A DNA stretch of 64,000 nucleotides, taken from positions 1 through 64,000 of the forward strand of contig JALUUL010000014.1 in assembly GCA_027021385.1 (NCBI GenBank), read 5' to 3'. The notes under the pieces were generated by a model, which was not told the DNA's origin, ran no database searches, and was given only the letters and a program-made list of their open reading frames with translations. Within the stretch, counting starts at the first letter, position 1, and the number at the start of each line of letters is the position of its first letter. This document shows positions 1 to 64,000 of this stretch, one piece after another. The DNA comes from Planctomycetota bacterium (GTDB lineage: Bacteria; Planctomycetota; UBA1135; GCA-002748355). The position numbers were made by a program, and so were the translations under genes.

Positions 1-1
1 C

Positions 2-133
2 AGCGCCGTCGCGATCGAGATTTCAGAGGAGTGGGAGACTGGACGCATCTACCTCAGCATGGACACCGAACGAGGATTAACACCGCAACTGTTGCTCTGC
101 CGTTCCATTCAGAACGCATTCATTGGGGATTGA
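2..133 (+). mobile_element. C-terminal remnant of an IS256/mutator-type transposase, truncated by the window edge
   Basis: Frame-2 translation SAVAIEISEEWETGRIYLSMDTERGLTPQLLLCRSIQNAFIGD* matches the typical C-terminal pattern of IS256-family transposases (..EISEEWxTGxxYLxM..). Stop TGA at 131-133. No terminal inverted repeat recognised downstream. Confidence 0.5.
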
Positions 134-1817
134 ATGCTCCTCTGGGAACCGGCTTCGAAGCCCCCAGGGACTTGAAATAGAACCCGGAACCGATCAGGAG
201 ATTCCTGGCCGCCCCTCCATAGACATAATCGCCGCCAACGATCTTATGATAGATTTCTCCCGATGTGGGATAATCCCCAACGCTGGACTCTGGAACAACG
301 AAGTGATTATTCTTGAACACGACCCCCGGAACGGCGTTGCTTCCCGAGCCCATAGCGCCTACCGAGTTAAAGGCGCAATTGATAAAGAAAAGATTCTCAG
401 GTTCGAAACGGCTCGCTCCCTGGAAATCCCTTCGGAAAATCAGCTTTTGATCCAACAGGGAAACATTGGCAAAGAGTATATGGCTCTCCTTGGATGCGAG
501 CTGACTGAAGCCGCCTTTGGCATTCGGCTGGTCAAGATCCATGAAGACATTGACGAAAGCCATGTTCGAAAAGCTCGATGAAGTTTTGTCCAGAAAGATC
601 CCCTGGGCTCTCTTCGAGCGAAACGCCTTGAAGTTGTAGACGATGACATTTTCATGGGTTCCGAAATACTGAAACACATCGGTATGGTATTCGGGGATCG
701 CATCAGCATCCACTCTCCACGCTTCAGAGTTCAACACCAACTGCGAATTCTGATAGGCATCACTCGATATCTTGTCGACCTTGCAGTTTCGAACCAAGTC
801 GAAAGCGGTAAAGCCGTAGGCCATATCTTCCGCAATCGAGTTTGTCACATAGCTCTTCAGATCCGCATTTCGAACTGGATTCATATCAAAAGGCTGCTTG
901 CGGTACCGATACCCCAAAGGATTGTACCAGCGGACATCATCGAACCAGACATAATCCCCGATCTCCGGGTAATAACTCGATATCCGCTTGAAGTCGAACG
1001 TCACGCCGTTCCAACGCACCTTGTGAATCATCGGCCTAATGACATCGCTCTTGAGAGCGTTCCCGTATACAATGACCTTATCCCGGCTCAAGGAGGCGGA
1101 TCTCGTCACGGTAATCCACTTATCGTTCTTCCTCGACGAAGCCCTGCCCTTGATCGGGTACTCTCCCGGCTCGGTGATCACCACCGTTCCGCCATCCGCG
1201 ACGATTTCCAGTCCCTTATCCAGGGATTGAACCGGAAACTCCATGCTCCCCGGCCACTTGTCGTTCCCTTTCACCGAAACATAAATGGAAGAAGCGTTGA
1301 AGGTGGGTTTGGTGTAGTCGACGAATGCCCCCGTAAGGAGACGGGGAGCCCCTTTGTTCGGATAGACGATGGCCCGGACCTCAATTCGCTTGCTGACGGT
1401 GGGCTCCGGCTTCAGGGTAACCCAGTATTCAAAAACCTTCGTCCGCGGGTTCAGGGATGGATACTTCACCGCGACCCAGGGGGAACCATCCGCCGAGAAC
1501 TCGACCCGATCGATTCCGTATCCGGAAAACGCCACGACCCCTACTTCGAAGGGTCCTGAAACCTCCTGAAAGGGGACGAGGTCGAAACGGGCGATCGCCT
1601 TGGCCCTCTGTTCGAGAAGGGTCCCGTAAGCGGGAGGTTCGCGGGTTTCCCCGGTGAAGGCGTTCCCCGGGACCAGATCCACACCGCTGAATCCTCCGGG
1701 GACTCCGGTGTTCCCCGGTTGAGAAGGAGTCCCTCCCCCGCCGCAGGAGGCCAGGAGAAAGGAGAAGAGAAGAAGAGAGCGGCTCAAGAGATGAGGCTTC
1801 CAGGTTGTAGTACGCAT
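120..1817 (-). CDS. Secreted lipoprotein with probable right-handed parallel beta-helix domain
   Basis: ATG preceded by AAAGGAG; signal peptide with lipobox LLASCGGGG; C-terminal half rich in short beta-strand/Asn repeats (VYNFKAFRSKRAQGIFLDKTSSSFSNMAFVNV...). Confidence 0.75.
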   Translation of the reverse strand: MRTTTWKPHLLSRSLLLFSFLLASCGGGGTPSQPGNTGVPGGFSGVDLVPGNAFTGETREPPAYGTLLEQRAKAIARFDLVPFQEVSGPFEVGVVAFSGYGIDRVEFSADGSPWVAVKYPSLNPRTKVFEYWVTLKPEPTVSKRIEVRAIVYPNKGAPRLLTGAFVDYTKPTFNASSIYVSVKGNDKWPGSMEFPVQSLDKGLEIVADGGTVVITEPGEYPIKGRASSRKNDKWITVTRSASLSRDKVIVYGNALKSDVIRPMIHKVRWNGVTFDFKRISSYYPEIGDYVWFDDVRWYNPLGYRYRKQPFDMNPVRNADLKSYVTNSIAEDMAYGFTAFDLVRNCKVDKISSDAYQNSQLVLNSEAWRVDADAIPEYHTDVFQYFGTHENVIVYNFKAFRSKRAQGIFLDKTSSSFSNMAFVNVFMDLDQPNAKGGFSQLASKESHILFANVSLLDQKLIFRRDFQGASRFEPENLFFINCAFNSVGAMGSGSNAVPGVVFKNNHFVVPESSVGDYPTSGEIYHKIVGGDYVYGGAARNLLIGSGFYFKSLGASKPVPRGAFNPQ

Positions 1818-2176
1818 TGCAGCTCCTTTCCCTCAGATACGCTGCCAGTCTCTTCTTCGGCTCGAAGAAGGGCGTTCTTGATCAACAAGGCCTCATAAAG
1901 AACCATAAACCACAGACAAATAACAACTTAAGCAACCCCAAGCATTCCCGAATCGAGACGCTTCACCGGGGATTCCGACTCCGCTCGGACCTCGTTCCGG
2001 CGGGGGTGAAGCGACCCCGCAACTCGAGATCCTGAAAAAACCTTTTGAGACTGAAGTTCGAAAGATGGAGGACCGAGAGAGGATCCTCCGAATCCGAGAG
2101 CCGAACCATTGGAAAAACGCCACGATGGCAGGATTCCGCCGATGGGAACGAGGGGCGGAGGGGATCCCGGAAAGAT

Positions 2177-4234
2177 TCAGGCGAGGAGGCTTCGGGCGGC
2201 GGCGCGGATCCGGTCGTCGAAGCAGGGGAGGATCTCCGCCCGGGCGAGGCGGGTCGAGAGTTCGTCGGGGCGGAGGGCCGCCAGGACGGCATGCTCCCGT
2301 TCGTCGGGGGGCAGGAGGCGGAACCAGGGGCCGAAACCGAGGAGCCTGGAAAGGGCGGGGATCAGGTCCCGGGCGTGGATGCGGAGACGGTCGGGCTGGC
2401 TCAGGACCGAAGGCCAGTCCTGATGGCCCCTCCGTAGAAGCAGCCCGAAGGAGACGCCCTGGCCCGGGCGTGGCCGAACGGCCTCCCCGGCCGAGCGGTG
2501 CAGGAGAAAGCCGCGCAAGGTCCCGAGACCATGGAGGAAGATCGTATCGTCCTCCCCCTCGATCCTGTGGACGGCGGCGGGATTGAGCCCCATCCAGGCG
2601 AGGAGGTCCTGGGCCAGGGCGAGAGGCACCGGAGGGGCCGGGCGTGCCTTGAATCGACTCATTCCCCCTCCGCCATGCGCGCCTCCGGCGAGAAGCCGGC
2701 CGTCCCCGGAACGCTTCAGGAAACGGGCCTTCCCGCCGAGAAGGACGGCCTCGGGCTCCCCCCTCGTTTCCGGTCCGTCCAGGACCCCGGGGGACACGGT
2801 CCCGAGCCTCCTTCCGGTCAGCTCCTCGAGCACCTCGACCTCGGCCTCCCCCGAGAGGTTCGAGTGCAGGTTTCCTCTCCGGAAACGCTCCTCGAGTTCC
2901 TCGGTCGCGAGGTAGTGACCGGGGGCCAGCCGCCGGAACCACCTCCCTGCATGGGCGAGGGCCTCCTCGAGGCGGACCTCGGTCCAGTAGGACCGCTGCC
3001 AGGAGGGGAGGCGCTCGAGGAGATGGGCCGGAGAGATCGCCTTCGCGGGATTCTGGAACAGGAGGCTCGCGGCCTGCTGGAGAGCGGTCCCCGGATCGTA
3101 GACCGGCGGATCGGTCAGGAGCCTCTTCGAGGAGGCCGCCTTCTTCAGGTGGCGGAAGCGCAACCGCTCTCCCGGCGAGCGGGCGAGCGCCAGGAACTCG
3201 ACGCCCCCCTTCCGCCGTCCCGCGCGACCGACGCGCTGCAGGAGACTGGGGACATCGGGGGGCACCCCGAAGAGCACGACCCGGTCGACATGGCCGATGT
3301 CGAGGCCCAGTTCGAGGGTCGAGGTCGCGAAACAGACCGCGATCCTCGCATGATCGAAAGCCCGCTCGACCCGTTCCCTCTCCTCCCGGGAAAGGCTTCC
3401 GTGGTGCGCGAAGGCGGCCGTCCCGAAGGGGGGCCTCCCCTTGCACCGTTCCACGGCCCATTCGACCTCGGCCCTGGCGTTGCAGAAGACGAGGACCTTG
3501 GAGGCGCCGTGTTCCAGGAGGGAAGAGAGGAGGGGACCGGGGTCCCGTCCGAAGGGACAGTCCGCGATCCTCGCGCGCATCGGCCGGCGCATGGGGTCCT
3601 CGAGCACCCGGGCGGAACCCGCATAGCGCGCGGCCATCTCCTCGGGCCGGTCGACGGTCGCCCCCAGCATCAGGATCTGGGGTTCTACGCCCCGGGTCGC
3701 CGCGACCCGGCGCAGTCTCTCGCAGAGGACGGCGCATTGATCGCCTCGGGGACGGCCGTCGAGGGCGTGGAGTTCATCGAGAACGACGGCCCTGACCGGA
3801 AGCAGTCGTTTCGCCGCCCGGCTCAGGAGCGAATCCAGGGATTCTGGGGTCGTGATCAGGCACTGCGGCATCTCCCGGCCCGGGTCGGGATGGTCCGCCG
3901 TCTTGCGCCCGAGACTCAGGCCAAGACGGGCGAAGGGTTCCCGCAGGCGCCGGTGGAGGTCGTTGACGAGGGCCCGGGTCGGGACGAGATAGAGGATCGC
4001 AGGTCCTTCGACGAAGCGCCCGTCCTCGTCGAGGATGCGCTGCAGCAGGGGGGCCAGGACGGCCTCGGTCTTGCCGCCAGCGGTGGGCGCGATGAGCAGC
4101 ACGTGTTCACCGGCGAGGATCGGCGCGACCGCCAGGGCCTGGATCGGAAGGAGCCGCGGAAAGCGGGCGTAGAAGGCCTCGAAGGTCCGCGGGAGGCGGG
4201 CGCGCAGATCCGCGTGTTCCTCGGCCGGATTCAC
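2177..4234 (-). CDS. Lhr/BrxHI-like DExH-box helicase
   Basis: Motif I APTAGGKTEA, motif II VVLDELHAL, motif VI LLQRVGRAGRR; 685 aa. ATG overlaps the stop of the upstream ATPase gene by 4 nt (ATGA). Confidence 0.85.
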   Translation of the reverse strand: MNPAEEHADLRARLPRTFEAFYARFPRLLPIQALAVAPILAGEHVLLIAPTAGGKTEAVLAPLLQRILDEDGRFVEGPAILYLVPTRALVNDLHRRLREPFARLGLSLGRKTADHPDPGREMPQCLITTPESLDSLLSRAAKRLLPVRAVVLDELHALDGRPRGDQCAVLCERLRRVAATRGVEPQILMLGATVDRPEEMAARYAGSARVLEDPMRRPMRARIADCPFGRDPGPLLSSLLEHGASKVLVFCNARAEVEWAVERCKGRPPFGTAAFAHHGSLSREERERVERAFDHARIAVCFATSTLELGLDIGHVDRVVLFGVPPDVPSLLQRVGRAGRRKGGVEFLALARSPGERLRFRHLKKAASSKRLLTDPPVYDPGTALQQAASLLFQNPAKAISPAHLLERLPSWQRSYWTEVRLEEALAHAGRWFRRLAPGHYLATEELEERFRRGNLHSNLSGEAEVEVLEELTGRRLGTVSPGVLDGPETRGEPEAVLLGGKARFLKRSGDGRLLAGGAHGGGGMSRFKARPAPPVPLALAQDLLAWMGLNPAAVHRIEGEDDTIFLHGLGTLRGFLLHRSAGEAVRPRPGQGVSFGLLLRRGHQDWPSVLSQPDRLRIHARDLIPALSRLLGFGPWFRLLPPDEREHAVLAALRPDELSTRLARAEILPCFDDRIRAAARSLLA

Positions 4235-5679
4235 GGTCCGAAATCGACCGCGCTGTGGCGGCAGTGGTCGAGGAAATCGAGGACGCGGCGCGCGAAGCCG
4301 CGCGGACCGGCCGGAACTCCACGGCGGAGCCAGCGCTCGGCGCGCTCGTCGAGGGCCCGCAGGGCCGTGGGCTCCATCCCCGGAAACGCGCGCTTGTAGA
4401 GGGTCCGGAGCCGTCCGGCCAACTGGAGATACTCGCGCGGGCCGAAACTCCGCAGCTCGTGGACACGCTCCGCTCCCAGGACCGTCCGGAGAAAGCTCTC
4501 GCTCTCCGAGCCCGGGGTCGCCGCTAGCACGATGGCCAAGCGGGATTCCCTACCGAAGCGGGGGGGCAGGCGCCTGATGACCCCTCGTCCGCCTTCCCCG
4601 ATCCCGGAAAGGTCCAGGGCGGCCTCCCCCTCGGAGGGGAGGGAGGCGGCGAGCAGGACGCGGAAGACCTCGGTGGCCTTCGCCCGCTCCTCGGAGGCGA
4701 GACCTCCGAAGAGTTCGGTCTCGTCGAGGAGCACGCAGAGGCCTTCGTAGCCGCGGAGCCGGGCCAGATGTCCGAGCCCGGAAAGCAGGTACCCGTAGAC
4801 CCGGGCCAGGGTCCGGAAATCCGAGAGGGCGAGGACCCGGGCGCGGACATCGAGCATCCGGTGGAGATCGCGCTGCAGCTCCTGGTTGATCCCGGTCGCG
4901 CGCCCCTCGATCCAGTCCAGGAGACGGCTCTGGAGATCCGCCGGACGGGCGTCCTCGGGATGTTCCCGGAGGGCTTCGGCCAGGGCTTCCGCATAGCGGC
5001 GGGCCGGTTCGAGAAAGGCGTGCGCCTCTCCCCGGAAGTCGCGGAGAGGGTCGTCCCCGCCCCGCCCCGCCTCCCCGGAGAGGAGGGGCCAGAGCCCTTG
5101 TTCTCCGGCCTCGATCCTGTCCGGATAGACGAGGGATCGGGCAAGGGCGGCGTAGACCCGGCGGGGACGGTTCGGCGGGGCCTCCTGCGGATCCAGCCAG
5201 GCCCGCGCGACGATCCATCCCTCGTCCAGGGCCCAACGCTGGCAGAGTTCGAGCATGTGCGTCTTGCCCGAACCGTAGTCCCCGAGCAGGGCGAGGGCCC
5301 GGCCTCGCTCCCCGCCGCTCAGCAGCATGCGGAAGGCCGCGATCTCGTTCTCCCTCCCGACCGTGTAGGCCTCCAGCCCTTTCGAGGGCACGACGCCCAG
5401 CCGCAGGGCCTCGAGGATCTGCCGGTCGGGCTGGAACCGGGAATCCTCCTCTCCGCTCCGGGTCCGTCCCGTGGTCCTCCCGCGGCGCCCCCCCCCAAGG
5501 GTCCCCTCTTCATCCTCCACGAGCCGGAGAAGGTTCGCCGGAAGCCCCACGTCGAGACCGGGGAATCGATCGAAACGCACCCGGAGCACGAGCCCGCCCC
5601 GTTCCCGGGCGACGATGCTGCCCATGCCGTAGGTCGGATGCCGCACGCGGCGGGGACCCATCCCCTCCCCGCCGCTCAT
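4231..5679 (-). CDS. BrxD-like (DUF2791-type) P-loop ATPase
   Basis: Internal ATG giving MSGGEGMGPRRVRHPTYGMGSIV...; Walker A LLGDYGSGKTHMLELCQRWA, Walker B LCVLLDETELF; N-terminal 'GMGSIVARERGGLVLRVRFDR' segment; immediately upstream of the helicase. Confidence 0.75.
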   Translation of the reverse strand: MSGGEGMGPRRVRHPTYGMGSIVARERGGLVLRVRFDRFPGLDVGLPANLLRLVEDEEGTLGGGRRGRTTGRTRSGEEDSRFQPDRQILEALRLGVVPSKGLEAYTVGRENEIAAFRMLLSGGERGRALALLGDYGSGKTHMLELCQRWALDEGWIVARAWLDPQEAPPNRPRRVYAALARSLVYPDRIEAGEQGLWPLLSGEAGRGGDDPLRDFRGEAHAFLEPARRYAEALAEALREHPEDARPADLQSRLLDWIEGRATGINQELQRDLHRMLDVRARVLALSDFRTLARVYGYLLSGLGHLARLRGYEGLCVLLDETELFGGLASEERAKATEVFRVLLAASLPSEGEAALDLSGIGEGGRGVIRRLPPRFGRESRLAIVLAATPGSESESFLRTVLGAERVHELRSFGPREYLQLAGRLRTLYKRAFPGMEPTALRALDERAERWLRRGVPAGPRGFARRVLDFLDHCRHSAVDFGP

Positions 5680-5732
5680 CCCTCTCCTCCGGTCCCGGTG
5701 GAACGGAAACCCCCGGATCGTTTCCGCACGGA

Positions 5733-7148
5733 TCAGAACTCCTCGTCCAGGTCCACGTCCTCGAGGTTCAGACCCTCTCCGAGACGGAGAGGAGAGGCGT
5801 CCTCCCCATCTCCGCTCTCCGCGGGGTCCTCCCCGTCGCCCCCCCCTTCCTCCTCCGTGTCCACGTCCCGGAAGACCGGCGGCTCGGGGGCGGAAAGCAG
5901 GGAAGCCGTCGTGCCCGAGAGTTCCCGCAGGACCTCCTCGCCGAGAATCCGCTCGCCGTCCGCGACCTGCCCGTAGCAGAGATCGACCCAGGCCTTGACG
6001 AACAACCGGCGGTGGCTGACCTCGTAGTGGTGCCTCGTGACGATCGCCGCGAGGCGGGATGCGTTCTCCTTCTGCACCCGGGGATCGAGTTCCACCCCGC
6101 GCGCCGACTCGAAGACCTTCAGGATCCGGCCGGCGATCTCCTCGAGCAATTCCTTCGGGGGAAGGTCGAGATGCTCGAGATCGAGGACCGGGGACTGCGG
6201 GCTCCGTTCCGAGACGGGACTGACCGCGCTCAACCTCTGGTGCAAGGCGGGATAATCGGGAACGACGTTGCGCAGGAACTCCGGAGGCACCGCGTAGAGC
6301 ACCATGACCGAAGGAAAGCGCGCCTGCCCGCAGAGATCGATGATCTGACGCAGGTTGTCCATCAGCCGCTGGCTGCGGCTCGCCGTCAGGCTCATGACCC
6401 GATCGCCTTCGTCGAAGAGGATGACCGTGCCACGCAGCCCCAGGCGCGGGATGAGCTGCGTCATGGAACGCAGCATCGGAAAGGCGTTGCCCTCGTGGAT
6501 CCGGCTGTAGATCCCGAGCGCGCGGTGCTCGGAGCGGGGGACGTCCAGCCCGAGGAGCCAGGCCCCGAGGAGGTGGCGCGCCTCCTCGTCCCCGTCGGCG
6601 ACCGCTCTCATGTAGCGGTAGACCGCCTCCCGGAAGGCGGCGTCGGCGGCGGGGAGACGCCGCACCTCCTCCCGGAGCCAAAGCCGGGTTGCCTCCTCCC
6701 CCTGTGCCTCGATCCGGGCGAGGCAGAGATCTTCGAGAAGCGAGGGGAGTCCCTCGCGGGGAAGTCCATCCTCGTCCTCGGGGGGCGGAGCGAGCAATCG
6801 CGCGACTTCCCGATAGACGCTGAGACTCTTGTCGAAGGGGCATTCCCTGGCGGACAGCACGACGTCGGCGACCGCGTACCCCCTCTTCCAGGCTCGTTCG
6901 CGCACGCAGTACAGGAAGTGGGTCTTCCCGGCGCCGAAACCCGCCTGGACGATCCGGAAGGTCGCCCCCCCCGCGGGCAGCAGCCCCTCGAGATACTCCC
7001 GATCGAGGATGCGCAGGTAGGTTTCGTTGCCGACGTTGATCGCATCGAGATGACGATCCGGCGGCTTGCCGCTGGAACCGAGACTCTCGAGGATGCGCAT
7101 CGCCGCGGGCCGGCCGAGCTCGGCCCCCGTACCCTTCCCCCCACTCAT
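5733..7148 (-). CDS. BrxC/BrxD-like (BREX-type ATP-binding domain) P-loop ATPase
   Basis: MSGGKGTGAELGRPAAMRILESLGSSGKPPDRHLDAINVGNETYLRILDREYL...; Walker A QAGFGAGKTHFLYCVRERA, Walker B GTVILFDEGDRVMSL; 471 aa; ATGA overlap with the upstream gene. Confidence 0.75.
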   Translation of the reverse strand: MSGGKGTGAELGRPAAMRILESLGSSGKPPDRHLDAINVGNETYLRILDREYLEGLLPAGGATFRIVQAGFGAGKTHFLYCVRERAWKRGYAVADVVLSARECPFDKSLSVYREVARLLAPPPEDEDGLPREGLPSLLEDLCLARIEAQGEEATRLWLREEVRRLPAADAAFREAVYRYMRAVADGDEEARHLLGAWLLGLDVPRSEHRALGIYSRIHEGNAFPMLRSMTQLIPRLGLRGTVILFDEGDRVMSLTASRSQRLMDNLRQIIDLCGQARFPSVMVLYAVPPEFLRNVVPDYPALHQRLSAVSPVSERSPQSPVLDLEHLDLPPKELLEEIAGRILKVFESARGVELDPRVQKENASRLAAIVTRHHYEVSHRRLFVKAWVDLCYGQVADGERILGEEVLRELSGTTASLLSAPEPPVFRDVDTEEEGGGDGEDPAESGDGEDASPLRLGEGLNLEDVDLDEEF

Positions 7149-7996
7149 ACTTCCCCCTCCCGGACGAACCTGAGGCTCAGGTAGTACTGGCCCCCGCCCA
7201 TCCCCGCGCGCAGGAAGAGCACCCTCTTCCTGTCCCGGGCACTCCCTCCGGTCGCGGTCCCGAGTTCGAGTCTCCATCCCTCGAACGCGAGCCTCCCCTC
7301 CATCGCGAGGCGATCCAGCCAATACGCGAAGCGGGCGCGGTCGAGCGCCCCGCTCTCCCAGCCCTTCGGCCAGGCGCCCAGGAGACGCAGGGAGAGTTCG
7401 AGCTCCGCGGGCAGGTCGCCGAGTTCGACCCTTCCCGAGGGGTCCCCGCCCCGCCTTCCGAGGGCCGCCCCCCAGGAGGCGCGCAGCGCCCGGAACAAGG
7501 TCTCCGCGCCCGGCCAACCCCGCGCGAGGAAGGCGTTCGCTTCTCCGACGGCGCCGGGGAGACTCCGCGGCCGCAAGGGGACGCGGGCGACCTTCTCGCG
7601 ACCGTAGGCGATCTCCGCGACCCCCTTCTCGAACTCGAGCGTGAGGCTCAGGATCCCCGCCTCGAAGACCGGAGGGCGCTCCCCGGACTTCCGCAGTTCG
7701 ATCCCCGTCTCCAGGAAGGCCTCGTGGAGTTCGTCGAGGAGGGCCCTGCGCCATCCGGGCTCCAGGTCGCGGACCGAGGCGCGTGCCTCTTCCGCGAAGG
7801 CGAGGAGCTTCTCTGCTCCCTCGCCTCCACAGGCCTCGATGGCCTTCCAGGCCTTCCTCCGGATCCCCGGATCCTTCCAGGCCTCCGAATCCCCGAGAGC
7901 CTCGAGCGCCTTGCCCGCCCTCTCCAGGGCCTTTCCGAGGCGTCCGGCCTCATCCGCCAGCCGCCGCGCCTCGTTCGCCAGTTCCTCGGGTTCCAA
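7145..7996 (-). CDS. Hypothetical protein, first gene of the ATPase/helicase operon
   Basis: TTG start at 7996 with AAAGGA at 8003-8008 (6-nt spacing); the ORF track extends to a TTG at 8056. N-terminal helical ELANEARRLADEAGRLGKALERAGKALEAL, C-terminal ...FLRAGMGGGQYYLSLRFVREGEV. No family recognised. Confidence 0.7.
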   Translation of the reverse strand: MEPEELANEARRLADEAGRLGKALERAGKALEALGDSEAWKDPGIRRKAWKAIEACGGEGAEKLLAFAEEARASVRDLEPGWRRALLDELHEAFLETGIELRKSGERPPVFEAGILSLTLEFEKGVAEIAYGREKVARVPLRPRSLPGAVGEANAFLARGWPGAETLFRALRASWGAALGRRGGDPSGRVELGDLPAELELSLRLLGAWPKGWESGALDRARFAYWLDRLAMEGRLAFEGWRLELGTATGGSARDRKRVLFLRAGMGGGQYYLSLRFVREGEV

Positions 7997-8043
7997 TCGG
8001 GTTCCTTTCGTTTGGGGAATTCGATCGAGTATGGCTGCTGCAA

Positions 8044-8080
8044 GGGGAAGGTCCAAGCCGTACGGTACGGGCTCTTCCCC
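8044..8080. promoter_or_regulatory. Imperfect stem-loop in the divergent pgi / ATPase-operon intergenic region
   Basis: GGGGAAG(8044-8050)/CTTCCCC(8074-8080) outer stem; AGCCGTAC(8056-8063)/GTACGG(G)CT inner stem around the ccgtac-g-gtacgg inverted repeat. Confidence 0.45.
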
Positions 8081-8161
8081 GGAACGACCGCGGGCCGAGG
8101 CCGGTCCGCCCCCGGGAAGCCGGGGAACGGATCAGGGAAGCCGAATCCAGAGAGGACCTCC

Positions 8162-9835
8162 ATGAACCCGGAACCCCGTGAACGATCCCTCCAGTCGGAC
8201 CCCTCGGCAGGAGGCTCACTTCCTCCCCTCCTTCGCGGCGAAGGAGATCCGCACTCCCTGCTCTCCTCTTTCCTCCGGGACCTCCTCCGCGAACCCGACA
8301 CCGGAATCTGCCTGGATTTCTCGAAGCTCGGGATCCCGGGACGCGCCTTCGAGGAATACCGGAATCCGATGGTCCCGGTATTTCTGCGTATGACCGAACT
8401 CGAGGCCGGGGCGATCGCGAACCCCGACGAGGGAAGGCGGGTCGGCCACTACTGGCTCCGCGCCCCCGAACTCGCGCCCGAGGGACTCGACCGGCCGATC
8501 CGCGAGACGGTCGAGAGGGTCCTCGACTTCGCCGAGCGCGTGCGTGAGGGGCGCGTGCGCCCCCTCCGGGGGGGGCGCTTCACGACCCTCTGTCTCTGCG
8601 GCATCGGAGGTTCGGCCCTCGGCCCGCAGCTCGTCTCCGACGCCCTTGGCGGAGGTACGGGAGCCCTGACCTTCCATTCCCTCGACAACACCGACCCCGA
8701 GGGCATCCTCCGGGTCCTCGAAGGCCTAGGGGAAGAGATCGCATCCTGCCTGTTCCTCGTGGTCTCGAAATCCGGCGGCACGAAGGAGACCCGCAACGCG
8801 ATGCTCGAGGCCCAAGCTTTCCTCGAGGCCCGCGGACTCCGCCTGCCGCCCCAGGCCGTGGCCGTCACAGGAGAAGGCAGCGCCCTGGCCGAACGGGCGT
8901 CCTCGGAAGGCTGGCTCGCGACCTTCCCGATGTGGGACTGGGTCGGAGGTCGCACGAGCGTCACTTCCGCGGTCGGACTCCTTCCCGCCGCCCTCTGCGG
9001 CGTGGACCTGAGGGCCTTCCTCGACGGGGCGGCGGCCATGGACCGCGCGACCCGCCTTCCGGATCTCGATCGGAACCCCGCCGCCCGCCTCGCGGTCGCG
9101 TGGCACCTCCTCGGACGGGGACGCGGCGAGCGGGCGATGGTCGTCCTTCCCTACCGCGACCGCCTCCACCTCCTTTCACGGCATCTCCAGCAGCTCGTCA
9201 TGGAATCCCTCGGAAAGGGCCGGGACCTCGAGGGCCGTCCGGTGCAGCAGGGCCTCAGTGTCTACGGCAACAAGGGGTCGACCGACCAGCACGCCTTCGT
9301 CCAACAGCTCCGCGACGGGAACGACGACTTCTTCGTGACCTTCGTCCGGGTGCTCGAGGAGGGAAGCGTCTCGGGCCTCGAGGTCGAGGACGGCGCGACC
9401 TCGGGCGACTTCCTCCACGGTTTCTACCTCGGAACCCGGGCCGCCCTCTCGGCCAAGGGCCGCCCGAACCTGACCTTGAGTCTCCCCCGCCTGGATGCCC
9501 GGAGCCTGGGGGCCGTGATCGCCCTCTTCGAGCGCACGGTCGGCTTCTACGCCGATCTCATCGGCATCAACGCCTACGACCAGCCCGGGGTCGAGGCCGG
9601 CAAGAAGGCCGCCGGAAAGGCCCTCGCCCTGCGCGCCCGCATCCTCGAACTCTGCGCCCGGGAACCCTCGACCCTGTCCTCCCTGCTCGACCGCCTCGGG
9701 ATCGAGGACGAGGACGAGGCCGAGATCGTCTTCCTCCTGTGCGAACAGATGCTCGCGAACCCCGCCCGGAGCGGGCTCCGCCTCGACGACGGCGGCAGGC
9801 TCGCGGCGGCCGGCCGGGGAGGCCGCGAGCCCTGA
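8162..9835 (+). CDS. pgi: Glucose-6-phosphate isomerase
   Basis: ATG at 8162; LCGIGGSALGPQLVSDAL, VVSKSGGTKETRNAM, PMWDWVGGRTSVTSAVGLLPAAL, GNKGSTDQHAFVQQLRDG motifs. Confidence 0.93.
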   Translation: MNPEPRERSLQSDPSAGGSLPPLLRGEGDPHSLLSSFLRDLLREPDTGICLDFSKLGIPGRAFEEYRNPMVPVFLRMTELEAGAIANPDEGRRVGHYWLRAPELAPEGLDRPIRETVERVLDFAERVREGRVRPLRGGRFTTLCLCGIGGSALGPQLVSDALGGGTGALTFHSLDNTDPEGILRVLEGLGEEIASCLFLVVSKSGGTKETRNAMLEAQAFLEARGLRLPPQAVAVTGEGSALAERASSEGWLATFPMWDWVGGRTSVTSAVGLLPAALCGVDLRAFLDGAAAMDRATRLPDLDRNPAARLAVAWHLLGRGRGERAMVVLPYRDRLHLLSRHLQQLVMESLGKGRDLEGRPVQQGLSVYGNKGSTDQHAFVQQLRDGNDDFFVTFVRVLEEGSVSGLEVEDGATSGDFLHGFYLGTRAALSAKGRPNLTLSLPRLDARSLGAVIALFERTVGFYADLIGINAYDQPGVEAGKKAAGKALALRARILELCAREPSTLSSLLDRLGIEDEDEAEIVFLLCEQMLANPARSGLRLDDGGRLAAAGRGGREP

Positions 9836-9941
9836 GACGAACGACTCGGGAATCCCGCCCGATTTCCGGGCGAAGGACTTGCATAAGGGAGACCGAGATC
9901 CCAAGAAGGGGACCCTCCCGTCCCCGAATCTCCGGATTGCG

Positions 9942-10463
9942 ATGATCCCCCATCAAACCGCGATTTACGCTCTTCGGGCCATGGCGGCCCTCGCCCTCCT
10001 GGAGGACGGCAAGCGCCTCCGCTCTCTCGAACTCGCGGGGCGCACCGGAATCCCCACCCACTACCTCTCGAAGGTCATGCGCAAGCTCGTCGTGGCCGGG
10101 CTCGTCGACGGACTCAAGGGGCATGGAGGCGGGTTCCGGCTGAACCGCCCGGCGGCGGAGATCCGTTTCCGGGACATCCTGCTCGCGACCGAGTTCGATC
10201 CCGAGGAGAAGGTCTGCGCCTTCGGCTGGCCCGCCTGCGACGAACTCCGCCCCTGCCCCCTGCACAGCTCCTGGTCCCGCTTCAAGAGCTGCCTGATCGA
10301 CTGGGCCGACCAGACCACGCTGGACGAGGTCGCGAACTCGGGGGAGAGCTACTTCCACCACCAGCCCTTCGGGGAATCCCGCCTCTACATGGGGAACGGA
10401 CCCGGCGAGGGTCCGGCCGCCCCCGATCGGGATCCCGCCCCGCAGGATCCCCCGAGGACCTGA
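9942..10463 (+). CDS. Rrf2/IscR-family transcriptional regulator
   Basis: MIPHQTAIYALRAMAALAL...ELAGRTGIPTHYLSKVMRKLVVAGLVDGLKGHGGGFRLNRPAAEI winged-helix pattern, followed by C-X6-C-X5-C-xx-H. Confidence 0.88.
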   Translation: MIPHQTAIYALRAMAALALLEDGKRLRSLELAGRTGIPTHYLSKVMRKLVVAGLVDGLKGHGGGFRLNRPAAEIRFRDILLATEFDPEEKVCAFGWPACDELRPCPLHSSWSRFKSCLIDWADQTTLDEVANSGESYFHHQPFGESRLYMGNGPGEGPAAPDRDPAPQDPPRT

Positions 10464-10503
10464 CCCCCGCCTCCGCGTCCCCCGAGGGCTAGGCTTGGGC
10501 CCC

Positions 10504-11580
10504 ATGCACCGCAAGGACCCCGGAGCCTGGCCGCACCCCCTTCCCTGCCGCTTGAAACCCCGCCGCGACGATGGGATCCGCCATTTCGTCCTCGGCGACC
10601 TCGTGCCGGGGCTGGCGGAGGGATGGTACGACCCCGTCCTCGATCGGGTCACGATGTATGACGGGACCCTGCTTCAGGCCTTCTTCGAGGCCTATCTCGA
10701 GGACCCGGGCCCGATCGCGCCTCCCGAACCCGGGCGGACCGGAGTCCTCTCGTGCCGGACTCCGGAGGAGGCCTGGGAGGCTCTCCGGGCGGCCCCTCAC
10801 CGCCAGGGCATCCGCGAATGGCCGCCTCCCCTCCTTCTTTCGGCCGGCGCGGCCTTCCCCGAGTCCGAACTGCGCGCCCTCGAGGTCTTCGCGGGCCTGC
10901 TGGGCCGCCCCCTCCTCCTTCCCGAGGAGGCCCCGCGCCGTTTCCCTCTCGGAGGGGAAGCCCTGCCGGTGCGCTCCTTCGACCTCTTCCGGCGCATGGG
11001 GCCCCTCGACCGCCTCTGCCTCCACGTCGGCAAGGACGCCAGAGCCCACTTGCTGCTCGCTCTTCGGAACCGGGAATCCCGGCCCCTTCCGATCGAGATC
11101 CCCTTCCTCACCCTGGGTCTTTCCGCCGACCGGGCCTTCGAGGTCTTCGACCTCCTCGAGGAGAGGCCGCTCCAGGGCATGCGCGGGACCCTCGCCCTCG
11201 AACTCGGCCCCGGGGAGTTGCGCCTGCTCGCCCTGGTCCCGGCCTCCGTCTCTCCGATCCTCTTGGGATCCACGGCGCACCCGAGTCTGGCGGGACCCGA
11301 CCTCCGGGAGGTCGTCCGGGTCGGGGAAGGATCCACCTCCGTTTGGAGCGGGGAGGCCCTTGCCCTTCCCGGCCGGGGCCTGCGCCTCCATTTCCTTTTG
11401 CCCGAGGGAATCCGGGGGCCCTCGGGGATCAGTTGCCGGAACCTCCAAGGGCAGGACATGCCTTACGGGCTCGAAGTCCGGGACCGACACCTCTCCCTGC
11501 AACTCGCCTCCCCTAGGCCCCGGAGGATCCGCTGGAAGCTGGCCTTCGACGCCTCCGGCCGTTCTCCGGAAGGCCGCTGA
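10504..11580 (+). CDS. Hypothetical protein resembling a C-terminal beta-sandwich of glycoside hydrolases
   Basis: ATG at 10504 (TTG alternative at 10495); LRNRESRPLPIEIPFLTLGLSADRAFEVFDLLEER...LELGPGELRLLALVPASVSPILLGSTAHPSLAGPDLREV. Confidence 0.6.
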   Translation: MHRKDPGAWPHPLPCRLKPRRDDGIRHFVLGDLVPGLAEGWYDPVLDRVTMYDGTLLQAFFEAYLEDPGPIAPPEPGRTGVLSCRTPEEAWEALRAAPHRQGIREWPPPLLLSAGAAFPESELRALEVFAGLLGRPLLLPEEAPRRFPLGGEALPVRSFDLFRRMGPLDRLCLHVGKDARAHLLLALRNRESRPLPIEIPFLTLGLSADRAFEVFDLLEERPLQGMRGTLALELGPGELRLLALVPASVSPILLGSTAHPSLAGPDLREVVRVGEGSTSVWSGEALALPGRGLRLHFLLPEGIRGPSGISCRNLQGQDMPYGLEVRDRHLSLQLASPRPRRIRWKLAFDASGRSPEGR

Positions 11581-11652
11581 GATCGTTCCATCCCTCCCTC
11601 TCCCTTCGGGTTATGCTTGGATGATCGCACCCGCAAGGAGCCCTTCCCGGTC

Positions 11653-14175
11653 ATGAGCCCTCCCCCCCGCCTCCGCCCCGGCATCCTCCCCGGCATCCTC
11701 CCCGCACTCTTCCTCGTCTCGCTCGGCTCCCTCGCCCTCGAGATCCTGCAGATGCGGATCTTCGCCTTTTCCCTCTGGCACCACCTCGCCTTCCTCGTGG
11801 TCTCGATCGCGATCCTGGGCTTCGGGGCGGCCGGGGCCGTCCTTTCGGTCCTCAAACCCCTCCAGCGCGCCGACCTCGGCGTCTCGATGGCGGCCGCCTC
11901 GATCCTCTTCGGACTCTCCGCCCTCGCCGGTCCGTTCTTCCTGGCCGGAGGCACGATCGACCTGTTCTCCGAACTCGGATGGCCCGAACTCTCCCGGATC
12001 GCCCTCTACTACCTCGTCTTCGCCCTCCCCTACTTCTTCGCCGGCTGGATCGTCTCCCTCGCCCTGACCCGGGAGACCCGTTTCGTCGGCAAGCTCTACT
12101 TCGTGAACCTCCTGGGCTCGGGGCTCGGCTGCTTCCTCCTCTTCGCGGTCCTCGAACCCTTCGGAGCCGAGGGCTCCCTCTTCTTGATCGCCGCCTTCGG
12201 AGGACTCGCCGCCGCCCTCTCGACGAAGCACCTGCTGTTCCGTTCGTTCGGGGCGTCCCTGACCCTCGTCGCCCTCTGCTGCGCCCCCTTCGGCTCGAAG
12301 CTCCTGAAGCTCGAGGTCGCGGGATCCAAGCTCCTCGCGGTCGCGGAGCGCCTGCGAAACGCGAAAGGCGAACCGATGACCGAGACCCTCGTCACGCGCT
12401 GGACTCCCCTCTCCAGGATCGACGTGACGCGGAATCCCGCCTTCGACGGCCTCTACATCTTCCAGGACGGCGACGCCCCCGCCCCGATGCCGAGCCTTCA
12501 GGCTCCGCTCCAACCCGACGAGATCCACGGGATCGCCTATTCGGTCCTGGAGAAACCGAAGGTGTTGATCATCGGGGTCGGCGGCGGCTTCGACGTCAAG
12601 GTCGCCCTCCTCCACGGCGCCCGGGAGGTGACTGGGGTCGAGATCAATCCGACGACCCTCCGCCTCTACGAGGACGAGCGCTGGGCCGGGATCAGCGGCC
12701 GGACCTGGGAACGCCCCGAGGTCCGGCTCGAGGTCGGAGAGGGCCGGCATTTCGTCCGCCGCAGCCCCGAGAAATACGACCTGATCCAGATGTCGGGGGT
12801 CGATACCTACACCGCCCTGGCCTCCGGCGCCTATGTCCTCTCCGAGAGCTACCTCTACACCCGCGAGGCTTTTCGGGACTACCTCGAACACCTGACCGAC
12901 CGGGGGCTCTTCGCGATCATCCGCTTCGCCTTCCCGGCGCCGAGGGAGACCCTGCGGATCATGGTCATGGCCTGCGAGGCCTTGCGGGACCTCGGGGCGT
13001 CCGAACCCTGGAAGCACATCGCCGTCCTGCGTGGAGGCATCCCCGAGGCCACGAAGAACCCCTTCACGAAGGTCACCGGCCTCGGAGCGATCCTCGTCAA
13101 GAAGACCCCCTTCACGAAGGCGCAACTCGACGCGCTCCGCGCCTGGGCCTCCCAGGGGGACCAGACGATCCGGGACTACCTTCCGGACGAGGAGGGCCGG
13201 TTCACCGAGTCCGAACTCGCGACCCTGAGGGCCCTGATCTCGAAGGACCCCCGGTACAAGCACTACCAGATCGGGGCCGGCGGGATGAATCCCTTCCACG
13301 CCTACGCCCGCGCCCTGAAGCAGAACAACGAAGGGAACTTCCTCGCGTCCTACCCCTACGACGTGCGGCCCGTCCATGACGACGCGCCGTTCTTCTTCAG
13401 CCACCACCGATTCCGCGACGCCCTGCGCTGGATCCTCGGCAAGGGCGACAGGATCGAGGTCCCGAAGGACGCCCCCTGGGTCGCCCAATCCCCGCTCTTT
13501 CAGACCCGGCCGACCGGCCTGCTCCTCCTCTTCCTGACCCTGGGGCAGCTCGCGATCCTCGTCCTCCTCCTGATCTTCGTCCCCCTCCTCTTCCTCAGGC
13601 GGAGCGCGGAGGAACGCGGATCCCCGTGGCCCGCGATGGGCTACTTCGCCTACCTGGGTCTCGCCTACATTCTCTTGATGGTTTCGGCGATGCAGCGCTT
13701 CGGCCTCGTCGTCGGACATCCGACCTATTCGATCCCCCTCGTGATGGCGACCTTCCTGATCGGATCCGGGCTCGGCTCCCTGGCCAGCGGGTTCCTGGCC
13801 GGATCCCGCCCGGGCCGTCTGCTCGCTCTCGTAGCGGTCGCCCTCTGCCTCGGGACCCTCGCCCTGCAGCTTTGGCTTCCGGCCCTCACCGAGGTCGTCC
13901 TCCCGAAGTCCTTCGCGACGAGGGCCCTCGTGACGGTCGCCTTGCTCGCACCCTTCGCCTTCCTGATGGGAACCTGCTTTCCGACCGGACTCCGCCTGCT
14001 CGCCGCCGAACGTCCGAGCCTGGTCCCCTGGGCCTACGGGGTGAACGGCGCGATGTCGGTCCTGGGCTCCGTCGTCGCCGTCCTCCTCGCGATGACCCTG
14101 GGCTTCACGGGCGTCCAGTGGATTTCCGCCGGCCTCTATGTCCTCGCGGCCCTCCTCCTGCCCAGGATCGGCTAG
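11653..14175 (+). CDS. Fused membrane protein with spermidine synthase-like SAM-binding domain
   Basis: N-terminal multi-TM SLGSLALEILQMRIFAFSLWHHLAFLVVSIAILGFGAAG; central KVLIIGVGGGFDVKVALLHGAREVTGVEINPTTLRL...YDLIQMSGVDTYTALASGAYVLSESYLYTREAFRDYLEHL; C-terminal multi-TM. ORF extends to a TTG at 11617. Confidence 0.85.
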   Translation: MSPPPRLRPGILPGILPALFLVSLGSLALEILQMRIFAFSLWHHLAFLVVSIAILGFGAAGAVLSVLKPLQRADLGVSMAAASILFGLSALAGPFFLAGGTIDLFSELGWPELSRIALYYLVFALPYFFAGWIVSLALTRETRFVGKLYFVNLLGSGLGCFLLFAVLEPFGAEGSLFLIAAFGGLAAALSTKHLLFRSFGASLTLVALCCAPFGSKLLKLEVAGSKLLAVAERLRNAKGEPMTETLVTRWTPLSRIDVTRNPAFDGLYIFQDGDAPAPMPSLQAPLQPDEIHGIAYSVLEKPKVLIIGVGGGFDVKVALLHGAREVTGVEINPTTLRLYEDERWAGISGRTWERPEVRLEVGEGRHFVRRSPEKYDLIQMSGVDTYTALASGAYVLSESYLYTREAFRDYLEHLTDRGLFAIIRFAFPAPRETLRIMVMACEALRDLGASEPWKHIAVLRGGIPEATKNPFTKVTGLGAILVKKTPFTKAQLDALRAWASQGDQTIRDYLPDEEGRFTESELATLRALISKDPRYKHYQIGAGGMNPFHAYARALKQNNEGNFLASYPYDVRPVHDDAPFFFSHHRFRDALRWILGKGDRIEVPKDAPWVAQSPLFQTRPTGLLLLFLTLGQLAILVLLLIFVPLLFLRRSAEERGSPWPAMGYFAYLGLAYILLMVSAMQRFGLVVGHPTYSIPLVMATFLIGSGLGSLASGFLAGSRPGRLLALVAVALCLGTLALQLWLPALTEVVLPKSFATRALVTVALLAPFAFLMGTCFPTGLRLLAAERPSLVPWAYGVNGAMSVLGSVVAVLLAMTLGFTGVQWISAGLYVLAALLLPRIG

Positions 14176-15311
14176 GAACGCCCCCCGCGGAAACGGATCG
14201 GGAGACCGGCCAGGACGGCCGAGAGGGTCATCGCGAAGAGGGAAGCGGCGAGGAGGCGCTCGGAGGGCCCCGGGGCCGAGGAGAGGGCCGGACTCCGCAA
14301 CCAGAAGGCGAAGAGCCCCGCGAGCATGACCGTGCGCCCGTGAAGACGGGAGCCCGAGGAGAGGGAACGGAGTTCCCGGATCCCGAGGAAAAGGAGAAGG
14401 GGGAAGGTCGCCCAGGCGAGGAGGCGCTCCCCGGTCTCGACCGGAAAGTAGTCCGGAAGATGCAACAGGGAGGTCGCGACCGAGGAACCGAGCCGTTCGT
14501 GCAGCCAGAGCGCACAGAGGCTCATGAAGAACCAGGCGAGAGCCCAGGGACCGGCGCGCCGGCTCAAGGGGGGCATCGTCTCGAGGAGGCCGGAGAACTC
14601 GAGGCCGCGGGCGCGAGCCCTCCTCCAGAGCCCCATGAGAACGGCGAGCGTCGCGGTCGTCGAGAGCAGGAAACAGAAGATCGGCACGAGGATGAACCAT
14701 GCGATCCCTTCGTCCGCCGTCGAGGCGAGCCCCAGGGACAGTCCGGCTCCGAGGATCGCGACGAGGCGGGCGCCCCACTTGGCCGGGCTCCTCGGCCGCC
14801 GTACGAGGGTCGGAAGGGCCAAGCCCTGCAGGAAGCTCAGCGCGACGAGGAGGAAGGCCGCCGCGGGCAGCCAGGGCGAGGCGAGGGCGCCGAGCCCCGC
14901 GGGGACCGGGTGCAGGGCGAGCAGGAGGAGCCCGAGCGCCGCGGCCCGCTCCCCGTAGGCGTTCGCGACCAGGAGCGCGAGGGAGAGGGCCGTCAGGACC
15001 CAGGCCGTCGCGACTCCGAGCCGCCTCCCGAGGGCCCGGCGTCCCTCGTCCGCCCCTCCCCTCTGGAAGAGCAGGTACCAGCCCTGACCGAGGGTCGCCT
15101 CGTCCCGGGTAGGCGCGCGCCCCGGCTCGGGGAGCCAGGCCTTCAGGAACTCCCGTTCACCGAGGACCCCCGCCTCGCCCGGATGGCCGGTCAAGGATCG
15201 CAGGGCAGGCAAGCCGAACAGGAGGATCCACAGGGCGAAGGTCGCGACGGCTTTCAGGGAGGCGGGCAAGGGGGAACACCGGGGAAGGAGGACGGATCCC
15301 TCGGGGACCAC
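14172..15311 (-). CDS. Multi-pass membrane protein of unknown function
   Basis: 379 aa with many hydrophobic segments (VATFALWILLFGLPAL, AAALGLLLLALHPV, AAAFLLVALSFLQGLAL...). Convergent with the preceding gene, 4-nt overlap. Confidence 0.7.
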   Translation of the reverse strand: MVPEGSVLLPRCSPLPASLKAVATFALWILLFGLPALRSLTGHPGEAGVLGEREFLKAWLPEPGRAPTRDEATLGQGWYLLFQRGGADEGRRALGRRLGVATAWVLTALSLALLVANAYGERAAALGLLLLALHPVPAGLGALASPWLPAAAFLLVALSFLQGLALPTLVRRPRSPAKWGARLVAILGAGLSLGLASTADEGIAWFILVPIFCFLLSTTATLAVLMGLWRRARARGLEFSGLLETMPPLSRRAGPWALAWFFMSLCALWLHERLGSSVATSLLHLPDYFPVETGERLLAWATFPLLLFLGIRELRSLSSGSRLHGRTVMLAGLFAFWLRSPALSSAPGPSERLLAASLFAMTLSAVLAGLPIRFRGGRS

Positions 15312-15359
15312 GATGCGCGAAGCGCGGGATCTCGGAAAAGGGCGACCTCCCCGGCCACT

Positions 15360-15743
15360 TCAGGAGGGAAGCATGGCGACGCAATCGATCTCGACCCGCG
15401 CCCCCTTCGGGAGGGCGGCCGCCTCGATGCAGGCCCGCGCGGGAGGATCCTCCGGAAAGCTCCGACCGTAGATCTCGTTGACCCGCGCGAAGTCCCCGAG
15501 ATCCGCGAGATAGATCGTCGTGCGGACGACATCGGCGAAACCGCAGCCGGCGGCCTCGAGCACGGCCTCGAGGTTCCGGAGGCATTGCCGGGCTTCGGAC
15601 TCGACTCCTCCCTGGACCAGTTCCCCGGTGGAAGGGTCGAGGCCGATCTGCCCCGAGCAGTAGAGCCAGCCGCCCGCGGCGACCGCCTGCGAATACGGAC
15701 CGAGCGCCTTCGGAGCCCCATCCGTCGAAATCGTCCTGCGCAT
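15360..15743 (-). CDS. ridA: RidA family protein (reactive intermediate deaminase)
   Basis: GAPKALGPYSQAVAAGGWLYCSGQIGLDPSTGELV...EIDCVAMLP, canonical RidA pattern and length. Confidence 0.92.
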   Translation of the reverse strand: MRRTISTDGAPKALGPYSQAVAAGGWLYCSGQIGLDPSTGELVQGGVESEARQCLRNLEAVLEAAGCGFADVVRTTIYLADLGDFARVNEIYGRSFPEDPPARACIEAAALPKGARVEIDCVAMLPS

Positions 15744-15847
15744 CTTCCCGCCCTCCTCGGCTATCCTGGAAATCCGATCCCGCGTTCACTCCGGGAGAGG
15801 GGCCGAGGGGGGGAGGTTCGCAGATTTCCGCAAGAACCCCGACCCTC

Positions 15848-17266
15848 ATGAACCGACCCCTCCGTCACGAAGGCTCCAGGATATCGAGGAGCGGGACCCT
15901 CCTCCTCTTTCTCGCGGGAATCCTGCTCTATGCCCTGACCTACACCGGCAGGTATTTCCACGACGGCGCCCTCTTCCTCCGGCTCCTTGAGGAGGGACGG
16001 TGGGTGTGGATCCACCTCGGCTATCTCCCTGCCGCCCAGACGCTGCATCTCCTGCTCCGCCCGCTGGGTTTCGGGGAGGCGGAGCACGCGCTCGCGGCCC
16101 TCTCGGTCCTCTCCGCCTCCGCCTGCCTCGCCGTCCTCCATTTCTGGCTCCGGGCCCTCCCGGGCCCCCCGGGGAGCCCCTTCCTCCTCTGCCTCCTCGC
16201 GGCCGCGACCCCCGCCTTCTGGATCGGCGCCACCCAGCCGGAGCTGCACGTCTTCAGCGCCGCGGGCGCCGCGGCGGCCCTGTTCCTCACCTGGCGCAGG
16301 CCCCTCGGGCGGCTCCCCTCGACCCTCCTCGCTGCCTTCCTCCTGCTCGTCACACATCTCAGCGGCGCCTACCTTCTCGCCGTCCTCCCGTTCCTGGCCG
16401 TGCGCGACCTCGCCGGCCGCGAGGCCGCGCGCGCCTGGTTCCGGATCGCGTCCTGGACCCTCGGATGCGCGCTGGCCCTTCTCTTTCTCCTGGACCGGAC
16501 CCTCGGAGCAGGGGCCTTCGGCGGAAAGCTCGGCTTCACGTTGGACCTGCTCGGAACCGGCTTGGTCCGGGGGCTCGAGGACCCCTCGATCCTCTTCCGG
16601 GCCCTCGCGCCCTTCGGAGTCCTGGGGTTCACGGGGATTCTCGCCCTCTTCCTCCCTCGGGCCCGAGGGGAGGGGGCTCCCCTCCCCTCGCGGGCCGCGC
16701 TCGCAGCGGGCCTTCTCCCCTTCTTGGTCTACCTCCTCTCGGTCTCCCCGGAGGACGGCCAGTTCGCCCTTCCCCTCTTCCCCTTGCTCGTCCTCGGGAC
16801 GTACGGGATCGCGGTCCCCGCCGGACGGCGGGGGCGCCACCTCCTTCTCTTCCTCCTGGGCCTGCAGGCGGTCCTCGGCCTTCGGGCCGAGTGGCGCTCG
16901 GCCCGGGACCCCGACCGCCTCTGGGCCCGGGCCGTCGCCGCCCGGATCGGTCCGGACCGGACGCGGGCCCTCGTCCTCTGCCGGAACCTGAACCGCGCGC
17001 GCAGACTCCGAAAGGACCACGGAATCGCGACCCTCGACCTTCCGGGAGCCACGATCCAGGATCCCGCCCTCGCCCTCGACTTCCTGGATCGGGAACGGCG
17101 GCGCCTCGAGGACCGGGGCGTCCGCGTCTATCTCGACGCGGCGCTCCTCGAGCCCTCCCCCCCGGCGACCTTCCCACTCGGCCTCCTGCTCCGGCGGAGG
17201 ATCCGCGGCGAAAACCGGAAGACACCGGTCGTCCGCTATCCCGCCCCACCCCTCGAGGATCACTGA
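15848..17266 (+). CDS. Multi-pass membrane protein (possible DUF2723/GT39-like)
   Basis: 472 aa; N-terminal TM LLLFLAGILLYALTYTGRYFHDGALFLRLLEEG and multiple further TM helices. Confidence 0.7.
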   Translation: MNRPLRHEGSRISRSGTLLLFLAGILLYALTYTGRYFHDGALFLRLLEEGRWVWIHLGYLPAAQTLHLLLRPLGFGEAEHALAALSVLSASACLAVLHFWLRALPGPPGSPFLLCLLAAATPAFWIGATQPELHVFSAAGAAAALFLTWRRPLGRLPSTLLAAFLLLVTHLSGAYLLAVLPFLAVRDLAGREAARAWFRIASWTLGCALALLFLLDRTLGAGAFGGKLGFTLDLLGTGLVRGLEDPSILFRALAPFGVLGFTGILALFLPRARGEGAPLPSRAALAAGLLPFLVYLLSVSPEDGQFALPLFPLLVLGTYGIAVPAGRRGRHLLLFLLGLQAVLGLRAEWRSARDPDRLWARAVAARIGPDRTRALVLCRNLNRARRLRKDHGIATLDLPGATIQDPALALDFLDRERRRLEDRGVRVYLDAALLEPSPPATFPLGLLLRRRIRGENRKTPVVRYPAPPLEDH

Positions 17267-17268
17267 AT

Positions 17269-17291
17269 CCGGAGGATTCCAACCCCTCCGG
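17269..17291. terminator. Candidate bidirectional terminator hairpin between convergent genes
   Basis: CCGGAGG (17269-17275) / CCTCCGG (17285-17291), perfect 7-bp stem with 9-nt loop, immediately after the stop at 17266; no U-tract. Confidence 0.4.
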
Positions 17292-17332
17292 GCTCTCCCC
17301 GCGGGCCGCGCGAAGGAGGCGCAAGGACGATG

Positions 17333-17815
17333 TCAGGTCCGGTCGTTGCGGTCGCGCAGGACCTCGAGGACCTCGGGCGGCAGGAAGGCGGAGACGTCCC
17401 CCCCGCAGGCGAGGATCTCCTTCATCAGGGACGAGGACGTGAACGTGTATTCGAGGCTGGGCATCAGGAAGAGCGTTTCGATCTCCGGGGCGAGTTCGCG
17501 GTTGGTCAGGGCCATCCGGTACTCGTACTCGAAATCCTGCGTGTCCCTGAGCCCTCTGAGCAGGATGTCGTGGCCGTGGGCCCTCGCGTGGTCGACGACG
17601 AGCCCCCGGAAGGACGTGATCGAAAGCCCCTCGAGACCTCCGAGGCAGCGCTCCAGCAGGTCCAGGCGCTCCTGGAGCGTGAAGAGCGGATGCTTCCCGG
17701 CGTTCTCCGCGACGGCGACGGTCAGGCGCCCGAAGAGCCGGAGCCCTCGACGGCACAGATCGAGATGCCCGAGGGTCGGGGGATCGAAGCTTCCGGGGAA
17801 GAGCGGGTGGACCAT
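17333..17815 (-). CDS. coaD: Phosphopantetheine adenylyltransferase
   Basis: PLFPGSFDPPTLGHLDLCRRG, LLRGLRDTQDFEYEYRMALTNRELAPEIETLFLMPSLEYTFTSSSLMKEIL. Confidence 0.96.
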   Translation of the reverse strand: MVHPLFPGSFDPPTLGHLDLCRRGLRLFGRLTVAVAENAGKHPLFTLQERLDLLERCLGGLEGLSITSFRGLVVDHARAHGHDILLRGLRDTQDFEYEYRMALTNRELAPEIETLFLMPSLEYTFTSSSLMKEILACGGDVSAFLPPEVLEVLRDRNDRT

Positions 17816-17985
17816 CGTCGTCCTCCTCGCGGCCTCTTCCCCCCATGGGACGAGGAGGCCGCCTTCATCGGTTCCGGCGCCCCTTCGGCCCGCCGGACGG
17901 GGGAAGCCAGGCCGGGGCGCCCGGACATAGCTTGCAGCCGAACCCTCCGGGAGGAAACGCGGAAGATCCGGGACGTGTTCCGGGC

Positions 17986-20310
17986 ATGGTCCGGTTCCGG
18001 GATCCCCTCACCGCCCCCCCTCCCCGGATCGTCCTGTTCGCCCTGGGCCTCGTCCTGGGGATCGGGCTCGCCCGGCTGCTGGGGCTGCCGGGGGTCGCGC
18101 CCTTCTTCGCCTTCTCGCTTCTTTGGATCCGACGGGGGTTCGAGGATCGGGATCCGGCCTCGCCCCGCCTGGCGGGGGGCCTGGGCTTCGCCCTCGGGCT
18201 CCTGCTGCCCCTCCCTCCGGCGGCGGGCCCCGCCCCGGGAACGGAAGGCTCCCCCCTCCCTCGCGAGGGGCCGGTCCGCTTCGAAGGCCGCCTCCTCGCC
18301 TGGAGGGGACCGGACCGCTTCGGGGCCTACGAGGGCCTGTGCCGCATTCGGGGGAGGGCGTTCCCCCTGCGGGTCCGCCCCCTCGGAACGCGCGGGACCT
18401 CCGCCCCCGACCTCGGTCCCGGGCGGCGGATCTCCGGCCTGGCCTTCCTCCGGGATCGAGGGAGGGGAGGGGTCGGCCTCGAGACCCGGATGCCCCTCCT
18501 TCGGGGGGAAGCGGGTTCCTTCGGCCCGGCCGCCCTCCGGCGGCGTCTGCGGGAGGTCCTCGGGGCCCCTTTCCGGAGGATCCGGGATCCGGGGGCCCGG
18601 GCCCTCTGCCTCCGCCTCGTCCTCGGCGAGGAAGGCCGGCTCCCCGCCGAGGACCGGCGGAACCACCGTCGTCTCGGACTCGGTCACTTCCTCGCGGTCA
18701 GCGGCCTGCACGCGGTCTTTCTCGCCGCCCTCCTGACCCGTCTCCTGCGCTTCCTCCCCGCGCCGAGGTTCCGCCTCCTCCTCCTGGCCCTTCTTCTCGG
18801 AACCTGGGCCTGGTTGACCGGCGGTCGGCCGCCCGTGCTGCGGGCCGTTCTCGCCTGGTGCAGCTGGCAGGCCGCGAAGACCCACGGTCTCCGCCCGCCG
18901 CCGCTCGCCGTCCTCTCCTTCGCCGCGATCCCGACCCTCCTCCTGGATCCCGGAGAACTGACCGGGCCGGGCTTCCTCCTCTCCTACCTCGCGGTCGCGG
19001 GCCTCGTCTGGCTCCGTCCCCTCCTCGAGGCCCCCTTCGCCGAACGGTTCCCCCGTTTCGTTCTTCCTCTCCGCCCCTTCCTCGCCTCGGCCTCCGCCTG
19101 GCTCCCTCTCTGCGGACCCTCCTGGTTCTTCTTCGGAAGCCTCTCGCCCTGGAGTATCCCCCTGAGCCCCGTCGCCGCCCCCCTCGTCTTCTGCACGATG
19201 ACGGCCTCCTTCCTTCTCCCGCTCTGCCGGCTCCTCCCCTCCTGGATCTTCGAGGCCTGCCTCGCGGTCTGCGAGGGCGCGGCCCGCCTGCACCTGGACC
19301 TCTGCGCGAGCCTCTCGGGCCTTCCCGGCGCCCCCCTGTTCCCCGCGGGGCCCTTGCCCGAAACCCTTCTCGCCCTGGTCCTTCTCTCAGGGTCCGCCGC
19401 GGCCCTCGTCCTCGCCTCTCCCCGAATCTTTCTCGCGGTCTCCCTCACGGGGCTCGGCCTGGGCTTCCTCCCCTGGGAAGTCCGCGAGGCCGCCGCCTGC
19501 CGAATCCTCCGTGTCGGCCACGGGCAGTGCGTCCTCGTGCTCGCGGGGAAGCGGACCCTCGTCTACGACTGCGGGGACCTGCGGGGCGGGGAACGGGCGG
19601 CGCAACGCTGTCTCGAGGCCCTGAGGGAGGAAGGGAGGGCCGGGATCGACGACTTCGTCCTCTCCCACGGGGACCTGGACCACGCCGGAGGGCTCCCGTT
19701 CCTCGCGGCGAGGACCCGGATCTCGAGGCTCTGGCTGCCCGACAGCCCGGACGGGCGGCTTTGGGCCTCCCGTCTTCGCGGCAGGGTCGGACGCGTCCTC
19801 TTTCCCCCCCGCGGGAGGATCTCGAGGATCGGAACGGGGATCGAGATCCTCCATCCCGGCCTGGCCCCCCGCGTGTCGGGAAACGACGCGGGTCTCTCCC
19901 TCCGGATCGAACTGCCGCGCAAGGGGCCGAGGCTCCTGTTCTGCGGGGATCTCCAGGAGGCGGGGATCGCGGCCCTGCTCCAAGTCCTCGGAAAGGAAAC
20001 GAGCCGCCCTCCCCTCGACTTCCTCCTCCTGCCCCACCACGGGGAGCCGAGCCTCGCGCGGGGGGAGCTTCTCGCGGCTCTCCGCCCGGCGGCGGCGCTG
20101 GTTTCCGCCTCCGCGGCCCAGTCCCTGCGCGCACGCCGCCGCGGCCTCTGGCCCGCGACCCTCCCGGTCTTCTCGACCGGAGAATGCGGAACGCTCGTCC
20201 TCCGAGAACGGAAAGGGGCTTACTTCTTCGGCTGCGACGAAGGCTTCCCGCTCGCTTCCTTCTCCTCCGCCTCGCCCTTGCGCACCTTTTCCTTCTCCAG
20301 CTCCCGATAA
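17986..20310 (+). CDS. comEC: ComEC/Rec2-family DNA uptake channel
   Basis: ATG at 17986; N-terminal TM; NHRRLGLGHFLAVSGLHAVFLAALLTRLL competence-domain motif; C-terminal MBL domain HGQCVLVLAGKRTLVYDCGD...LSHGDLDHAGGLPFL. Confidence 0.92.
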   Translation: MVRFRDPLTAPPPRIVLFALGLVLGIGLARLLGLPGVAPFFAFSLLWIRRGFEDRDPASPRLAGGLGFALGLLLPLPPAAGPAPGTEGSPLPREGPVRFEGRLLAWRGPDRFGAYEGLCRIRGRAFPLRVRPLGTRGTSAPDLGPGRRISGLAFLRDRGRGGVGLETRMPLLRGEAGSFGPAALRRRLREVLGAPFRRIRDPGARALCLRLVLGEEGRLPAEDRRNHRRLGLGHFLAVSGLHAVFLAALLTRLLRFLPAPRFRLLLLALLLGTWAWLTGGRPPVLRAVLAWCSWQAAKTHGLRPPPLAVLSFAAIPTLLLDPGELTGPGFLLSYLAVAGLVWLRPLLEAPFAERFPRFVLPLRPFLASASAWLPLCGPSWFFFGSLSPWSIPLSPVAAPLVFCTMTASFLLPLCRLLPSWIFEACLAVCEGAARLHLDLCASLSGLPGAPLFPAGPLPETLLALVLLSGSAAALVLASPRIFLAVSLTGLGLGFLPWEVREAAACRILRVGHGQCVLVLAGKRTLVYDCGDLRGGERAAQRCLEALREEGRAGIDDFVLSHGDLDHAGGLPFLAARTRISRLWLPDSPDGRLWASRLRGRVGRVLFPPRGRISRIGTGIEILHPGLAPRVSGNDAGLSLRIELPRKGPRLLFCGDLQEAGIAALLQVLGKETSRPPLDFLLLPHHGEPSLARGELLAALRPAAALVSASAAQSLRARRRGLWPATLPVFSTGECGTLVLRERKGAYFFGCDEGFPLASFSSASPLRTFSFSSSR

Positions 20311-21194
20311 CGCTTCAGGGCCTCGCGAACGCTCGAGGAGGCGATCGGATCGTCCATGATGTCCTGAAACTTCACCCCCTTCGGGGGCTGGAGATCGAAG
20401 GTCCCGGCCTGGAAGTCCGGATTCAGGTCCAGGGTCTTGAGGTCGATCGTGAGCAGGGTCTTTCCCTTCGAGATCTGGACCATCTTCCGCATGACGAACT
20501 TCCCCGCGTCGAAGTAGAGATGCACTTCCTCGGGCCTCCGGACGAAACCCATCTTCGTCTCCTTCTTGTCCGGGTCGAGGACCCCGACGAGGTGATGGCA
20601 TTGCACGCCGTTCACGACCAGGGGCTTTGCGAGCCTGAGCTTGTGCGTCCTCGAGAGTCCCCGCACGAGTTCCGCTCCGAGGAAGGCCTCAGGCCTCCCG
20701 CCGCCCGCCTGCTGCATCGCCCCGGAAGATCCGAAACGGTTCGCGACCCGGTCGAGTTTGGCCACGAGGCCGGCGTCGATCTTGAACCAGTTCTCGCCGG
20801 TCAACTCACTCGCCTGGTGGATCCGGATGCCGAACGGCCCGCGCACGGTCTCGACCCGCATCGGCCCCATCGGCGTCTCCAGCCTCGCCTCCATCCGCGT
20901 GCGTTCCCCCTCCCCGCCGCCGGACTTGTCGACCTGGATGATCTGGACGACCTTCATCTCGTTGGGTTTCGCGTTCCCCGGGATCGGAACCAGGGTAACC
21001 ATTTCGATCCGGGCCTCGAGCTTGCGGATCGCCTTCTGGCTCTTCTCGATCTCGCGGACGAGGTCCTGGACGGTCCGGATCTTCGCCGCCTCCGTCTCCT
21101 GGGCCGGAATCCGCAAAGGAAGCCCCCCCGAAAGGACCAGGAAGGCGAGGGCGAAGAGGACGCGGGGTCCTCGGAAGCTGTGCACGGAAACCAT
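20220..21194 (-). CDS. Secreted LolA-like/DUF-type outer-membrane lipoprotein carrier-like protein
   Basis: ATG at 21194; signal peptide VLFALAFLVLSGGLPLRIPAQ; ...EEVHLYFDAGKFVMRKMVQISKGKTLLTIDLKTLDLNPDFQAGTFDLQPPKGV. Confidence 0.7.
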   Translation of the reverse strand: MVSVHSFRGPRVLFALAFLVLSGGLPLRIPAQETEAAKIRTVQDLVREIEKSQKAIRKLEARIEMVTLVPIPGNAKPNEMKVVQIIQVDKSGGGEGERTRMEARLETPMGPMRVETVRGPFGIRIHQASELTGENWFKIDAGLVAKLDRVANRFGSSGAMQQAGGGRPEAFLGAELVRGLSRTHKLRLAKPLVVNGVQCHHLVGVLDPDKKETKMGFVRRPEEVHLYFDAGKFVMRKMVQISKGKTLLTIDLKTLDLNPDFQAGTFDLQPPKGVKFQDIMDDPIASSSVREALKRYRELEKEKVRKGEAEEKEASGKPSSQPKK

Positions 21195-21351
21195 CGTTCC
21201 TCCCTGGGAAATCGTCCTGGAAAACGGGATTCGGAAGCCGGCCCGGCTCCCCTCCGGCCCGAGGCAGTGTATCTTGAGGGGAGTCCGCCACAAACACCGG
21301 ACGGAAGCCCCGAGCCCCCCGCCGAAACCCGAAGGATCAGGGGAGATCGAG

Positions 21352-22395
21352 ATGAAAGGAATCGCCGGCACCTGGATCGCCGCTCTGGGGATCGCCGTCC
21401 TCCTCCCGGCCCAGGGAACGGACGGCCGGACTCCGGACCCTGATTTCGAAACCATCATGCGGGGACTCCTCGCCTTCGAGAAGGGACGGGACGAGGGCTG
21501 GAGGATCCTCGCCGAACTCAGGAAGGCGGGCAGCCGCTCTCCGCTCCTTGGGCGGCTCGAGAAGTCCGCCCTGTCCTCTCTCGTCGGTGCCCCCACCACG
21601 AGCTGGCAGCGGCAAGAACGGGCCCGGCGCCTTCTCCTCTCCCTCCGCGATCCGAAGAGGGATCCTTTGCTGGCGGTGCGTCAATCCCTGATCCCGCGGG
21701 CCCTTTCCGAACTCGTGAAGCTCGAGGACCGCGCGATCGATCGGATGCGCGCACAGAAAGCCGCGGAGGCGGCGAAACTGGGGAAGAGACCGGCGAACGT
21801 CGTGGCCCGCCGGATCGAGAACTACCTCACCGGCCCCACCGGAAGCCTCCGTAAGGAAGCCGCCCGACGCGCCCTGCTGCTCGCGGGCCCGCCCCATCGT
21901 CGCGGGGTCGTCCGCCTCGCGGCCCGCATGCCGAAGGGGCCGACCCGCAGCCAAGTCCTCGGCCTCGTTCGGGATCTCGGCCTCGAGGACGAGGCCGTCC
22001 GCGAACTCGCCGCCTTCTTCGAGAGCCCCCGCCTCCTCCATCACCTGCGGGCCGCGAGGACCCTGGGCGAACTCGGCTCGAGGAAGGCCCTTCCCCTCCT
22101 CCGCCGGGAGCGCGCCCACCTGCGGTCCTTGATCGAGCGCTACAGGAAAAGCGGCGGGACCTCGGGCGGTCCCCGCGCGAACGTCTCCTTTCTGAAGTCC
22201 CAGGCCATCATTAGCGACTTCGACGTCGAGGTCGCCCAGGGAGCGGTCATCGCCGACCCGGTCGTTACGAACGTGGTCTCCGGGGTCGTCCTCGACGCCC
22301 GCGTCCTGGGGGTTACGATCGTCCGCCATCTCCTCGTCCTGGATCGCGCGGTCGACCGCGCAATCCGCGCCCTCGAAAAACGAAAGCGGGACTGA
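21352..22395 (+). CDS. Secreted HEAT-like repeat protein
   Basis: ATG at 21352; signal peptide AGTWIAALGIAVLLPAQG; helical repeats (LRKEAARRALLLAGPPHRRGVVRLAARMP, LHHLRAARTLGELGSRKALPLLRR). Confidence 0.65.
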   Translation: MKGIAGTWIAALGIAVLLPAQGTDGRTPDPDFETIMRGLLAFEKGRDEGWRILAELRKAGSRSPLLGRLEKSALSSLVGAPTTSWQRQERARRLLLSLRDPKRDPLLAVRQSLIPRALSELVKLEDRAIDRMRAQKAAEAAKLGKRPANVVARRIENYLTGPTGSLRKEAARRALLLAGPPHRRGVVRLAARMPKGPTRSQVLGLVRDLGLEDEAVRELAAFFESPRLLHHLRAARTLGELGSRKALPLLRRERAHLRSLIERYRKSGGTSGGPRANVSFLKSQAIISDFDVEVAQGAVIADPVVTNVVSGVVLDARVLGVTIVRHLLVLDRAVDRAIRALEKRKRD

Positions 22396-22423
22396 TCCCC
22401 TCGGCGGGGCTCGAGGTCCTCCC

Positions 22424-25400
22424 CTACTTGGTTCTCCGGAGCTCGACGCCCTTCTGCTTGTTCTTCAAGAGCTGTTCGAGGCGGGAGTTCTGCTTGTCCT
22501 CGAGCCTTTTCAACTGCAGCGAGTTCTTCTCCAGGGCATCGAAGCCCCGGTCGCCCTTCCGCAAGGACTTCCGGTCCTTGTAGATCCGCTCCTTCTTGCG
22601 GTGAACGGGGGTTCCGAATGAGGCCTTGCTCCGGTAGAAGGCATAACTCCCGCCCGCCTCGACGAGCACGGTCGCGCGACCCGAGAGTCCGTCGCAGACG
22701 TAGATCCCCCGCAGGTCGGTGACCCCCGATCGGATCTCCCGATCCCGATCGCCGACGACCTTGACCCTGGCCTTCGGAAGGAAGCGTCCTCCCTTGCGGA
22801 CGTTGACCCGCAGCCGGTTCTCTTCCGGCATCTCCTGCGCCTCGATCGAAAGATCGGTCCTCAGGAGAAGCCCCGAACTCTTGAGTTCCCCCGAACTCGC
22901 GAGAACGAGGTAGCTCCCCTCCGCGGAAAGGGGGAGATCGAACTCCCGCTCGTGGTCTTTGAAATCCTCTCCCTCGGCCAGCCGGAAGGTCTTCTTCCAC
23001 GTCGGCGAGATCCCGAAGAGCTGGACGTGCCCCATGTCGGACAGCGACTTCCTCAGGAGATAGAGGCGCATCAGGTCCACCTTGTAGACCGTCAGCGCGA
23101 TCGAGGCGAGGTTGCGCCAGCGCAGCCTGACCTTCGCCCCTTCCCCCGGGGCGCAGAGCGTGACCTCCGGAACTTCGAGGCGCTTCCGCTTGAAGAACCC
23201 TGCGGCTTCCCGCGCGTCCAGGAAGCGGTCCTCGACCTTCCCGTAGGCCTCGAGCGCTTCCTTCGGGCGGCCCGCGGCGTGATGGATCTGCCCCTGGAGG
23301 AAGACCGCGAGCCATCGATTCTCGCTCGGCCCCCGTCCTCCGCCCTTCGTCGGGAACTCCTCGCTCCCGACCCGGGCCAGGATCTTCAGAGCTTCGTCGA
23401 AGGCCCCCTTCTTGAAGAGGGCGTAGCCGTAGAGGTAGAGGAAGTCGTCGAGCCAGGGGGAGGAGGCGTAGGTCTTCGAAGCCCTCCGCAGGATGTCGAG
23501 GGCCTCGTCGTAACGGTCCTCCTCGAGCGCGATCGAGGCGAGGCTGTAGGCAACCTCGTCGGCCTCCGCGTCCTCGGGGTAGCGGACGAGGAACTCGTAA
23601 CAGAGATCCCGGGCCGTCCGACGCAGGAGAGTGGGAGCGCCGACCTTCGGGTCGAGGGCCCGGAGGGGATCGAGCGTGCGGGCCCGGCTGTTCAGGGACT
23701 GCGCCAGCGAGAACATCGCGCCCCGGATCTCCGGCAGCCCGGGGAAGTTCATGAAGAGATCCCGGAAGAAGCGCAGGGCCTCGAGGACCTCGCCCCTGGC
23801 CTGGAGCTTGCCCGCGATCTGCACCTCCCTGAGGAACGAGGCCTCGCATATGGCCTGCGACACGTGGAGGGCGCGTTCGAACTCGCCGTTCCGGTAGTAG
23901 GCATCCGCGACCTTCGCCATGTCCTCGAAGCCGAGGACCCAGTCCGGGTCGCGGTCCTTCAGGGCCTCGAAGAGCCGGATCGTCCATTCGTGATCCCCTC
24001 GAAGGAGGGAGATCTCGAGGAGCCGGCGCGCGATCTCCTTGAACGGACCCTCCTTCAGGCTGGGTCCGAAGTCCCGGAACAGGGTCTCCAGCGGCGCGGC
24101 GACGCGGTCCCGCGTCGCGGGATCGCGCTCGAGGGCCCTCCGGCCCGCGGCCGCATACAGCATGAGGCCCGAATGGTAGAGTTCGTCCGGGGTGGGCCTG
24201 CGCGCCGTCTCGACCTTCGATCCGGGAGGCAGGATCGTGATCTTCGCGGGCTTCCCCCGAAGACTCAGCCCCAGATCGTCGAGGGAGAAGATGCGCGTCG
24301 GAAGGACCTTCCAGACCCCGGGCATCGCGGCCCGGAGACGATAGCGGATCCTCACGTTTCCCACGGAACGGTGCACGTAGAAACGGAGGAAGCCCGGCCC
24401 GACTTCGAAATGGTCATGGTTCCCCTGGATCTCCGACCCGAGGACCATCGAACCCGCGGGCAGAGGTTCCTCGAGGATGAACGAACCCAGCCTCGCGCGT
24501 TCCTCGCTTCCGGGATCGAACTCGAGCTCGACGTCCAGGAATCCCCCGACGACGAGGCGGTCGCTCTCGTTCTTCCAGGTCTTCACTCCCTTGTCCACGA
24601 CCCGGAATCCCTGCGGCACCGGCCTCCCGTCGAGCAGGAGCGGCGCCTGGAGATAGCGGCGCTTCAGGTTCGGGGAATCCCCTCCTTCCGGAAGCCCCTT
24701 CGTGAGGCCTCGGAGGACGGCGGTCCAGGAGACCTTGCCCCGTCCCGAACTGCGCAGGACGAGGCGGACCCGGCCCCGTGCGAGCGCGGAGGATGGAAGG
24801 CGGAATCGCCGGCCGCGGGGTTCCTTGCGGAAGTCGACTTCCCTCCGGAATGCCCCGTCGTCCGCCAGGATCACGACGCGCTCGGCGGTCGCCCCGGCCG
24901 CGACCCGGCGCTTCGCGAGGAACGACACGGCGAGAGCGTGAACGATGCGGCTCCCGAAGCCCCGGGGCCGGCGGTTCTCGAAGAGCCAGGTCTCGACCCT
25001 CTTGCAGAGCGCTTCGTGCCCGCGACCCTCCGCGAGAGCCAGGGCGGCCCACAGGACCGACGCCTTCCTCGAGGAAGGGGGCAGAGGCCGGATCTTCCGG
25101 TCTTCGCGGTCCGGTTCGGCCCCTCCGATGCGGGCCTCGAGCTTCGCGGCGAGGCCCGGCTCGAGTTCGGAGGCCAGCCCCGGCCGGCCCATCGCGCGAG
25201 CGGCGAGGGCGAGCCTCCCGAGAGCGCCCAGGGAAAGCGTCGTCCGGCGCCGGGCGAGGGAGTTGTAGCGGCCGAAGTCGGCCAGCCCCGCCTCGGCCTC
25301 GACGAGGAAGGCGAGCGTTGCCAGATCGGAATCCCGGCTGCGGACGAGTCCCGCGAGCCGTTTCCGGAAACGGTCCAGGAGCCCGGGATCGACCGGGATC

Positions 25401-28400
25401 CCCGCCTTCGAGGCGCGCACGGCAAGGAGCCAGGACAGGAGTCCCGCCTTGGTGTCTCCGAGGGACCCGTGCCCCTTTCCGATCCAGGGCATGCGCCCCT
25501 CGGATTCCCCGCTCATGAGAGAGGCGAGGAGGGCCTCGACCCTCGCCCGCAACCTGTGGATCCGTCCCTGATCCGACGGGCGCGTCGCCGCGTAGTGGAG
25601 GTAGAGTTCGAGGACCCCCAGCCCCTCGGCGGCGAGGTTCGTCGCGGTCGGGGGCACCCAGTCGATGCAGTTGTAGGTCAACTGGTTCGGACGGCGAATG
25701 GCCCCCGAGGAGAGGACCTCCTCGAGGGAAAGCGGGGCCACCGTCACGATGCACTCGAGACCGTTCCATTCCCGTCCCTTCGGTAGCGCGAGTTCGACGC
25801 TCCGCTCCCCGCTGAGGAGTCCCGCCGCCCCGCGTCGCTCCTCGATCCCCCAGGGCTGGATCTCGACCCTGCGTTGCAGGCTCGCGCGCGTTCCGCTTCC
25901 CGCCCGGGCGAGGGCGGAGACCCTCGTGAATCCGGGAGTCTCCGCATCGAGAGAGAAGAAGCGACGGAGCACGCCCCCGGCGGGGACCTCGATCCCTTCC
26001 TTCACCCTCTCCTTCCCGCCTTCCCGGACCTCGAGAGTCCCGTCGAAGGGACGCCCCGCGGCCGCGTGCAGCTCGATCCGACCCTCGGCCCGATCCCCTT
26101 GAGTCCACACGGGCGGGAGGGCCGCGCGAAGGACGAGATCGTCCCGCGTCCGGACCTCGGCGCGGGCCTCCCCGAAGAGTTCCTCGCCGCCGAGCCCGAT
26201 CACGTGGAGTTCCCAGGCTCCAGCGTGCGCGGGCAGGGAGATCTCGACCTCCGCCTTTCCGTCCTCCCCGGCCCTCACGATCCCCCGGAAGACCGAGAGA
26301 TCCCCGGGGAGGGGGCCGTTCCCGCCTCGACCGTCCCGCCCTCGAGAACCGGTCACGGTCCTCACGGGTGGGAGGTCGGCCCCATCCTCGTCCACGAAGA
26401 GGAAGGCGTTCAGCAAGCCGTTCATCGAGCGCGAGTCCAGGGCCAGGGTCTGTCTCTCAATCTGCGCATCCATTCCGTAGGGGAACAGGATTTCGGCTTC
26501 TTCCGCAGCCGCTTGCTGCGCGCGTTCCCCTCCTACCGACCTCCTTCTCGCGACCCGCCCTCCGAAACGACCTCCGAAGGCCCCGCCGGCCCCTCCCCCG
26601 AGCCCGATCGCGTCGTTCATGGCCGACGGTGAAGCGGCCGGAGCCTTCGCGGGGCCCCTATAGGCCCCTCCCCCCTTGGGCACTCCCGTGGGTCTCGAGG
26701 CCCGCTTTGCGGCGAAGAGTCCGCGTTCGCCCCGCTCTCCCTTCCAAACCTTGCGGAGCTTCTCCTCGAGTTTCTTGCGGACCTCCTCCTCCCGGAGATT
26801 CCGATCGACCTTCCTCGTCTTCGCCTCGTAGCGGAAGGTGTTCGAGGAAGCCGTCCTCATGTTCGTGCTCCGCCGGATCCCCTCGCCGTAGAAGACCTCG
26901 TAGATTCCCGGCCCTTTCCGGCCCCGCAACTGCAGGAGGGCCTTGTCGACGATGCTCAACGAGAACTCCGCGGCGACCGGCCGACCGAGGGGATCCCGGG
27001 CCCGCAAATCCACCACGAGCTTCTCCCCGGTCTTCAGGGTCTCGGCTCGCGGCTTCACTTCGACTTGCAGCGGAACGCGGACCCGGAAATCCCTCCGCGC
27101 GGCATGCATCCGCGAACCCGCGAGGAGGGTCGCCGCGTAGGCGAAGTTCGGCGCGTGCAGGGTCTTCAACGGAAGGCGGATCCTCGTCTCTCCGACAGGG
27201 ATCCGTCGGGTCTCGAACTCGAGCACCCCGTCCCCCTCGATCGTCAGGAGCACGAGCCCTTCCCGGACCCGGTTGACCAAGCGGATCCCGAGCTCGTCCC
27301 CGACCTTCGCGTGCTGCACGCGGCTCAGGAGCCGCAGCTTGACCTTGTCCTCCTTCCCGGAGACGAAAAGATCGGCGCTCGTTTCGATGACCTGCCCGAA
27401 CCGATCCTTCCCGAAGACCCGGACCCGGTAATCGCCTCCTTCCTTGAGATCGAACGAGGCGTACCCGCGGCCGTCCGCGGCGCGGGTCTTCAGGTTCGTA
27501 CGTCCCGCGGGGATTTCGACGACCGTTCCATTCCTCTTCCGGAGCCGGTGGAGTTCGGCCTCCAATTCGCGGACCAGCGGTTCGCCGTCGTGCGATTCCG
27601 CGACGACCTCGACCTCGAGGTCCTCTCCGACGAGGTACACCTTCGCCGGCAGGGAGGAACGCAGCCGGAAGCCCGTCCTCTCGATCCGGAAGACCTCCTG
27701 CACGCCCGCGCGCTCCTCCGGAATCGTCGCGACGACGGTCAGGGAAGCGCCGTCCAGGGCCTCCCCCGTCTCGAAACGGAACGGGAACTCCCCGGCCCGG
27801 TCCGTCCGACCCTCGAGGATGCGGGGACGCCCCGCGATCGTCGTCCGGACCTCGATGCGGCGGTCCACGACCGGCCCCCCGAAGAAGTAACGGGCCCGGA
27901 TCTTCCCCTCGATCGGTTCGCCGCGGACGAGGGTGGTCCGCGGGGACCGGACCTCCATCGAAACCCTCGGGGCCTGGAATCGGTCCACCTCGACCGTCCG
28001 GGTCGCGAGGATCCGGCCGGTCTCGGAATCCAGGACCCGCAACGTGAAGGACCCCGCGGCCGCTTCCGCGGGGATTCGGAACTCCGCGGTCAAGCTTCCG
28101 AAGGGGCTCGGCTTTCGTTCCCTCCTGGAGATAAGGCGGCCGAAGGCGTCCAGGAACTCGAAGGCGTAGGTCCGATCCGCAGGAAGGACGTAGCGTCCCT
28201 CCTTCACGTCACGAAGGACCGCCTTGGCGGACAGGGAGTCGCCGGGCCTGTACAGGGGCCGATCGGAAAAGAGATGCGCCTTCGCGGCCAGACCCCTGCC
28301 CTCTCGAAGTCCATTCAGGTCCAGGGTCGTCGCGCCGTTTCCCTCCGGTCCGATCGCGAAGACGTGCAGCCTAGGGGCCTCGCGCACGACCTTTCCCCTG

Positions 28401-30391
28401 AGCCTCCAGACCCCACGCTCGTCGGTCGTCCCCTCGGCCAGGATCTTCCGGCCGTCCGTGACGAGAAGCCGAACCCCGGGTTTCGGAAGGTCACGGGCGA
28501 GATCCTGGGTGAAGACGAAGAGTTCCTTGCGGGAGGCCTTCGTGACGACCGCGAGATCGGTGACGAGGACCAGGGTCGTCGCGGCGAGATCCTCCTCGTC
28601 GACCTTCACGAGATAGGCGCCGGCCCCCTCGGCCGGAATCGGAATCTCGACCTCCGTCTCCCGGAACGGCTCGTAGTCGCGGACCTCGAAATCGAAGGAG
28701 GAATCCGGGGAGATCGCCTCGATGGCAAGGGACTCGATCGAGCCCGATCCGAGGGTCCCCCGGAAGAACGACTCGTAATCGAGTTTGTAGAGCCGAACAC
28801 GGAGCTTGGGGATATTGCGGCTCCTGAGCTTCAAGAAGGGTTTCTCCCCGCGGCGGAACGAACGCTCGGTCCGAAGCGCGAGGGATTTCCTCCGGAGTTC
28901 CTCGAGACGGCGGCGGGCCTTGGCCGCGAAAGGCCCCTTGACCTTCCGGTAGGCCTCGACGGCGGCCGGATAGTCGAAGAGCTTCCCCTCGAGGAGGCGG
29001 CCGATGCGGTAGGCCGCCTCGGAGGCCTCGGCCGTCCCCTCATGCTTGCTCGCGCAGCGTTCGTAGTCCCGGCGGGCGTCCTCGTATCGCTCGACTTCCT
29101 CCCGCATGATCCCGAGCCGGAGCAGGATCCTCGGCGCGCGGGCGTCGAGAGGATGCCGCTCGAGAAAGGCGAGAAAGAGCTTCCGCGCGGATTCGTAGGA
29201 GTCCTTTCCTTTCGCGGCGAGGCCTTCGGCCTTCCCAAGTTCGAGGTCGACGATCGCGCGCTGGGCTTCCTTCCAGCGGGGGTCGGCGGGGAAGCGGGCC
29301 AGATAGGTCTTCCAGGCGGCGATCGCCTCGTCGAAACGCTGCAGGCGACCGAGAACGGCCCCCCGTTCCGCGGCCGCCCGAGCCAGGACCTTCGGTCCAG
29401 CGGTGGGGAAGCGCTTCTGAAGATCCTCCAGGGTCGCCAGCGAGGCCTCGAGCAGGCCGAGTCTCTGCTGGACGCGCGCGAGCTGCCAGGCCGCCTCGGG
29501 AGCCTTCTCGTGCAATCCGAAGGTCTCGAGGAATTTCCGGAGCAGGTCCGCGGTTCTCGCGAGACCGGAGCTTCCCTGCTGGCACTGCGCGAGTTCGAAG
29601 AGGACCTCGGGACGGAGCGCGGCGGGAAGATCCTCGCGCAGCAGGTCCTCGCAGAGCCTCCGCGCGGAGGGGACGGCCGAGGTGCGCCGCCAGCAACGGG
29701 CGAGGAAGAGCCGGTCCTCGTGGGCCGGATCCTCCCCGCTCTTTCCGAAGATGCGCCCGCGGACCTCGTTCACGAGGGCCTCGAAACGCCGCCGAGCGTC
29801 CTGGAAGTTCCCGGCCTCGAACGCGAGCCGCGCGGCCCGGCGCAGGAGTTCGAACCGCTTCTTTCGGGGCAGTTCGAGGTCCACTGCGAGGTCGTGGAAG
29901 ACGATCGCCGTCCTCCGGTCTGGAGGGGTCCGGGCCAGAGCTTCCCGCGCGCGGGCCAGGTAGACCTCGGCGAGGGCAAGTCGCCTTTCGGGAGCCAGGA
30001 GCCTGGCAACCTCCTCTCGATAGACCGACGCGGCCTCCTGGAAGTTCCCGGAAGCGGCCTCGGCGCGGGCCCGTCCGAAACGGGCGAGTCGTCGATAGAC
30101 GCCGTCGGGGCTCTCCTTGCGGAGGGACTCGAAGGCCTCCGCCGCCTCCCGTGTCTTTCCGGCGAGGAAGAGGGTGTTCGCCCTCAAATAGAGGAGTCGC
30201 TCCCGGTCCCTGGCCTTGGCCGGATCCTTCCGGGCTTCCTCCAGGGCCCGGTCGAGGTGCCGGAGGGCTCGGGAGTAATCCCTTCCCAACAGGTCGAGGC
30301 GGGCTTGACGGCGGGCGTCCTGGCGGGCCCCCGCGAGGAGGGCGAGAGGCAACAGGAACAGGATGGACCAGCGGGAAGAACGGCGTTTCAT
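22424..30391 (-). CDS. Giant alpha-2-macroglobulin-like secreted protein with TPR segments
   Basis: ATG at 30391 (MKRRSSRWSILFLLPLALLAGA, signal peptide), about 2655 aa; N-terminal TPRs; MG/BRD domains (AHLFSDRPLYRPGDSLSAKAVLRD...; RSPRTTLVRGEPIEGKIRARYFFGGPVVDRRIEV); alpha/alpha toroid-like region after LTYNCIDW; C-terminal TPRs and second MG-like region. The longer 3433-aa frame upstream of 30391 is antisense to comM. Confidence 0.85.
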   Translation of the reverse strand: MKRRSSRWSILFLLPLALLAGARQDARRQARLDLLGRDYSRALRHLDRALEEARKDPAKARDRERLLYLRANTLFLAGKTREAAEAFESLRKESPDGVYRRLARFGRARAEAASGNFQEAASVYREEVARLLAPERRLALAEVYLARAREALARTPPDRRTAIVFHDLAVDLELPRKKRFELLRRAARLAFEAGNFQDARRRFEALVNEVRGRIFGKSGEDPAHEDRLFLARCWRRTSAVPSARRLCEDLLREDLPAALRPEVLFELAQCQQGSSGLARTADLLRKFLETFGLHEKAPEAAWQLARVQQRLGLLEASLATLEDLQKRFPTAGPKVLARAAAERGAVLGRLQRFDEAIAAWKTYLARFPADPRWKEAQRAIVDLELGKAEGLAAKGKDSYESARKLFLAFLERHPLDARAPRILLRLGIMREEVERYEDARRDYERCASKHEGTAEASEAAYRIGRLLEGKLFDYPAAVEAYRKVKGPFAAKARRRLEELRRKSLALRTERSFRRGEKPFLKLRSRNIPKLRVRLYKLDYESFFRGTLGSGSIESLAIEAISPDSSFDFEVRDYEPFRETEVEIPIPAEGAGAYLVKVDEEDLAATTLVLVTDLAVVTKASRKELFVFTQDLARDLPKPGVRLLVTDGRKILAEGTTDERGVWRLRGKVVREAPRLHVFAIGPEGNGATTLDLNGLREGRGLAAKAHLFSDRPLYRPGDSLSAKAVLRDVKEGRYVLPADRTYAFEFLDAFGRLISRRERKPSPFGSLTAEFRIPAEAAAGSFTLRVLDSETGRILATRTVEVDRFQAPRVSMEVRSPRTTLVRGEPIEGKIRARYFFGGPVVDRRIEVRTTIAGRPRILEGRTDRAGEFPFRFETGEALDGASLTVVATIPEERAGVQEVFRIERTGFRLRSSLPAKVYLVGEDLEVEVVAESHDGEPLVRELEAELHRLRKRNGTVVEIPAGRTNLKTRAADGRGYASFDLKEGGDYRVRVFGKDRFGQVIETSADLFVSGKEDKVKLRLLSRVQHAKVGDELGIRLVNRVREGLVLLTIEGDGVLEFETRRIPVGETRIRLPLKTLHAPNFAYAATLLAGSRMHAARRDFRVRVPLQVEVKPRAETLKTGEKLVVDLRARDPLGRPVAAEFSLSIVDKALLQLRGRKGPGIYEVFYGEGIRRSTNMRTASSNTFRYEAKTRKVDRNLREEEVRKKLEEKLRKVWKGERGERGLFAAKRASRPTGVPKGGGAYRGPAKAPAASPSAMNDAIGLGGGAGGAFGGRFGGRVARRRSVGGERAQQAAAEEAEILFPYGMDAQIERQTLALDSRSMNGLLNAFLFVDEDGADLPPVRTVTGSRGRDGRGGNGPLPGDLSVFRGIVRAGEDGKAEVEISLPAHAGAWELHVIGLGGEELFGEARAEVRTRDDLVLRAALPPVWTQGDRAEGRIELHAAAGRPFDGTLEVREGGKERVKEGIEVPAGGVLRRFFSLDAETPGFTRVSALARAGSGTRASLQRRVEIQPWGIEERRGAAGLLSGERSVELALPKGREWNGLECIVTVAPLSLEEVLSSGAIRRPNQLTYNCIDWVPPTATNLAAEGLGVLELYLHYAATRPSDQGRIHRLRARVEALLASLMSGESEGRMPWIGKGHGSLGDTKAGLLSWLLAVRASKAGIPVDPGLLDRFRKRLAGLVRSRDSDLATLAFLVEAEAGLADFGRYNSLARRRTTLSLGALGRLALAARAMGRPGLASELEPGLAAKLEARIGGAEPDREDRKIRPLPPSSRKASVLWAALALAEGRGHEALCKRVETWLFENRRPRGFGSRIVHALAVSFLAKRRVAAGATAERVVILADDGAFRREVDFRKEPRGRRFRLPSSALARGRVRLVLRSSGRGKVSWTAVLRGLTKGLPEGGDSPNLKRRYLQAPLLLDGRPVPQGFRVVDKGVKTWKNESDRLVVGGFLDVELEFDPGSEERARLGSFILEEPLPAGSMVLGSEIQGNHDHFEVGPGFLRFYVHRSVGNVRIRYRLRAAMPGVWKVLPTRIFSLDDLGLSLRGKPAKITILPPGSKVETARRPTPDELYHSGLMLYAAAGRRALERDPATRDRVAAPLETLFRDFGPSLKEGPFKEIARRLLEISLLRGDHEWTIRLFEALKDRDPDWVLGFEDMAKVADAYYRNGEFERALHVSQAICEASFLREVQIAGKLQARGEVLEALRFFRDLFMNFPGLPEIRGAMFSLAQSLNSRARTLDPLRALDPKVGAPTLLRRTARDLCYEFLVRYPEDAEADEVAYSLASIALEEDRYDEALDILRRASKTYASSPWLDDFLYLYGYALFKKGAFDEALKILARVGSEEFPTKGGGRGPSENRWLAVFLQGQIHHAAGRPKEALEAYGKVEDRFLDAREAAGFFKRKRLEVPEVTLCAPGEGAKVRLRWRNLASIALTVYKVDLMRLYLLRKSLSDMGHVQLFGISPTWKKTFRLAEGEDFKDHEREFDLPLSAEGSYLVLASSGELKSSGLLLRTDLSIEAQEMPEENRLRVNVRKGGRFLPKARVKVVGDRDREIRSGVTDLRGIYVCDGLSGRATVLVEAGGSYAFYRSKASFGTPVHRKKERIYKDRKSLRKGDRGFDALEKNSLQLKRLEDKQNSRLEQLLKNKQKGVELRRTK

Positions 30392-30675
30392 CGCGAAACC
30401 TCTGAAGAGGATCTGAGGGAGCGGGGCCCCGGGACGGACTCTACCCGGGCAGGGATCGAGCGAGGGCCTTCTTCCGCGGGGGAAAGGCTCGGGATCGGAG
30501 AGGGATCTCCAAAGCCTCCTCCCCGCCGATCCCTCTTCCCGACCGGAGCAGGGCTTCGACGGCGGCCGCTTCCGGAGGTTCCCGGGGAAGACCGGGAATC
30601 TCTCCGCCCTCCCTGAAACGAGCCTCGCCTCCTCCCGGTTCGGTCCGGCCCTCGCATCGGTCGATAGGGAACGGG

Positions 30676-31056
30676 ATGGAGCCGCGCGATCTCGACCTCC
30701 GGAACCTCGCGGGGAGGAGCCCCGCCGTCCTATGCCTGGCCCCCCCGGACCCTTCCTGGGAGCCCCTGGCCGCCCTCTGCCGTGAGGTCGGCCTCCGCGC
30801 GCACCTCGTCCATGGGACGGAGGAAGCCTTCTCCCGATTCTTCGAGGAAGGCGGTCACGAGGCCCTGCTCCTCCTCGGCCCAGGGGATCCCGAAACCGAC
30901 CGGGCCTTCTTCGCCTTGAAGGAGATCGATCCGGCCCTCCCGGTCCACCGCCTGGCCGAACTGCCCCGCCTGGGCTTCCTCCGCTCCCTGGCCCGGGAAC
31001 TCGGCGCGGGGGACGGCCCGTCCCGGCCCCCCGTCCCCCCCCTCGAAGAACGATGA
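30676..31056 (+). CDS. Small protein, possibly a degenerate receiver-like domain
   Basis: 126 aa; MEPRDLDLRNLAGRSPAVLCLAPPDPSWEPLAALCREVGLRAHLVHGTEEAFSRFFEEGGHEALLLLGPGDPETDRAFFALKEIDPALPV, an alternating beta/alpha pattern. Confidence 0.5.
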   Translation: MEPRDLDLRNLAGRSPAVLCLAPPDPSWEPLAALCREVGLRAHLVHGTEEAFSRFFEEGGHEALLLLGPGDPETDRAFFALKEIDPALPVHRLAELPRLGFLRSLARELGAGDGPSRPPVPPLEER

Positions 31057-31132
31057 CGGCCGACCTCCGGTCGCGGATCCCGACCCGCCGGGAACCGCGG
31101 CCGGATCCTCGCGGGTTCCAGGGAAGTTCGGG

Positions 31133-32767
31133 GTGCGCATCCCGGAAACGACCGGGAGGCGGAGCGTGGTCCCTTTCGTGGAAGGCCTGGATCCCGAAGA
31201 CCTGGGGACGACCCCGAGCCGCACGATCAAGGTCCAGGCGGCCGCGATGGAAGGCCTCCTCGCCCGGCCGGTCGTCCTCGAGGCCTCGCTCGACGCGGAC
31301 TGTTTCGGACCCCCGCGCATCCTGGGGCTGCCCGACGCGGCCGTGCGGGAGGCCTATTTTCGAGTCCTCGCGGCCTTTCGGGCCTTGAACCTCGCGTTCC
31401 CCCGCGGGCAGGTCGTCGTCAACCTCGCCCCCGCGAGGACCCGCAAGGAGGGATCGGGCTTCGACCTCGCTCTCGCCCTGGCCTGCGCCTGCCTTTCGGG
31501 CTACCTGCCCCCCGATGCGACGGACGGGCTGCTCCTTGCCGGAGAACTCGGCCTGGACGGAAGCCTCCGTCCGGTTCCCGGCATTCTGGGGCTTGCGCGC
31601 CTGGCGGCCTCCGAGGGCCTCGACGCCCTCCTGTGCCCGGAGGAGAACGCCGTTCTCGCGATCCGGGCCTCGGGCGGAGTCCGGGTCGTCCCGCTGCGGG
31701 ATCTGAGCGAGGCCCTGCGGGTCCTGCAGGAGGGTCTCGCCTCCGCCCGCGGGGTCTCCGCCCCGGCCTCTCCCCCGCCGCCGCCGGAAAGGCGCCCCCT
31801 CGCCCGGATCCGCGGCCAGGAGACCGCCCTCCTCGCCCTCCAGGTCGCGGCCGCGGGGGGCCACAACCTCCTGCTCTCCGGTCCCCCCGGCTGCGGGAAG
31901 ACCCTGCTCGCCTCGAGCCTCCCCGCCCTCCTCCCTCCGCTCGAGGAGGAACAGGCTCTCGAGGTCCTCGCCCTCCACACCCTCCGGCGCCCGACCCCGC
32001 CCCCCGAAGTCCTCGCCCTCCTCGAGGCGCGCCGCCCGCCGTTCCGCGCGCCCCACCACAGCATCAGCCAGGCGGGTCTGATCGGGGGCGGCAATCCCCC
32101 GAGCCCCGGCGAAGCCTCCCTGGCCCACCACGGAGTCCTCTTCCTGGACGAACTTCCGGAGTTCTCGCGCCAGGCCTTGGAGAGCCTTCGCCAGCCTCTC
32201 GAGAGTGAACGGATCCTCCTCCACCGGGCCGGAACGCACGCGGAGTTCCCGGCCTCCTTCCAACTCGTCGCCGCGATGAACCCATGCCCCTGCGGGCGCC
32301 TCGGACATCCGACGCTCCCCTGCCGGGACAGTCCCGCCCGGATCCACCGGTATCGAAGCCGCATCTCCGGCCCCCTCCTCGACCGCATCGACCTCCAGCT
32401 CCCCTGCCGCCCGGTGGCGGCCGAGGTCCTTCTCGCCGAGGTTCCCGAGGACGGATTCGAATCGAGGCTCCGCGCGCGGGTCCTCGAGGCCCGGGCGCGA
32501 CAGGCCGCCCGGAACGGAGGAGTCCTGAACGCCCGTCTCGACGGGAACCTCCTGCGGTCCACGGCCCACCTGAGTCCCTCCGCGCGCCGCCTGCTTCTCG
32601 CAGTCTGCAAGGACGGCCGCCTCTCCGCGCGGGCGATCCACCGTCTCCTGAAGGTCGCGCGCAGTCTGGCCGACCTCGGGGAGGCAGCCCGGATCCGTGA
32701 GGAGGATCTCGCGACCGCCTTCCACCTCAGGCTCCGTCCGGCCGAGAACGACCCCCTACTCTCCTGA
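31133..32767 (+). CDS. comM: YifB/ComM-family Mg-chelatase-like AAA+ ATPase
   Basis: ILGLPDAAVREAYFRV, GGHNLLLSGPPGCGKTLLASSLPALLPPL, RPPFRAPHHSISQAGLIGGGNPPSPGEASLAHHGVLFLDELPEF, MNPCPCGRLGHP. An internal ATG at 31247 (MEGLLARPVVLEASLD) is a plausible alternative start. Confidence 0.92.
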   Translation: MRIPETTGRRSVVPFVEGLDPEDLGTTPSRTIKVQAAAMEGLLARPVVLEASLDADCFGPPRILGLPDAAVREAYFRVLAAFRALNLAFPRGQVVVNLAPARTRKEGSGFDLALALACACLSGYLPPDATDGLLLAGELGLDGSLRPVPGILGLARLAASEGLDALLCPEENAVLAIRASGGVRVVPLRDLSEALRVLQEGLASARGVSAPASPPPPPERRPLARIRGQETALLALQVAAAGGHNLLLSGPPGCGKTLLASSLPALLPPLEEEQALEVLALHTLRRPTPPPEVLALLEARRPPFRAPHHSISQAGLIGGGNPPSPGEASLAHHGVLFLDELPEFSRQALESLRQPLESERILLHRAGTHAEFPASFQLVAAMNPCPCGRLGHPTLPCRDSPARIHRYRSRISGPLLDRIDLQLPCRPVAAEVLLAEVPEDGFESRLRARVLEARARQAARNGGVLNARLDGNLLRSTAHLSPSARRLLLAVCKDGRLSARAIHRLLKVARSLADLGEAARIREEDLATAFHLRLRPAENDPLLS

Positions 32768-32785
32768 GTTCCTCCGGCCGCAGCC

Positions 32786-33811
32786 TCAGGTGGCGACCGC
32801 CCACCAGTCCCGGCCCTCCCTCCAGTCCGGACGGAGCGCACCGATCGAAACCCGGATCTCCGGCAGGGCGTCCCGCGCCCCGACCGCGACGAGGCACCAG
32901 GCGGCCTCCATCCCTTCCAGGGCCGGGGGAGGAACGACCGGGACCGTTCCCTGAAGTCGCGTTCCGATCCGGGAGGGATCCACGTCGATCACCGCTGCGG
33001 GGACGACGCCCCGGGAACGCAGAAACCGCAACCAGGGCCGTCCTCCCCTCCCCGCTCCCCAGAGGACGAGCGGCCCGGGTCCCGGGAGGAGGTGGCGTCC
33101 GACATGCTCCATGACGAGCTTCCGGAAGGCCTCCTTCCGGTAACGGGGATGGGTGCGGGTCAGCCGGTCCTCGCGGTCGCGCATTTCGACGCAACGAGCC
33201 CCAACTCTCGCGAAACGCCAGCCTCGGGCATGGAGCCGCAACCAGAGATCGTGGTCCTCGGGGAAGTCCCCGTCCCGATACCCCCCGACCTCGATCAGGG
33301 CCGACCGCCGGATCGTCGCCGCGGGGTGGACGACCGGACTCTCCTTCAGGATCGCCTTCCCGAAATCCTCCGGCCTCTTGATCCCGCCGATCCACGAGGC
33401 CCATCGCCGCATGCCCTCGGGGACCTCCCCGCGGTCGCGGAACAAGCGCAGCCCCCCGTCCACGACGGCCAGGCGCGGGTCCTCCTCGAAACGGGGGCAT
33501 TGCAGTTCGAGCCGCCCGGGAAGCGCCCGGTCGTCGGCGTCGAGACGGGCGATCAGCGGAGCGCGGCACCTCGAGACTCCGAACTTAAGGGCCGAGGGCA
33601 GGCCCCTGCCGGGCCGGAGCCGGAACAGGCGGAACCTGGGATCGCGGGCCGCGTAACGGGCCGCGATCCCAGGGCCCGCGTCCTTGGAACCGTCGTCCAC
33701 GAGGACTGCCTCCCAGTCCTTCCTCGTCTGCGCGCGGATCGAGTCGAGGGCCTCCCCAAGCGTCGCCCCCGCGTTCCGGAACGGCAGGAGGAAGCTCGCC
33801 CCGGGAGGCAA
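32786..33811 (-). CDS. Family 2 glycosyltransferase
   Basis: SFLLPFRNAGATLGEALDSIRAQTRKDWEAVLVDDGSKDAGPGIAARYAARDPRF...IARLDADDRALPGRLELQ. Confidence 0.88.
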   Translation of the reverse strand: MPPGASFLLPFRNAGATLGEALDSIRAQTRKDWEAVLVDDGSKDAGPGIAARYAARDPRFRLFRLRPGRGLPSALKFGVSRCRAPLIARLDADDRALPGRLELQCPRFEEDPRLAVVDGGLRLFRDRGEVPEGMRRWASWIGGIKRPEDFGKAILKESPVVHPAATIRRSALIEVGGYRDGDFPEDHDLWLRLHARGWRFARVGARCVEMRDREDRLTRTHPRYRKEAFRKLVMEHVGRHLLPGPGPLVLWGAGRGGRPWLRFLRSRGVVPAAVIDVDPSRIGTRLQGTVPVVPPPALEGMEAAWCLVAVGARDALPEIRVSIGALRPDWREGRDWWAVAT

Positions 33812-33815
33812 GGGA

Positions 33816-35366
33816 TCAACGCCCCGGACGAGCGGCCTGCGGGAAAGGTCGGCGGAGCCCCGCCCGGAGATCGGACAGGACGGGGGAGAGGTCCCGCATC
33901 CCTCCGGCTTCCGCGAGGATTTCGAGGCGCACGACGGATGCGCCGAAGGAGCGGAAGAAAAGACGGGCGACGCCCCCCCTCCGCGACTCGAGGAGGACCT
34001 CGGTCCAGGCCTCCCCCCCCTCCTGGAAGCTTCCGCGCTTCTTCTCCTCGAATCCCGGATGGTCGAGAAGGAACCGTCGCAGCCCGTCCTCGACCGCCCC
34101 CGGAAGCAGCTGCCGCCGATCCGCGAGGGGCTGGAGGACCCAGCGGACCCGCGCTCCCTCGACCGGGGGCCGGAGTACGAGGACGGGCCCCCTCCCTCCG
34201 GGCGCGAAGCTCCAGGTCGCGCGGGGCAACCTGCATTCGAAGCCAGCCCAGGACCGGACCGAGGGTCCGGCCTTCATGCGTTCGGGCTCGACGAGCCTTC
34301 GGCCGAGTTCGGAGGGGATCCGCTCCGCGACGAGATGCACGCCGTTTACCTCGATCAGGAGGACGCGGCCCTCCGCGGAGATCCATTCCCTGCGCACCCG
34401 GTCGGGCGAGCGGAACTCGAGCCTCCTCGCCCGACCCGCCTCGCGCTCCCCTTCCCGGAAGAGACCGCGGGCGACGGGATCCCGCTTCCGGACCCCGAGG
34501 CTGCGCAGCTCGGACACCCCCTCCAGGGGGTCGTAGACCGGACATTCCCGGATCCCCTCCTCGAAGCCTTCCTGTCGGGCCTCCTCGCGGAAGGAGAGGG
34601 GCAGCCGATTCCCCCGGAGGAAGGGGAGGGTCCGCCGGACCCGACCCTTGGGACCGACTTCGTCGAGGAAGAGCCGCTCGCCCTCGATCCTCCCTCGAAC
34701 GAGGCGTTCGCCGAGACTTCGTGTCGTCCCCCGCCGGAGAACGTTTTCCCGGTAGAGGAAACTCTTCGTCCGTCCCCGGGGATCCAGATCCTCGATCCGC
34801 TGGACGACCGTTCGTTCCCCGCCCTCGTAGAAGTTCCAGCGCTCCTCGAGGTGGAACCCGCCGGCCTCCCCGGCCTGGGCGCAGAGGAAGAGGGTCCCCA
34901 GGACCTTCCCGGTCTCGTCCCGCAGGCGGAACCAGGCGTCGCGGACCTTCCAGTCCGCGATCGCAGCTCCGCCCTTCCCCTCCTCGTCGCCTCGATCCGC
35001 CGGGAGGGAACCCCTCCCCTCGTCCCGGGGAGCCTTCCGGGTCGGACGGGGTTCCGCCCCCCCCTTGCGCCCGCGAATCCGTCCCCCGTCCCCTTCTGAG
35101 TCCTGGCCCTCCCTCCCGCCGCCGGGGGAGGGACGCGGACCCTCGAGGACCTTCCGGACCCGGGCCGCCTCGATCTCGACGACCTGGCCCGGACCGAGTT
35201 CGATCCGGAAGGTCTCTCCGTCCCGCTTCAGGATCCGTCCTTCGAGCATGTACCCGTTCCGGAGGAGAAGGCGGTCCTGCGGGGCTCCCGATCCCTCGGG
35301 AAACCCGGGGAGGACCGGGGACGGAGGATACAGCGCGAGGAGCAGGAAGAAGGCGGCCGCGTTCAC
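33816..35366 (-). CDS. Secreted hypothetical protein
   Basis: GTG start at 35366 (VNAAAFFLLLALYPPSPVLPG signal-like), then DRLLLRNGYMLEGRILKRDGETFRIELGPGQVVEIEAARVRKV... (SH3-like). Upstream start uncertain. Confidence 0.6.
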   Translation of the reverse strand: MNAAAFFLLLALYPPSPVLPGFPEGSGAPQDRLLLRNGYMLEGRILKRDGETFRIELGPGQVVEIEAARVRKVLEGPRPSPGGGREGQDSEGDGGRIRGRKGGAEPRPTRKAPRDEGRGSLPADRGDEEGKGGAAIADWKVRDAWFRLRDETGKVLGTLFLCAQAGEAGGFHLEERWNFYEGGERTVVQRIEDLDPRGRTKSFLYRENVLRRGTTRSLGERLVRGRIEGERLFLDEVGPKGRVRRTLPFLRGNRLPLSFREEARQEGFEEGIRECPVYDPLEGVSELRSLGVRKRDPVARGLFREGEREAGRARRLEFRSPDRVRREWISAEGRVLLIEVNGVHLVAERIPSELGRRLVEPERMKAGPSVRSWAGFECRLPRATWSFAPGGRGPVLVLRPPVEGARVRWVLQPLADRRQLLPGAVEDGLRRFLLDHPGFEEKKRGSFQEGGEAWTEVLLESRRGGVARLFFRSFGASVVRLEILAEAGGMRDLSPVLSDLRAGLRRPFPQAARPGR

Positions 35367-35461
35367 GAAGGACTCCCGTCGGGGACCGGCCCTGGAACGG
35401 TCTCCCCCCGCGTCATGCCGGGGAGCCGCCGATGCCAAGGACCTTTCTGGAACCGCAGGTT

Positions 35462-37141
35462 TTATCGACGGATCGGATCGGACCCTGTAGAGGAATCCGC
35501 CAGGGAACGCCGCAGGTCCCGTCCCGCCCGGACCGTCAGGACGAGGAGGAGCAGCCCGAGAACGGCCGGAAACACGCTGTCGAGCCGCCGGCCGAGCCCG
35601 AGGGCCCAGAAATGCCGGAACGAGCGGTCCTCGGGGAGGTTCGGGACCGGGGGGCTGTCCAGGTCCTCGCCGAAGAGGGCGCCGTAGACCTTTCTGCCGG
35701 ACCCCGAGGGGATCTCCCCGGTCGCATTGAACCAGGCATAGGTCCAGTGCCCGTGGAGTGGGCTCGTTCTCGGATCCGAGGCGAGGTAATGGATGCGATC
35801 CCCTTCCGGGACATCGGCCCATCGCACGGCGGCCGCTCGGAACGCGAGGTCGTAGTACCCGTGGTAGGGAGTGAGCCATCCGCCCGCCTGCACGAGGAGA
35901 CCGATTCCCGCGAGGCCGAAGAGGACGCGCCGCAGTCTCGGAGAACCACGGAGGTCCCGATCGAAGGCCATGGCCAGAGCCGAGGCGACGACGAGGACCG
36001 CGCCCGCGCTCAGGTAGCGCACCCCCCAGGCTTGACTCGAGTGCCAGCCCGCCGTGAAGGAGGCGAGGATCCAGGGAACCAGGAGCAAGCCGAGGAAGAG
36101 GACGAGAATGGGCCCTCGGCCCTTCCGATGCTTCCAGTAGAGGTACGGGACCGCCCAGAGCAGGGGAGAGAACCAGAACAGGCCCTTTCCCGGACTGAAT
36201 CCGAGAAGGAAGAACCCGAGGAGGGGAGGGAAGGACCAGTAGCCCTCCGAGGTGCCCGCGCTGTATCCCATCTCGAAGGGATCCCCGAAGCGGGCGTAAT
36301 CGAACCAGAGCTGGAAGAGACCGAAGGGGAGGAGCACGGCCCCGAAGACGAGGAAATCCCGCAAGGCGGCCTTCTCTCTCCTCTCCCGGAGCAGGAGGAA
36401 GATCCCGATCGGGATCAGGGAAAGCACGAGGAAGGGCCGGCAGAGCACCGCCATCCCCGCCGCCAGTCCCCCCCGGACGAGGGTTCGGGTCCCCCCCGAC
36501 GGGACGAGGAGGGCCTCAACCGCCGCGAAGAGGAAGAAGGCGGTCGTCGTGTCGGCCATGCTCTCCCGGGTCTCGGGCCCGAACTGCGTCCCGAGCAGGG
36601 CGAGCAGGCAGGCCGGGATCCGCACGTGTTTTCCGAAGCCGAGCCGGCCGAGGAGACGATAGAGCATCCAGCCGGCCAGAGCCCCGAAGAGCGGGGAATG
36701 GAGGGAGACGAGGAGCCGGGACCAAAATTCCTCCCCCAAGGCCGCCGCGACGGCCGGGCTCCGACCTCCGGGCTCGGCTCGGCAGTTCTCCAGATAGGTC
36801 TTCTCGACCGAGGGAAGGAGCAGAGCCATTCCCCGGCCGGCGAGGTAGAAGGGTGCGAGGACCAGGGCATGCCCGATACCGAACCAGGAGTACCAGCGCC
36901 CGTCCCTTCCCCGCATGACGTCGAAAGGACGCGGAGCGGAGAGCAGCAGGACCTCGGCGGCGGAAGCGTCTACCCCGTCCTTCGAGAGCCCCGCATGACC
37001 TCGGAGTACGAGGGAACGGGCGGTCTGGTATTCGACCTCCGCGTCCGGATTCTCGATATAGCCGTGGGAGAGGAGGAGGAAGATCCCCAGGAGGAAGGCG
37101 AAGAGGATCCGGCCCTCCTGCCCGGTCGGCCCTTCCCTCAC
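35462..37141 (-). CDS. Multi-pass membrane protein, GT39/PMT-like topology
   Basis: GTG at 37141 overlapping the cutA stop; ILFAFLLGIFLLLSHGYIENPDAEVEYQTARSLVLRG...; many TM helices. Confidence 0.7.
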   Translation of the reverse strand: MREGPTGQEGRILFAFLLGIFLLLSHGYIENPDAEVEYQTARSLVLRGHAGLSKDGVDASAAEVLLLSAPRPFDVMRGRDGRWYSWFGIGHALVLAPFYLAGRGMALLLPSVEKTYLENCRAEPGGRSPAVAAALGEEFWSRLLVSLHSPLFGALAGWMLYRLLGRLGFGKHVRIPACLLALLGTQFGPETRESMADTTTAFFLFAAVEALLVPSGGTRTLVRGGLAAGMAVLCRPFLVLSLIPIGIFLLLRERREKAALRDFLVFGAVLLPFGLFQLWFDYARFGDPFEMGYSAGTSEGYWSFPPLLGFFLLGFSPGKGLFWFSPLLWAVPYLYWKHRKGRGPILVLFLGLLLVPWILASFTAGWHSSQAWGVRYLSAGAVLVVASALAMAFDRDLRGSPRLRRVLFGLAGIGLLVQAGGWLTPYHGYYDLAFRAAAVRWADVPEGDRIHYLASDPRTSPLHGHWTYAWFNATGEIPSGSGRKVYGALFGEDLDSPPVPNLPEDRSFRHFWALGLGRRLDSVFPAVLGLLLLVLTVRAGRDLRRSLADSSTGSDPIRR

Positions 37142-37482
37142 GCCCCCCCACCTTCCAGGCCGCGCAGCAGCCAGTCCAGGTAGCCCTCGGCCGCGTGATC
37201 TGCGTCGAAGGACAGGATCTCCGGCTCCTCGTAGGGATGCATCGCCGCCAACCGTTCGAAGAAGGACTTTCGTTCCTCCTCGCCCGACCATGCGGTCTTG
37301 ATCAGGAGGAGTCGTTCCTCGGCTGTTTCGATCCTTCCCCGCCACCGATAGGTCGAGACCATCGGGGGAAGAACGGACACGCAGGCCGCGAGACGCTCCT
37401 CGACGAGCCGTCCCGCGAGAGAGGAGGCCTGTTCTCCGTCCTCCACGGTCGTGATCACGAGTCGCACCGTTTCGCGTCCCAC
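37138..37482 (-). CDS. cutA: Divalent-cation tolerance protein CutA
   Basis: VITTVEDGEQASSLAGRLVEERLAACVSVLPPMVSTYRWRGRIETAEERLLLIKTAW...MHPYEEPEILSF. Confidence 0.93.
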   Translation of the reverse strand: MGRETVRLVITTVEDGEQASSLAGRLVEERLAACVSVLPPMVSTYRWRGRIETAEERLLLIKTAWSGEEERKSFFERLAAMHPYEEPEILSFDADHAAEGYLDWLLRGLEGGGA

Positions 37483-37504
37483 GTCCTTCCCCCGGTTGCG
37501 GACT

Positions 37505-38257
37505 TCAGCGCCCCTTCCTCAGCCGTTCGGCGAGATAGGGGTTCAATCCCGCCTCCATGATACGTCTCTGCGTCTCGGCCACATCGTAGGGAACGCGCTC
37601 CCAGGTCAGACGGTTCCCTTCCACGACCAGGAAACAAGCCCGCGGATCGCCGTCCCTCGGCTGCCCCACGCTGCCCGCGTTGACGAGACACCTCCCCTCG
37701 GGGAGGCGCATTTCGAGGTTTCCGTTCACGGCCTGATGGAAACGGAAGTCCTCCCCCGTGAACCCCGGCCAGTGGGTATGGCCGAGGAAGCACCTCCCTT
37801 CGATCCTCGAGAAGAGGTCCAGCAACTTCTCGGGGTTCAGGAAGCCGTCGGAACGCATGACGTATTCCTTGATCGGATCCCTCGGCGAGCCATGGACGAA
37901 AAGTGCCCCCCATTCCTCATGCCGCTCGGGCAACTCCATCAGGAAACGCCAGCGCTGCTTCTTCGGGGATTGGAGAAGTCCGGGCTTCAGGCGCTTCCTG
38001 GTCCATTCGAGAACTTCGCGGGCGAGGGTGTTGAACTCGTGCAGGCGCCCCTCGAGCCCCCAGTCATGGTTCCCCTTCAAGGTGAAGCGGCACCGCTCCA
38101 TGACGAGATCGATGCAGGCTTCAGGGTCCGGACCGTAGCCGACGACATCTCCGAGACAGCCGATCTCCGTGATCCCGAGTTCCTCGATCCGGGCGAAGAC
38201 GGCCTCGAGGGCCGGCAGGTTCGCATGGATGTCCGAGATCAGGGCGTAGCGGTTCAT
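37505..38257 (-). CDS. Metallophosphoesterase (YfcE/MJ0936-like)
   Basis: ALISDIHANLPALEAVF, GCLGDVVGYGPDPEACIDLV, LKGNHDWG, FLGHTHWPGF. Confidence 0.9.
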   Translation of the reverse strand: MNRYALISDIHANLPALEAVFARIEELGITEIGCLGDVVGYGPDPEACIDLVMERCRFTLKGNHDWGLEGRLHEFNTLAREVLEWTRKRLKPGLLQSPKKQRWRFLMELPERHEEWGALFVHGSPRDPIKEYVMRSDGFLNPEKLLDLFSRIEGRCFLGHTHWPGFTGEDFRFHQAVNGNLEMRLPEGRCLVNAGSVGQPRDGDPRACFLVVEGNRLTWERVPYDVAETQRRIMEAGLNPYLAERLRKGR

Positions 38258-39228
38258 ACACCGAACTCCTCGACGAGGGCCTCGATGGCCGCGTCGCGCG
38301 CCCGGACCAGCGGCCCCTCGAGTTCGGCGCCCGCGGCCTTCGCATGCCCTCCCCCCCCGAAACGGCGGGCGAGGCGGTCGACGTCCCGGGCGCCGGTCGA
38401 CCGCAGACTCATCTTGATCCGGCCGTCGAGGAGTTCCTTCAAGAGCAGGACGATCTCGACCCCCTCGATCGAACGCAACTGTTCGAGGATCTCATCGGTC
38501 TGGAAGTCGCAACCGTCGACGCGCCTCATCAGCTCCTTGTCCAGAAGGCAGACAGCGATCCTGCCCTCGAGTTCGAAGGACGCTCCGGACAGGGCCTCGG
38601 TCAGGATCGGGATCGATTCGCGCTGGCGGCGGCGGTAGAGGGCGTCATAGAGTTCGTGGGGTTTCAAGCCCCGGGCGACGAGGTCCGCCGCGATCGCAAA
38701 GGTCGCGTCGTCGGTATTCGAGTAGCGGAACCAACCCGTGTCGGCCGCGAGGGAAACGAAGATCCCCTCGGCAGCGGGCATCGAGATCGGGGCCCCGGCC
38801 TTGCGGTGCAGATCGTAGACGAGGCTTCCGGCACTCGGGGCGGCGACATCGAAGAGAAGGAGGTCCCCGTCCCCCCGATCGGCTCCGATATGGTGATCGA
38901 CGACGAGCCGCGTGACCCCCTCGACCCCCGCGGCCGCCTCTCCGACGGAACCGAGCCGGGAAAGAGTCGAGCAATCGACGAGACAGTGGACCTCGTGGCC
39001 GGGGAGTTCCCCCCCCTTCGAATGGACCTCGAAGGGCGTATGGCGTTCGAGGAAATCGTAGCAGCGCTCGACCCTGTCGGCGTTCAGGATCCGGACATCC
39101 TTGCCCATCCCCTTCAGGAAATGGTAGAGGGCGACTTCCGTGCCGAGGCAATCGCCGTCGGGCCGCAGGTGCCCGGAGATCAGGAAAGTTCGTTTGGATT
39201 CGCAGAGGGCGAGGACGTCTTCGAACAA
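38254..39228 (-). CDS. DHH-family phosphoesterase (NrnA-like)
   Basis: ISGHLRPDGDCLGTEVALYHFLKGMGKDVRILNAD; VVDHHIGADRGDGDLLLFDVAAPSAG; DHHA1 tail FGGGGHAKAAGAELEG. Confidence 0.88.
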   Translation of the reverse strand: MFEDVLALCESKRTFLISGHLRPDGDCLGTEVALYHFLKGMGKDVRILNADRVERCYDFLERHTPFEVHSKGGELPGHEVHCLVDCSTLSRLGSVGEAAAGVEGVTRLVVDHHIGADRGDGDLLLFDVAAPSAGSLVYDLHRKAGAPISMPAAEGIFVSLAADTGWFRYSNTDDATFAIAADLVARGLKPHELYDALYRRRQRESIPILTEALSGASFELEGRIAVCLLDKELMRRVDGCDFQTDEILEQLRSIEGVEIVLLLKELLDGRIKMSLRSTGARDVDRLARRFGGGGHAKAAGAELEGPLVRARDAAIEALVEEFGV

Positions 39229-39253
39229 GGGAGCCTCCTCGGGGTCCGGGGGA

Positions 39254-40513
39254 TCATAGGACGGGACGCACGGGATCCCAGTGGAGCCCTCGGAGGATCC
39301 CTCTGCGCACAGGTCTTCCCGAGACGATCCATTCCTCCAGCAGGGGGGGATCGAGGCGGGGGGCGCCTTCCAGGGCGAGGGCGGCGAGGGGGAGTCCGAG
39401 CCGGATCCTTCCCGCGGAGGGGATCGCGAGGCATCGCCCCCCGCCCGAGGTCGCGAGCCGCAGGATCTCCCGGGGTTCGAGCCACGGAGCCAGGTCCGAC
39501 AGGATCGCGGTCTCGGCCAGCATGTCGAGGTCCTCGTTGCTCGCGAGGGAATCGGTCCCGAGGCCGACCGCGAGCCCCGCCTCCAGCCATGCTTTCAGCG
39601 GAGGGAGTTCCCTCCCGAAATACCGGATCGTCCCCGGGCAGAGGACCGGAGCCGCTCCGCTCCTCCGGAGGATGTCCAGGTCCCCCGGACGGTTCGCATG
39701 CAGATGAACGACCTGCGTGCGAGGGGAGAGGAGGCCCCAGGATTCGAGACAGGCAAGGGGGGAACGCCCGGGAGGACGGTAACGATCCGGCCAACGACCG
39801 AGGCGCTCGAGGAGCCGCCGGAAGGGACCCTCCCCCTCTTCGAGAAGGCGCAGTTCGTCCTCCGTCTCTCCGACATGGACGGTCAGGGGCCCGCCCACCA
39901 CCGCCGCGGCCCGGAAGAGGGCCTCCGAGACGGAATAGGGGGCATGCGGGGCGAAACCGGCCGCGAGGGTCCCCCCCCAGGGAAGGGAGGTCCGTCCCTC
40001 CTTCCCCCGGAGGGCGGCGGGCAATCTCTCCGCTCCTCGCCGCAGAGCCTCCTGGACCTCCTCCGGTCCGAGGTCGAAACCCAGGAGTTCGCACTGGACC
40101 CTCCCCCCGATCCCGGCCGCGAGGAGAGCCTCCCCCGCGGCCCCCTCGCTGTCGATGTCTGAGACCCAGAGGGTACCGGTCTCGAGGAGCCGCCGCACAT
40201 GATCCTTCGTCCGCAGGCCGGCGGGCCGCCTGTCTGCAGCCCGCGAGGCCCGGACCCCGTCGATCCAGTCGAGGAAGCTCCGGTCGCGGTATTCCTCCTC
40301 GAGAGGATCCAGTTCGCTGTGGGCGTGGGCGTCGACCAGAGCGGGAATAAGGACTTCGAAGCGGGAGTCCCCCGGGGCGGCACGGTTCCTTTCGAGGGAA
40401 CGGACCCGCCCCTCCCGGTCCACCTCGAGGCGCATCGAATCACGCCATTCCGCTCCGTCGAAGAGACGGAGGACGTGGAGCCCGCGACCGGTCCCTCGCG
40501 CTTCCGCGACCAT
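39254..40513 (-). CDS. Amidohydrolase (metal-dependent deaminase/chlorohydrolase-like)
   Basis: LIPALVDAHAHSELDPL; APHAPYSVSEALF; LTVHVGETEDEL; QVVHLHANRPGDLDILRRSGAAPVLCPGTIRYFGRELPPL; VGLGTDSLASNEDLDML. Confidence 0.85.
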   Translation of the reverse strand: MVAEARGTGRGLHVLRLFDGAEWRDSMRLEVDREGRVRSLERNRAAPGDSRFEVLIPALVDAHAHSELDPLEEEYRDRSFLDWIDGVRASRAADRRPAGLRTKDHVRRLLETGTLWVSDIDSEGAAGEALLAAGIGGRVQCELLGFDLGPEEVQEALRRGAERLPAALRGKEGRTSLPWGGTLAAGFAPHAPYSVSEALFRAAAVVGGPLTVHVGETEDELRLLEEGEGPFRRLLERLGRWPDRYRPPGRSPLACLESWGLLSPRTQVVHLHANRPGDLDILRRSGAAPVLCPGTIRYFGRELPPLKAWLEAGLAVGLGTDSLASNEDLDMLAETAILSDLAPWLEPREILRLATSGGGRCLAIPSAGRIRLGLPLAALALEGAPRLDPPLLEEWIVSGRPVRRGILRGLHWDPVRPVL

Positions 40514-40564
40514 CCGGTCAGGAGGGGGAAGGCCGGGAAACGCGGGGATCCCGCCCCTGGCCGG

Positions 40565-43162
40565 TCATCCCTGGTAGAAGACCTTGACCGAATCGATCTC
40601 GATCGTCCCCTTGCCGGAGGCGGTCTTGCTCCGGTCGAACCGCAGGATGAAACGGAAGCCGTTCCCGGTCTTCTCCCCGAACTGGCTCAACGGCTTGACG
40701 GTGCCTTCGATCCAGGGCGTGAGCTTTCCGATCGGCTGGAGGGTCTTGAGATCGACGTTCGTGCTCTGGATGAAGAAGACGACCGGTTCGCCCGTCTTCG
40801 CGAGCCGGGCTCCGGGGAACTTCGTCGGGTTGTCGCTGAACGTGACGGGGACGCCGTCGACCTTGGCCCGGATCACGTAATAGAGATAGGTCGGCGGGAA
40901 GAGGGTCTGGGTTCCGTACCAGGTCGACCAGACCGAGGAGAGGGACGAATAGTCCTCGGAACGGAGTTTCCCGACGTTCCCGGGGGTCGCGGCGGGAACG
41001 AAGGAGGAAAAAGCCGTGTGCGAGGGCGCGGGGTCGGCCTCGACCCGGATGTATCCGGCCCCTCCGTTCCCTCCCTGGACCTTCACGTCGAGGAAGGCCA
41101 CGCTCTCGGTCATCACGCCGCCCTTGCCTCCGGAGACGTCGACCTTGCCGGTCAAGGTCGGAATCCCCCCGCATTGCAGGAGCACGCTCCCACCCGAACC
41201 TCCCCCGCCGGGGGCGGGGGTCTTTCCGGCCGAGAAGTTCCCGTTCGTGTTATAGGAACTCCCCCCCTTCGCGAGGATCATGGCCTTCGAGGACAGGATC
41301 ATGTCTCCTCCGGACTGGATGTTCAGGACGCCGCCGCCCCCGGCTCCCCCGCCTCCCGGCGACATCGCATTCCCCGAACTCACCGAATAGATCGCCTCGG
41401 CGCCGCCGCCCCCGCCGCCCGAACCGCCGATCAGGAAGAGTTCGGTGCTCTTCTTGCCGGCGACGACCGGCAGGACCGGGAAAGCCAGCCCCGCCTTCGA
41501 ATCCGGCCCGAACTCATTCTTCTGATAGGTTCCCCACTGGGGTTTCGTGCGGGTCTTCAGGGCCTTGCCGGGAAGGCCGAGGAGACTCTTTCCGTCCGGG
41601 CTCCAGAGGCTGCCCCCGCCCCCGCCGGCCGCGATCTGCCGGGAGAACGTGACGGACTTGACATAGGTGATGGACTTGCCGTCCGGCGGATTCGCGACCG
41701 CTCCGCCCCCGCCGGTGCCCGCGGCCTTGGCAGCGCGGGGATGGCCGGGAGGAAGGGAGACGACTCCCCCGTCCCGTCCGTTCAACTTCCCTCCGCCCGC
41801 CGTCGTGGCATCTCCCCCCTGGCCGCCGGCCGCTCCGCCGACCGCGCCCTTGCCTCCGGGAAGGCCCTTCGTTCCGATCGACGGAAGCCTGAAGGCCGGA
41901 ACGGGGATCTCGATGATTCCATCGATCTGGACCCGACCGGACACGAGGAAACGGGGAATGTTGGACCCCACCAGGCGGATGACCTCGGTGTCCTTGAGGA
42001 TGAAACTCGAGAACTCGAAGACGCCGTTCGTGATCGTGTGCGCCTTCCCGTCGAGGGTGTTGTTCGCCGGAACGGTGAAGCTCGTCGTGTCCCAGAGATA
42101 GATCCGCCGGCCCTGCGGGTCCTTGCCGATCTCCTTGCCCAGATTCGCGCTGAAATCTCCGAGAACGCCCGAGCCGCCGAGTTTCCCCGGCAGGGCCTTC
42201 CCCTTGCCCCAGCCCCCTCCGCTGTGCACGGGGTCGAGCTTCGTCGTGGAGGAGAAGTCCTCCTCGACGAACTGCTGGAAGGCTTTCCTGGGTTCGGTCT
42301 TGAACTCGTAACGGGCGGGAATCGCCGACTTCCCGGAGAGATCGAGGACCTGATCGGTCACCTCGACCGTGATGCAGGAATTGCCCGGCAGCAGGAAAGA
42401 GGGGCGGAAGACGACCTGGCTGCGGTTGTTGACCTGGTCGACGCTGACCGAGATCGTTCCGGGGAGGGGGAGTTCACGGTTGGTGCATTTCCCGTTCTCG
42501 TCGGGAAGGCGGATCTTGAAGAACATCGAGTTCCCCGCTCCGCCGTTCTGGAACGAGACCGTGTTGATGACCTCGGAGAACTCGACGACGATCAGGGTGT
42601 CGATCTTGACGTTCGTCGTCGTGGTCGGGACGAGGAGTCGGGATTCGGGTCGTTTCCGGTCGAGATCGATGACCCCGCGGCTGGCCCTGACCGAGCACTC
42701 GAAGGACCGCGTCAGGAACGACCCCGACTTGGCCCGGATCCCCCCTCTTCCCGCGGGGATGGAAACCTCGTAGACCTGGTTCTTCTTGAAGCCGAAGACG
42801 GTCTGCCCGCCCCGGACCTCGGTGTTCGGAACGAAGGACACCTTGTTCCCCTGCACGAGGTAGGATCCGTCCGGAATCCCGCCGAAGGCCGAGCGGATCG
42901 AGAACGAGGTACTGTTGACGGAACTCGGGTCGATCTCCTGGCTGAACGAGAAGGAGATCGGCTGGTTGACCGCGATGTCCGTCACGCTGCAACCTATCGT
43001 CGCCGAGCAACCGAGATTGCAGCTCGCGATGCACAGGCTTCCCTGGCCGCGGCATCCCGCGGCGAAGGAACCGGTGCTGTCCGTCCCTCCGCCGCCGCAT
43101 CCGGCGAGGAAGAAGAGGGACAGGAACCCGGAAAGGAAGAGAGTGGGGTAAGGATTACGCAT
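40565..43162 (-). CDS. Large lipoprotein: Cys-rich N-terminus, SbsA-type Ig-like domains, Gly-rich region (paralogue 1)
   Basis: ATG at 43162; lipobox FFLAGCGGGG; CRGQGSLCIASCNLGCSATIGCSVTDIAVNQPISFSFSQEIDPSSVNSTSF; Gly-rich GGKGAVGGAAGGQGGDATTAGGG. Confidence 0.85.
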   Translation of the reverse strand: MRNPYPTLFLSGFLSLFFLAGCGGGGTDSTGSFAAGCRGQGSLCIASCNLGCSATIGCSVTDIAVNQPISFSFSQEIDPSSVNSTSFSIRSAFGGIPDGSYLVQGNKVSFVPNTEVRGGQTVFGFKKNQVYEVSIPAGRGGIRAKSGSFLTRSFECSVRASRGVIDLDRKRPESRLLVPTTTTNVKIDTLIVVEFSEVINTVSFQNGGAGNSMFFKIRLPDENGKCTNRELPLPGTISVSVDQVNNRSQVVFRPSFLLPGNSCITVEVTDQVLDLSGKSAIPARYEFKTEPRKAFQQFVEEDFSSTTKLDPVHSGGGWGKGKALPGKLGGSGVLGDFSANLGKEIGKDPQGRRIYLWDTTSFTVPANNTLDGKAHTITNGVFEFSSFILKDTEVIRLVGSNIPRFLVSGRVQIDGIIEIPVPAFRLPSIGTKGLPGGKGAVGGAAGGQGGDATTAGGGKLNGRDGGVVSLPPGHPRAAKAAGTGGGGAVANPPDGKSITYVKSVTFSRQIAAGGGGGSLWSPDGKSLLGLPGKALKTRTKPQWGTYQKNEFGPDSKAGLAFPVLPVVAGKKSTELFLIGGSGGGGGGAEAIYSVSSGNAMSPGGGGAGGGGVLNIQSGGDMILSSKAMILAKGGSSYNTNGNFSAGKTPAPGGGGSGGSVLLQCGGIPTLTGKVDVSGGKGGVMTESVAFLDVKVQGGNGGAGYIRVEADPAPSHTAFSSFVPAATPGNVGKLRSEDYSSLSSVWSTWYGTQTLFPPTYLYYVIRAKVDGVPVTFSDNPTKFPGARLAKTGEPVVFFIQSTNVDLKTLQPIGKLTPWIEGTVKPLSQFGEKTGNGFRFILRFDRSKTASGKGTIEIDSVKVFYQG

Positions 43163-43224
43163 CGGACAGAAGCCCCCTTGCCGCGTGAGCGGAGATTCGG
43201 GGTCCAGAGGAGAAAACGGGAAGA

Positions 43225-45843
43225 TCAACCACGGAACACGACGCGGACGGACTGCACGAGGAGTTTCCCCTGCACCGACTTGCTCCGATCGAAGCGGATC
43301 ATGAAGCGGAACCCGTTTCCGCCGTCGGTGTTCAGGGGGTCGACGGTGCCTTCGAACCATCTCGAGACCGTCTGCGGATCGGGTTTCAAGGTCTTGGGAT
43401 CCAGCTGGCCGCCCTGGAACATGATGGAAATGGGCTCGCCGGCCTGGGCGCGCTTGCCGATCTTCGGATTGTCGCTGTAGGTCACAGGGACCCCGTCGAC
43501 CTTCGCCTTGACTACGTAGTAGAGATACCGCGGCGGGAAAAGTCGCTTTGTGTAGTACCAGTTCGTCGCGAGGACCGAGATCGGTTCGTAGTCCACGGCC
43601 CGTAGGAGGCCGGCGTTTTGGGGAGTCGCCGCGGGCTTGACGTTCGCGAAGCCCCGGTAGTCGGGTTTCGGATCCGCCTCGACCCGGAGGAACCCGTCGC
43701 CGCCCTTCCCGGAGTAGGAATCGATGGCCATGACGTAATCCGTGCCGTCGAAGCGGCCGCCCTTCCCTCCGCTCAGATCGATCAGGCCCCTAAGGTCGGG
43801 GAAGCCCCCGGACAGAACCAGGACGGCCCCCCCGGACCCCGCCCCTCCGGGAGCCGGGTTGAAGAAGGTCGAGCTGTCCATCTTGTAGGACTGGCCGTCT
43901 CCTCCCCGGGCCAGGATCCGCCCGAGATTCGTCAGGACGACGTCGCCGCCGGCGAGGATCGAAAGCACCCCGCCGCCTCCGGCCCCGGCGCCTCCGGGAT
44001 TCCAGTAGAAACCGTTCGGAGACTGCGAACCCGCCGGGTTGGAACCGGCGCCTCCGCCTCCGGATCCGCCGATCGCGAAGAGGGTGCGGCTGGGTTTCGG
44101 GGAGGAGAAGATCTTGGATAGGGGGAGAGCCTTCCCCCCTGCAACCGGAGGGCCGAAGTCGCCGGCCTTGGGCACGTTCGCCGATCCTCCCGCCCCGTTC
44201 TTCTTCACGAGCCCCCCGCCACCCGTGGTCAAGAAACCCGCACCTCCGCCCCCCGCGCTCAAGGTCTGGGAGATGACCCCATAGGCGGAGAACAGAACCC
44301 GCTTGTTCATGTCCGCGATCCCCTTGTCCGTCTTCTTGGGCTGGGGGTTCGCCTTCGAACCCATTCCCCCCGTTGCCGAGGCCGAGGCCGCCAGCGGATG
44401 GCCCGCGGGCAGACGGACGCCTTCCCCGGCGAATCCGTCGACCGGCCCCGAGGTCTTTCCGGTCGCGAAGGCGACATTGCCTCCACGCCCTCCCCGGCCA
44501 CCGCCGGGTCCTCCCGGCAGCGGAGGCTGCCCCAGCTTCTCCTTGCCCGTCGTTTTCTTGTAGAGGACGGCGGCCGGGGCCGAGACGGTGATCAACCCGT
44601 CGATCCTCACCTTGCCCGTGACCTTGAGGACGACGGGGTGCGTCCCCTTGAAGCGGAGATGCTCGTTCTCCCTGAGAACGAAGGACGTGAACTCGAAGAC
44701 CCCGTCGGTCACGCCGATGGCCTTCCCGGTCAGGGTCTTGAAGGAGGGAATCGTCGTGTTGTCGGTATCCCACTCGTAGATCTTCCGGCCGTCGGCGTCC
44801 TTCTTGCCTGTATCGATTCCCCCATGGCGGACATCGAAATCACCGAGAATCCCCGTGCCGCCCAGCTTTCCGGGCGTGGCGGCGTTTTTCGCCCAGACCG
44901 CTCCATTGCGGAGGACGTCCCGGGTCACGACGGAGGAGAAATCCTCGAGGATCTCGTCGGCGGTCGTGGCAACGCTCTTGGTCTTGAATTCGAAGTTGAT
45001 CGGCGTCGCCCGCTTCCCGGAAAGGTCCCGGACTTCGTTCGAGACCTTGACGCGTACGCAGAAATCGCCGGGTAGCCTCCCGGCGGGCCGGAACAGGAGG
45101 ATCGTCCTCTGGGTCGCGCGGTCCACGCTGATCGTGATCGACCCCTGCAACGGAATCTCCCGATTCGCGCAGGCGCCGGTGTTGGAGATCTGGGCGAGCA
45201 CGAACTTGACCGCGTTCAGCTTGGGGTCCAGCCGGAGGTTGCTCGTATCGACGATCTCCGAGAACTCGAGCGCGATCAGGGTGTCGACGGGGACGTTCGT
45301 CAGGGCCGTGGGCATCAACAAGCGAGCCGTCGGGGGCCGATCGTCGAAGTCCACGATCCCTTTCGTCACGTTGAGGGTGCAGGTGAACGGGACCTCGAGG
45401 GGATCCCCGGAGATCGATTCGATCACCTTCGGTCCCTGCCCCCTGGCGAGGATCGTCAGGATGTAGGTCTTCTGCGATTCGAAACCGAAATAGGCCTTCC
45501 CTCCGACGTCCTGGACCTCGGGTACGAACATCACGACGTTCGACTGGACGAGGAAGGACCCGATCGGTTTCTCCCCCTGGGCCGTCCGGATCCGGATCGT
45601 GTCGTCGCTGACCGAGCTCGGATCGACCTCCTGGTTGAACGTGAAGATCAAAGGCTGATTCACTGCGATGTCGGTCAACCCGCAGCCCGTGGGACCGCAA
45701 CCAAGATTGCAGGCAGTGATGCAGAGCCCCGCGTTACCGCATCCGGCGGAGCTGACGCCGGTCGGGTTCGAGCCCCCTCCGCAGGAAAACAGGAGGGCGA
45801 ACAGGGCGAACGATACGGCGCGGACGTGGTCCTGGGTCTTCAT
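43225..45843 (-). CDS. Large lipoprotein: Cys-rich N-terminus, SbsA-type Ig-like domains, Gly-rich region (paralogue 2)
   Basis: ATG at 45843; lipobox LLFSCGGG; CGNAGLCITACNLGCGPTGCGLTDIAVNQPLIFTFNQEVDPSSVSDDT; colinear with the 40565..43162 protein along its length, ending in LYYVVKAKVDGVPVTYSDNP...GNGFRFMIRFDRSKSVQGK. Confidence 0.85.
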   Translation of the reverse strand: MKTQDHVRAVSFALFALLFSCGGGSNPTGVSSAGCGNAGLCITACNLGCGPTGCGLTDIAVNQPLIFTFNQEVDPSSVSDDTIRIRTAQGEKPIGSFLVQSNVVMFVPEVQDVGGKAYFGFESQKTYILTILARGQGPKVIESISGDPLEVPFTCTLNVTKGIVDFDDRPPTARLLMPTALTNVPVDTLIALEFSEIVDTSNLRLDPKLNAVKFVLAQISNTGACANREIPLQGSITISVDRATQRTILLFRPAGRLPGDFCVRVKVSNEVRDLSGKRATPINFEFKTKSVATTADEILEDFSSVVTRDVLRNGAVWAKNAATPGKLGGTGILGDFDVRHGGIDTGKKDADGRKIYEWDTDNTTIPSFKTLTGKAIGVTDGVFEFTSFVLRENEHLRFKGTHPVVLKVTGKVRIDGLITVSAPAAVLYKKTTGKEKLGQPPLPGGPGGGRGGRGGNVAFATGKTSGPVDGFAGEGVRLPAGHPLAASASATGGMGSKANPQPKKTDKGIADMNKRVLFSAYGVISQTLSAGGGGAGFLTTGGGGLVKKNGAGGSANVPKAGDFGPPVAGGKALPLSKIFSSPKPSRTLFAIGGSGGGGAGSNPAGSQSPNGFYWNPGGAGAGGGGVLSILAGGDVVLTNLGRILARGGDGQSYKMDSSTFFNPAPGGAGSGGAVLVLSGGFPDLRGLIDLSGGKGGRFDGTDYVMAIDSYSGKGGDGFLRVEADPKPDYRGFANVKPAATPQNAGLLRAVDYEPISVLATNWYYTKRLFPPRYLYYVVKAKVDGVPVTYSDNPKIGKRAQAGEPISIMFQGGQLDPKTLKPDPQTVSRWFEGTVDPLNTDGGNGFRFMIRFDRSKSVQGKLLVQSVRVVFRG

Positions 45844-46195
45844 GCAGACCTCGTTGAAATCTGTGGACTGGGGGGGTCGGAGGGGAGACCGCCGGAAGGG
45901 GGGAGGGGCGCCCCGGACTCCTTACCGTTCGGAGAGGGCCCCCGCTTCCTGTAGCCTCAATTTCCATACCCTCGGGCTCCTGGCCCGGAAGTTGGCGACA
46001 GGGAAGTATATCGTAGTCCCACAGCTTCGACGATGTAGAAGACAAACCTTTACCTGAACAGGACTTGAAGTCCCACTCCCCCCTCGTTCCGCGCAGGGGG
46101 GACCCGAGCCTCCCTCCTGCCTGTTGAGCGAAAGGACACGGGCCCCGATCATCCCCGCCCAAGGACTGCCGGGCCTTCTCCCCCCTGGAGCACGC

Positions 46196-47230
46196 ATGAC
46201 CGAAGCCTCGAAACCATCCCCGAAGAACCTCCCCGGGAGGGCTTCCGGATCCTTTCTCCCGTTCCTGACGGGTTTTCTGCTGATCTTCAGCCTCGGGCTC
46301 CTGCTGAGCCGGAAGATCCTCCCGCTCCTCGAGGAACAGGAACGCCGGTTGGAGGTCGTCGAGGAGCGACTCGGCCGGATCGAGGAAGTGCTCTCCCTCC
46401 TTCGATTCGCGAAGGACCCGGAGAAGGAATCCCTGCCCCAGGTTCTCGCCGCCCTCGACTTCTGGGCCCGGGAACTCGAAGATAAGGGGAGCAGCCTCGT
46501 CGAGCGGAAAGTCCTCGAGGAAAGGATCGAAGCCTGCCGCAAGGCGGTACGGGCCCTCGGGAAAGCCGCTGTCCCGGAACTCGTCCGGATCTTCGAGACC
46601 CCGGGACCGGAACGGAGGCTCGAGTATCGGAGGAACCTGCTGCGCCTGATCGATGAGATCTCCCCTCGGGAGGGGGAAGAACTCGCGGCCCGCACCCTGA
46701 AGAACCCCGCAGCCCCCTCGAGTCTCCGCGTTCTCGCCGCAAGGCTCCTCAAACGGCGGGACGGGACGAGGGCGGGGTTGCTGCTGGCGAAGATCCTGGT
46801 CTCCGAATCCCGGAAAGGGGTCCGGCACCCGATGCCCGGGAGTCCCCCCCTCGAGAGGGCGGCCGCAAGCCGGGGGTTCCCGAACTTCTTCGACCTGATC
46901 TCGATCTTCATGGAGACCGACTACCCCCACAAGGGAGAAACCCTGCTGCTCCTCCTGGATCAGCCCGAACACGGGATCGCGACCTTGAACGAATGCTTGA
47001 AGGGCCTGATCTCCCTGAAGGAGAAGAAGGCTCTGCCCAGGCTGAAGGCGATCTTCCAAGGGAGGAGACCGGAGTTCCGCAACCCCTTGTTCCGGATGAA
47101 CGTCGCACGCGCGATCGCCGAGATCGCGGGAAAGGGGGCCTGCGCCTGGCTGGAGGCCCAGATCGTGCGGGAAGGGGATCCCACGGTCCTGACCCGCCTC
47201 CAGCAGCTCTTCTCCAGGACCTGCGGCTGA
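46196..47230 (+). CDS. Membrane-anchored HEAT-repeat-like protein
   Basis: ATG at 46196; TM segment FLPFLTGFLLIFSLGLLL, coiled coil EEQERRLEVVEERLGRIEEVLSLL, then helical repeats. Confidence 0.65.
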   Translation: MTEASKPSPKNLPGRASGSFLPFLTGFLLIFSLGLLLSRKILPLLEEQERRLEVVEERLGRIEEVLSLLRFAKDPEKESLPQVLAALDFWARELEDKGSSLVERKVLEERIEACRKAVRALGKAAVPELVRIFETPGPERRLEYRRNLLRLIDEISPREGEELAARTLKNPAAPSSLRVLAARLLKRRDGTRAGLLLAKILVSESRKGVRHPMPGSPPLERAAASRGFPNFFDLISIFMETDYPHKGETLLLLLDQPEHGIATLNECLKGLISLKEKKALPRLKAIFQGRRPEFRNPLFRMNVARAIAEIAGKGACAWLEAQIVREGDPTVLTRLQQLFSRTCG

Positions 47231-48060
47231 TGGGCGGCCCCCCCGCGGCGGTCCCCTCGCTCCCGGGCGCCGGGGACAGCCATTGCCATCTCGGATGGCC
47301 CGATCTCGCCAGGGATCTCGAGGGGGTCCTGCGGAGGGCCCGGGAGGCGGGGCTCGTCTTTCTCGTCGATGTCGGGATCGACCTTGAGAGCAGCCGCCGG
47401 GCCCTGGAGCGGGCCAGGGTCTTCGAGGGCCTCCATCCGACCGCCGGCCTCCATCCGAACGACTGCCTCCACTGGGAAGCGGAGTTCCCCGGTCTCGAGG
47501 CCCTGTGCGAGGAGGAGGAGTTCTGCGCGGTCGGGGAGACCGGACTCGACCTCTACCGCGAACGCATCCCCCTCGAGGTCCAGCGCACCTCCCTCGAGGC
47601 CCATCTCCGCCTGGCCGCGGACCGCGGCCGGCCGGTCATCCTCCATTGCAGGGACGCCTTCCGGCCGCTCTTCGAGACCCTGGAGGGTTTCGCCCCGATC
47701 CGGGGCGTGCTCCACTGCTTCACCGGCGGGCCGGAGGAAGCCGAGGCCTGCCTGGAACTCGGCCTCCACGTCTCCTTCGCCGGCCCCCTCGGCTATCCCC
47801 GGAACGAGGCCCTCAGGGAAGCCGCGGCCCTCGTTCCCGAAGATCGTCTCCTCGCCGAGACCGACGCCCCCTTCCTCCCTCCGCAGCCCTGGAGAGGCCG
47901 CCGCAACGAACCGGCCTACGTCACCGAGACGATCCGGGTGCTGGCCGGAGTCCGGAAACGCCCGCCCGAGCCCCTGGCCGCCCTCCTCAGGGCGAATGCG
48001 GCGCGCCTGTTCGGCTTCCCGGAACCATCTCCCGGGGAGGCTTTCGGCCGGAAACGCTGA
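47230..48060 (+). CDS. tatD: TatD-family metal-dependent hydrolase
   Basis: ATG at 47230 (TGATG overlap); DSHCHLGWPDL, GLHPNDCLHW, AVGETGLDLYRERIPLEVQRTSLEAHLRLA, VILHCRDAF, GVLHCFTGGPEEAEACLELGLHVSFAG, LLAETDAPFLPPQP. Confidence 0.93.
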   Translation: MGGPPAAVPSLPGAGDSHCHLGWPDLARDLEGVLRRAREAGLVFLVDVGIDLESSRRALERARVFEGLHPTAGLHPNDCLHWEAEFPGLEALCEEEEFCAVGETGLDLYRERIPLEVQRTSLEAHLRLAADRGRPVILHCRDAFRPLFETLEGFAPIRGVLHCFTGGPEEAEACLELGLHVSFAGPLGYPRNEALREAAALVPEDRLLAETDAPFLPPQPWRGRRNEPAYVTETIRVLAGVRKRPPEPLAALLRANAARLFGFPEPSPGEAFGRKR

Positions 48061-48064
48061 ACGG

Positions 48065-48080
48065 CCTTCCCGCAGGAAGG
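48065..48080. terminator. Candidate bidirectional terminator hairpin
   Basis: CCTTCC-CGCA-GGAAGG, perfect 6-bp stem with 4-nt loop, 5 nt after the tatD stop and between convergent genes; followed by CCGGG-T-CCCGG. Confidence 0.45.
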
Positions 48081-48112
48081 ACCGGGTCCCGGAAGGCTCC
48101 CGCTCCGGGGGA

Positions 48113-50149
48113 TCAGCGAGGCGCTCTCGGCGAGGGCCGGGCGCGCCCGGGAGAGAAGGGGCCGGGGTCGATCCCCAGGCGGCGGGCCGTCTCGGCGAGA
48201 CGGCGCCACGAGGCCCCCTCCCCCATCAAGGCGTGGAGGCGGAGGGCGCGGCGGATCCAGCCCGGATCCGGGGGGCCCGCCCCGCGGAGTTCTCTCAGGA
48301 GGCTCCGCGCCTCCTCGAGACGTCCGGCATCCATCAGGAGGTCCGCCCGGAGGAGGCGAAGCCCGCGGTCGGGCTCGATCCGTTCGCGGGAAGCTCCGCA
48401 AAGGGTCAGAGCCTCCTCGTGGAGGCCCGCCGTCTTGAGGACTACGAGAGCCGTCCGGTAGACGAGGCGCTTGGCCGGAACCATCGCCAGACAGGAAAGA
48501 GCCCAGGCGCTCCCCCTGCGGGCCCAGGAAGGATCCCCGGTGACGAGGTAGAGCCCCCTGCAGGCCCGGGCCATCAAGAGACGGGCGAAGGGGTCCTTCC
48601 ACCGTTCCTCGACCTGCCGGCGGACGAGGGCGAAGGTCCTTCGCGCCTCGTGTTCGTCGCGTCTCTTCTCGAGGTGGCGGAGGCGGGCCTCCAACAGGTT
48701 CCTTCGGAGGGGCTGGTAGCGGTCGTAGATCGCCCGCCCCCGCTCGCAGAACCGGATCGCCTTCCCGGTCTCCCCCTCGAGGATCGCGACCTCTCCGAGT
48801 CCGCTCCAGCCCCGGAAGGAACGCGGATTCCCCGCGACGGCGGAGGACCAGAGGGCCTTCGACGACCGCCAGTCCCGCTCGCGGACCGCGGCGCGGACCG
48901 CGAGGACGGCCAGGACGACCGCGAGGCCCGCGGCCAGGGTTCTTCGAAGGGCGGGCGGGCCTCCGACCAGGACCTTTCCGGACAGGGCGGCGAGCGGGAG
49001 TCCGAACAGGAGGAGGCAGAGGTAGAGACGATGTTCGGCGAAGGGAACGTTGAGGGGAACGAGGATCCAGGGGGCCGCGACCAGCAGGGACCCGAGGGTC
49101 GCGAAGGCGAAGAGCGGACTCCGGCGGCGGCGGAGGAATGCGAGGAAAACGAGGCCGAGAATCGCTCCGGCCCCGCAGAGGACAGGAGCGGAGATCGGGG
49201 AGAAGGCGTAGAAGGTCGGATGGTCGACGTTCAGGTCCCGGGGCCAGACCCAGAGCCAGAGGGCCCGGGGCAGGGCCATCGCCATCTCGGAGAACTGGGC
49301 CCCGAGTCCGCGGCTCCCACCCGAATGTGGGTCCCACCCTCGTCGGAGGAGGTGGAAGGGGACGGTCGTCAAGCCGAATAGAGCCTTGCGGAGGTGGAGG
49401 TAGAAGACCGTCAGAACGAGGGCCGGGGCCACGGGGATCAAGAACCTTCCCCCAAGGCCGGAGAGGAGGGAGCTCCATGCCGTCATCGACCGCGGGAGGC
49501 GGAAGACCGGTTGTCCGGCCCGGGGCTTCCCCCCATCCCGGGCGGGGACGAGATGCTCGGCGAGCCAGAGAAGGGGGACGACGAGCACGCCGGTCTCCCG
49601 GGAAAGGCAGGCTCCGAGGGTCCCGAGCCCGACCCAGAAGGCCCTGCGATAGGGCCGTCCCGCATGTCGATACCAGGCGTCCAGCGCCGTCAGGAAGCCC
49701 GCGGAGGCCAGGAGGATCGATCTCGAGGAGACGAGGCAGAGGCTCTCGCTCGTCAGGGGGTGAAGGGCGAAGAGGAGCGTCCCGAGGACCGCGGCGGTCT
49801 CCGCCGCCCGGCGGTCGAGCCCCGCTCTCCGGAAGAAGAGGGGCAGGAATCGGAGCGCCAGGAAGCAGACGAGGAGGTGCTGGAGGAGGTTCCCGAGCCG
49901 GAAGGCCCAGGCCGCCCCTCCGCCGAGGGCGTGGTCCAGGGCAAGCGTCGTCAGGACCAGCGGCCGGTACATCCTTCCGGTGTTCGCCGAGAAGAGCCCC
50001 GGATCCGTGAAGAAGCCGCCGAGGTTGGCGAGGTCCCGGATCGCGGGGTTCTCCGCGACCGCGTGCGCATCGTCGTAGAGCAGAGGCCCCGTGAGGGCTC
50101 CCGCATGGACGAGGGCCACGAGCCCGAGAAGAAGGAATACCCGCCGCAT
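48113..50149 (-). CDS. TMTC/O-mannosyltransferase-like multi-TM protein with TPR C-terminus
   Basis: MRRVFLLLGLVALVHAGALTGPLLYDDAHAVAENPAIRDLANLGGFFTDPGLFSANTGRMYRPLVLTTLALDHAL (TMTC-like N-terminus with DDAHAV); C-terminal TPR-like helices. Longer start at 50191 possible. Confidence 0.8.
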   Translation of the reverse strand: MRRVFLLLGLVALVHAGALTGPLLYDDAHAVAENPAIRDLANLGGFFTDPGLFSANTGRMYRPLVLTTLALDHALGGGAAWAFRLGNLLQHLLVCFLALRFLPLFFRRAGLDRRAAETAAVLGTLLFALHPLTSESLCLVSSRSILLASAGFLTALDAWYRHAGRPYRRAFWVGLGTLGACLSRETGVLVVPLLWLAEHLVPARDGGKPRAGQPVFRLPRSMTAWSSLLSGLGGRFLIPVAPALVLTVFYLHLRKALFGLTTVPFHLLRRGWDPHSGGSRGLGAQFSEMAMALPRALWLWVWPRDLNVDHPTFYAFSPISAPVLCGAGAILGLVFLAFLRRRRSPLFAFATLGSLLVAAPWILVPLNVPFAEHRLYLCLLLFGLPLAALSGKVLVGGPPALRRTLAAGLAVVLAVLAVRAAVRERDWRSSKALWSSAVAGNPRSFRGWSGLGEVAILEGETGKAIRFCERGRAIYDRYQPLRRNLLEARLRHLEKRRDEHEARRTFALVRRQVEERWKDPFARLLMARACRGLYLVTGDPSWARRGSAWALSCLAMVPAKRLVYRTALVVLKTAGLHEEALTLCGASRERIEPDRGLRLLRADLLMDAGRLEEARSLLRELRGAGPPDPGWIRRALRLHALMGEGASWRRLAETARRLGIDPGPFSPGRARPSPRAPR

Positions 50150-50211
50150 ATCCTCATCCTTCGGCCCCGACCCCTTTCGGTCTTCAGCCATGGCCCCGAT
50201 GGGACCGATGA

Positions 50212-51537
50212 ATGGGCATGGATCCCCGAGGGCTCTGCCTCGTAGCACAGCAATTGCGGAGCGTGCGTTCCGGAGTCGGCACCTACGCCCGCCTTCTCTG
50301 CGAAGGGCTGGCGAGGCTTGGAATCCCCGTGGTCTTCGCGACCTACGAGGAGGAGTGCGACCCCGAAGCCTTTCCGGGGTTCCGTTGGATGCCCTTGGGA
50401 CGCCGCCCCCGCCTCGATCCGACCCCCGGAGGGTTCTGGACCCTCGGTAGGAGGTTCCGGGAAACATGGCTCCGCTCGCCTCCGCCGGTCGAGGTCTGTC
50501 ACTTTCTCGACGCGAGGGAGGGCCACGCCTTCCTTCGGGACGGGATCTCCCCCCTCCCCCCAAGGGTGGTCGGCACCGTGCACGACGACTACGCGGCCAG
50601 GGCCCCCCGGAGCCCGACGGCCTTCTTCGGCCGTTGCGCCGATCCGATCCGCCGCTTCGCCTACTACGGATGGCTGCGCCGTCTCGAGGCCGCCAGCCTT
50701 CCGCGCTTCGACCTCCTCCTCGCCAATTCCGAGGCCACGGGGGCGAGCCTGGAGGAAGTCTACGGCGTTCCGAGGGATCGCTGGCGACTGACGCACTTGA
50801 CGATTGGCCGGCCCGTCTCCACGGAGGCGAGAGTCCTGGAAGGTCGGCCCGCCCTGATCTTCCTCGGGGGCAACTGGTACCGGAAGGGGTTGGATCGGGT
50901 CCTCCGAAGCCTCGCGCTCTGCCGGGAAGCCCTTCCCCACCCGGTGCTCCATGTCTGCGGAGAGGATCGGAAGGCGGCCGGGAGAATCGCCTCGCTGTCC
51001 GCCTCCCTGGGCCTCGAACGCTCGGTCCGCTTCCATGGAAGGGTCGAGCCCTCCGAGATCGAACGGATGCTGCGTGGGGCCGACCTGATGGTCCAACCTT
51101 CCCGCAGGGAGGCACTCGGACTCGCCTACCTCGAGGCCTTCCAGGCAGGGCTCCCGGTCATCGCCGCCGAGGGTGGCGGGGTCACCGAGATCGTCCAGCA
51201 CGGGACGAGCGGGTGGATCGCCGGAGACGGAAGTCCCGTGTCCTTGGCCCGGGCCCTGACGACCCTGTCCAGGGACCACGCCCTTAGGCAGCGTCTCCGG
51301 GACGGCGGGAAGCGCATCCTCGCGTCCCGGACTCCCGAACGGATGCTTCTCGAGACCCTCGAGGCCTACGGGTTGAGCGCCGGGGCCTCGTTCGTCCGCG
51401 GCCGCTCCCCAAAGGACGAGGTCGAGGACTCCGCGCCTGCAAACGAGGCCGCCGCCCCCCAGGACTCCCCGCTCACGAGTTCGAGGGCAAGGCGGAGCCT
51501 CGCCCCCAAGGCGGAGGGAGCGAACCTACGTTCGTAG
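50212..51537 (+). CDS. Family 4 glycosyltransferase
   Basis: SGVGTYARLLCEGLARLGIPVVFATYEEE; ALIFLGGNWYRKGLDRVLRSLALC; VRFHGRVEPSEIERMLRGADLMVQPSRREALGLAYLEAFQAGLPVIAAEGGGVTEIVQHGTSGWI. Confidence 0.9.
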   Translation: MGMDPRGLCLVAQQLRSVRSGVGTYARLLCEGLARLGIPVVFATYEEECDPEAFPGFRWMPLGRRPRLDPTPGGFWTLGRRFRETWLRSPPPVEVCHFLDAREGHAFLRDGISPLPPRVVGTVHDDYAARAPRSPTAFFGRCADPIRRFAYYGWLRRLEAASLPRFDLLLANSEATGASLEEVYGVPRDRWRLTHLTIGRPVSTEARVLEGRPALIFLGGNWYRKGLDRVLRSLALCREALPHPVLHVCGEDRKAAGRIASLSASLGLERSVRFHGRVEPSEIERMLRGADLMVQPSRREALGLAYLEAFQAGLPVIAAEGGGVTEIVQHGTSGWIAGDGSPVSLARALTTLSRDHALRQRLRDGGKRILASRTPERMLLETLEAYGLSAGASFVRGRSPKDEVEDSAPANEAAAPQDSPLTSSRARRSLAPKAEGANLRS

Positions 51538-52592
51538 CTGCGCCGGGCCTCGAGACCGACCCGCCTGCAGAGATCCCATTCCCCCCTCAACCCATCCAGG
51601 GCCCTCGCCAGGGCTTCCACGTCTCCGACCGGAACGGTCATCACGTCACGACCCGGATCGCAAAGAGTCTTCACGGCCGAGGTGTCCCCGGTCACGACGG
51701 CCCTCCCCGCCGCGAACCCGTGCATGAGCTTGAACGGCAGAACCCTCTGGGCCTTCTCGCTCGTGCCGAAGATCCCAGCGACCAGATGGGTCTCCCGCAG
51801 GAGCCGCCGCAGGTCCTCCGCGCTCTGCCACTCCGTGCAGAGATGCACCTTCTCTTTCCCGAGCGCTTCCGCGCGCCGGCGTTGTTCGGGCATCCCCCCG
51901 ACGAAGGTCAGCCGGACCCCGTCGACTCGGGCGACGGCGTCCAGGAGGACCTCCACGCCGTGCAGGGGGACCCCCGTTCCGATGTAGAGGACCTCGAGCC
52001 GTTCCTGCCCCTCGGGAAAGGGGAATGCCTCCTCCGGGGCATCCGGGTCCCCGATCGGGACGAAGGAGAACTTCTCCTCGGCCTGCCCGGTGGTCTCCGC
52101 CAGGAATCGGGCCTGTTCCGGTGTATCAAGAAGAACGTGGTCGACATGGTCGATCGCGCGCTGTTCGAAGACCTGGAGTATCCGGTCGACGAGGCCCCCC
52201 TTGCGGAACATCCGGCGGTCCCCGATGACCGTGTCCGGAAGGGACAGGAAGAGATCCAGGAGGATCGGCCCCCCGAAGCAGCGGGCTGCGATCGGCGCGA
52301 CGAAGTAACCGGGATAGGGAACGAGGAGGGCGTCGAAGCTCTTCCGCTCGAGGAGATCTCGAAGCTCGGTCTCGAGCCGCCGGGCGCCCAGGAGGAAACG
52401 GAGGGCGGCTCCCGGCCAGCGCAGGGGATTGGCCGCGGTTTCCAACCGTCTCCCCCGGACCGGGAGAAGGTCGCGATGGAGGCATTCCGTCTCCACCCCC
52501 AGGGCCTCGAAGGCCTGCAGGAGGGAACGGGTCCTGGGGTACCCGGGTCCCAGGTCGAAACATCCGAAGAGGAGGACCCGCTTCGGCACCAT
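51366..52592 (-). CDS. Glycosyltransferase (GT-B fold)
   Basis: KRVLLFGCFDLGPGYPRTRSLLQAFEALGVETECLHRDLLP; VLYIGTGVPLHGVEVLLDAVARVDGVRLTFVGGMPEQRRRAEAL; VLPFKLMHGFAAGRAVVTGDTSAVKTLC. Confidence 0.85.
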   Translation of the reverse strand: MVPKRVLLFGCFDLGPGYPRTRSLLQAFEALGVETECLHRDLLPVRGRRLETAANPLRWPGAALRFLLGARRLETELRDLLERKSFDALLVPYPGYFVAPIAARCFGGPILLDLFLSLPDTVIGDRRMFRKGGLVDRILQVFEQRAIDHVDHVLLDTPEQARFLAETTGQAEEKFSFVPIGDPDAPEEAFPFPEGQERLEVLYIGTGVPLHGVEVLLDAVARVDGVRLTFVGGMPEQRRRAEALGKEKVHLCTEWQSAEDLRRLLRETHLVAGIFGTSEKAQRVLPFKLMHGFAAGRAVVTGDTSAVKTLCDPGRDVMTVPVGDVEALARALDGLRGEWDLCRRVGLEARRSYERRFAPSALGARLRLALELVSGESWGAAASFAGAESSTSSFGERPRTNEAPALNP

Positions 52593-52595
52593 TTC

Positions 52596-53822
52596 TCAAT
52601 CCCTCACGGTCCGCACGAGGCCCTCCGCCCTGCGCGCCCCCCCCTCGGTACCCGGGCCTTGTACTCCACGCTCACCTTTACGCCCCGGAGCCTCTATCCG
52701 CATCTTCCCGGGAGGCCCGTTCCTTCCGGGAGGAGGCGGAGCCTCGCGGTCGAATCGAAGCTGCGCGATCTGTTCGGAGATCAGTCCGAGCGCGAACAGG
52801 ACCGAGGCCTGAACGAGCAGGAGAACGGCCATGTTCGTGAATCTCTGGGTCGTGATCCAGGTGTAGAGGTACCAGGCGACTCCCAACGAACCGACGAAGA
52901 AGGACACCGGAAGGAACACCCTGAGGGGCGCGAAGAAGGTCGCGACCTTGAGAATGATCAGGAAGAAGCGGCTCCCGTCCTGCAACAGGCGGATCTTGGA
53001 CCTTCCCTTCCTATCCCTGACCCGGAACGGATGGTACTTCACCGCATACCCCGCCTTGAACATCGCGAGCGTGATCGTCGTCGGGTAGCTGAAGGTGTTC
53101 GGCAGGAGGTGGACGAACCCTTTCAACGGCCCCGCACGTACGACGCGGAAACCGCTGGTCAGGTCGCCGATCCTCCGGCCGGTGACGTACCCCGCGAGTC
53201 CGTTGTAGATCCGGTTCGCGAGATTCCTGTGCCAAGCGCCGCCGCTGCCCTCTCTCGAACCGACGACCATGTCATATTCGCCTATCCGGGCGAGAAGCCC
53301 CGGAATCTCGGAGGGGGGATGTTGCCCGTCCCCGTCCATCAGGAGGATCCAGTCTCCCCGGGCCTCGCGGATCCCTCTCTTGATCGCCGCCCCGTTTCCC
53401 AGGTTCGAGGGGTGGCGGATCACCCTCGCGCCCGCACAAGCAGCCAGGTCCCCGGTCCCGTCCTCCGACCCATCGTCGACGACGAGAACCTCGAAGGCGA
53501 AGTCCTCGAGAGACCCCAGAACTTCCCCGAGTTCGACGAGGAGACGGCCCAGGTTCTCCCTCTCGTTCAGGACCGGGAGGACGAGACTGACGAGAGGAAG
53601 GTCGCCAAGGCGGCGTTCCAGGGCCGGCCCAAGGACGTTCCGAACCTTCTCCTCGGGGACCGGCTCCCGGGGGAACGCCGACTCTTCCAGCCCGTGAAGA
53701 GGGCTCTCCAGGGCCGGACGTGCCCTGGGGAGAAGAGTCACCCCTTCCTCCACCCGGCCAGCATCCTTCATCAAGGCCGCGAGAGCTGGATTCGGAGCCG
53801 CTCGTTTCCCTTCCTTCTCCAT
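52596..53822 (-). CDS. Family 2 glycosyltransferase (DPM/ArnC-like) with C-terminal TM segments
   Basis: LVSLVLPVLNERENLGRLLVELGEVL...VLVVDDGSEDGTGDLA...HPSNLGNGAAIKRGIREARGDWILLMDGDGQHPPSEIPGLL; C-terminal TM pair. Confidence 0.9.
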   Translation of the reverse strand: MEKEGKRAAPNPALAALMKDAGRVEEGVTLLPRARPALESPLHGLEESAFPREPVPEEKVRNVLGPALERRLGDLPLVSLVLPVLNERENLGRLLVELGEVLGSLEDFAFEVLVVDDGSEDGTGDLAACAGARVIRHPSNLGNGAAIKRGIREARGDWILLMDGDGQHPPSEIPGLLARIGEYDMVVGSREGSGGAWHRNLANRIYNGLAGYVTGRRIGDLTSGFRVVRAGPLKGFVHLLPNTFSYPTTITLAMFKAGYAVKYHPFRVRDRKGRSKIRLLQDGSRFFLIILKVATFFAPLRVFLPVSFFVGSLGVAWYLYTWITTQRFTNMAVLLLVQASVLFALGLISEQIAQLRFDREAPPPPGRNGPPGKMRIEAPGRKGERGVQGPGTEGGARRAEGLVRTVRD

Positions 53823-53910
53823 ATCCCTTCATCGGCCGGGACCCTCCCCGAATTGAGGGAGGAGTCCTTGCCAGGGAGGAATCGTTCGAGCCAGGCTCGT
53901 ACATGGAGAC

Positions 53911-53931
53911 GGCCCGCCGCGACGGCGGGCC
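53911..53931. terminator. Strong GC hairpin downstream of the prepilin gene
   Basis: GGCCCGCCG-CGA-CGGCGGGCC, perfect 9-bp stem with 3-nt loop, 41 nt past the pilin stop; adjacent small inverted repeat CGAGCC-A-GGCTCG (53887-53899). No U-tract. Confidence 0.5.
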
Positions 53932-53971
53932 GCTCCAAGCCCCCCGGAGGGGGTCTGCGATCCAGAAAGAA

Positions 53972-54673
53972 TCAGTTGATGACGGTCCAGACGGCCCCGT
54001 CGACCGCGGTGGTGTTGACCGCCACCGAGTGGCTCATCGAGGTCTTGCCGGAGAGGAGAGCCGCGTTGGAAGCGGGGACCGTCGTCGTCCCGCTGTACTT
54101 CGTGACCGCGTTCTTCGTCTGCAGGATGTCGCCCGCCTGGTTGACGAAGAAGGCCCGTTTCCCGCTGTTGCCGTAGCTGGCCGGCCAGGCGTAGGCCGCC
54201 CAGAGGACCTCGGCCAGCGAGGCGTCGACCTGCGGGTAGGACGCCGTCAGGGCCGGCTCGGCCAACCAGGACGCACCGGTTCCCGGCAGATACATCTGGA
54301 AGTAGTAACCGGAACGGAGGACGCGGCCGTTGGCGTCGAGCTTGCCGAAGGCGCCCGAGAGCAACGCCGGGCTGACCCGGTTGCTGCCGACCGTGACACT
54401 TGACAGGGTCCCGGTCTTCACGTTCCGGGTCCCGGAAAGCTCCTGAAAGTAGCCGTATTCGCCTGCGCCGTTGTTGTTACCGTCGATCACGCCCGCAGCC
54501 TGCAACTGGGCCTGGGACGAGGTCAGGTTCTTGAGAGTCGCGATGGCCGCGGACTCGTTGGCGTTGATGCGCGCACCCATCAGGTTGGGGATGGCGATCG
54601 ACGCGATGATGGCGATGATCGCGACGACGATCATCAGCTCGATGAGAGTGAAACCGGATTCCCTTTTCGACAT
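53972..54673 (-). CDS. Type IV prepilin/pseudopilin
   Basis: MSKRESGFTLIELMIVVAIIAIIASIAIPNLMGARINANES: class III leader with G/F cleavage and E5; AAGGAG upstream. Confidence 0.95.
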   Translation of the reverse strand: MSKRESGFTLIELMIVVAIIAIIASIAIPNLMGARINANESAAIATLKNLTSSQAQLQAAGVIDGNNNGAGEYGYFQELSGTRNVKTGTLSSVTVGSNRVSPALLSGAFGKLDANGRVLRSGYYFQMYLPGTGASWLAEPALTASYPQVDASLAEVLWAAYAWPASYGNSGKRAFFVNQAGDILQTKNAVTKYSGTTTVPASNAALLSGKTSMSHSVAVNTTAVDGAVWTVIN

Positions 54674-54748
54674 GTCGAGTGCTCCTTAAGCTGGATCTAC
54701 CCGCTTGGATGAAGAAATGACTGACTTCCCTTCTTGATTCCCGGTCGA

Positions 54749-55624
54749 TCACTTGGAGGGAGAGGCGGGCCTCTCCTTCTCCAAGAATCGGCTTTTGAAG
54801 CCTCGGCCCCCCTGCCGTTCCCAGAACTCCCGGTCCTGATTCATCAGGATCGAGAATCTCCTCGGATCTGCATGGTTCGAACGTTCCAAGGCGTCCCGGC
54901 CGTTATCGAAATCCCCGTTCTCGACCTTTAGCAGAGCAATGCGATACCAGACCTCCGCATCCTTGTTCTCCAGGGCCTCGAGACAGGAAAGCGCGGCGGC
55001 ATGGGACCATTCCGAAATCACGGCCGAGCAATATTTTTTCAGATCGAGGTCGTTTCCGGCCGCCTTCAGGGCCTTTGCGACCTCGGCGTCCCGACGCTCC
55101 GTGTCCCCCAGGGCCTGCCAGGTCTTGGCGGAGAGCAGATGCCAGCGGCAATCCCTCGAATCCGAGGGGACCTTTGCCAGGACCCGGCGCGCCTTTTCCG
55201 GCTTTCCGTTGAGGTGGAGGACCTGTGCGATGTTCATCCAGGTTCGGTTCCTGAGCCCCTCATCCGAACCTGCGCGCTTCAGGACTTCTCGATACCCCGC
55301 CTCGGCGGCGGACATGTCTCCTTCGATCCAACTGGCATAGGCTCCGAACTCGGCGGTGATCGCGAGTCCCGGAGCGGCCCTCTCGACCTCGGCGAGAATC
55401 TTCCGGGCCTCCCGGATGTGCTTGGACCGGACTTCCACCTTCGCCCCGTCCCTGTCCATCTCCGGAATCGCCTCCGCGAACTTCAGATGGAACTCGGCGA
55501 TCGCGAGCTTCGTCCCCGGATCGGCTTCCACGGTCGCCGGATAGATGAAGCCCCCGTAAACGAGAAGGGCCGCCAGGATTCCGCCGCTTCCGTAGAGAAG
55601 GATGTTCTTCGTCCGTTCTTGCAT
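54749..55624 (-). CDS. Membrane-anchored TPR protein
   Basis: ATG at 55624; MQERTKNILLYGSGGILAALLVYGGFIYPATVEADPG TM anchor; TPR helices (AEFGAYASWIEGDMSAAEAGYREVLKRAG...). Confidence 0.75.
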   Translation of the reverse strand: MQERTKNILLYGSGGILAALLVYGGFIYPATVEADPGTKLAIAEFHLKFAEAIPEMDRDGAKVEVRSKHIREARKILAEVERAAPGLAITAEFGAYASWIEGDMSAAEAGYREVLKRAGSDEGLRNRTWMNIAQVLHLNGKPEKARRVLAKVPSDSRDCRWHLLSAKTWQALGDTERRDAEVAKALKAAGNDLDLKKYCSAVISEWSHAAALSCLEALENKDAEVWYRIALLKVENGDFDNGRDALERSNHADPRRFSILMNQDREFWERQGGRGFKSRFLEKERPASPSK

Positions 55625-55634
55625 GGCCTTCCGT

Positions 55635-56882
55635 TCAGTTGGAGGAGAGTTTTTCTTGCAACTTGAAGATCGGCAGGAAGACCGCAAGAACGATTCCGCC
55701 GACGAGGAAGCCCATGATCGCGATCATGATCGGCTCGATCAGAGAGGTCAGACTCTTGACGCTGGTCTCCACCTGCTCGTCATAGAAGACGGCGATCTTC
55801 TCCAGCAGTGTCTCCAAGGATCCCGACCGTTCACCGATCCCGATCATCTTGGTGACCATCGGCGGAAAGATCTCCGATTCCGACAACGGATCCGAGAGGG
55901 TGTCTCCCTGTTTCACGCTGAGGCTCGCCTCATCCACAGCGTTCTTGATCACCCGGTTTCCCGCCGTCTCCGAGACGATCTCCATCGCTCCGAGAATCGG
56001 CACCCCGCTCTTGATCAGGGTCGAGAAGGTTCTCGAAAACCTCGCGATTGCCACCTTCTGGAAGAGGGGTCCGAAGATCGGCATCTTCAATATCATCACA
56101 TCGAACAGATAGCCGCCTCTGTCGGTCTTCTTGAAGGCGATGAGCCCGAAGACCGTCGCAACGAACCCACCGAACAGGAGATACCAGTTGTTCTTACAGA
56201 AGAACGCGAAGTCCATGACGATTGCGGTCAGCGCCGGCAGTTCGACCTCGAGGGATTCGAACACCGGCTTGAACTGAGGCACGATCCCGATCATCAAGAA
56301 GGCGGCGATACCGATGACCAGGAACAGGGAGACGACGGGATAGGTCATCGCCGACTTGATCTCGTTCTTCAGTCTCTGAGCCGCCTCCACGTAATCGGCC
56401 AGCCGCTCGAGGATCACATCGATCTGGCCCGAAACCTCCCCGGCTCGAAGCATGCTTACATAGATCTTGGTGAAAACCCTCGGGTACTTTGAGCAGGCCA
56501 CGGAGAGGTCGCCTCCGCTGCGGACGTCCTCGACCACACCCTTCAGGGCATTCTTGAATCCGGGATCCTCGACCTGATCGGCAAGAATCTCGAGGGACTC
56601 GAGCATCGGAATGCCGGCGGAGAGCATCGTCGACAACTGCCTCGTGAAGATGACGAGGTCCTGGAGATTGGCCTTGGGTTTGGCTTTTTTCCATCGATCC
56701 TGCTTGCCCCCCTTGCCCTTGGAGAACAGGCCCTTCGTCTTGGTCCCGACGGAGATCTGAAGCGGCACCAGGTTCTTCCGTCTCAGTTCGATGACAGCCT
56801 CGTTCTGGGAATCCGCCGTCAGGGTCCCCGTGACCGTCCTGCCGGAACCGTCCTTCGCCTGATAGGTGAATTTCTGGGCCAT
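55635..56882 (-). CDS. pilC: Type IV pilus inner-membrane protein PilC (T2SS F family)
   Basis: FTRQLSTMLSAGIPMLESLEIL; ALIKSGVPILGAMEIVSETAGN-like second T2SSF repeat; MIGIGERSGSLETLLEKIAVFYDEQVETSVKSLTSLIEPIMIAIMGFLVGGIVLAVFLPIFKL. Confidence 0.95.
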   Translation of the reverse strand: MAQKFTYQAKDGSGRTVTGTLTADSQNEAVIELRRKNLVPLQISVGTKTKGLFSKGKGGKQDRWKKAKPKANLQDLVIFTRQLSTMLSAGIPMLESLEILADQVEDPGFKNALKGVVEDVRSGGDLSVACSKYPRVFTKIYVSMLRAGEVSGQIDVILERLADYVEAAQRLKNEIKSAMTYPVVSLFLVIGIAAFLMIGIVPQFKPVFESLEVELPALTAIVMDFAFFCKNNWYLLFGGFVATVFGLIAFKKTDRGGYLFDVMILKMPIFGPLFQKVAIARFSRTFSTLIKSGVPILGAMEIVSETAGNRVIKNAVDEASLSVKQGDTLSDPLSESEIFPPMVTKMIGIGERSGSLETLLEKIAVFYDEQVETSVKSLTSLIEPIMIAIMGFLVGGIVLAVFLPIFKLQEKLSSN

Positions 56883-57012
56883 TGCCTCTCCTTGGGTCGC
56901 CCCCCGGAGCAGGGGTTCGGTCCTTCATCGGCAGGAAAGGCCTCGGGCCTTCAGCCCGGAATCTCGTTGCTCCCGGGAAAGACCCCATTCCTCCGGCGGC
57001 ATGGGAGGATTC

Positions 57013-58734
57013 TCAACCGTCGGCCATCGTGACCCGGATGATTTCCTCGAGGGAGGTGATTCCGCGGGCCGCATTCCGCATCCCGCATGTCCGGAGGGTC
57101 AGCATCCCCTCGCTGACGGCCTGCTTCTTGATGTCCTGCAACGGGGCCTCCTCGACGATCATCCGTTTGACCGCCTCGGTCATCCGCAGTGTCTCGAGGA
57201 GGGCGAAACGCCCCTTGTAACCCTTGTTGCATTTCGGGCATCCGTCCTCGTTGGCTTTGAAGAGGTTGATTTCTCCCACCTCTTCCATGTCGACCTCGGA
57301 CAATCCCAGTTCGTGGAGGCGTTCCTTCGGAACCTCGGCCTCCTGCTTGCAATTGTTGCAGAGCTTCTTGGCGAGACGTTGCGCGCAGATCAGCAAGGTG
57401 GAACTCGCGACCATGAAGGGGTCCAACCCCATGTCCACCATTCGTGTAATGGTCGAAGGCGCGTCGTTCGTATGGAGGGTGGAAAGAACGAGGTGCCCGG
57501 TCAAAGCGGCCTTGACCGCGATCTCGATCGTCTCCCGGTCCCTGATCTCCCCCAGCAGGATGACGTCGGGGTCCTGGCGGAGAATCGACCGGAGAGCGGC
57601 GGCGAAAGTCAGACCCGCCTGGGGATGGACCGGAACCTGGTTGATCCCCTCCATCGTGTATTCCACCGGATCCTCGACGGTGACGATGTTGATGTCGGGT
57701 TTGTGGATGTTCCGGATGGCCGAATAGAGGGTCGTAGACTTCCCGGAACCGGTGGGCCCCGTGACCAGGATCATCCCGTAGGGTCGGCTGCAGGCCCAAA
57801 GGTAGTCGTCCAGGCACTTTTGTTCGAATCCCAGATCTCCGATGTTCAACGCGAGGTTGCTGGAATCCAGGATCCGGAGAACGGTCTTCTCCCCCCAGAC
57901 GGTCGGAAGGGTGGAAACCCGGAAGTCGATGGCCTTATTGCCCATCTTCATCTGGAACTTCCCGTCCTGGGGCTTCCGTTTCTCGGCGATGTCCAACTTC
58001 GCCATGATCTTCAGCCGGGAAGTCATCGAGTTCTGCATCCGCTTCGGCGGGGTGAGGGCTTCGACCAAGCCCCCATCCTTGCGGTAACGGACGATGACCT
58101 TCCTCTCGAAGGGTTCGATATGGATGTCGCTCGCCTTTTGGCTGACGGCGTCATGGATGATCTTGTTGACCAGCTTGACCACCGGCGCGGCGTCGTCGGC
58201 GATCGAGCCGAGGTTCATATCATCCTCGCTCTCCTCGTTCTCCTTGAGTTCGACATCCTGGTCGTCGAATCCTTCCAGGATCTCTCCGATCGCCTCGGAC
58301 TCGCTCTTGAAGACCATCTCGAGGTAGGCATCGATCTGTTCTTCGAGGGCTACCACGGGTCTGAGTTCGCAACCCGTGATGATCCGGATATCGTCGAGCT
58401 TCAGGACATCGAAGGGATTGACGATCGCGACGGTCAGAAAGTCACCGATCTTCTCCAGGGGAACGACTTTATAGGACCTGGAGATCTCCTCGGGGATCGT
58501 CGTGACGACGTCCTCGTTGACCTGGACCTTTTCGAGATCGACCGGGGCGACGTTCGCGCACTGTGCGATCGTGCCCAGGAGATCCTCCTTCGACAGGATT
58601 CCCTCTTTGACGACGAGTTCGGAAACCCGGACCCGCTCCCTCGCGGCCGTCCCCAGAAGCCTCTCCGCATCCTCCTTGGAGATCTTCTTGGCCTTGACCA
58701 GAAGAGCCCCGAGTTTCTTGTCGAAGGACGCCAT
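57013..58734 (-). CDS. pilB: Type IV pilus assembly ATPase PilB (GspE family)
   Basis: MshEN-type N-terminus; VTGPTGSGKSTTLYSAIRNIHKPDINIVTVEDPVEYTMEGINQVPVHPQAGLTFAAALRSILRQDPDVILLGEIRDRETIEIAVKAALTGHLVLSTLHTNDAPSTITRMVDMGLDPFMVASS; CxxC metal motifs. Confidence 0.95.
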   Translation of the reverse strand: MASFDKKLGALLVKAKKISKEDAERLLGTAARERVRVSELVVKEGILSKEDLLGTIAQCANVAPVDLEKVQVNEDVVTTIPEEISRSYKVVPLEKIGDFLTVAIVNPFDVLKLDDIRIITGCELRPVVALEEQIDAYLEMVFKSESEAIGEILEGFDDQDVELKENEESEDDMNLGSIADDAAPVVKLVNKIIHDAVSQKASDIHIEPFERKVIVRYRKDGGLVEALTPPKRMQNSMTSRLKIMAKLDIAEKRKPQDGKFQMKMGNKAIDFRVSTLPTVWGEKTVLRILDSSNLALNIGDLGFEQKCLDDYLWACSRPYGMILVTGPTGSGKSTTLYSAIRNIHKPDINIVTVEDPVEYTMEGINQVPVHPQAGLTFAAALRSILRQDPDVILLGEIRDRETIEIAVKAALTGHLVLSTLHTNDAPSTITRMVDMGLDPFMVASSTLLICAQRLAKKLCNNCKQEAEVPKERLHELGLSEVDMEEVGEINLFKANEDGCPKCNKGYKGRFALLETLRMTEAVKRMIVEEAPLQDIKKQAVSEGMLTLRTCGMRNAARGITSLEEIIRVTMADG

Positions 58735-58742
58735 CCATCACC

Positions 58743-59804
58743 TCATGCAGAAACCAGTCTCTGGAACTCAGCACGGTCGCTGCTGATGGTCAGGCAGTCG
58801 TCGTAGCTCACGAGGTTCGCGCGGTAGAGTTCGGCCAGCGACTGGTTCATGGTCTTCATGCCGATCTTTCCGCTCGTCTGGATGATCGAGTAGACCTGGT
58901 GGGCCTTGTCGTCCCGGATCAGGGCCCGGATCGCGGGATTGACGATCATGATCTCCGTTGCGAGGGCCCTCCCCTTTCCCGTCGTCTTGGGAAGGAGCTG
59001 CTGGCAGAGAACCGCCTGCAGGGTGAAGGACAGCTGGGTGCGGATCTGCTGTTGCTGATGAGCGGGAAATACGTCGACGATCCGATTGATCGTCTGAACG
59101 CAGTCCGAAGTATGCAGGGTTGCGAAGGTCAGGTGACCTGTCTCGGCAAGGGTCAAGGCGGCCTCGATGGTCTCAAGATCCCGCATCTCTCCGACCAGGA
59201 CGATGTCCGGATCCTGTCTCAGGACCGAACGGAGAGCCGGGGCGAAGCCGTGGGTGTCGGCGTGAACTTCCCTTTGGTTCACGAGGCACTTCTGATTGCG
59301 ATGCAGGAATTCGATCGGATCCTCGACCGTCACGATGTGCCCTTGGCGGGTCCGGTTCAGATAGTCGATCATCGAGGCGAGGGTCGTGGACTTTCCCGAC
59401 CCCGTGGCTCCGGTGACGAGAATCAGCCCCTTGTGCAGGGAGCAGACGAACTCGCAGACCTCGACCGGCAGGCCCAACTGCTCGAAATCGTAGGTTTCGA
59501 AGGGGATCACCCGTAGGACGCCGGCCACCGTCCCCCTCTGGATGAAGGCATTGGTCCGGAAACGACCGAGCCCCGTGACGCCGAAGGAGAAGTCGATTTC
59601 GAGATTCTTCTCGAAATTCGCGATCTGATCGCCGGTAAGAACGCTGTAGATGAGTTTTTGCGTGACTTCCGGCGTCAGGACTTCGTGATCGGTGTCGTAG
59701 AGCTTCCCGTCGATCCGGATCTTCGGTGGAGCTCCGACCGAAATATGCAGGTCGGAACCTCCCCGTTGCACCATGAGGTTCAGGAGTTCCTCGAGTGAGA
59801 CCAT
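58743..59804 (-). CDS. pilT: Type IV pilus retraction ATPase PilT
   Basis: MVSLEELLNLMVQRGGSDLHISVGAPPKIRIDG; VTGATGSGKSTTLASMIDYLN; NPAIRALIRDDKAHQVYSIIQTSGKIGMKTMNQSL (AIRxLIR motif). Confidence 0.96.
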   Translation of the reverse strand: MVSLEELLNLMVQRGGSDLHISVGAPPKIRIDGKLYDTDHEVLTPEVTQKLIYSVLTGDQIANFEKNLEIDFSFGVTGLGRFRTNAFIQRGTVAGVLRVIPFETYDFEQLGLPVEVCEFVCSLHKGLILVTGATGSGKSTTLASMIDYLNRTRQGHIVTVEDPIEFLHRNQKCLVNQREVHADTHGFAPALRSVLRQDPDIVLVGEMRDLETIEAALTLAETGHLTFATLHTSDCVQTINRIVDVFPAHQQQQIRTQLSFTLQAVLCQQLLPKTTGKGRALATEIMIVNPAIRALIRDDKAHQVYSIIQTSGKIGMKTMNQSLAELYRANLVSYDDCLTISSDRAEFQRLVSA

Positions 59805-60002
59805 GTCTCCCCCATTCAGGTCCGATGGAATACGGAACCTCTATCGGCCGGAGGCTGGACTCGTTTTGAGCCCTTCGCAACCGATCCCTCGCCGAAGCTC
59901 GGTCCGCATCCGAGGACCTCCCTTGCGAAGGGCGACTCCTTCCCCGGAACCCGTCTCAGCCGGAGGCTCCGCCGCGGCCTTTCCGCGGGGAGGCCTTTCG
60001 CC

Positions 60003-62009
60003 TCAGTCCTTGTCCTTCTTCGCCTGGGCGATGATCTCCTGGGCGAGATTCGCGGGAACCGGCTCGTAGTGGGAGAACTCCATCGTGAAACTCCCCTCGC
60101 CGGATGTGATCGACCGGAGTTGGGTCTGGTAGCCCCGGGCCTCCTTCAAGGGCATCAGGCACTTGATGATCTGGTCGTCCCCCTCCGCGGACATGCCGGT
60201 CATCCGAGCACGTTGGTTCGCAAGGTTGCTCGTGATATCGCCCGTGAACCTCGAGGGCACATGGATCTCGAGATTCATCACGGGTTCGAGAATGATCGGC
60301 TTGGCCTTTTCGAAGGCATCGGCGAAGGCCCTCCCTCCGGCGAGTTGGAAGGAGATCTGGTCCGAGTCGACGTCGTGGAACTTCCCGTCGTAGACCTCGG
60401 CGGAGCAGTCGACGATCGGATAACCTGCCAGGATCCCCTTCGCCATGACGTTCTGGATCCCCTTGTCGACCTCGGGGATGAACTGCCGCGGAATCGCCCC
60501 CCCGTAGATCGAGTCGATGAACTCGTAGCCCTGCCCTCGATCGAGGGGCTTGATCCTGAGGAAGACCTCGCCGAACTGGCCGCGCCCGCCGCTCTGCTTC
60601 TTGTGTCTGTGATGCCCCTCGGCCGGAGCCTGGATCGTCTCCCGATAGGGGATCTTGGGAACGTGCGTCTCGATCTCCACCTTGAAGCGCCTGGAGAGCT
60701 TCGCGAAGGTCACGTCGAGATGAAGGGTCGAGAGGCCCTCCACGACCATCTCGCCGGTCGCCTGGTCCCGGAAGACGTGGAGGGTCGGGTCCTCCGTCGC
60801 GAGCTTCTCGAAGGCGGACCCGATCTTCTGCTCGTCACTGCGGCTCTTCGGCGTCACCGCCACGGCCACCATCGGGCTCGGGAACTTCATCGGCGGAAGA
60901 TGGACGACCTCCCCGCCCTGGACGATCGTATCACCGAGGGAGAGCCCCTCGACCTTCGCGAGAACGAAGATCGTTCCGGGAACGGCGCGGTCCAGGGTTT
61001 CGGTCTCCTTGCCCTGCATGCTGAGGAGTCCGTTCAGCTTGACCTGGCCCCCGCCGGCCACGGACACAGTCTCGTCCCCCTTCAGAGTCCCTCGATGGAG
61101 ACGGACGAAACTCATCTTGCCGACGAAGGGGTCCGAAACGATCTTGAAGACCCGGCCGACGACAGGACCTCCGGGATCGGGAAGGACGGAAATCCCGGGT
61201 TCCCCCTCGGGCTCCGGAGCCGCCTTGACCCCGCCGGATTGGGAAGGCGAGGGCGCGAATTCGGAGAGGAAGTCGAGAAGATCCTCGACCCCCGTCATCC
61301 CCGGCGCGTTCACGCTGAACAAGGGGACGACGGTCCCCGCGGCGATGGCCTTCGGAAAGAACCTCGCGAAATCCTCGGCCCCGAGTTCCCCCGCCTCGAA
61401 GTACCTCTCCATCAGCTCGTCGTCCGCTTCCGCAATCCTCTCCTCGAGGACCGAACGCGTGTCCCCGTCACCCTCCTTGAGAAGGTTCGTGACAGAGGAG
61501 AAATCCTTTCCGGTCCGATCCGGCACAGTGATCGGCACGATCTTGTCGCCGAAGGTCTCCTTCAGGTTCGCGACGATGTTCGTGAAGTCGAGGTTTTCGT
61601 GGTCGAGCTTCGTCAGGACGAGGATCCGCCCCTTTCCCGTCTGCTCTGCGCGGAACCAGAGCTTGCGGGCATTGAAGGTCGCTCCGGAGGCCGCGTCGAT
61701 CGTGAAGAGGGCGGTTTCGACCGCATAGAAGGAGGAAAGGGCGTCGGCCAGGAAATCCGGATGGCCGGGCGTGTCGAGGAACTCGCAGATCTTTCCCTTC
61801 CAGGGCAGATGGAAGAGATGGCTCGTCAAGGTCTGCTTCCGATCCTTCTCCTCGGGCTCGGTATCCGAGATGCTCGAACCGTCCGCGGTGCTCCCATGGC
61901 GCGAGGAGGCCCCGGCCGCGAAGGCCATGGCGTCCAGAAGGGCGGTCTTGCCGGAGCCGCCGTGTCCAACGAGAGTGAGGGTCCTTAGATCGTCAACCTG
62001 ATGCGCCAT
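60003..62009 (-). CDS. Elongation factor G-like GTPase (EF-G2/FusA2 type)
   Basis: MAHQVDDLRTLTLVGHGGSGKTALLDAMAFAAG; CEFLDTPGHPDFLADAL; LVLTKLDHEN; HHRHKKQSGGRGQFGEVFLRIKPL; C-terminal EF-G domain V. Confidence 0.92.
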   Translation of the reverse strand: MAHQVDDLRTLTLVGHGGSGKTALLDAMAFAAGASSRHGSTADGSSISDTEPEEKDRKQTLTSHLFHLPWKGKICEFLDTPGHPDFLADALSSFYAVETALFTIDAASGATFNARKLWFRAEQTGKGRILVLTKLDHENLDFTNIVANLKETFGDKIVPITVPDRTGKDFSSVTNLLKEGDGDTRSVLEERIAEADDELMERYFEAGELGAEDFARFFPKAIAAGTVVPLFSVNAPGMTGVEDLLDFLSEFAPSPSQSGGVKAAPEPEGEPGISVLPDPGGPVVGRVFKIVSDPFVGKMSFVRLHRGTLKGDETVSVAGGGQVKLNGLLSMQGKETETLDRAVPGTIFVLAKVEGLSLGDTIVQGGEVVHLPPMKFPSPMVAVAVTPKSRSDEQKIGSAFEKLATEDPTLHVFRDQATGEMVVEGLSTLHLDVTFAKLSRRFKVEIETHVPKIPYRETIQAPAEGHHRHKKQSGGRGQFGEVFLRIKPLDRGQGYEFIDSIYGGAIPRQFIPEVDKGIQNVMAKGILAGYPIVDCSAEVYDGKFHDVDSDQISFQLAGGRAFADAFEKAKPIILEPVMNLEIHVPSRFTGDITSNLANQRARMTGMSAEGDDQIIKCLMPLKEARGYQTQLRSITSGEGSFTMEFSHYEPVPANLAQEIIAQAKKDKD

Positions 62010-62232
62010 CCCTGGTCTCCTGGAAAGCGTCCCTCGGGGGGGCGTCCCCCGGAGCCCCGGGGTCCCCGAAGGGTATGAAGGGAGGGGCACTATACGGAAT
62101 CCGCGCCTTCAGACCATGCCCCGAAACCCCTTCGGAGTCCGCCCCGGAAAGAGGGGGGGAAGCCTCCCTCCCGGAAGGAGGCACGGCTGGCGGAAAGAGC
62201 CCCCCTCGGGAGGGGAGGGAGTCCTGTGGGTT

Positions 62233-62925
62233 TCAGTTCGCGAGAACGATCTCGACCCGTCGGTTCCGGGCCTTGTCCCCGGGAGAGACCGGGTCGTAGG
62301 GACCGTAACCGACGATGACGATCCGGTCCGCGGGAACCCCGCCCTTCTCGATCAGCCAGGTCGCAACGGCGTCCGCCCGTTCGACCGAGAGATGCCGGTT
62401 GCTCCTGTACTTCTTCTTCGTCTTGCGGATCGGGTCGCGGTCCGTGTGCCCCTCGACCCAGATCCGTTTTCCCCGGTTCCGGAGGAGGAACTTGGCCAGC
62501 CGGTTCAGGAGGTTCCTTCCCTCCGGGGAGATCCGGGTGCTGCCCGGTTGGAACGTGATCTGATTCGGGAGTCCGATCGAGACCCGGCCGTGGCGATACC
62601 TCGCCTTGAGTTCGGGAAGACCGCTGCGTTCGAGATCCCGATTGAGTTCGTCCAGGATGCCGGTCTTCTTCGGTGCGGAGGCCTCGACGGCCTTGACGGG
62701 CTTCTTCGCCGAGGACAGAGCGGCGACCCTCGCCTTCAGGCGGTCGTTCTCCTCGCGGAGCATGCGGTTGCTCTCCCCCATCTTGGAGAGGCTGTTCTCG
62801 AGGTCCTGGATCGTCGCCTCCCGGGCGCGGATCATCTCCTGATACCGGGCCGTGCAGGAGGTGGAAGCGAGCAGGGCGAGGCAGGCGGCCCCGAGGAAGA
62901 ACGGAGTGCGGATCTTGGCAGACAT
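62233..62925 (-). CDS. OmpA/Pal-family lipoprotein
   Basis: Signal/lipobox LLASTSCTAR; coiled coil; OmpA C-like domain RIWVEGHTDRDPIRKTKKKYRSNRHLSVERADAVATWLIEKGGVPADRIVIVGYGPYDPVSPGDKARNRRVEIVL. Confidence 0.92.
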   Translation of the reverse strand: MSAKIRTPFFLGAACLALLASTSCTARYQEMIRAREATIQDLENSLSKMGESNRMLREENDRLKARVAALSSAKKPVKAVEASAPKKTGILDELNRDLERSGLPELKARYRHGRVSIGLPNQITFQPGSTRISPEGRNLLNRLAKFLLRNRGKRIWVEGHTDRDPIRKTKKKYRSNRHLSVERADAVATWLIEKGGVPADRIVIVGYGPYDPVSPGDKARNRRVEIVLAN

Positions 62926-62975
62926 TGGCTCCTCCCTATGCGGATGAACGGATCACGGAACGCCCTGCGACCGTT

Positions 62976-63944
62976 CTAATCCCTGGACCGGCCCCGGCGC
63001 AACGACCGGAGGAAGAAAAGGGCCGCCAGGCAGAGGGCGGAGATTCCGAGGAGGGCGAGAGCCCCGTATCTGCTCGTCCGGAGCCAGAGGGGCCAATCCT
63101 CGAACAGGGCCTCTGCGAGGGTTTCCCCCGCGAAGCGGGCGCAGAGGGTGCCGGCCGCCAGGAAGGGGCCGAAGGGGATCTTCGGATCCCCGGTCCTGAA
63201 CGCGATCAGGAGCCCCAGCAGGGCCCCGAGGATGCAGGCCAGGAGAAGGGCAAGAAGGGTTCCCTCCGGGCCGAGGAAGACCCCCGTGAAGGCCATGAAC
63301 TTGACGTCGCCGAGCCCCATGGCCTCGGTCTTGTAGATCCGGGTCCCGATCCAGGCCACGAGGTAGAGGGCGCCGGCTCCCAGGGCCGCCCCCGCGAAGC
63401 CGTCGAGAAGGGCGCGGGCAGCCTCGGGGGAGCTTCCGATCTCCCGGGCCAGCCAGTGTCCGAGGTGGGATTCCGGCAGGAAGACGGCCGCCGCCGCACC
63501 GACGAGAAAGCCCAGGAAGTTCAGGACGTCAGGCAGAATCCGGAACTCGAGGTCGATGGCCGAGGCGGCCAGGAGATTCGCGACGAGGAAGGCGTCGACC
63601 AGGTAGTCCAGGACCCCCTCGAGCGAGATCCCTTCCCCGTCGGGGAGGATTCGGGCGGACTTCCCCAGGAAGAGCAGGAGGAAGGCGAGCCCGGCCAGCA
63701 GTTCGAGGATCGGGTACCGTAGGGAGATCCGCGCGCCGCAACAGCGGGCCCGGCCCCTCAGGAGGAGCCAGGAGAGAACGGGGAGATTGTCGAACCATGC
63801 GATCCCCCGACCGCAGGAGGGACAGCGCGAACGCGCCCCCCCCTCGAAGAAGAGACCGCGGGGGAGCCGGTAGACGACCACGTTCAAAAAGGAACCGACC
63901 ATCAGGCCGAGCAGGGTGCAGGTGATCGCGAGAAGGTTTTCCAA
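62976..63944 (-). CDS. pilD: Prepilin peptidase (A24 family)
   Basis: LMVGSFLNVVVYRLPRG; CPSCGRGIAWFDNLPVLSWLLLRGRARCCGARISLRYPILELL (4-Cys motif); GLGDVKFMAFTGVFLGPEGTLLALLLACILGALLG. Confidence 0.95.
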   Translation of the reverse strand: MENLLAITCTLLGLMVGSFLNVVVYRLPRGLFFEGGARSRCPSCGRGIAWFDNLPVLSWLLLRGRARCCGARISLRYPILELLAGLAFLLLFLGKSARILPDGEGISLEGVLDYLVDAFLVANLLAASAIDLEFRILPDVLNFLGFLVGAAAAVFLPESHLGHWLAREIGSSPEAARALLDGFAGAALGAGALYLVAWIGTRIYKTEAMGLGDVKFMAFTGVFLGPEGTLLALLLACILGALLGLLIAFRTGDPKIPFGPFLAAGTLCARFAGETLAEALFEDWPLWLRTSRYGALALLGISALCLAALFFLRSLRRGRSRD

Positions 63945-64000
63945 TTGGCGTACCGACCTCGAGGATAGCGTCCCTCCGACTGGATCGACTCCTTATCCCC

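Follow-up and report, generated by a model that had tools for sequence, protein, structure and literature searches.

A four-gene operon in a Planctomycetota genome, which encodes a small protein (U), two PF10923 ATPases (A and B), and an SF2 helicase, most likely represents, judging from its sequence relationships, a third branch, next to BREX type 2 and Shango, of the ATPase-helicase systems of BrxD/BrxHI type; both of these relatives are defense systems (PMC12839542, PMC10250203). The unit matches no named system in PADLOC 2023, NCBIfam 2026, Pfam, or open-access papers. No description of the four-gene set was found in the open-access papers searched. A preliminary description of this DNA had allowed that the cassette might map to a named system, and no such system accounts for it. 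New as well is a Tudor domain on ATPase B, a feature that has been described for neither the BREX nor the Shango ATPase.

The four-gene operon and its proteins

The window (the whole 64-kb stretch of DNA that was analyzed) is the start of contig C14 (179 kb), which belongs to a 3.7-Mb Planctomycetota MAG. All four ORFs were present on the minus strand at the coordinates at which they had been described:

7145..7996, minus strand: U (first gene), 283 aa; alternative start, TTG at 8056; no known family
5733..7148, minus strand: ATPase A, 471 aa; PF10923 BrxC/D-like P-loop ATPase
4231..5679, minus strand: ATPase B, 482 aa; divergent PF10923 paralogue
5530..5652, minus strand: Tudor domain of ATPase B (approximately residues 10 to 50); PcrA/UvrD type, SH3-like barrel
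2177..4234, minus strand: helicase, 685 aa; SF2 DExH, BrxHI/SngC/Lhr-like, GTG start

These are real genes, as is evident from the same set in the same order in many genomes and on plasmids from two further phyla. The genes for U and ATPase A overlap by ATGA, as had been reported, but the overlap between ATPase B and the helicase is GTGA because the helicase start codon is GTG, and the spacing between A and B measured 53 nt rather than 54 nt. The residues of the Walker and SF2 motifs in the ATPases and helicase were invariant across orthologues.

The Walker A and Walker B motifs of both ATPases are intact (GFGAGKTH and ILFDEGDR in A; GDYGSGKTH and LLDETE in B), and both proteins matched PF10923 above the Pfam cut-off (E = 4.4e-43 for A and 1.7e-24 for B), so that the similarity on which their earlier designation as BrxC/D-like depended is present in each. 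For both proteins the PADLOC model for BrxD ranked above that for SngB; scores with the NCBIfam BrxD model were 123 bits for A and 68 bits for B, compared with an equivalog cut-off of 350 bits. ATPase A was the best-conserved component of the unit, with 72% identity between the window and a genome of a second genus (G002), followed by the helicase (58%), ATPase B (55%), and U (42%), the fastest-evolving component. No relative of ATPase A was found in the PDB by sequence search. ATPase B comprises the N-terminal Tudor domain, a disordered linker, and an AAA+ core and lid; its AlphaFold model has four strands within residues 11 to 47, then a linker of low confidence and a core that resembles AAA+, and Foldseek matched it to AAA+ proteins in general, among them archaeal Orc1/Cdc6 and RdrA of RADAR, with modest TM-scores.

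The helicase matched DEAD and Helicase_C in Pfam. Its best PADLOC model was BrxHI (1.1e-74), then SngC (4.8e-53), and its closest PDB entry by sequence was 5v9x, a mycobacterial Lhr, which agrees with its initial description as an Lhr-like helicase related to BrxHI. Lhr helicases (PDB 5v9x and 7lhl) share the SF2 core and are the nearest solved structures by sequence, but the window's helicase is shorter and shares an operon with AAA+ ATPases.

The AlphaFold2 model of U (pLDDT, 92.7; pTM, 0.83) has a long N-terminal helical hairpin (residues 3 to 97), a beta-meander (101 to 140), and a C-terminal region (164 to 279) in which the order of elements, H-E-H-H-E-E, would fit a winged helix. The window protein had no match in Pfam or PADLOC, and no Pfam family was repeated among 21 orthologues. 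Structure searches returned no significant match in the PDB (best E, 0.05) or among the viral proteins of BFVD (best E, 0.004, with low TM). A hidden nuclease was considered and rejected: the E-x-K-like GEYK of many orthologues is QYY in the window's family, and this motif is thus not a conserved active site.

A Tudor domain on ATPase B

The preliminary description had recognized two divergent ATPases and an unrecognized small protein, and in both respects it stands, but it had missed the Tudor domain of B. The N terminus of Planctomycetota B proteins is longer by ∼50 residues, which bear the signature V-x-H-x-x-x-G-x-G. In single B orthologues Pfam gave a hint of PcrA_UvrD_tudor, and in a PF21196 search B was a weak further match after UvrD itself in four genomes. 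When the domain was compared by hhalign with 12 UvrD-type Tudor domains of the same phylum, the probability was 97.9 (E = 3.8e-13), versus a maximum of 3.35 in column-shuffled controls (n = 30). With this profile similarity and a small beta-barrel in the AlphaFold model (strands 11-14, 18-26, 31-36, and 43-47), the N-terminal domain of B is, on the sequence evidence, homologous to the Tudor domain of PcrA/UvrD.

The Tudor domain of PcrA binds RNA polymerase (PMC5397179, PMC8318588), and each of the residues H681, W684, K712, and L714 is required for this (PMC5397179). The equivalent His was kept in 16 of 16 B sequences, and an aromatic residue three positions on is common among them, as in PcrA/UvrD. 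The K/R-x-L pair is apparently kept in many Planctomycetota and seemingly lost in the window's own family. The domain is C-terminal in PcrA/UvrD, whereas here it is N-terminal on an AAA+ ATPase. It may tether B to RNA polymerase in Planctomycetota; the B proteins of two plasmids from other phyla (Aulosira and Desulfomonile; see below) are without it, judging in part from gene lengths.

Recurrence within the Planctomycetota

The A-B tandem was found in seven of the eight genomes of the window's own family, and in other families of the order, with further cases in a sample of the phylum. PF10923 matches in these relatives were ∼1e-26 to 1e-43 for A and ∼1e-14 to 1e-20 for B. Canonical BrxD and SngB proteins of the same phylum matched mostly at ∼1e-97 to 1e-174 and had no such partner, and they are therefore readily separated from the A/B kind. 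With profiles of the window proteins, the U-A-B-helicase order was seen again in most loci on long enough contigs, with insertions between B and the helicase in a few.

An independent search of 395 genomes of the phylum with the U profile matched 18, each with U adjoining A, and these were the same 18 that carried an A-type ATPase in that sample (log10 P = -30.8, or ∼10^-31, for chance overlap, with the kinship of the genomes ignored). U is thus a signature of the four-gene unit. The helicase was present in eight of eight genomes of the window's own family. In three genomes with fragmented assemblies (G001, G003, and G006) the contig with the helicase did not carry U-A-B, and in G006 the helicase was found and U-A-B was not. 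The surroundings of the helicase differ in these three genomes, so the operon is probably split, and the retention of both halves in at least G001 and G003 despite the probable split argues for a functional link. Coverage of other phyla was limited: a single scan of genome contigs with one protein gave six loci, all of the window's own family. Recurrence of the four genes elsewhere, which the preliminary description had proposed to survey, is borne out in many genomes and on plasmids.

Relationship to BREX and Shango

Shango consists of SngA (TerB-like), SngB (ATPase), and SngC (helicase) (PMC10250203). For comparison, Shango loci of the phylum were picked with the SngA model; BREX was represented by canonical BrxD loci, mostly SngA-negative on search, and by annotated BREX-2 plasmids, with the check for adjacent PglZ confined to some of them. 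The helicase tree resolved into three groups, each of single origin: the unit (22 rows; support, 100/100), BrxHI (14 rows; 99/96), and SngC (8 rows; 100/99). In an ATPase tree built with a quick method, A and B formed separate clades outside the BREX and Shango ATPases, except for two plasmid A proteins and the pair from genome G406, which are unstable long branches. Profile comparison indicated that all four ATPase groups (A, B, BrxD, and SngB) are related.

The unit shares with BREX type 2 the dyad in which a BrxHI-type SF2 helicase comes straight after a PF10923 ATPase, a similarity at the level of families only, and possibly a loading mechanism, as BrxD may load or activate BrxHI in the manner of an ORC/Cdc6-type ATPase (PMC12839542). 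The unit differs in having two distinct ATPases, U in front, and a Tudor domain on B, in the absence of BrxC, PglX, PglZ, and PglW from its operon, and in the separate clades of its ATPases and helicase. No PADLOC match to BrxC, PglX, or PglW (E ≤ 1e-15) was found among 33 window genes, a set that left out the largest ORF (22424-32725). PglZ was not found in the window either, and the genome has it only on another contig; SngA had no match anywhere in the genome. Contig C81 of this genome carries a BREX type 3 locus (L105:8662-14380) with a BrxHII-like helicase (1,384 bits), PglZ, and BrxA. Among 26 genomes checked, 25 carry A and B and 22 have no PglZ, so the unit does not require BREX.

Shango resembles the unit in being a small operon that combines a nonenzymatic first protein with a PF10923 ATPase plus a helicase (PMC10250203), whereas the unit has no SngA, an extra ATPase, and proteins in separate clades. 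The hhalign probability for U versus SngA was 0.33, within the range of shuffled profiles (maximum, 0.56), and on BREX and Shango loci the U profile matched only the U proteins of two plasmid operons. Membership in Shango was rejected on the absence of SngA, the lack of relationship between U and SngA, and the separate clades.

Plasmids, a probably transferred copy, and chromosomal surroundings

The four-gene unit occurs in at least three phyla. Plasmid pDESTI.01 (27 kb) of Desulfomonile tiedjei has a complete U-A-B-helicase operon beside AbiEi/AbiEii and also carries ParA and an integrase, with no PglZ annotated. In Aulosira laxa, a cyanobacterium, a conjugative plasmid has a complete operon directly after MTase-PglZ-BrxD-BrxHI; its PF10923 matches are distinct (BREX BrxD, 8e-130; A of the unit, 2e-48; B, 1e-22), and the BREX set and the four-gene unit therefore coexist. 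No relative of the unit was found in phage records and viral contigs.

In the complete genome G362, the copy (L058:6107-11062) has a GC content of 0.380 versus 0.464 in its flanks and a DUF3368 gene upstream; its composition suggests that it was probably acquired recently. Genome G406 has a divergent U-A-B set (C2, L059, 8315-11702) that adjoins a type I restriction-modification locus (HsdM and two HsdS-like genes) and is also flanked by an unknown 438-aa gene; a helicase of the unit's type was not found in that genome. A plasmid of Deinococcus psychrotolerans (NZ_CP034187.1, 38023-45437; L061) carries an operon of a different type, with a BrxD-like ATPase, a BrxHI-like helicase that branches next to BrxHI in the helicase tree, a leucine-rich-repeat-variant protein, and an unknown 451-aa protein. 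A partial repeat lies at 46857-51825, with the ATPase and helicase twice nearby.

In the window's own family the unit adjoins glucose-6-phosphate isomerase (GPI) and lies near RidA and CoaD homologues, and these neighbors are the same in the second genus (window versus G002). Across this comparison ATPase A (72% identity) was more conserved than the homologues of GPI (57%), RidA (65%), and CoaD (61%). Other genes of the window have housekeeping functions (PGI, EF-G, type II secretion, and others), and PADLOC gave two weakly telling matches among window genes outside the unit. The accessory location first proposed is not supported, given these neighbors and the synteny with a different genus, and the nearby IS256-like remnant cited in its favor was not recovered, there being no IS256-type transposase match (PF00872, E ≤ 0.01) on the window's contig. 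The flanks of 11 other Planctomycetota loci showed no clear defense island; the PADLOC matches listed there were each in one protein, and families such as the kinase-like PD-T4-6 need not be defense genes. Inspected by eye, neighbors in other families resembled hem genes and RNase III.

Two further features of the window were observed. Positions 1-2000 have a GC content of 0.54 versus ∼0.70 elsewhere and contain a 565-aa lipoprotein-like gene with no Pfam match. Positions 22424-32725 on the minus strand were called as one very long ORF by a simple composition gene caller.

Possible functions of the unit

We lean, with restrained confidence, toward the four genes acting as one functional unit in defense against incoming DNA, either phage or plasmid, because the two nearest relatives are defense systems and defense genes accompany the plasmid copies. 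ATPases A and B would form a hetero-oligomeric AAA+ ring of the ORC/Cdc6 kind, by which the helicase would be loaded or activated on DNA, a model consistent with the matches of the B model to AAA+ and ORC structures. U would serve as a fast-evolving adaptor that recognizes DNA or a partner, and in Planctomycetota B might hold the assembly, through its Tudor domain, to RNA polymerase or to a different partner of PcrA. The operon has no nuclease, methylase, or PglZ, and it is therefore proposed that the unit would disrupt transcription or replication of incoming DNA by means of the helicase or hand the DNA to host nucleases. The plasmids with AbiE and BREX neighbors, the probable transfer in G362, and the type I restriction-modification neighbor in G406 all favor defense, and the PglZ-free genomes show that BREX is not required. 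Counting against it are the core-gene surroundings, the helicase in all eight family genomes, the lack of a clear defense island at the 11 loci, the greater conservation of A than of the GPI, RidA, and CoaD homologues, which is unlike an arms-race gene, the lack of an identified effector enzyme, and the location of the helicase on another contig in three genomes.

Much the same observations make housekeeping genome maintenance a serious rival, since the unit behaves as a vertically inherited, core-like element in the window's own family, even if we consider this explanation less likely than defense. In such a role Tudor-tethered A/B would recruit the helicase to transcription complexes and clear R-loops or stalled forks in a PcrA/UvrD-like manner, and plasmid copies would serve plasmid maintenance. 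Vertical retention of the helicase and of A and B, the conserved synteny, the conservation of ATPase A at the level of core enzymes, the RNA polymerase-binding type of the Tudor domain (PMC5397179, PMC8318588), the hem-like and RNase III-like neighbors, and the keeping of U-A-B and helicase even on separate contigs all fit this role. However, distribution beyond the family is patchy (18 of 395 genomes of the phylum), plasmids carry the unit beside BREX or AbiE, one copy was probably transferred recently, and the Aulosira and Desulfomonile B proteins have no Tudor domain. The choice posed in the preliminary description, between a novel defense system and a BREX-derived housekeeping module, thus receives a mixed answer, with the plasmid and defense-island cases favoring the former and vertical retention the latter. 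The position of the Aulosira operon against BREX genes and the BREX type 3 locus elsewhere in the window's genome might instead point to an add-on that gives BREX a second ATPase-helicase set, but this is improbable given the many carriers free of PglZ, the Desulfomonile plasmid with none annotated, and the lack of BREX genes beside the Planctomycetota copies examined. Least probable is a degenerate BREX type 2 or Shango remnant that has lost its effectors: the PF10923 ATPase and BrxHI-like helicase families are held in common, but the helicase clade is separate, neither A nor B groups with BrxD or SngB, and U is no closer to SngA than shuffled profiles are. A BREX remnant was rejected on the trees and on the absence of PglZ from most carriers, and a unit with intact motifs that is conserved across phyla is not decaying.

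For the defense reading, our most specific proposal is a tentative one, less likely than not to hold: an undescribed third BrxD/BrxHI lineage. A pair of different ORC-like ATPases would work with a new adaptor to drive an Lhr-like helicase, and in Planctomycetota the Tudor domain would anchor the system to RNA polymerase, for transcription-coupled recognition of foreign DNA without a methylase, PglZ, or dedicated nuclease.

The role of BrxD/BrxHI in BREX and the mechanism of Shango are not established, and a minimal unit of this kind would isolate the ATPase-helicase function. With a duplicated ATPase, a Tudor tether, and no modification or nuclease genes, it would make the helicase-loading idea directly testable, and the Tudor domain is a testable hint that such machines may work at transcription complexes. 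If the housekeeping explanation is true, the unit would instead offer a hint at the origin of the motor pair of BREX and Shango.
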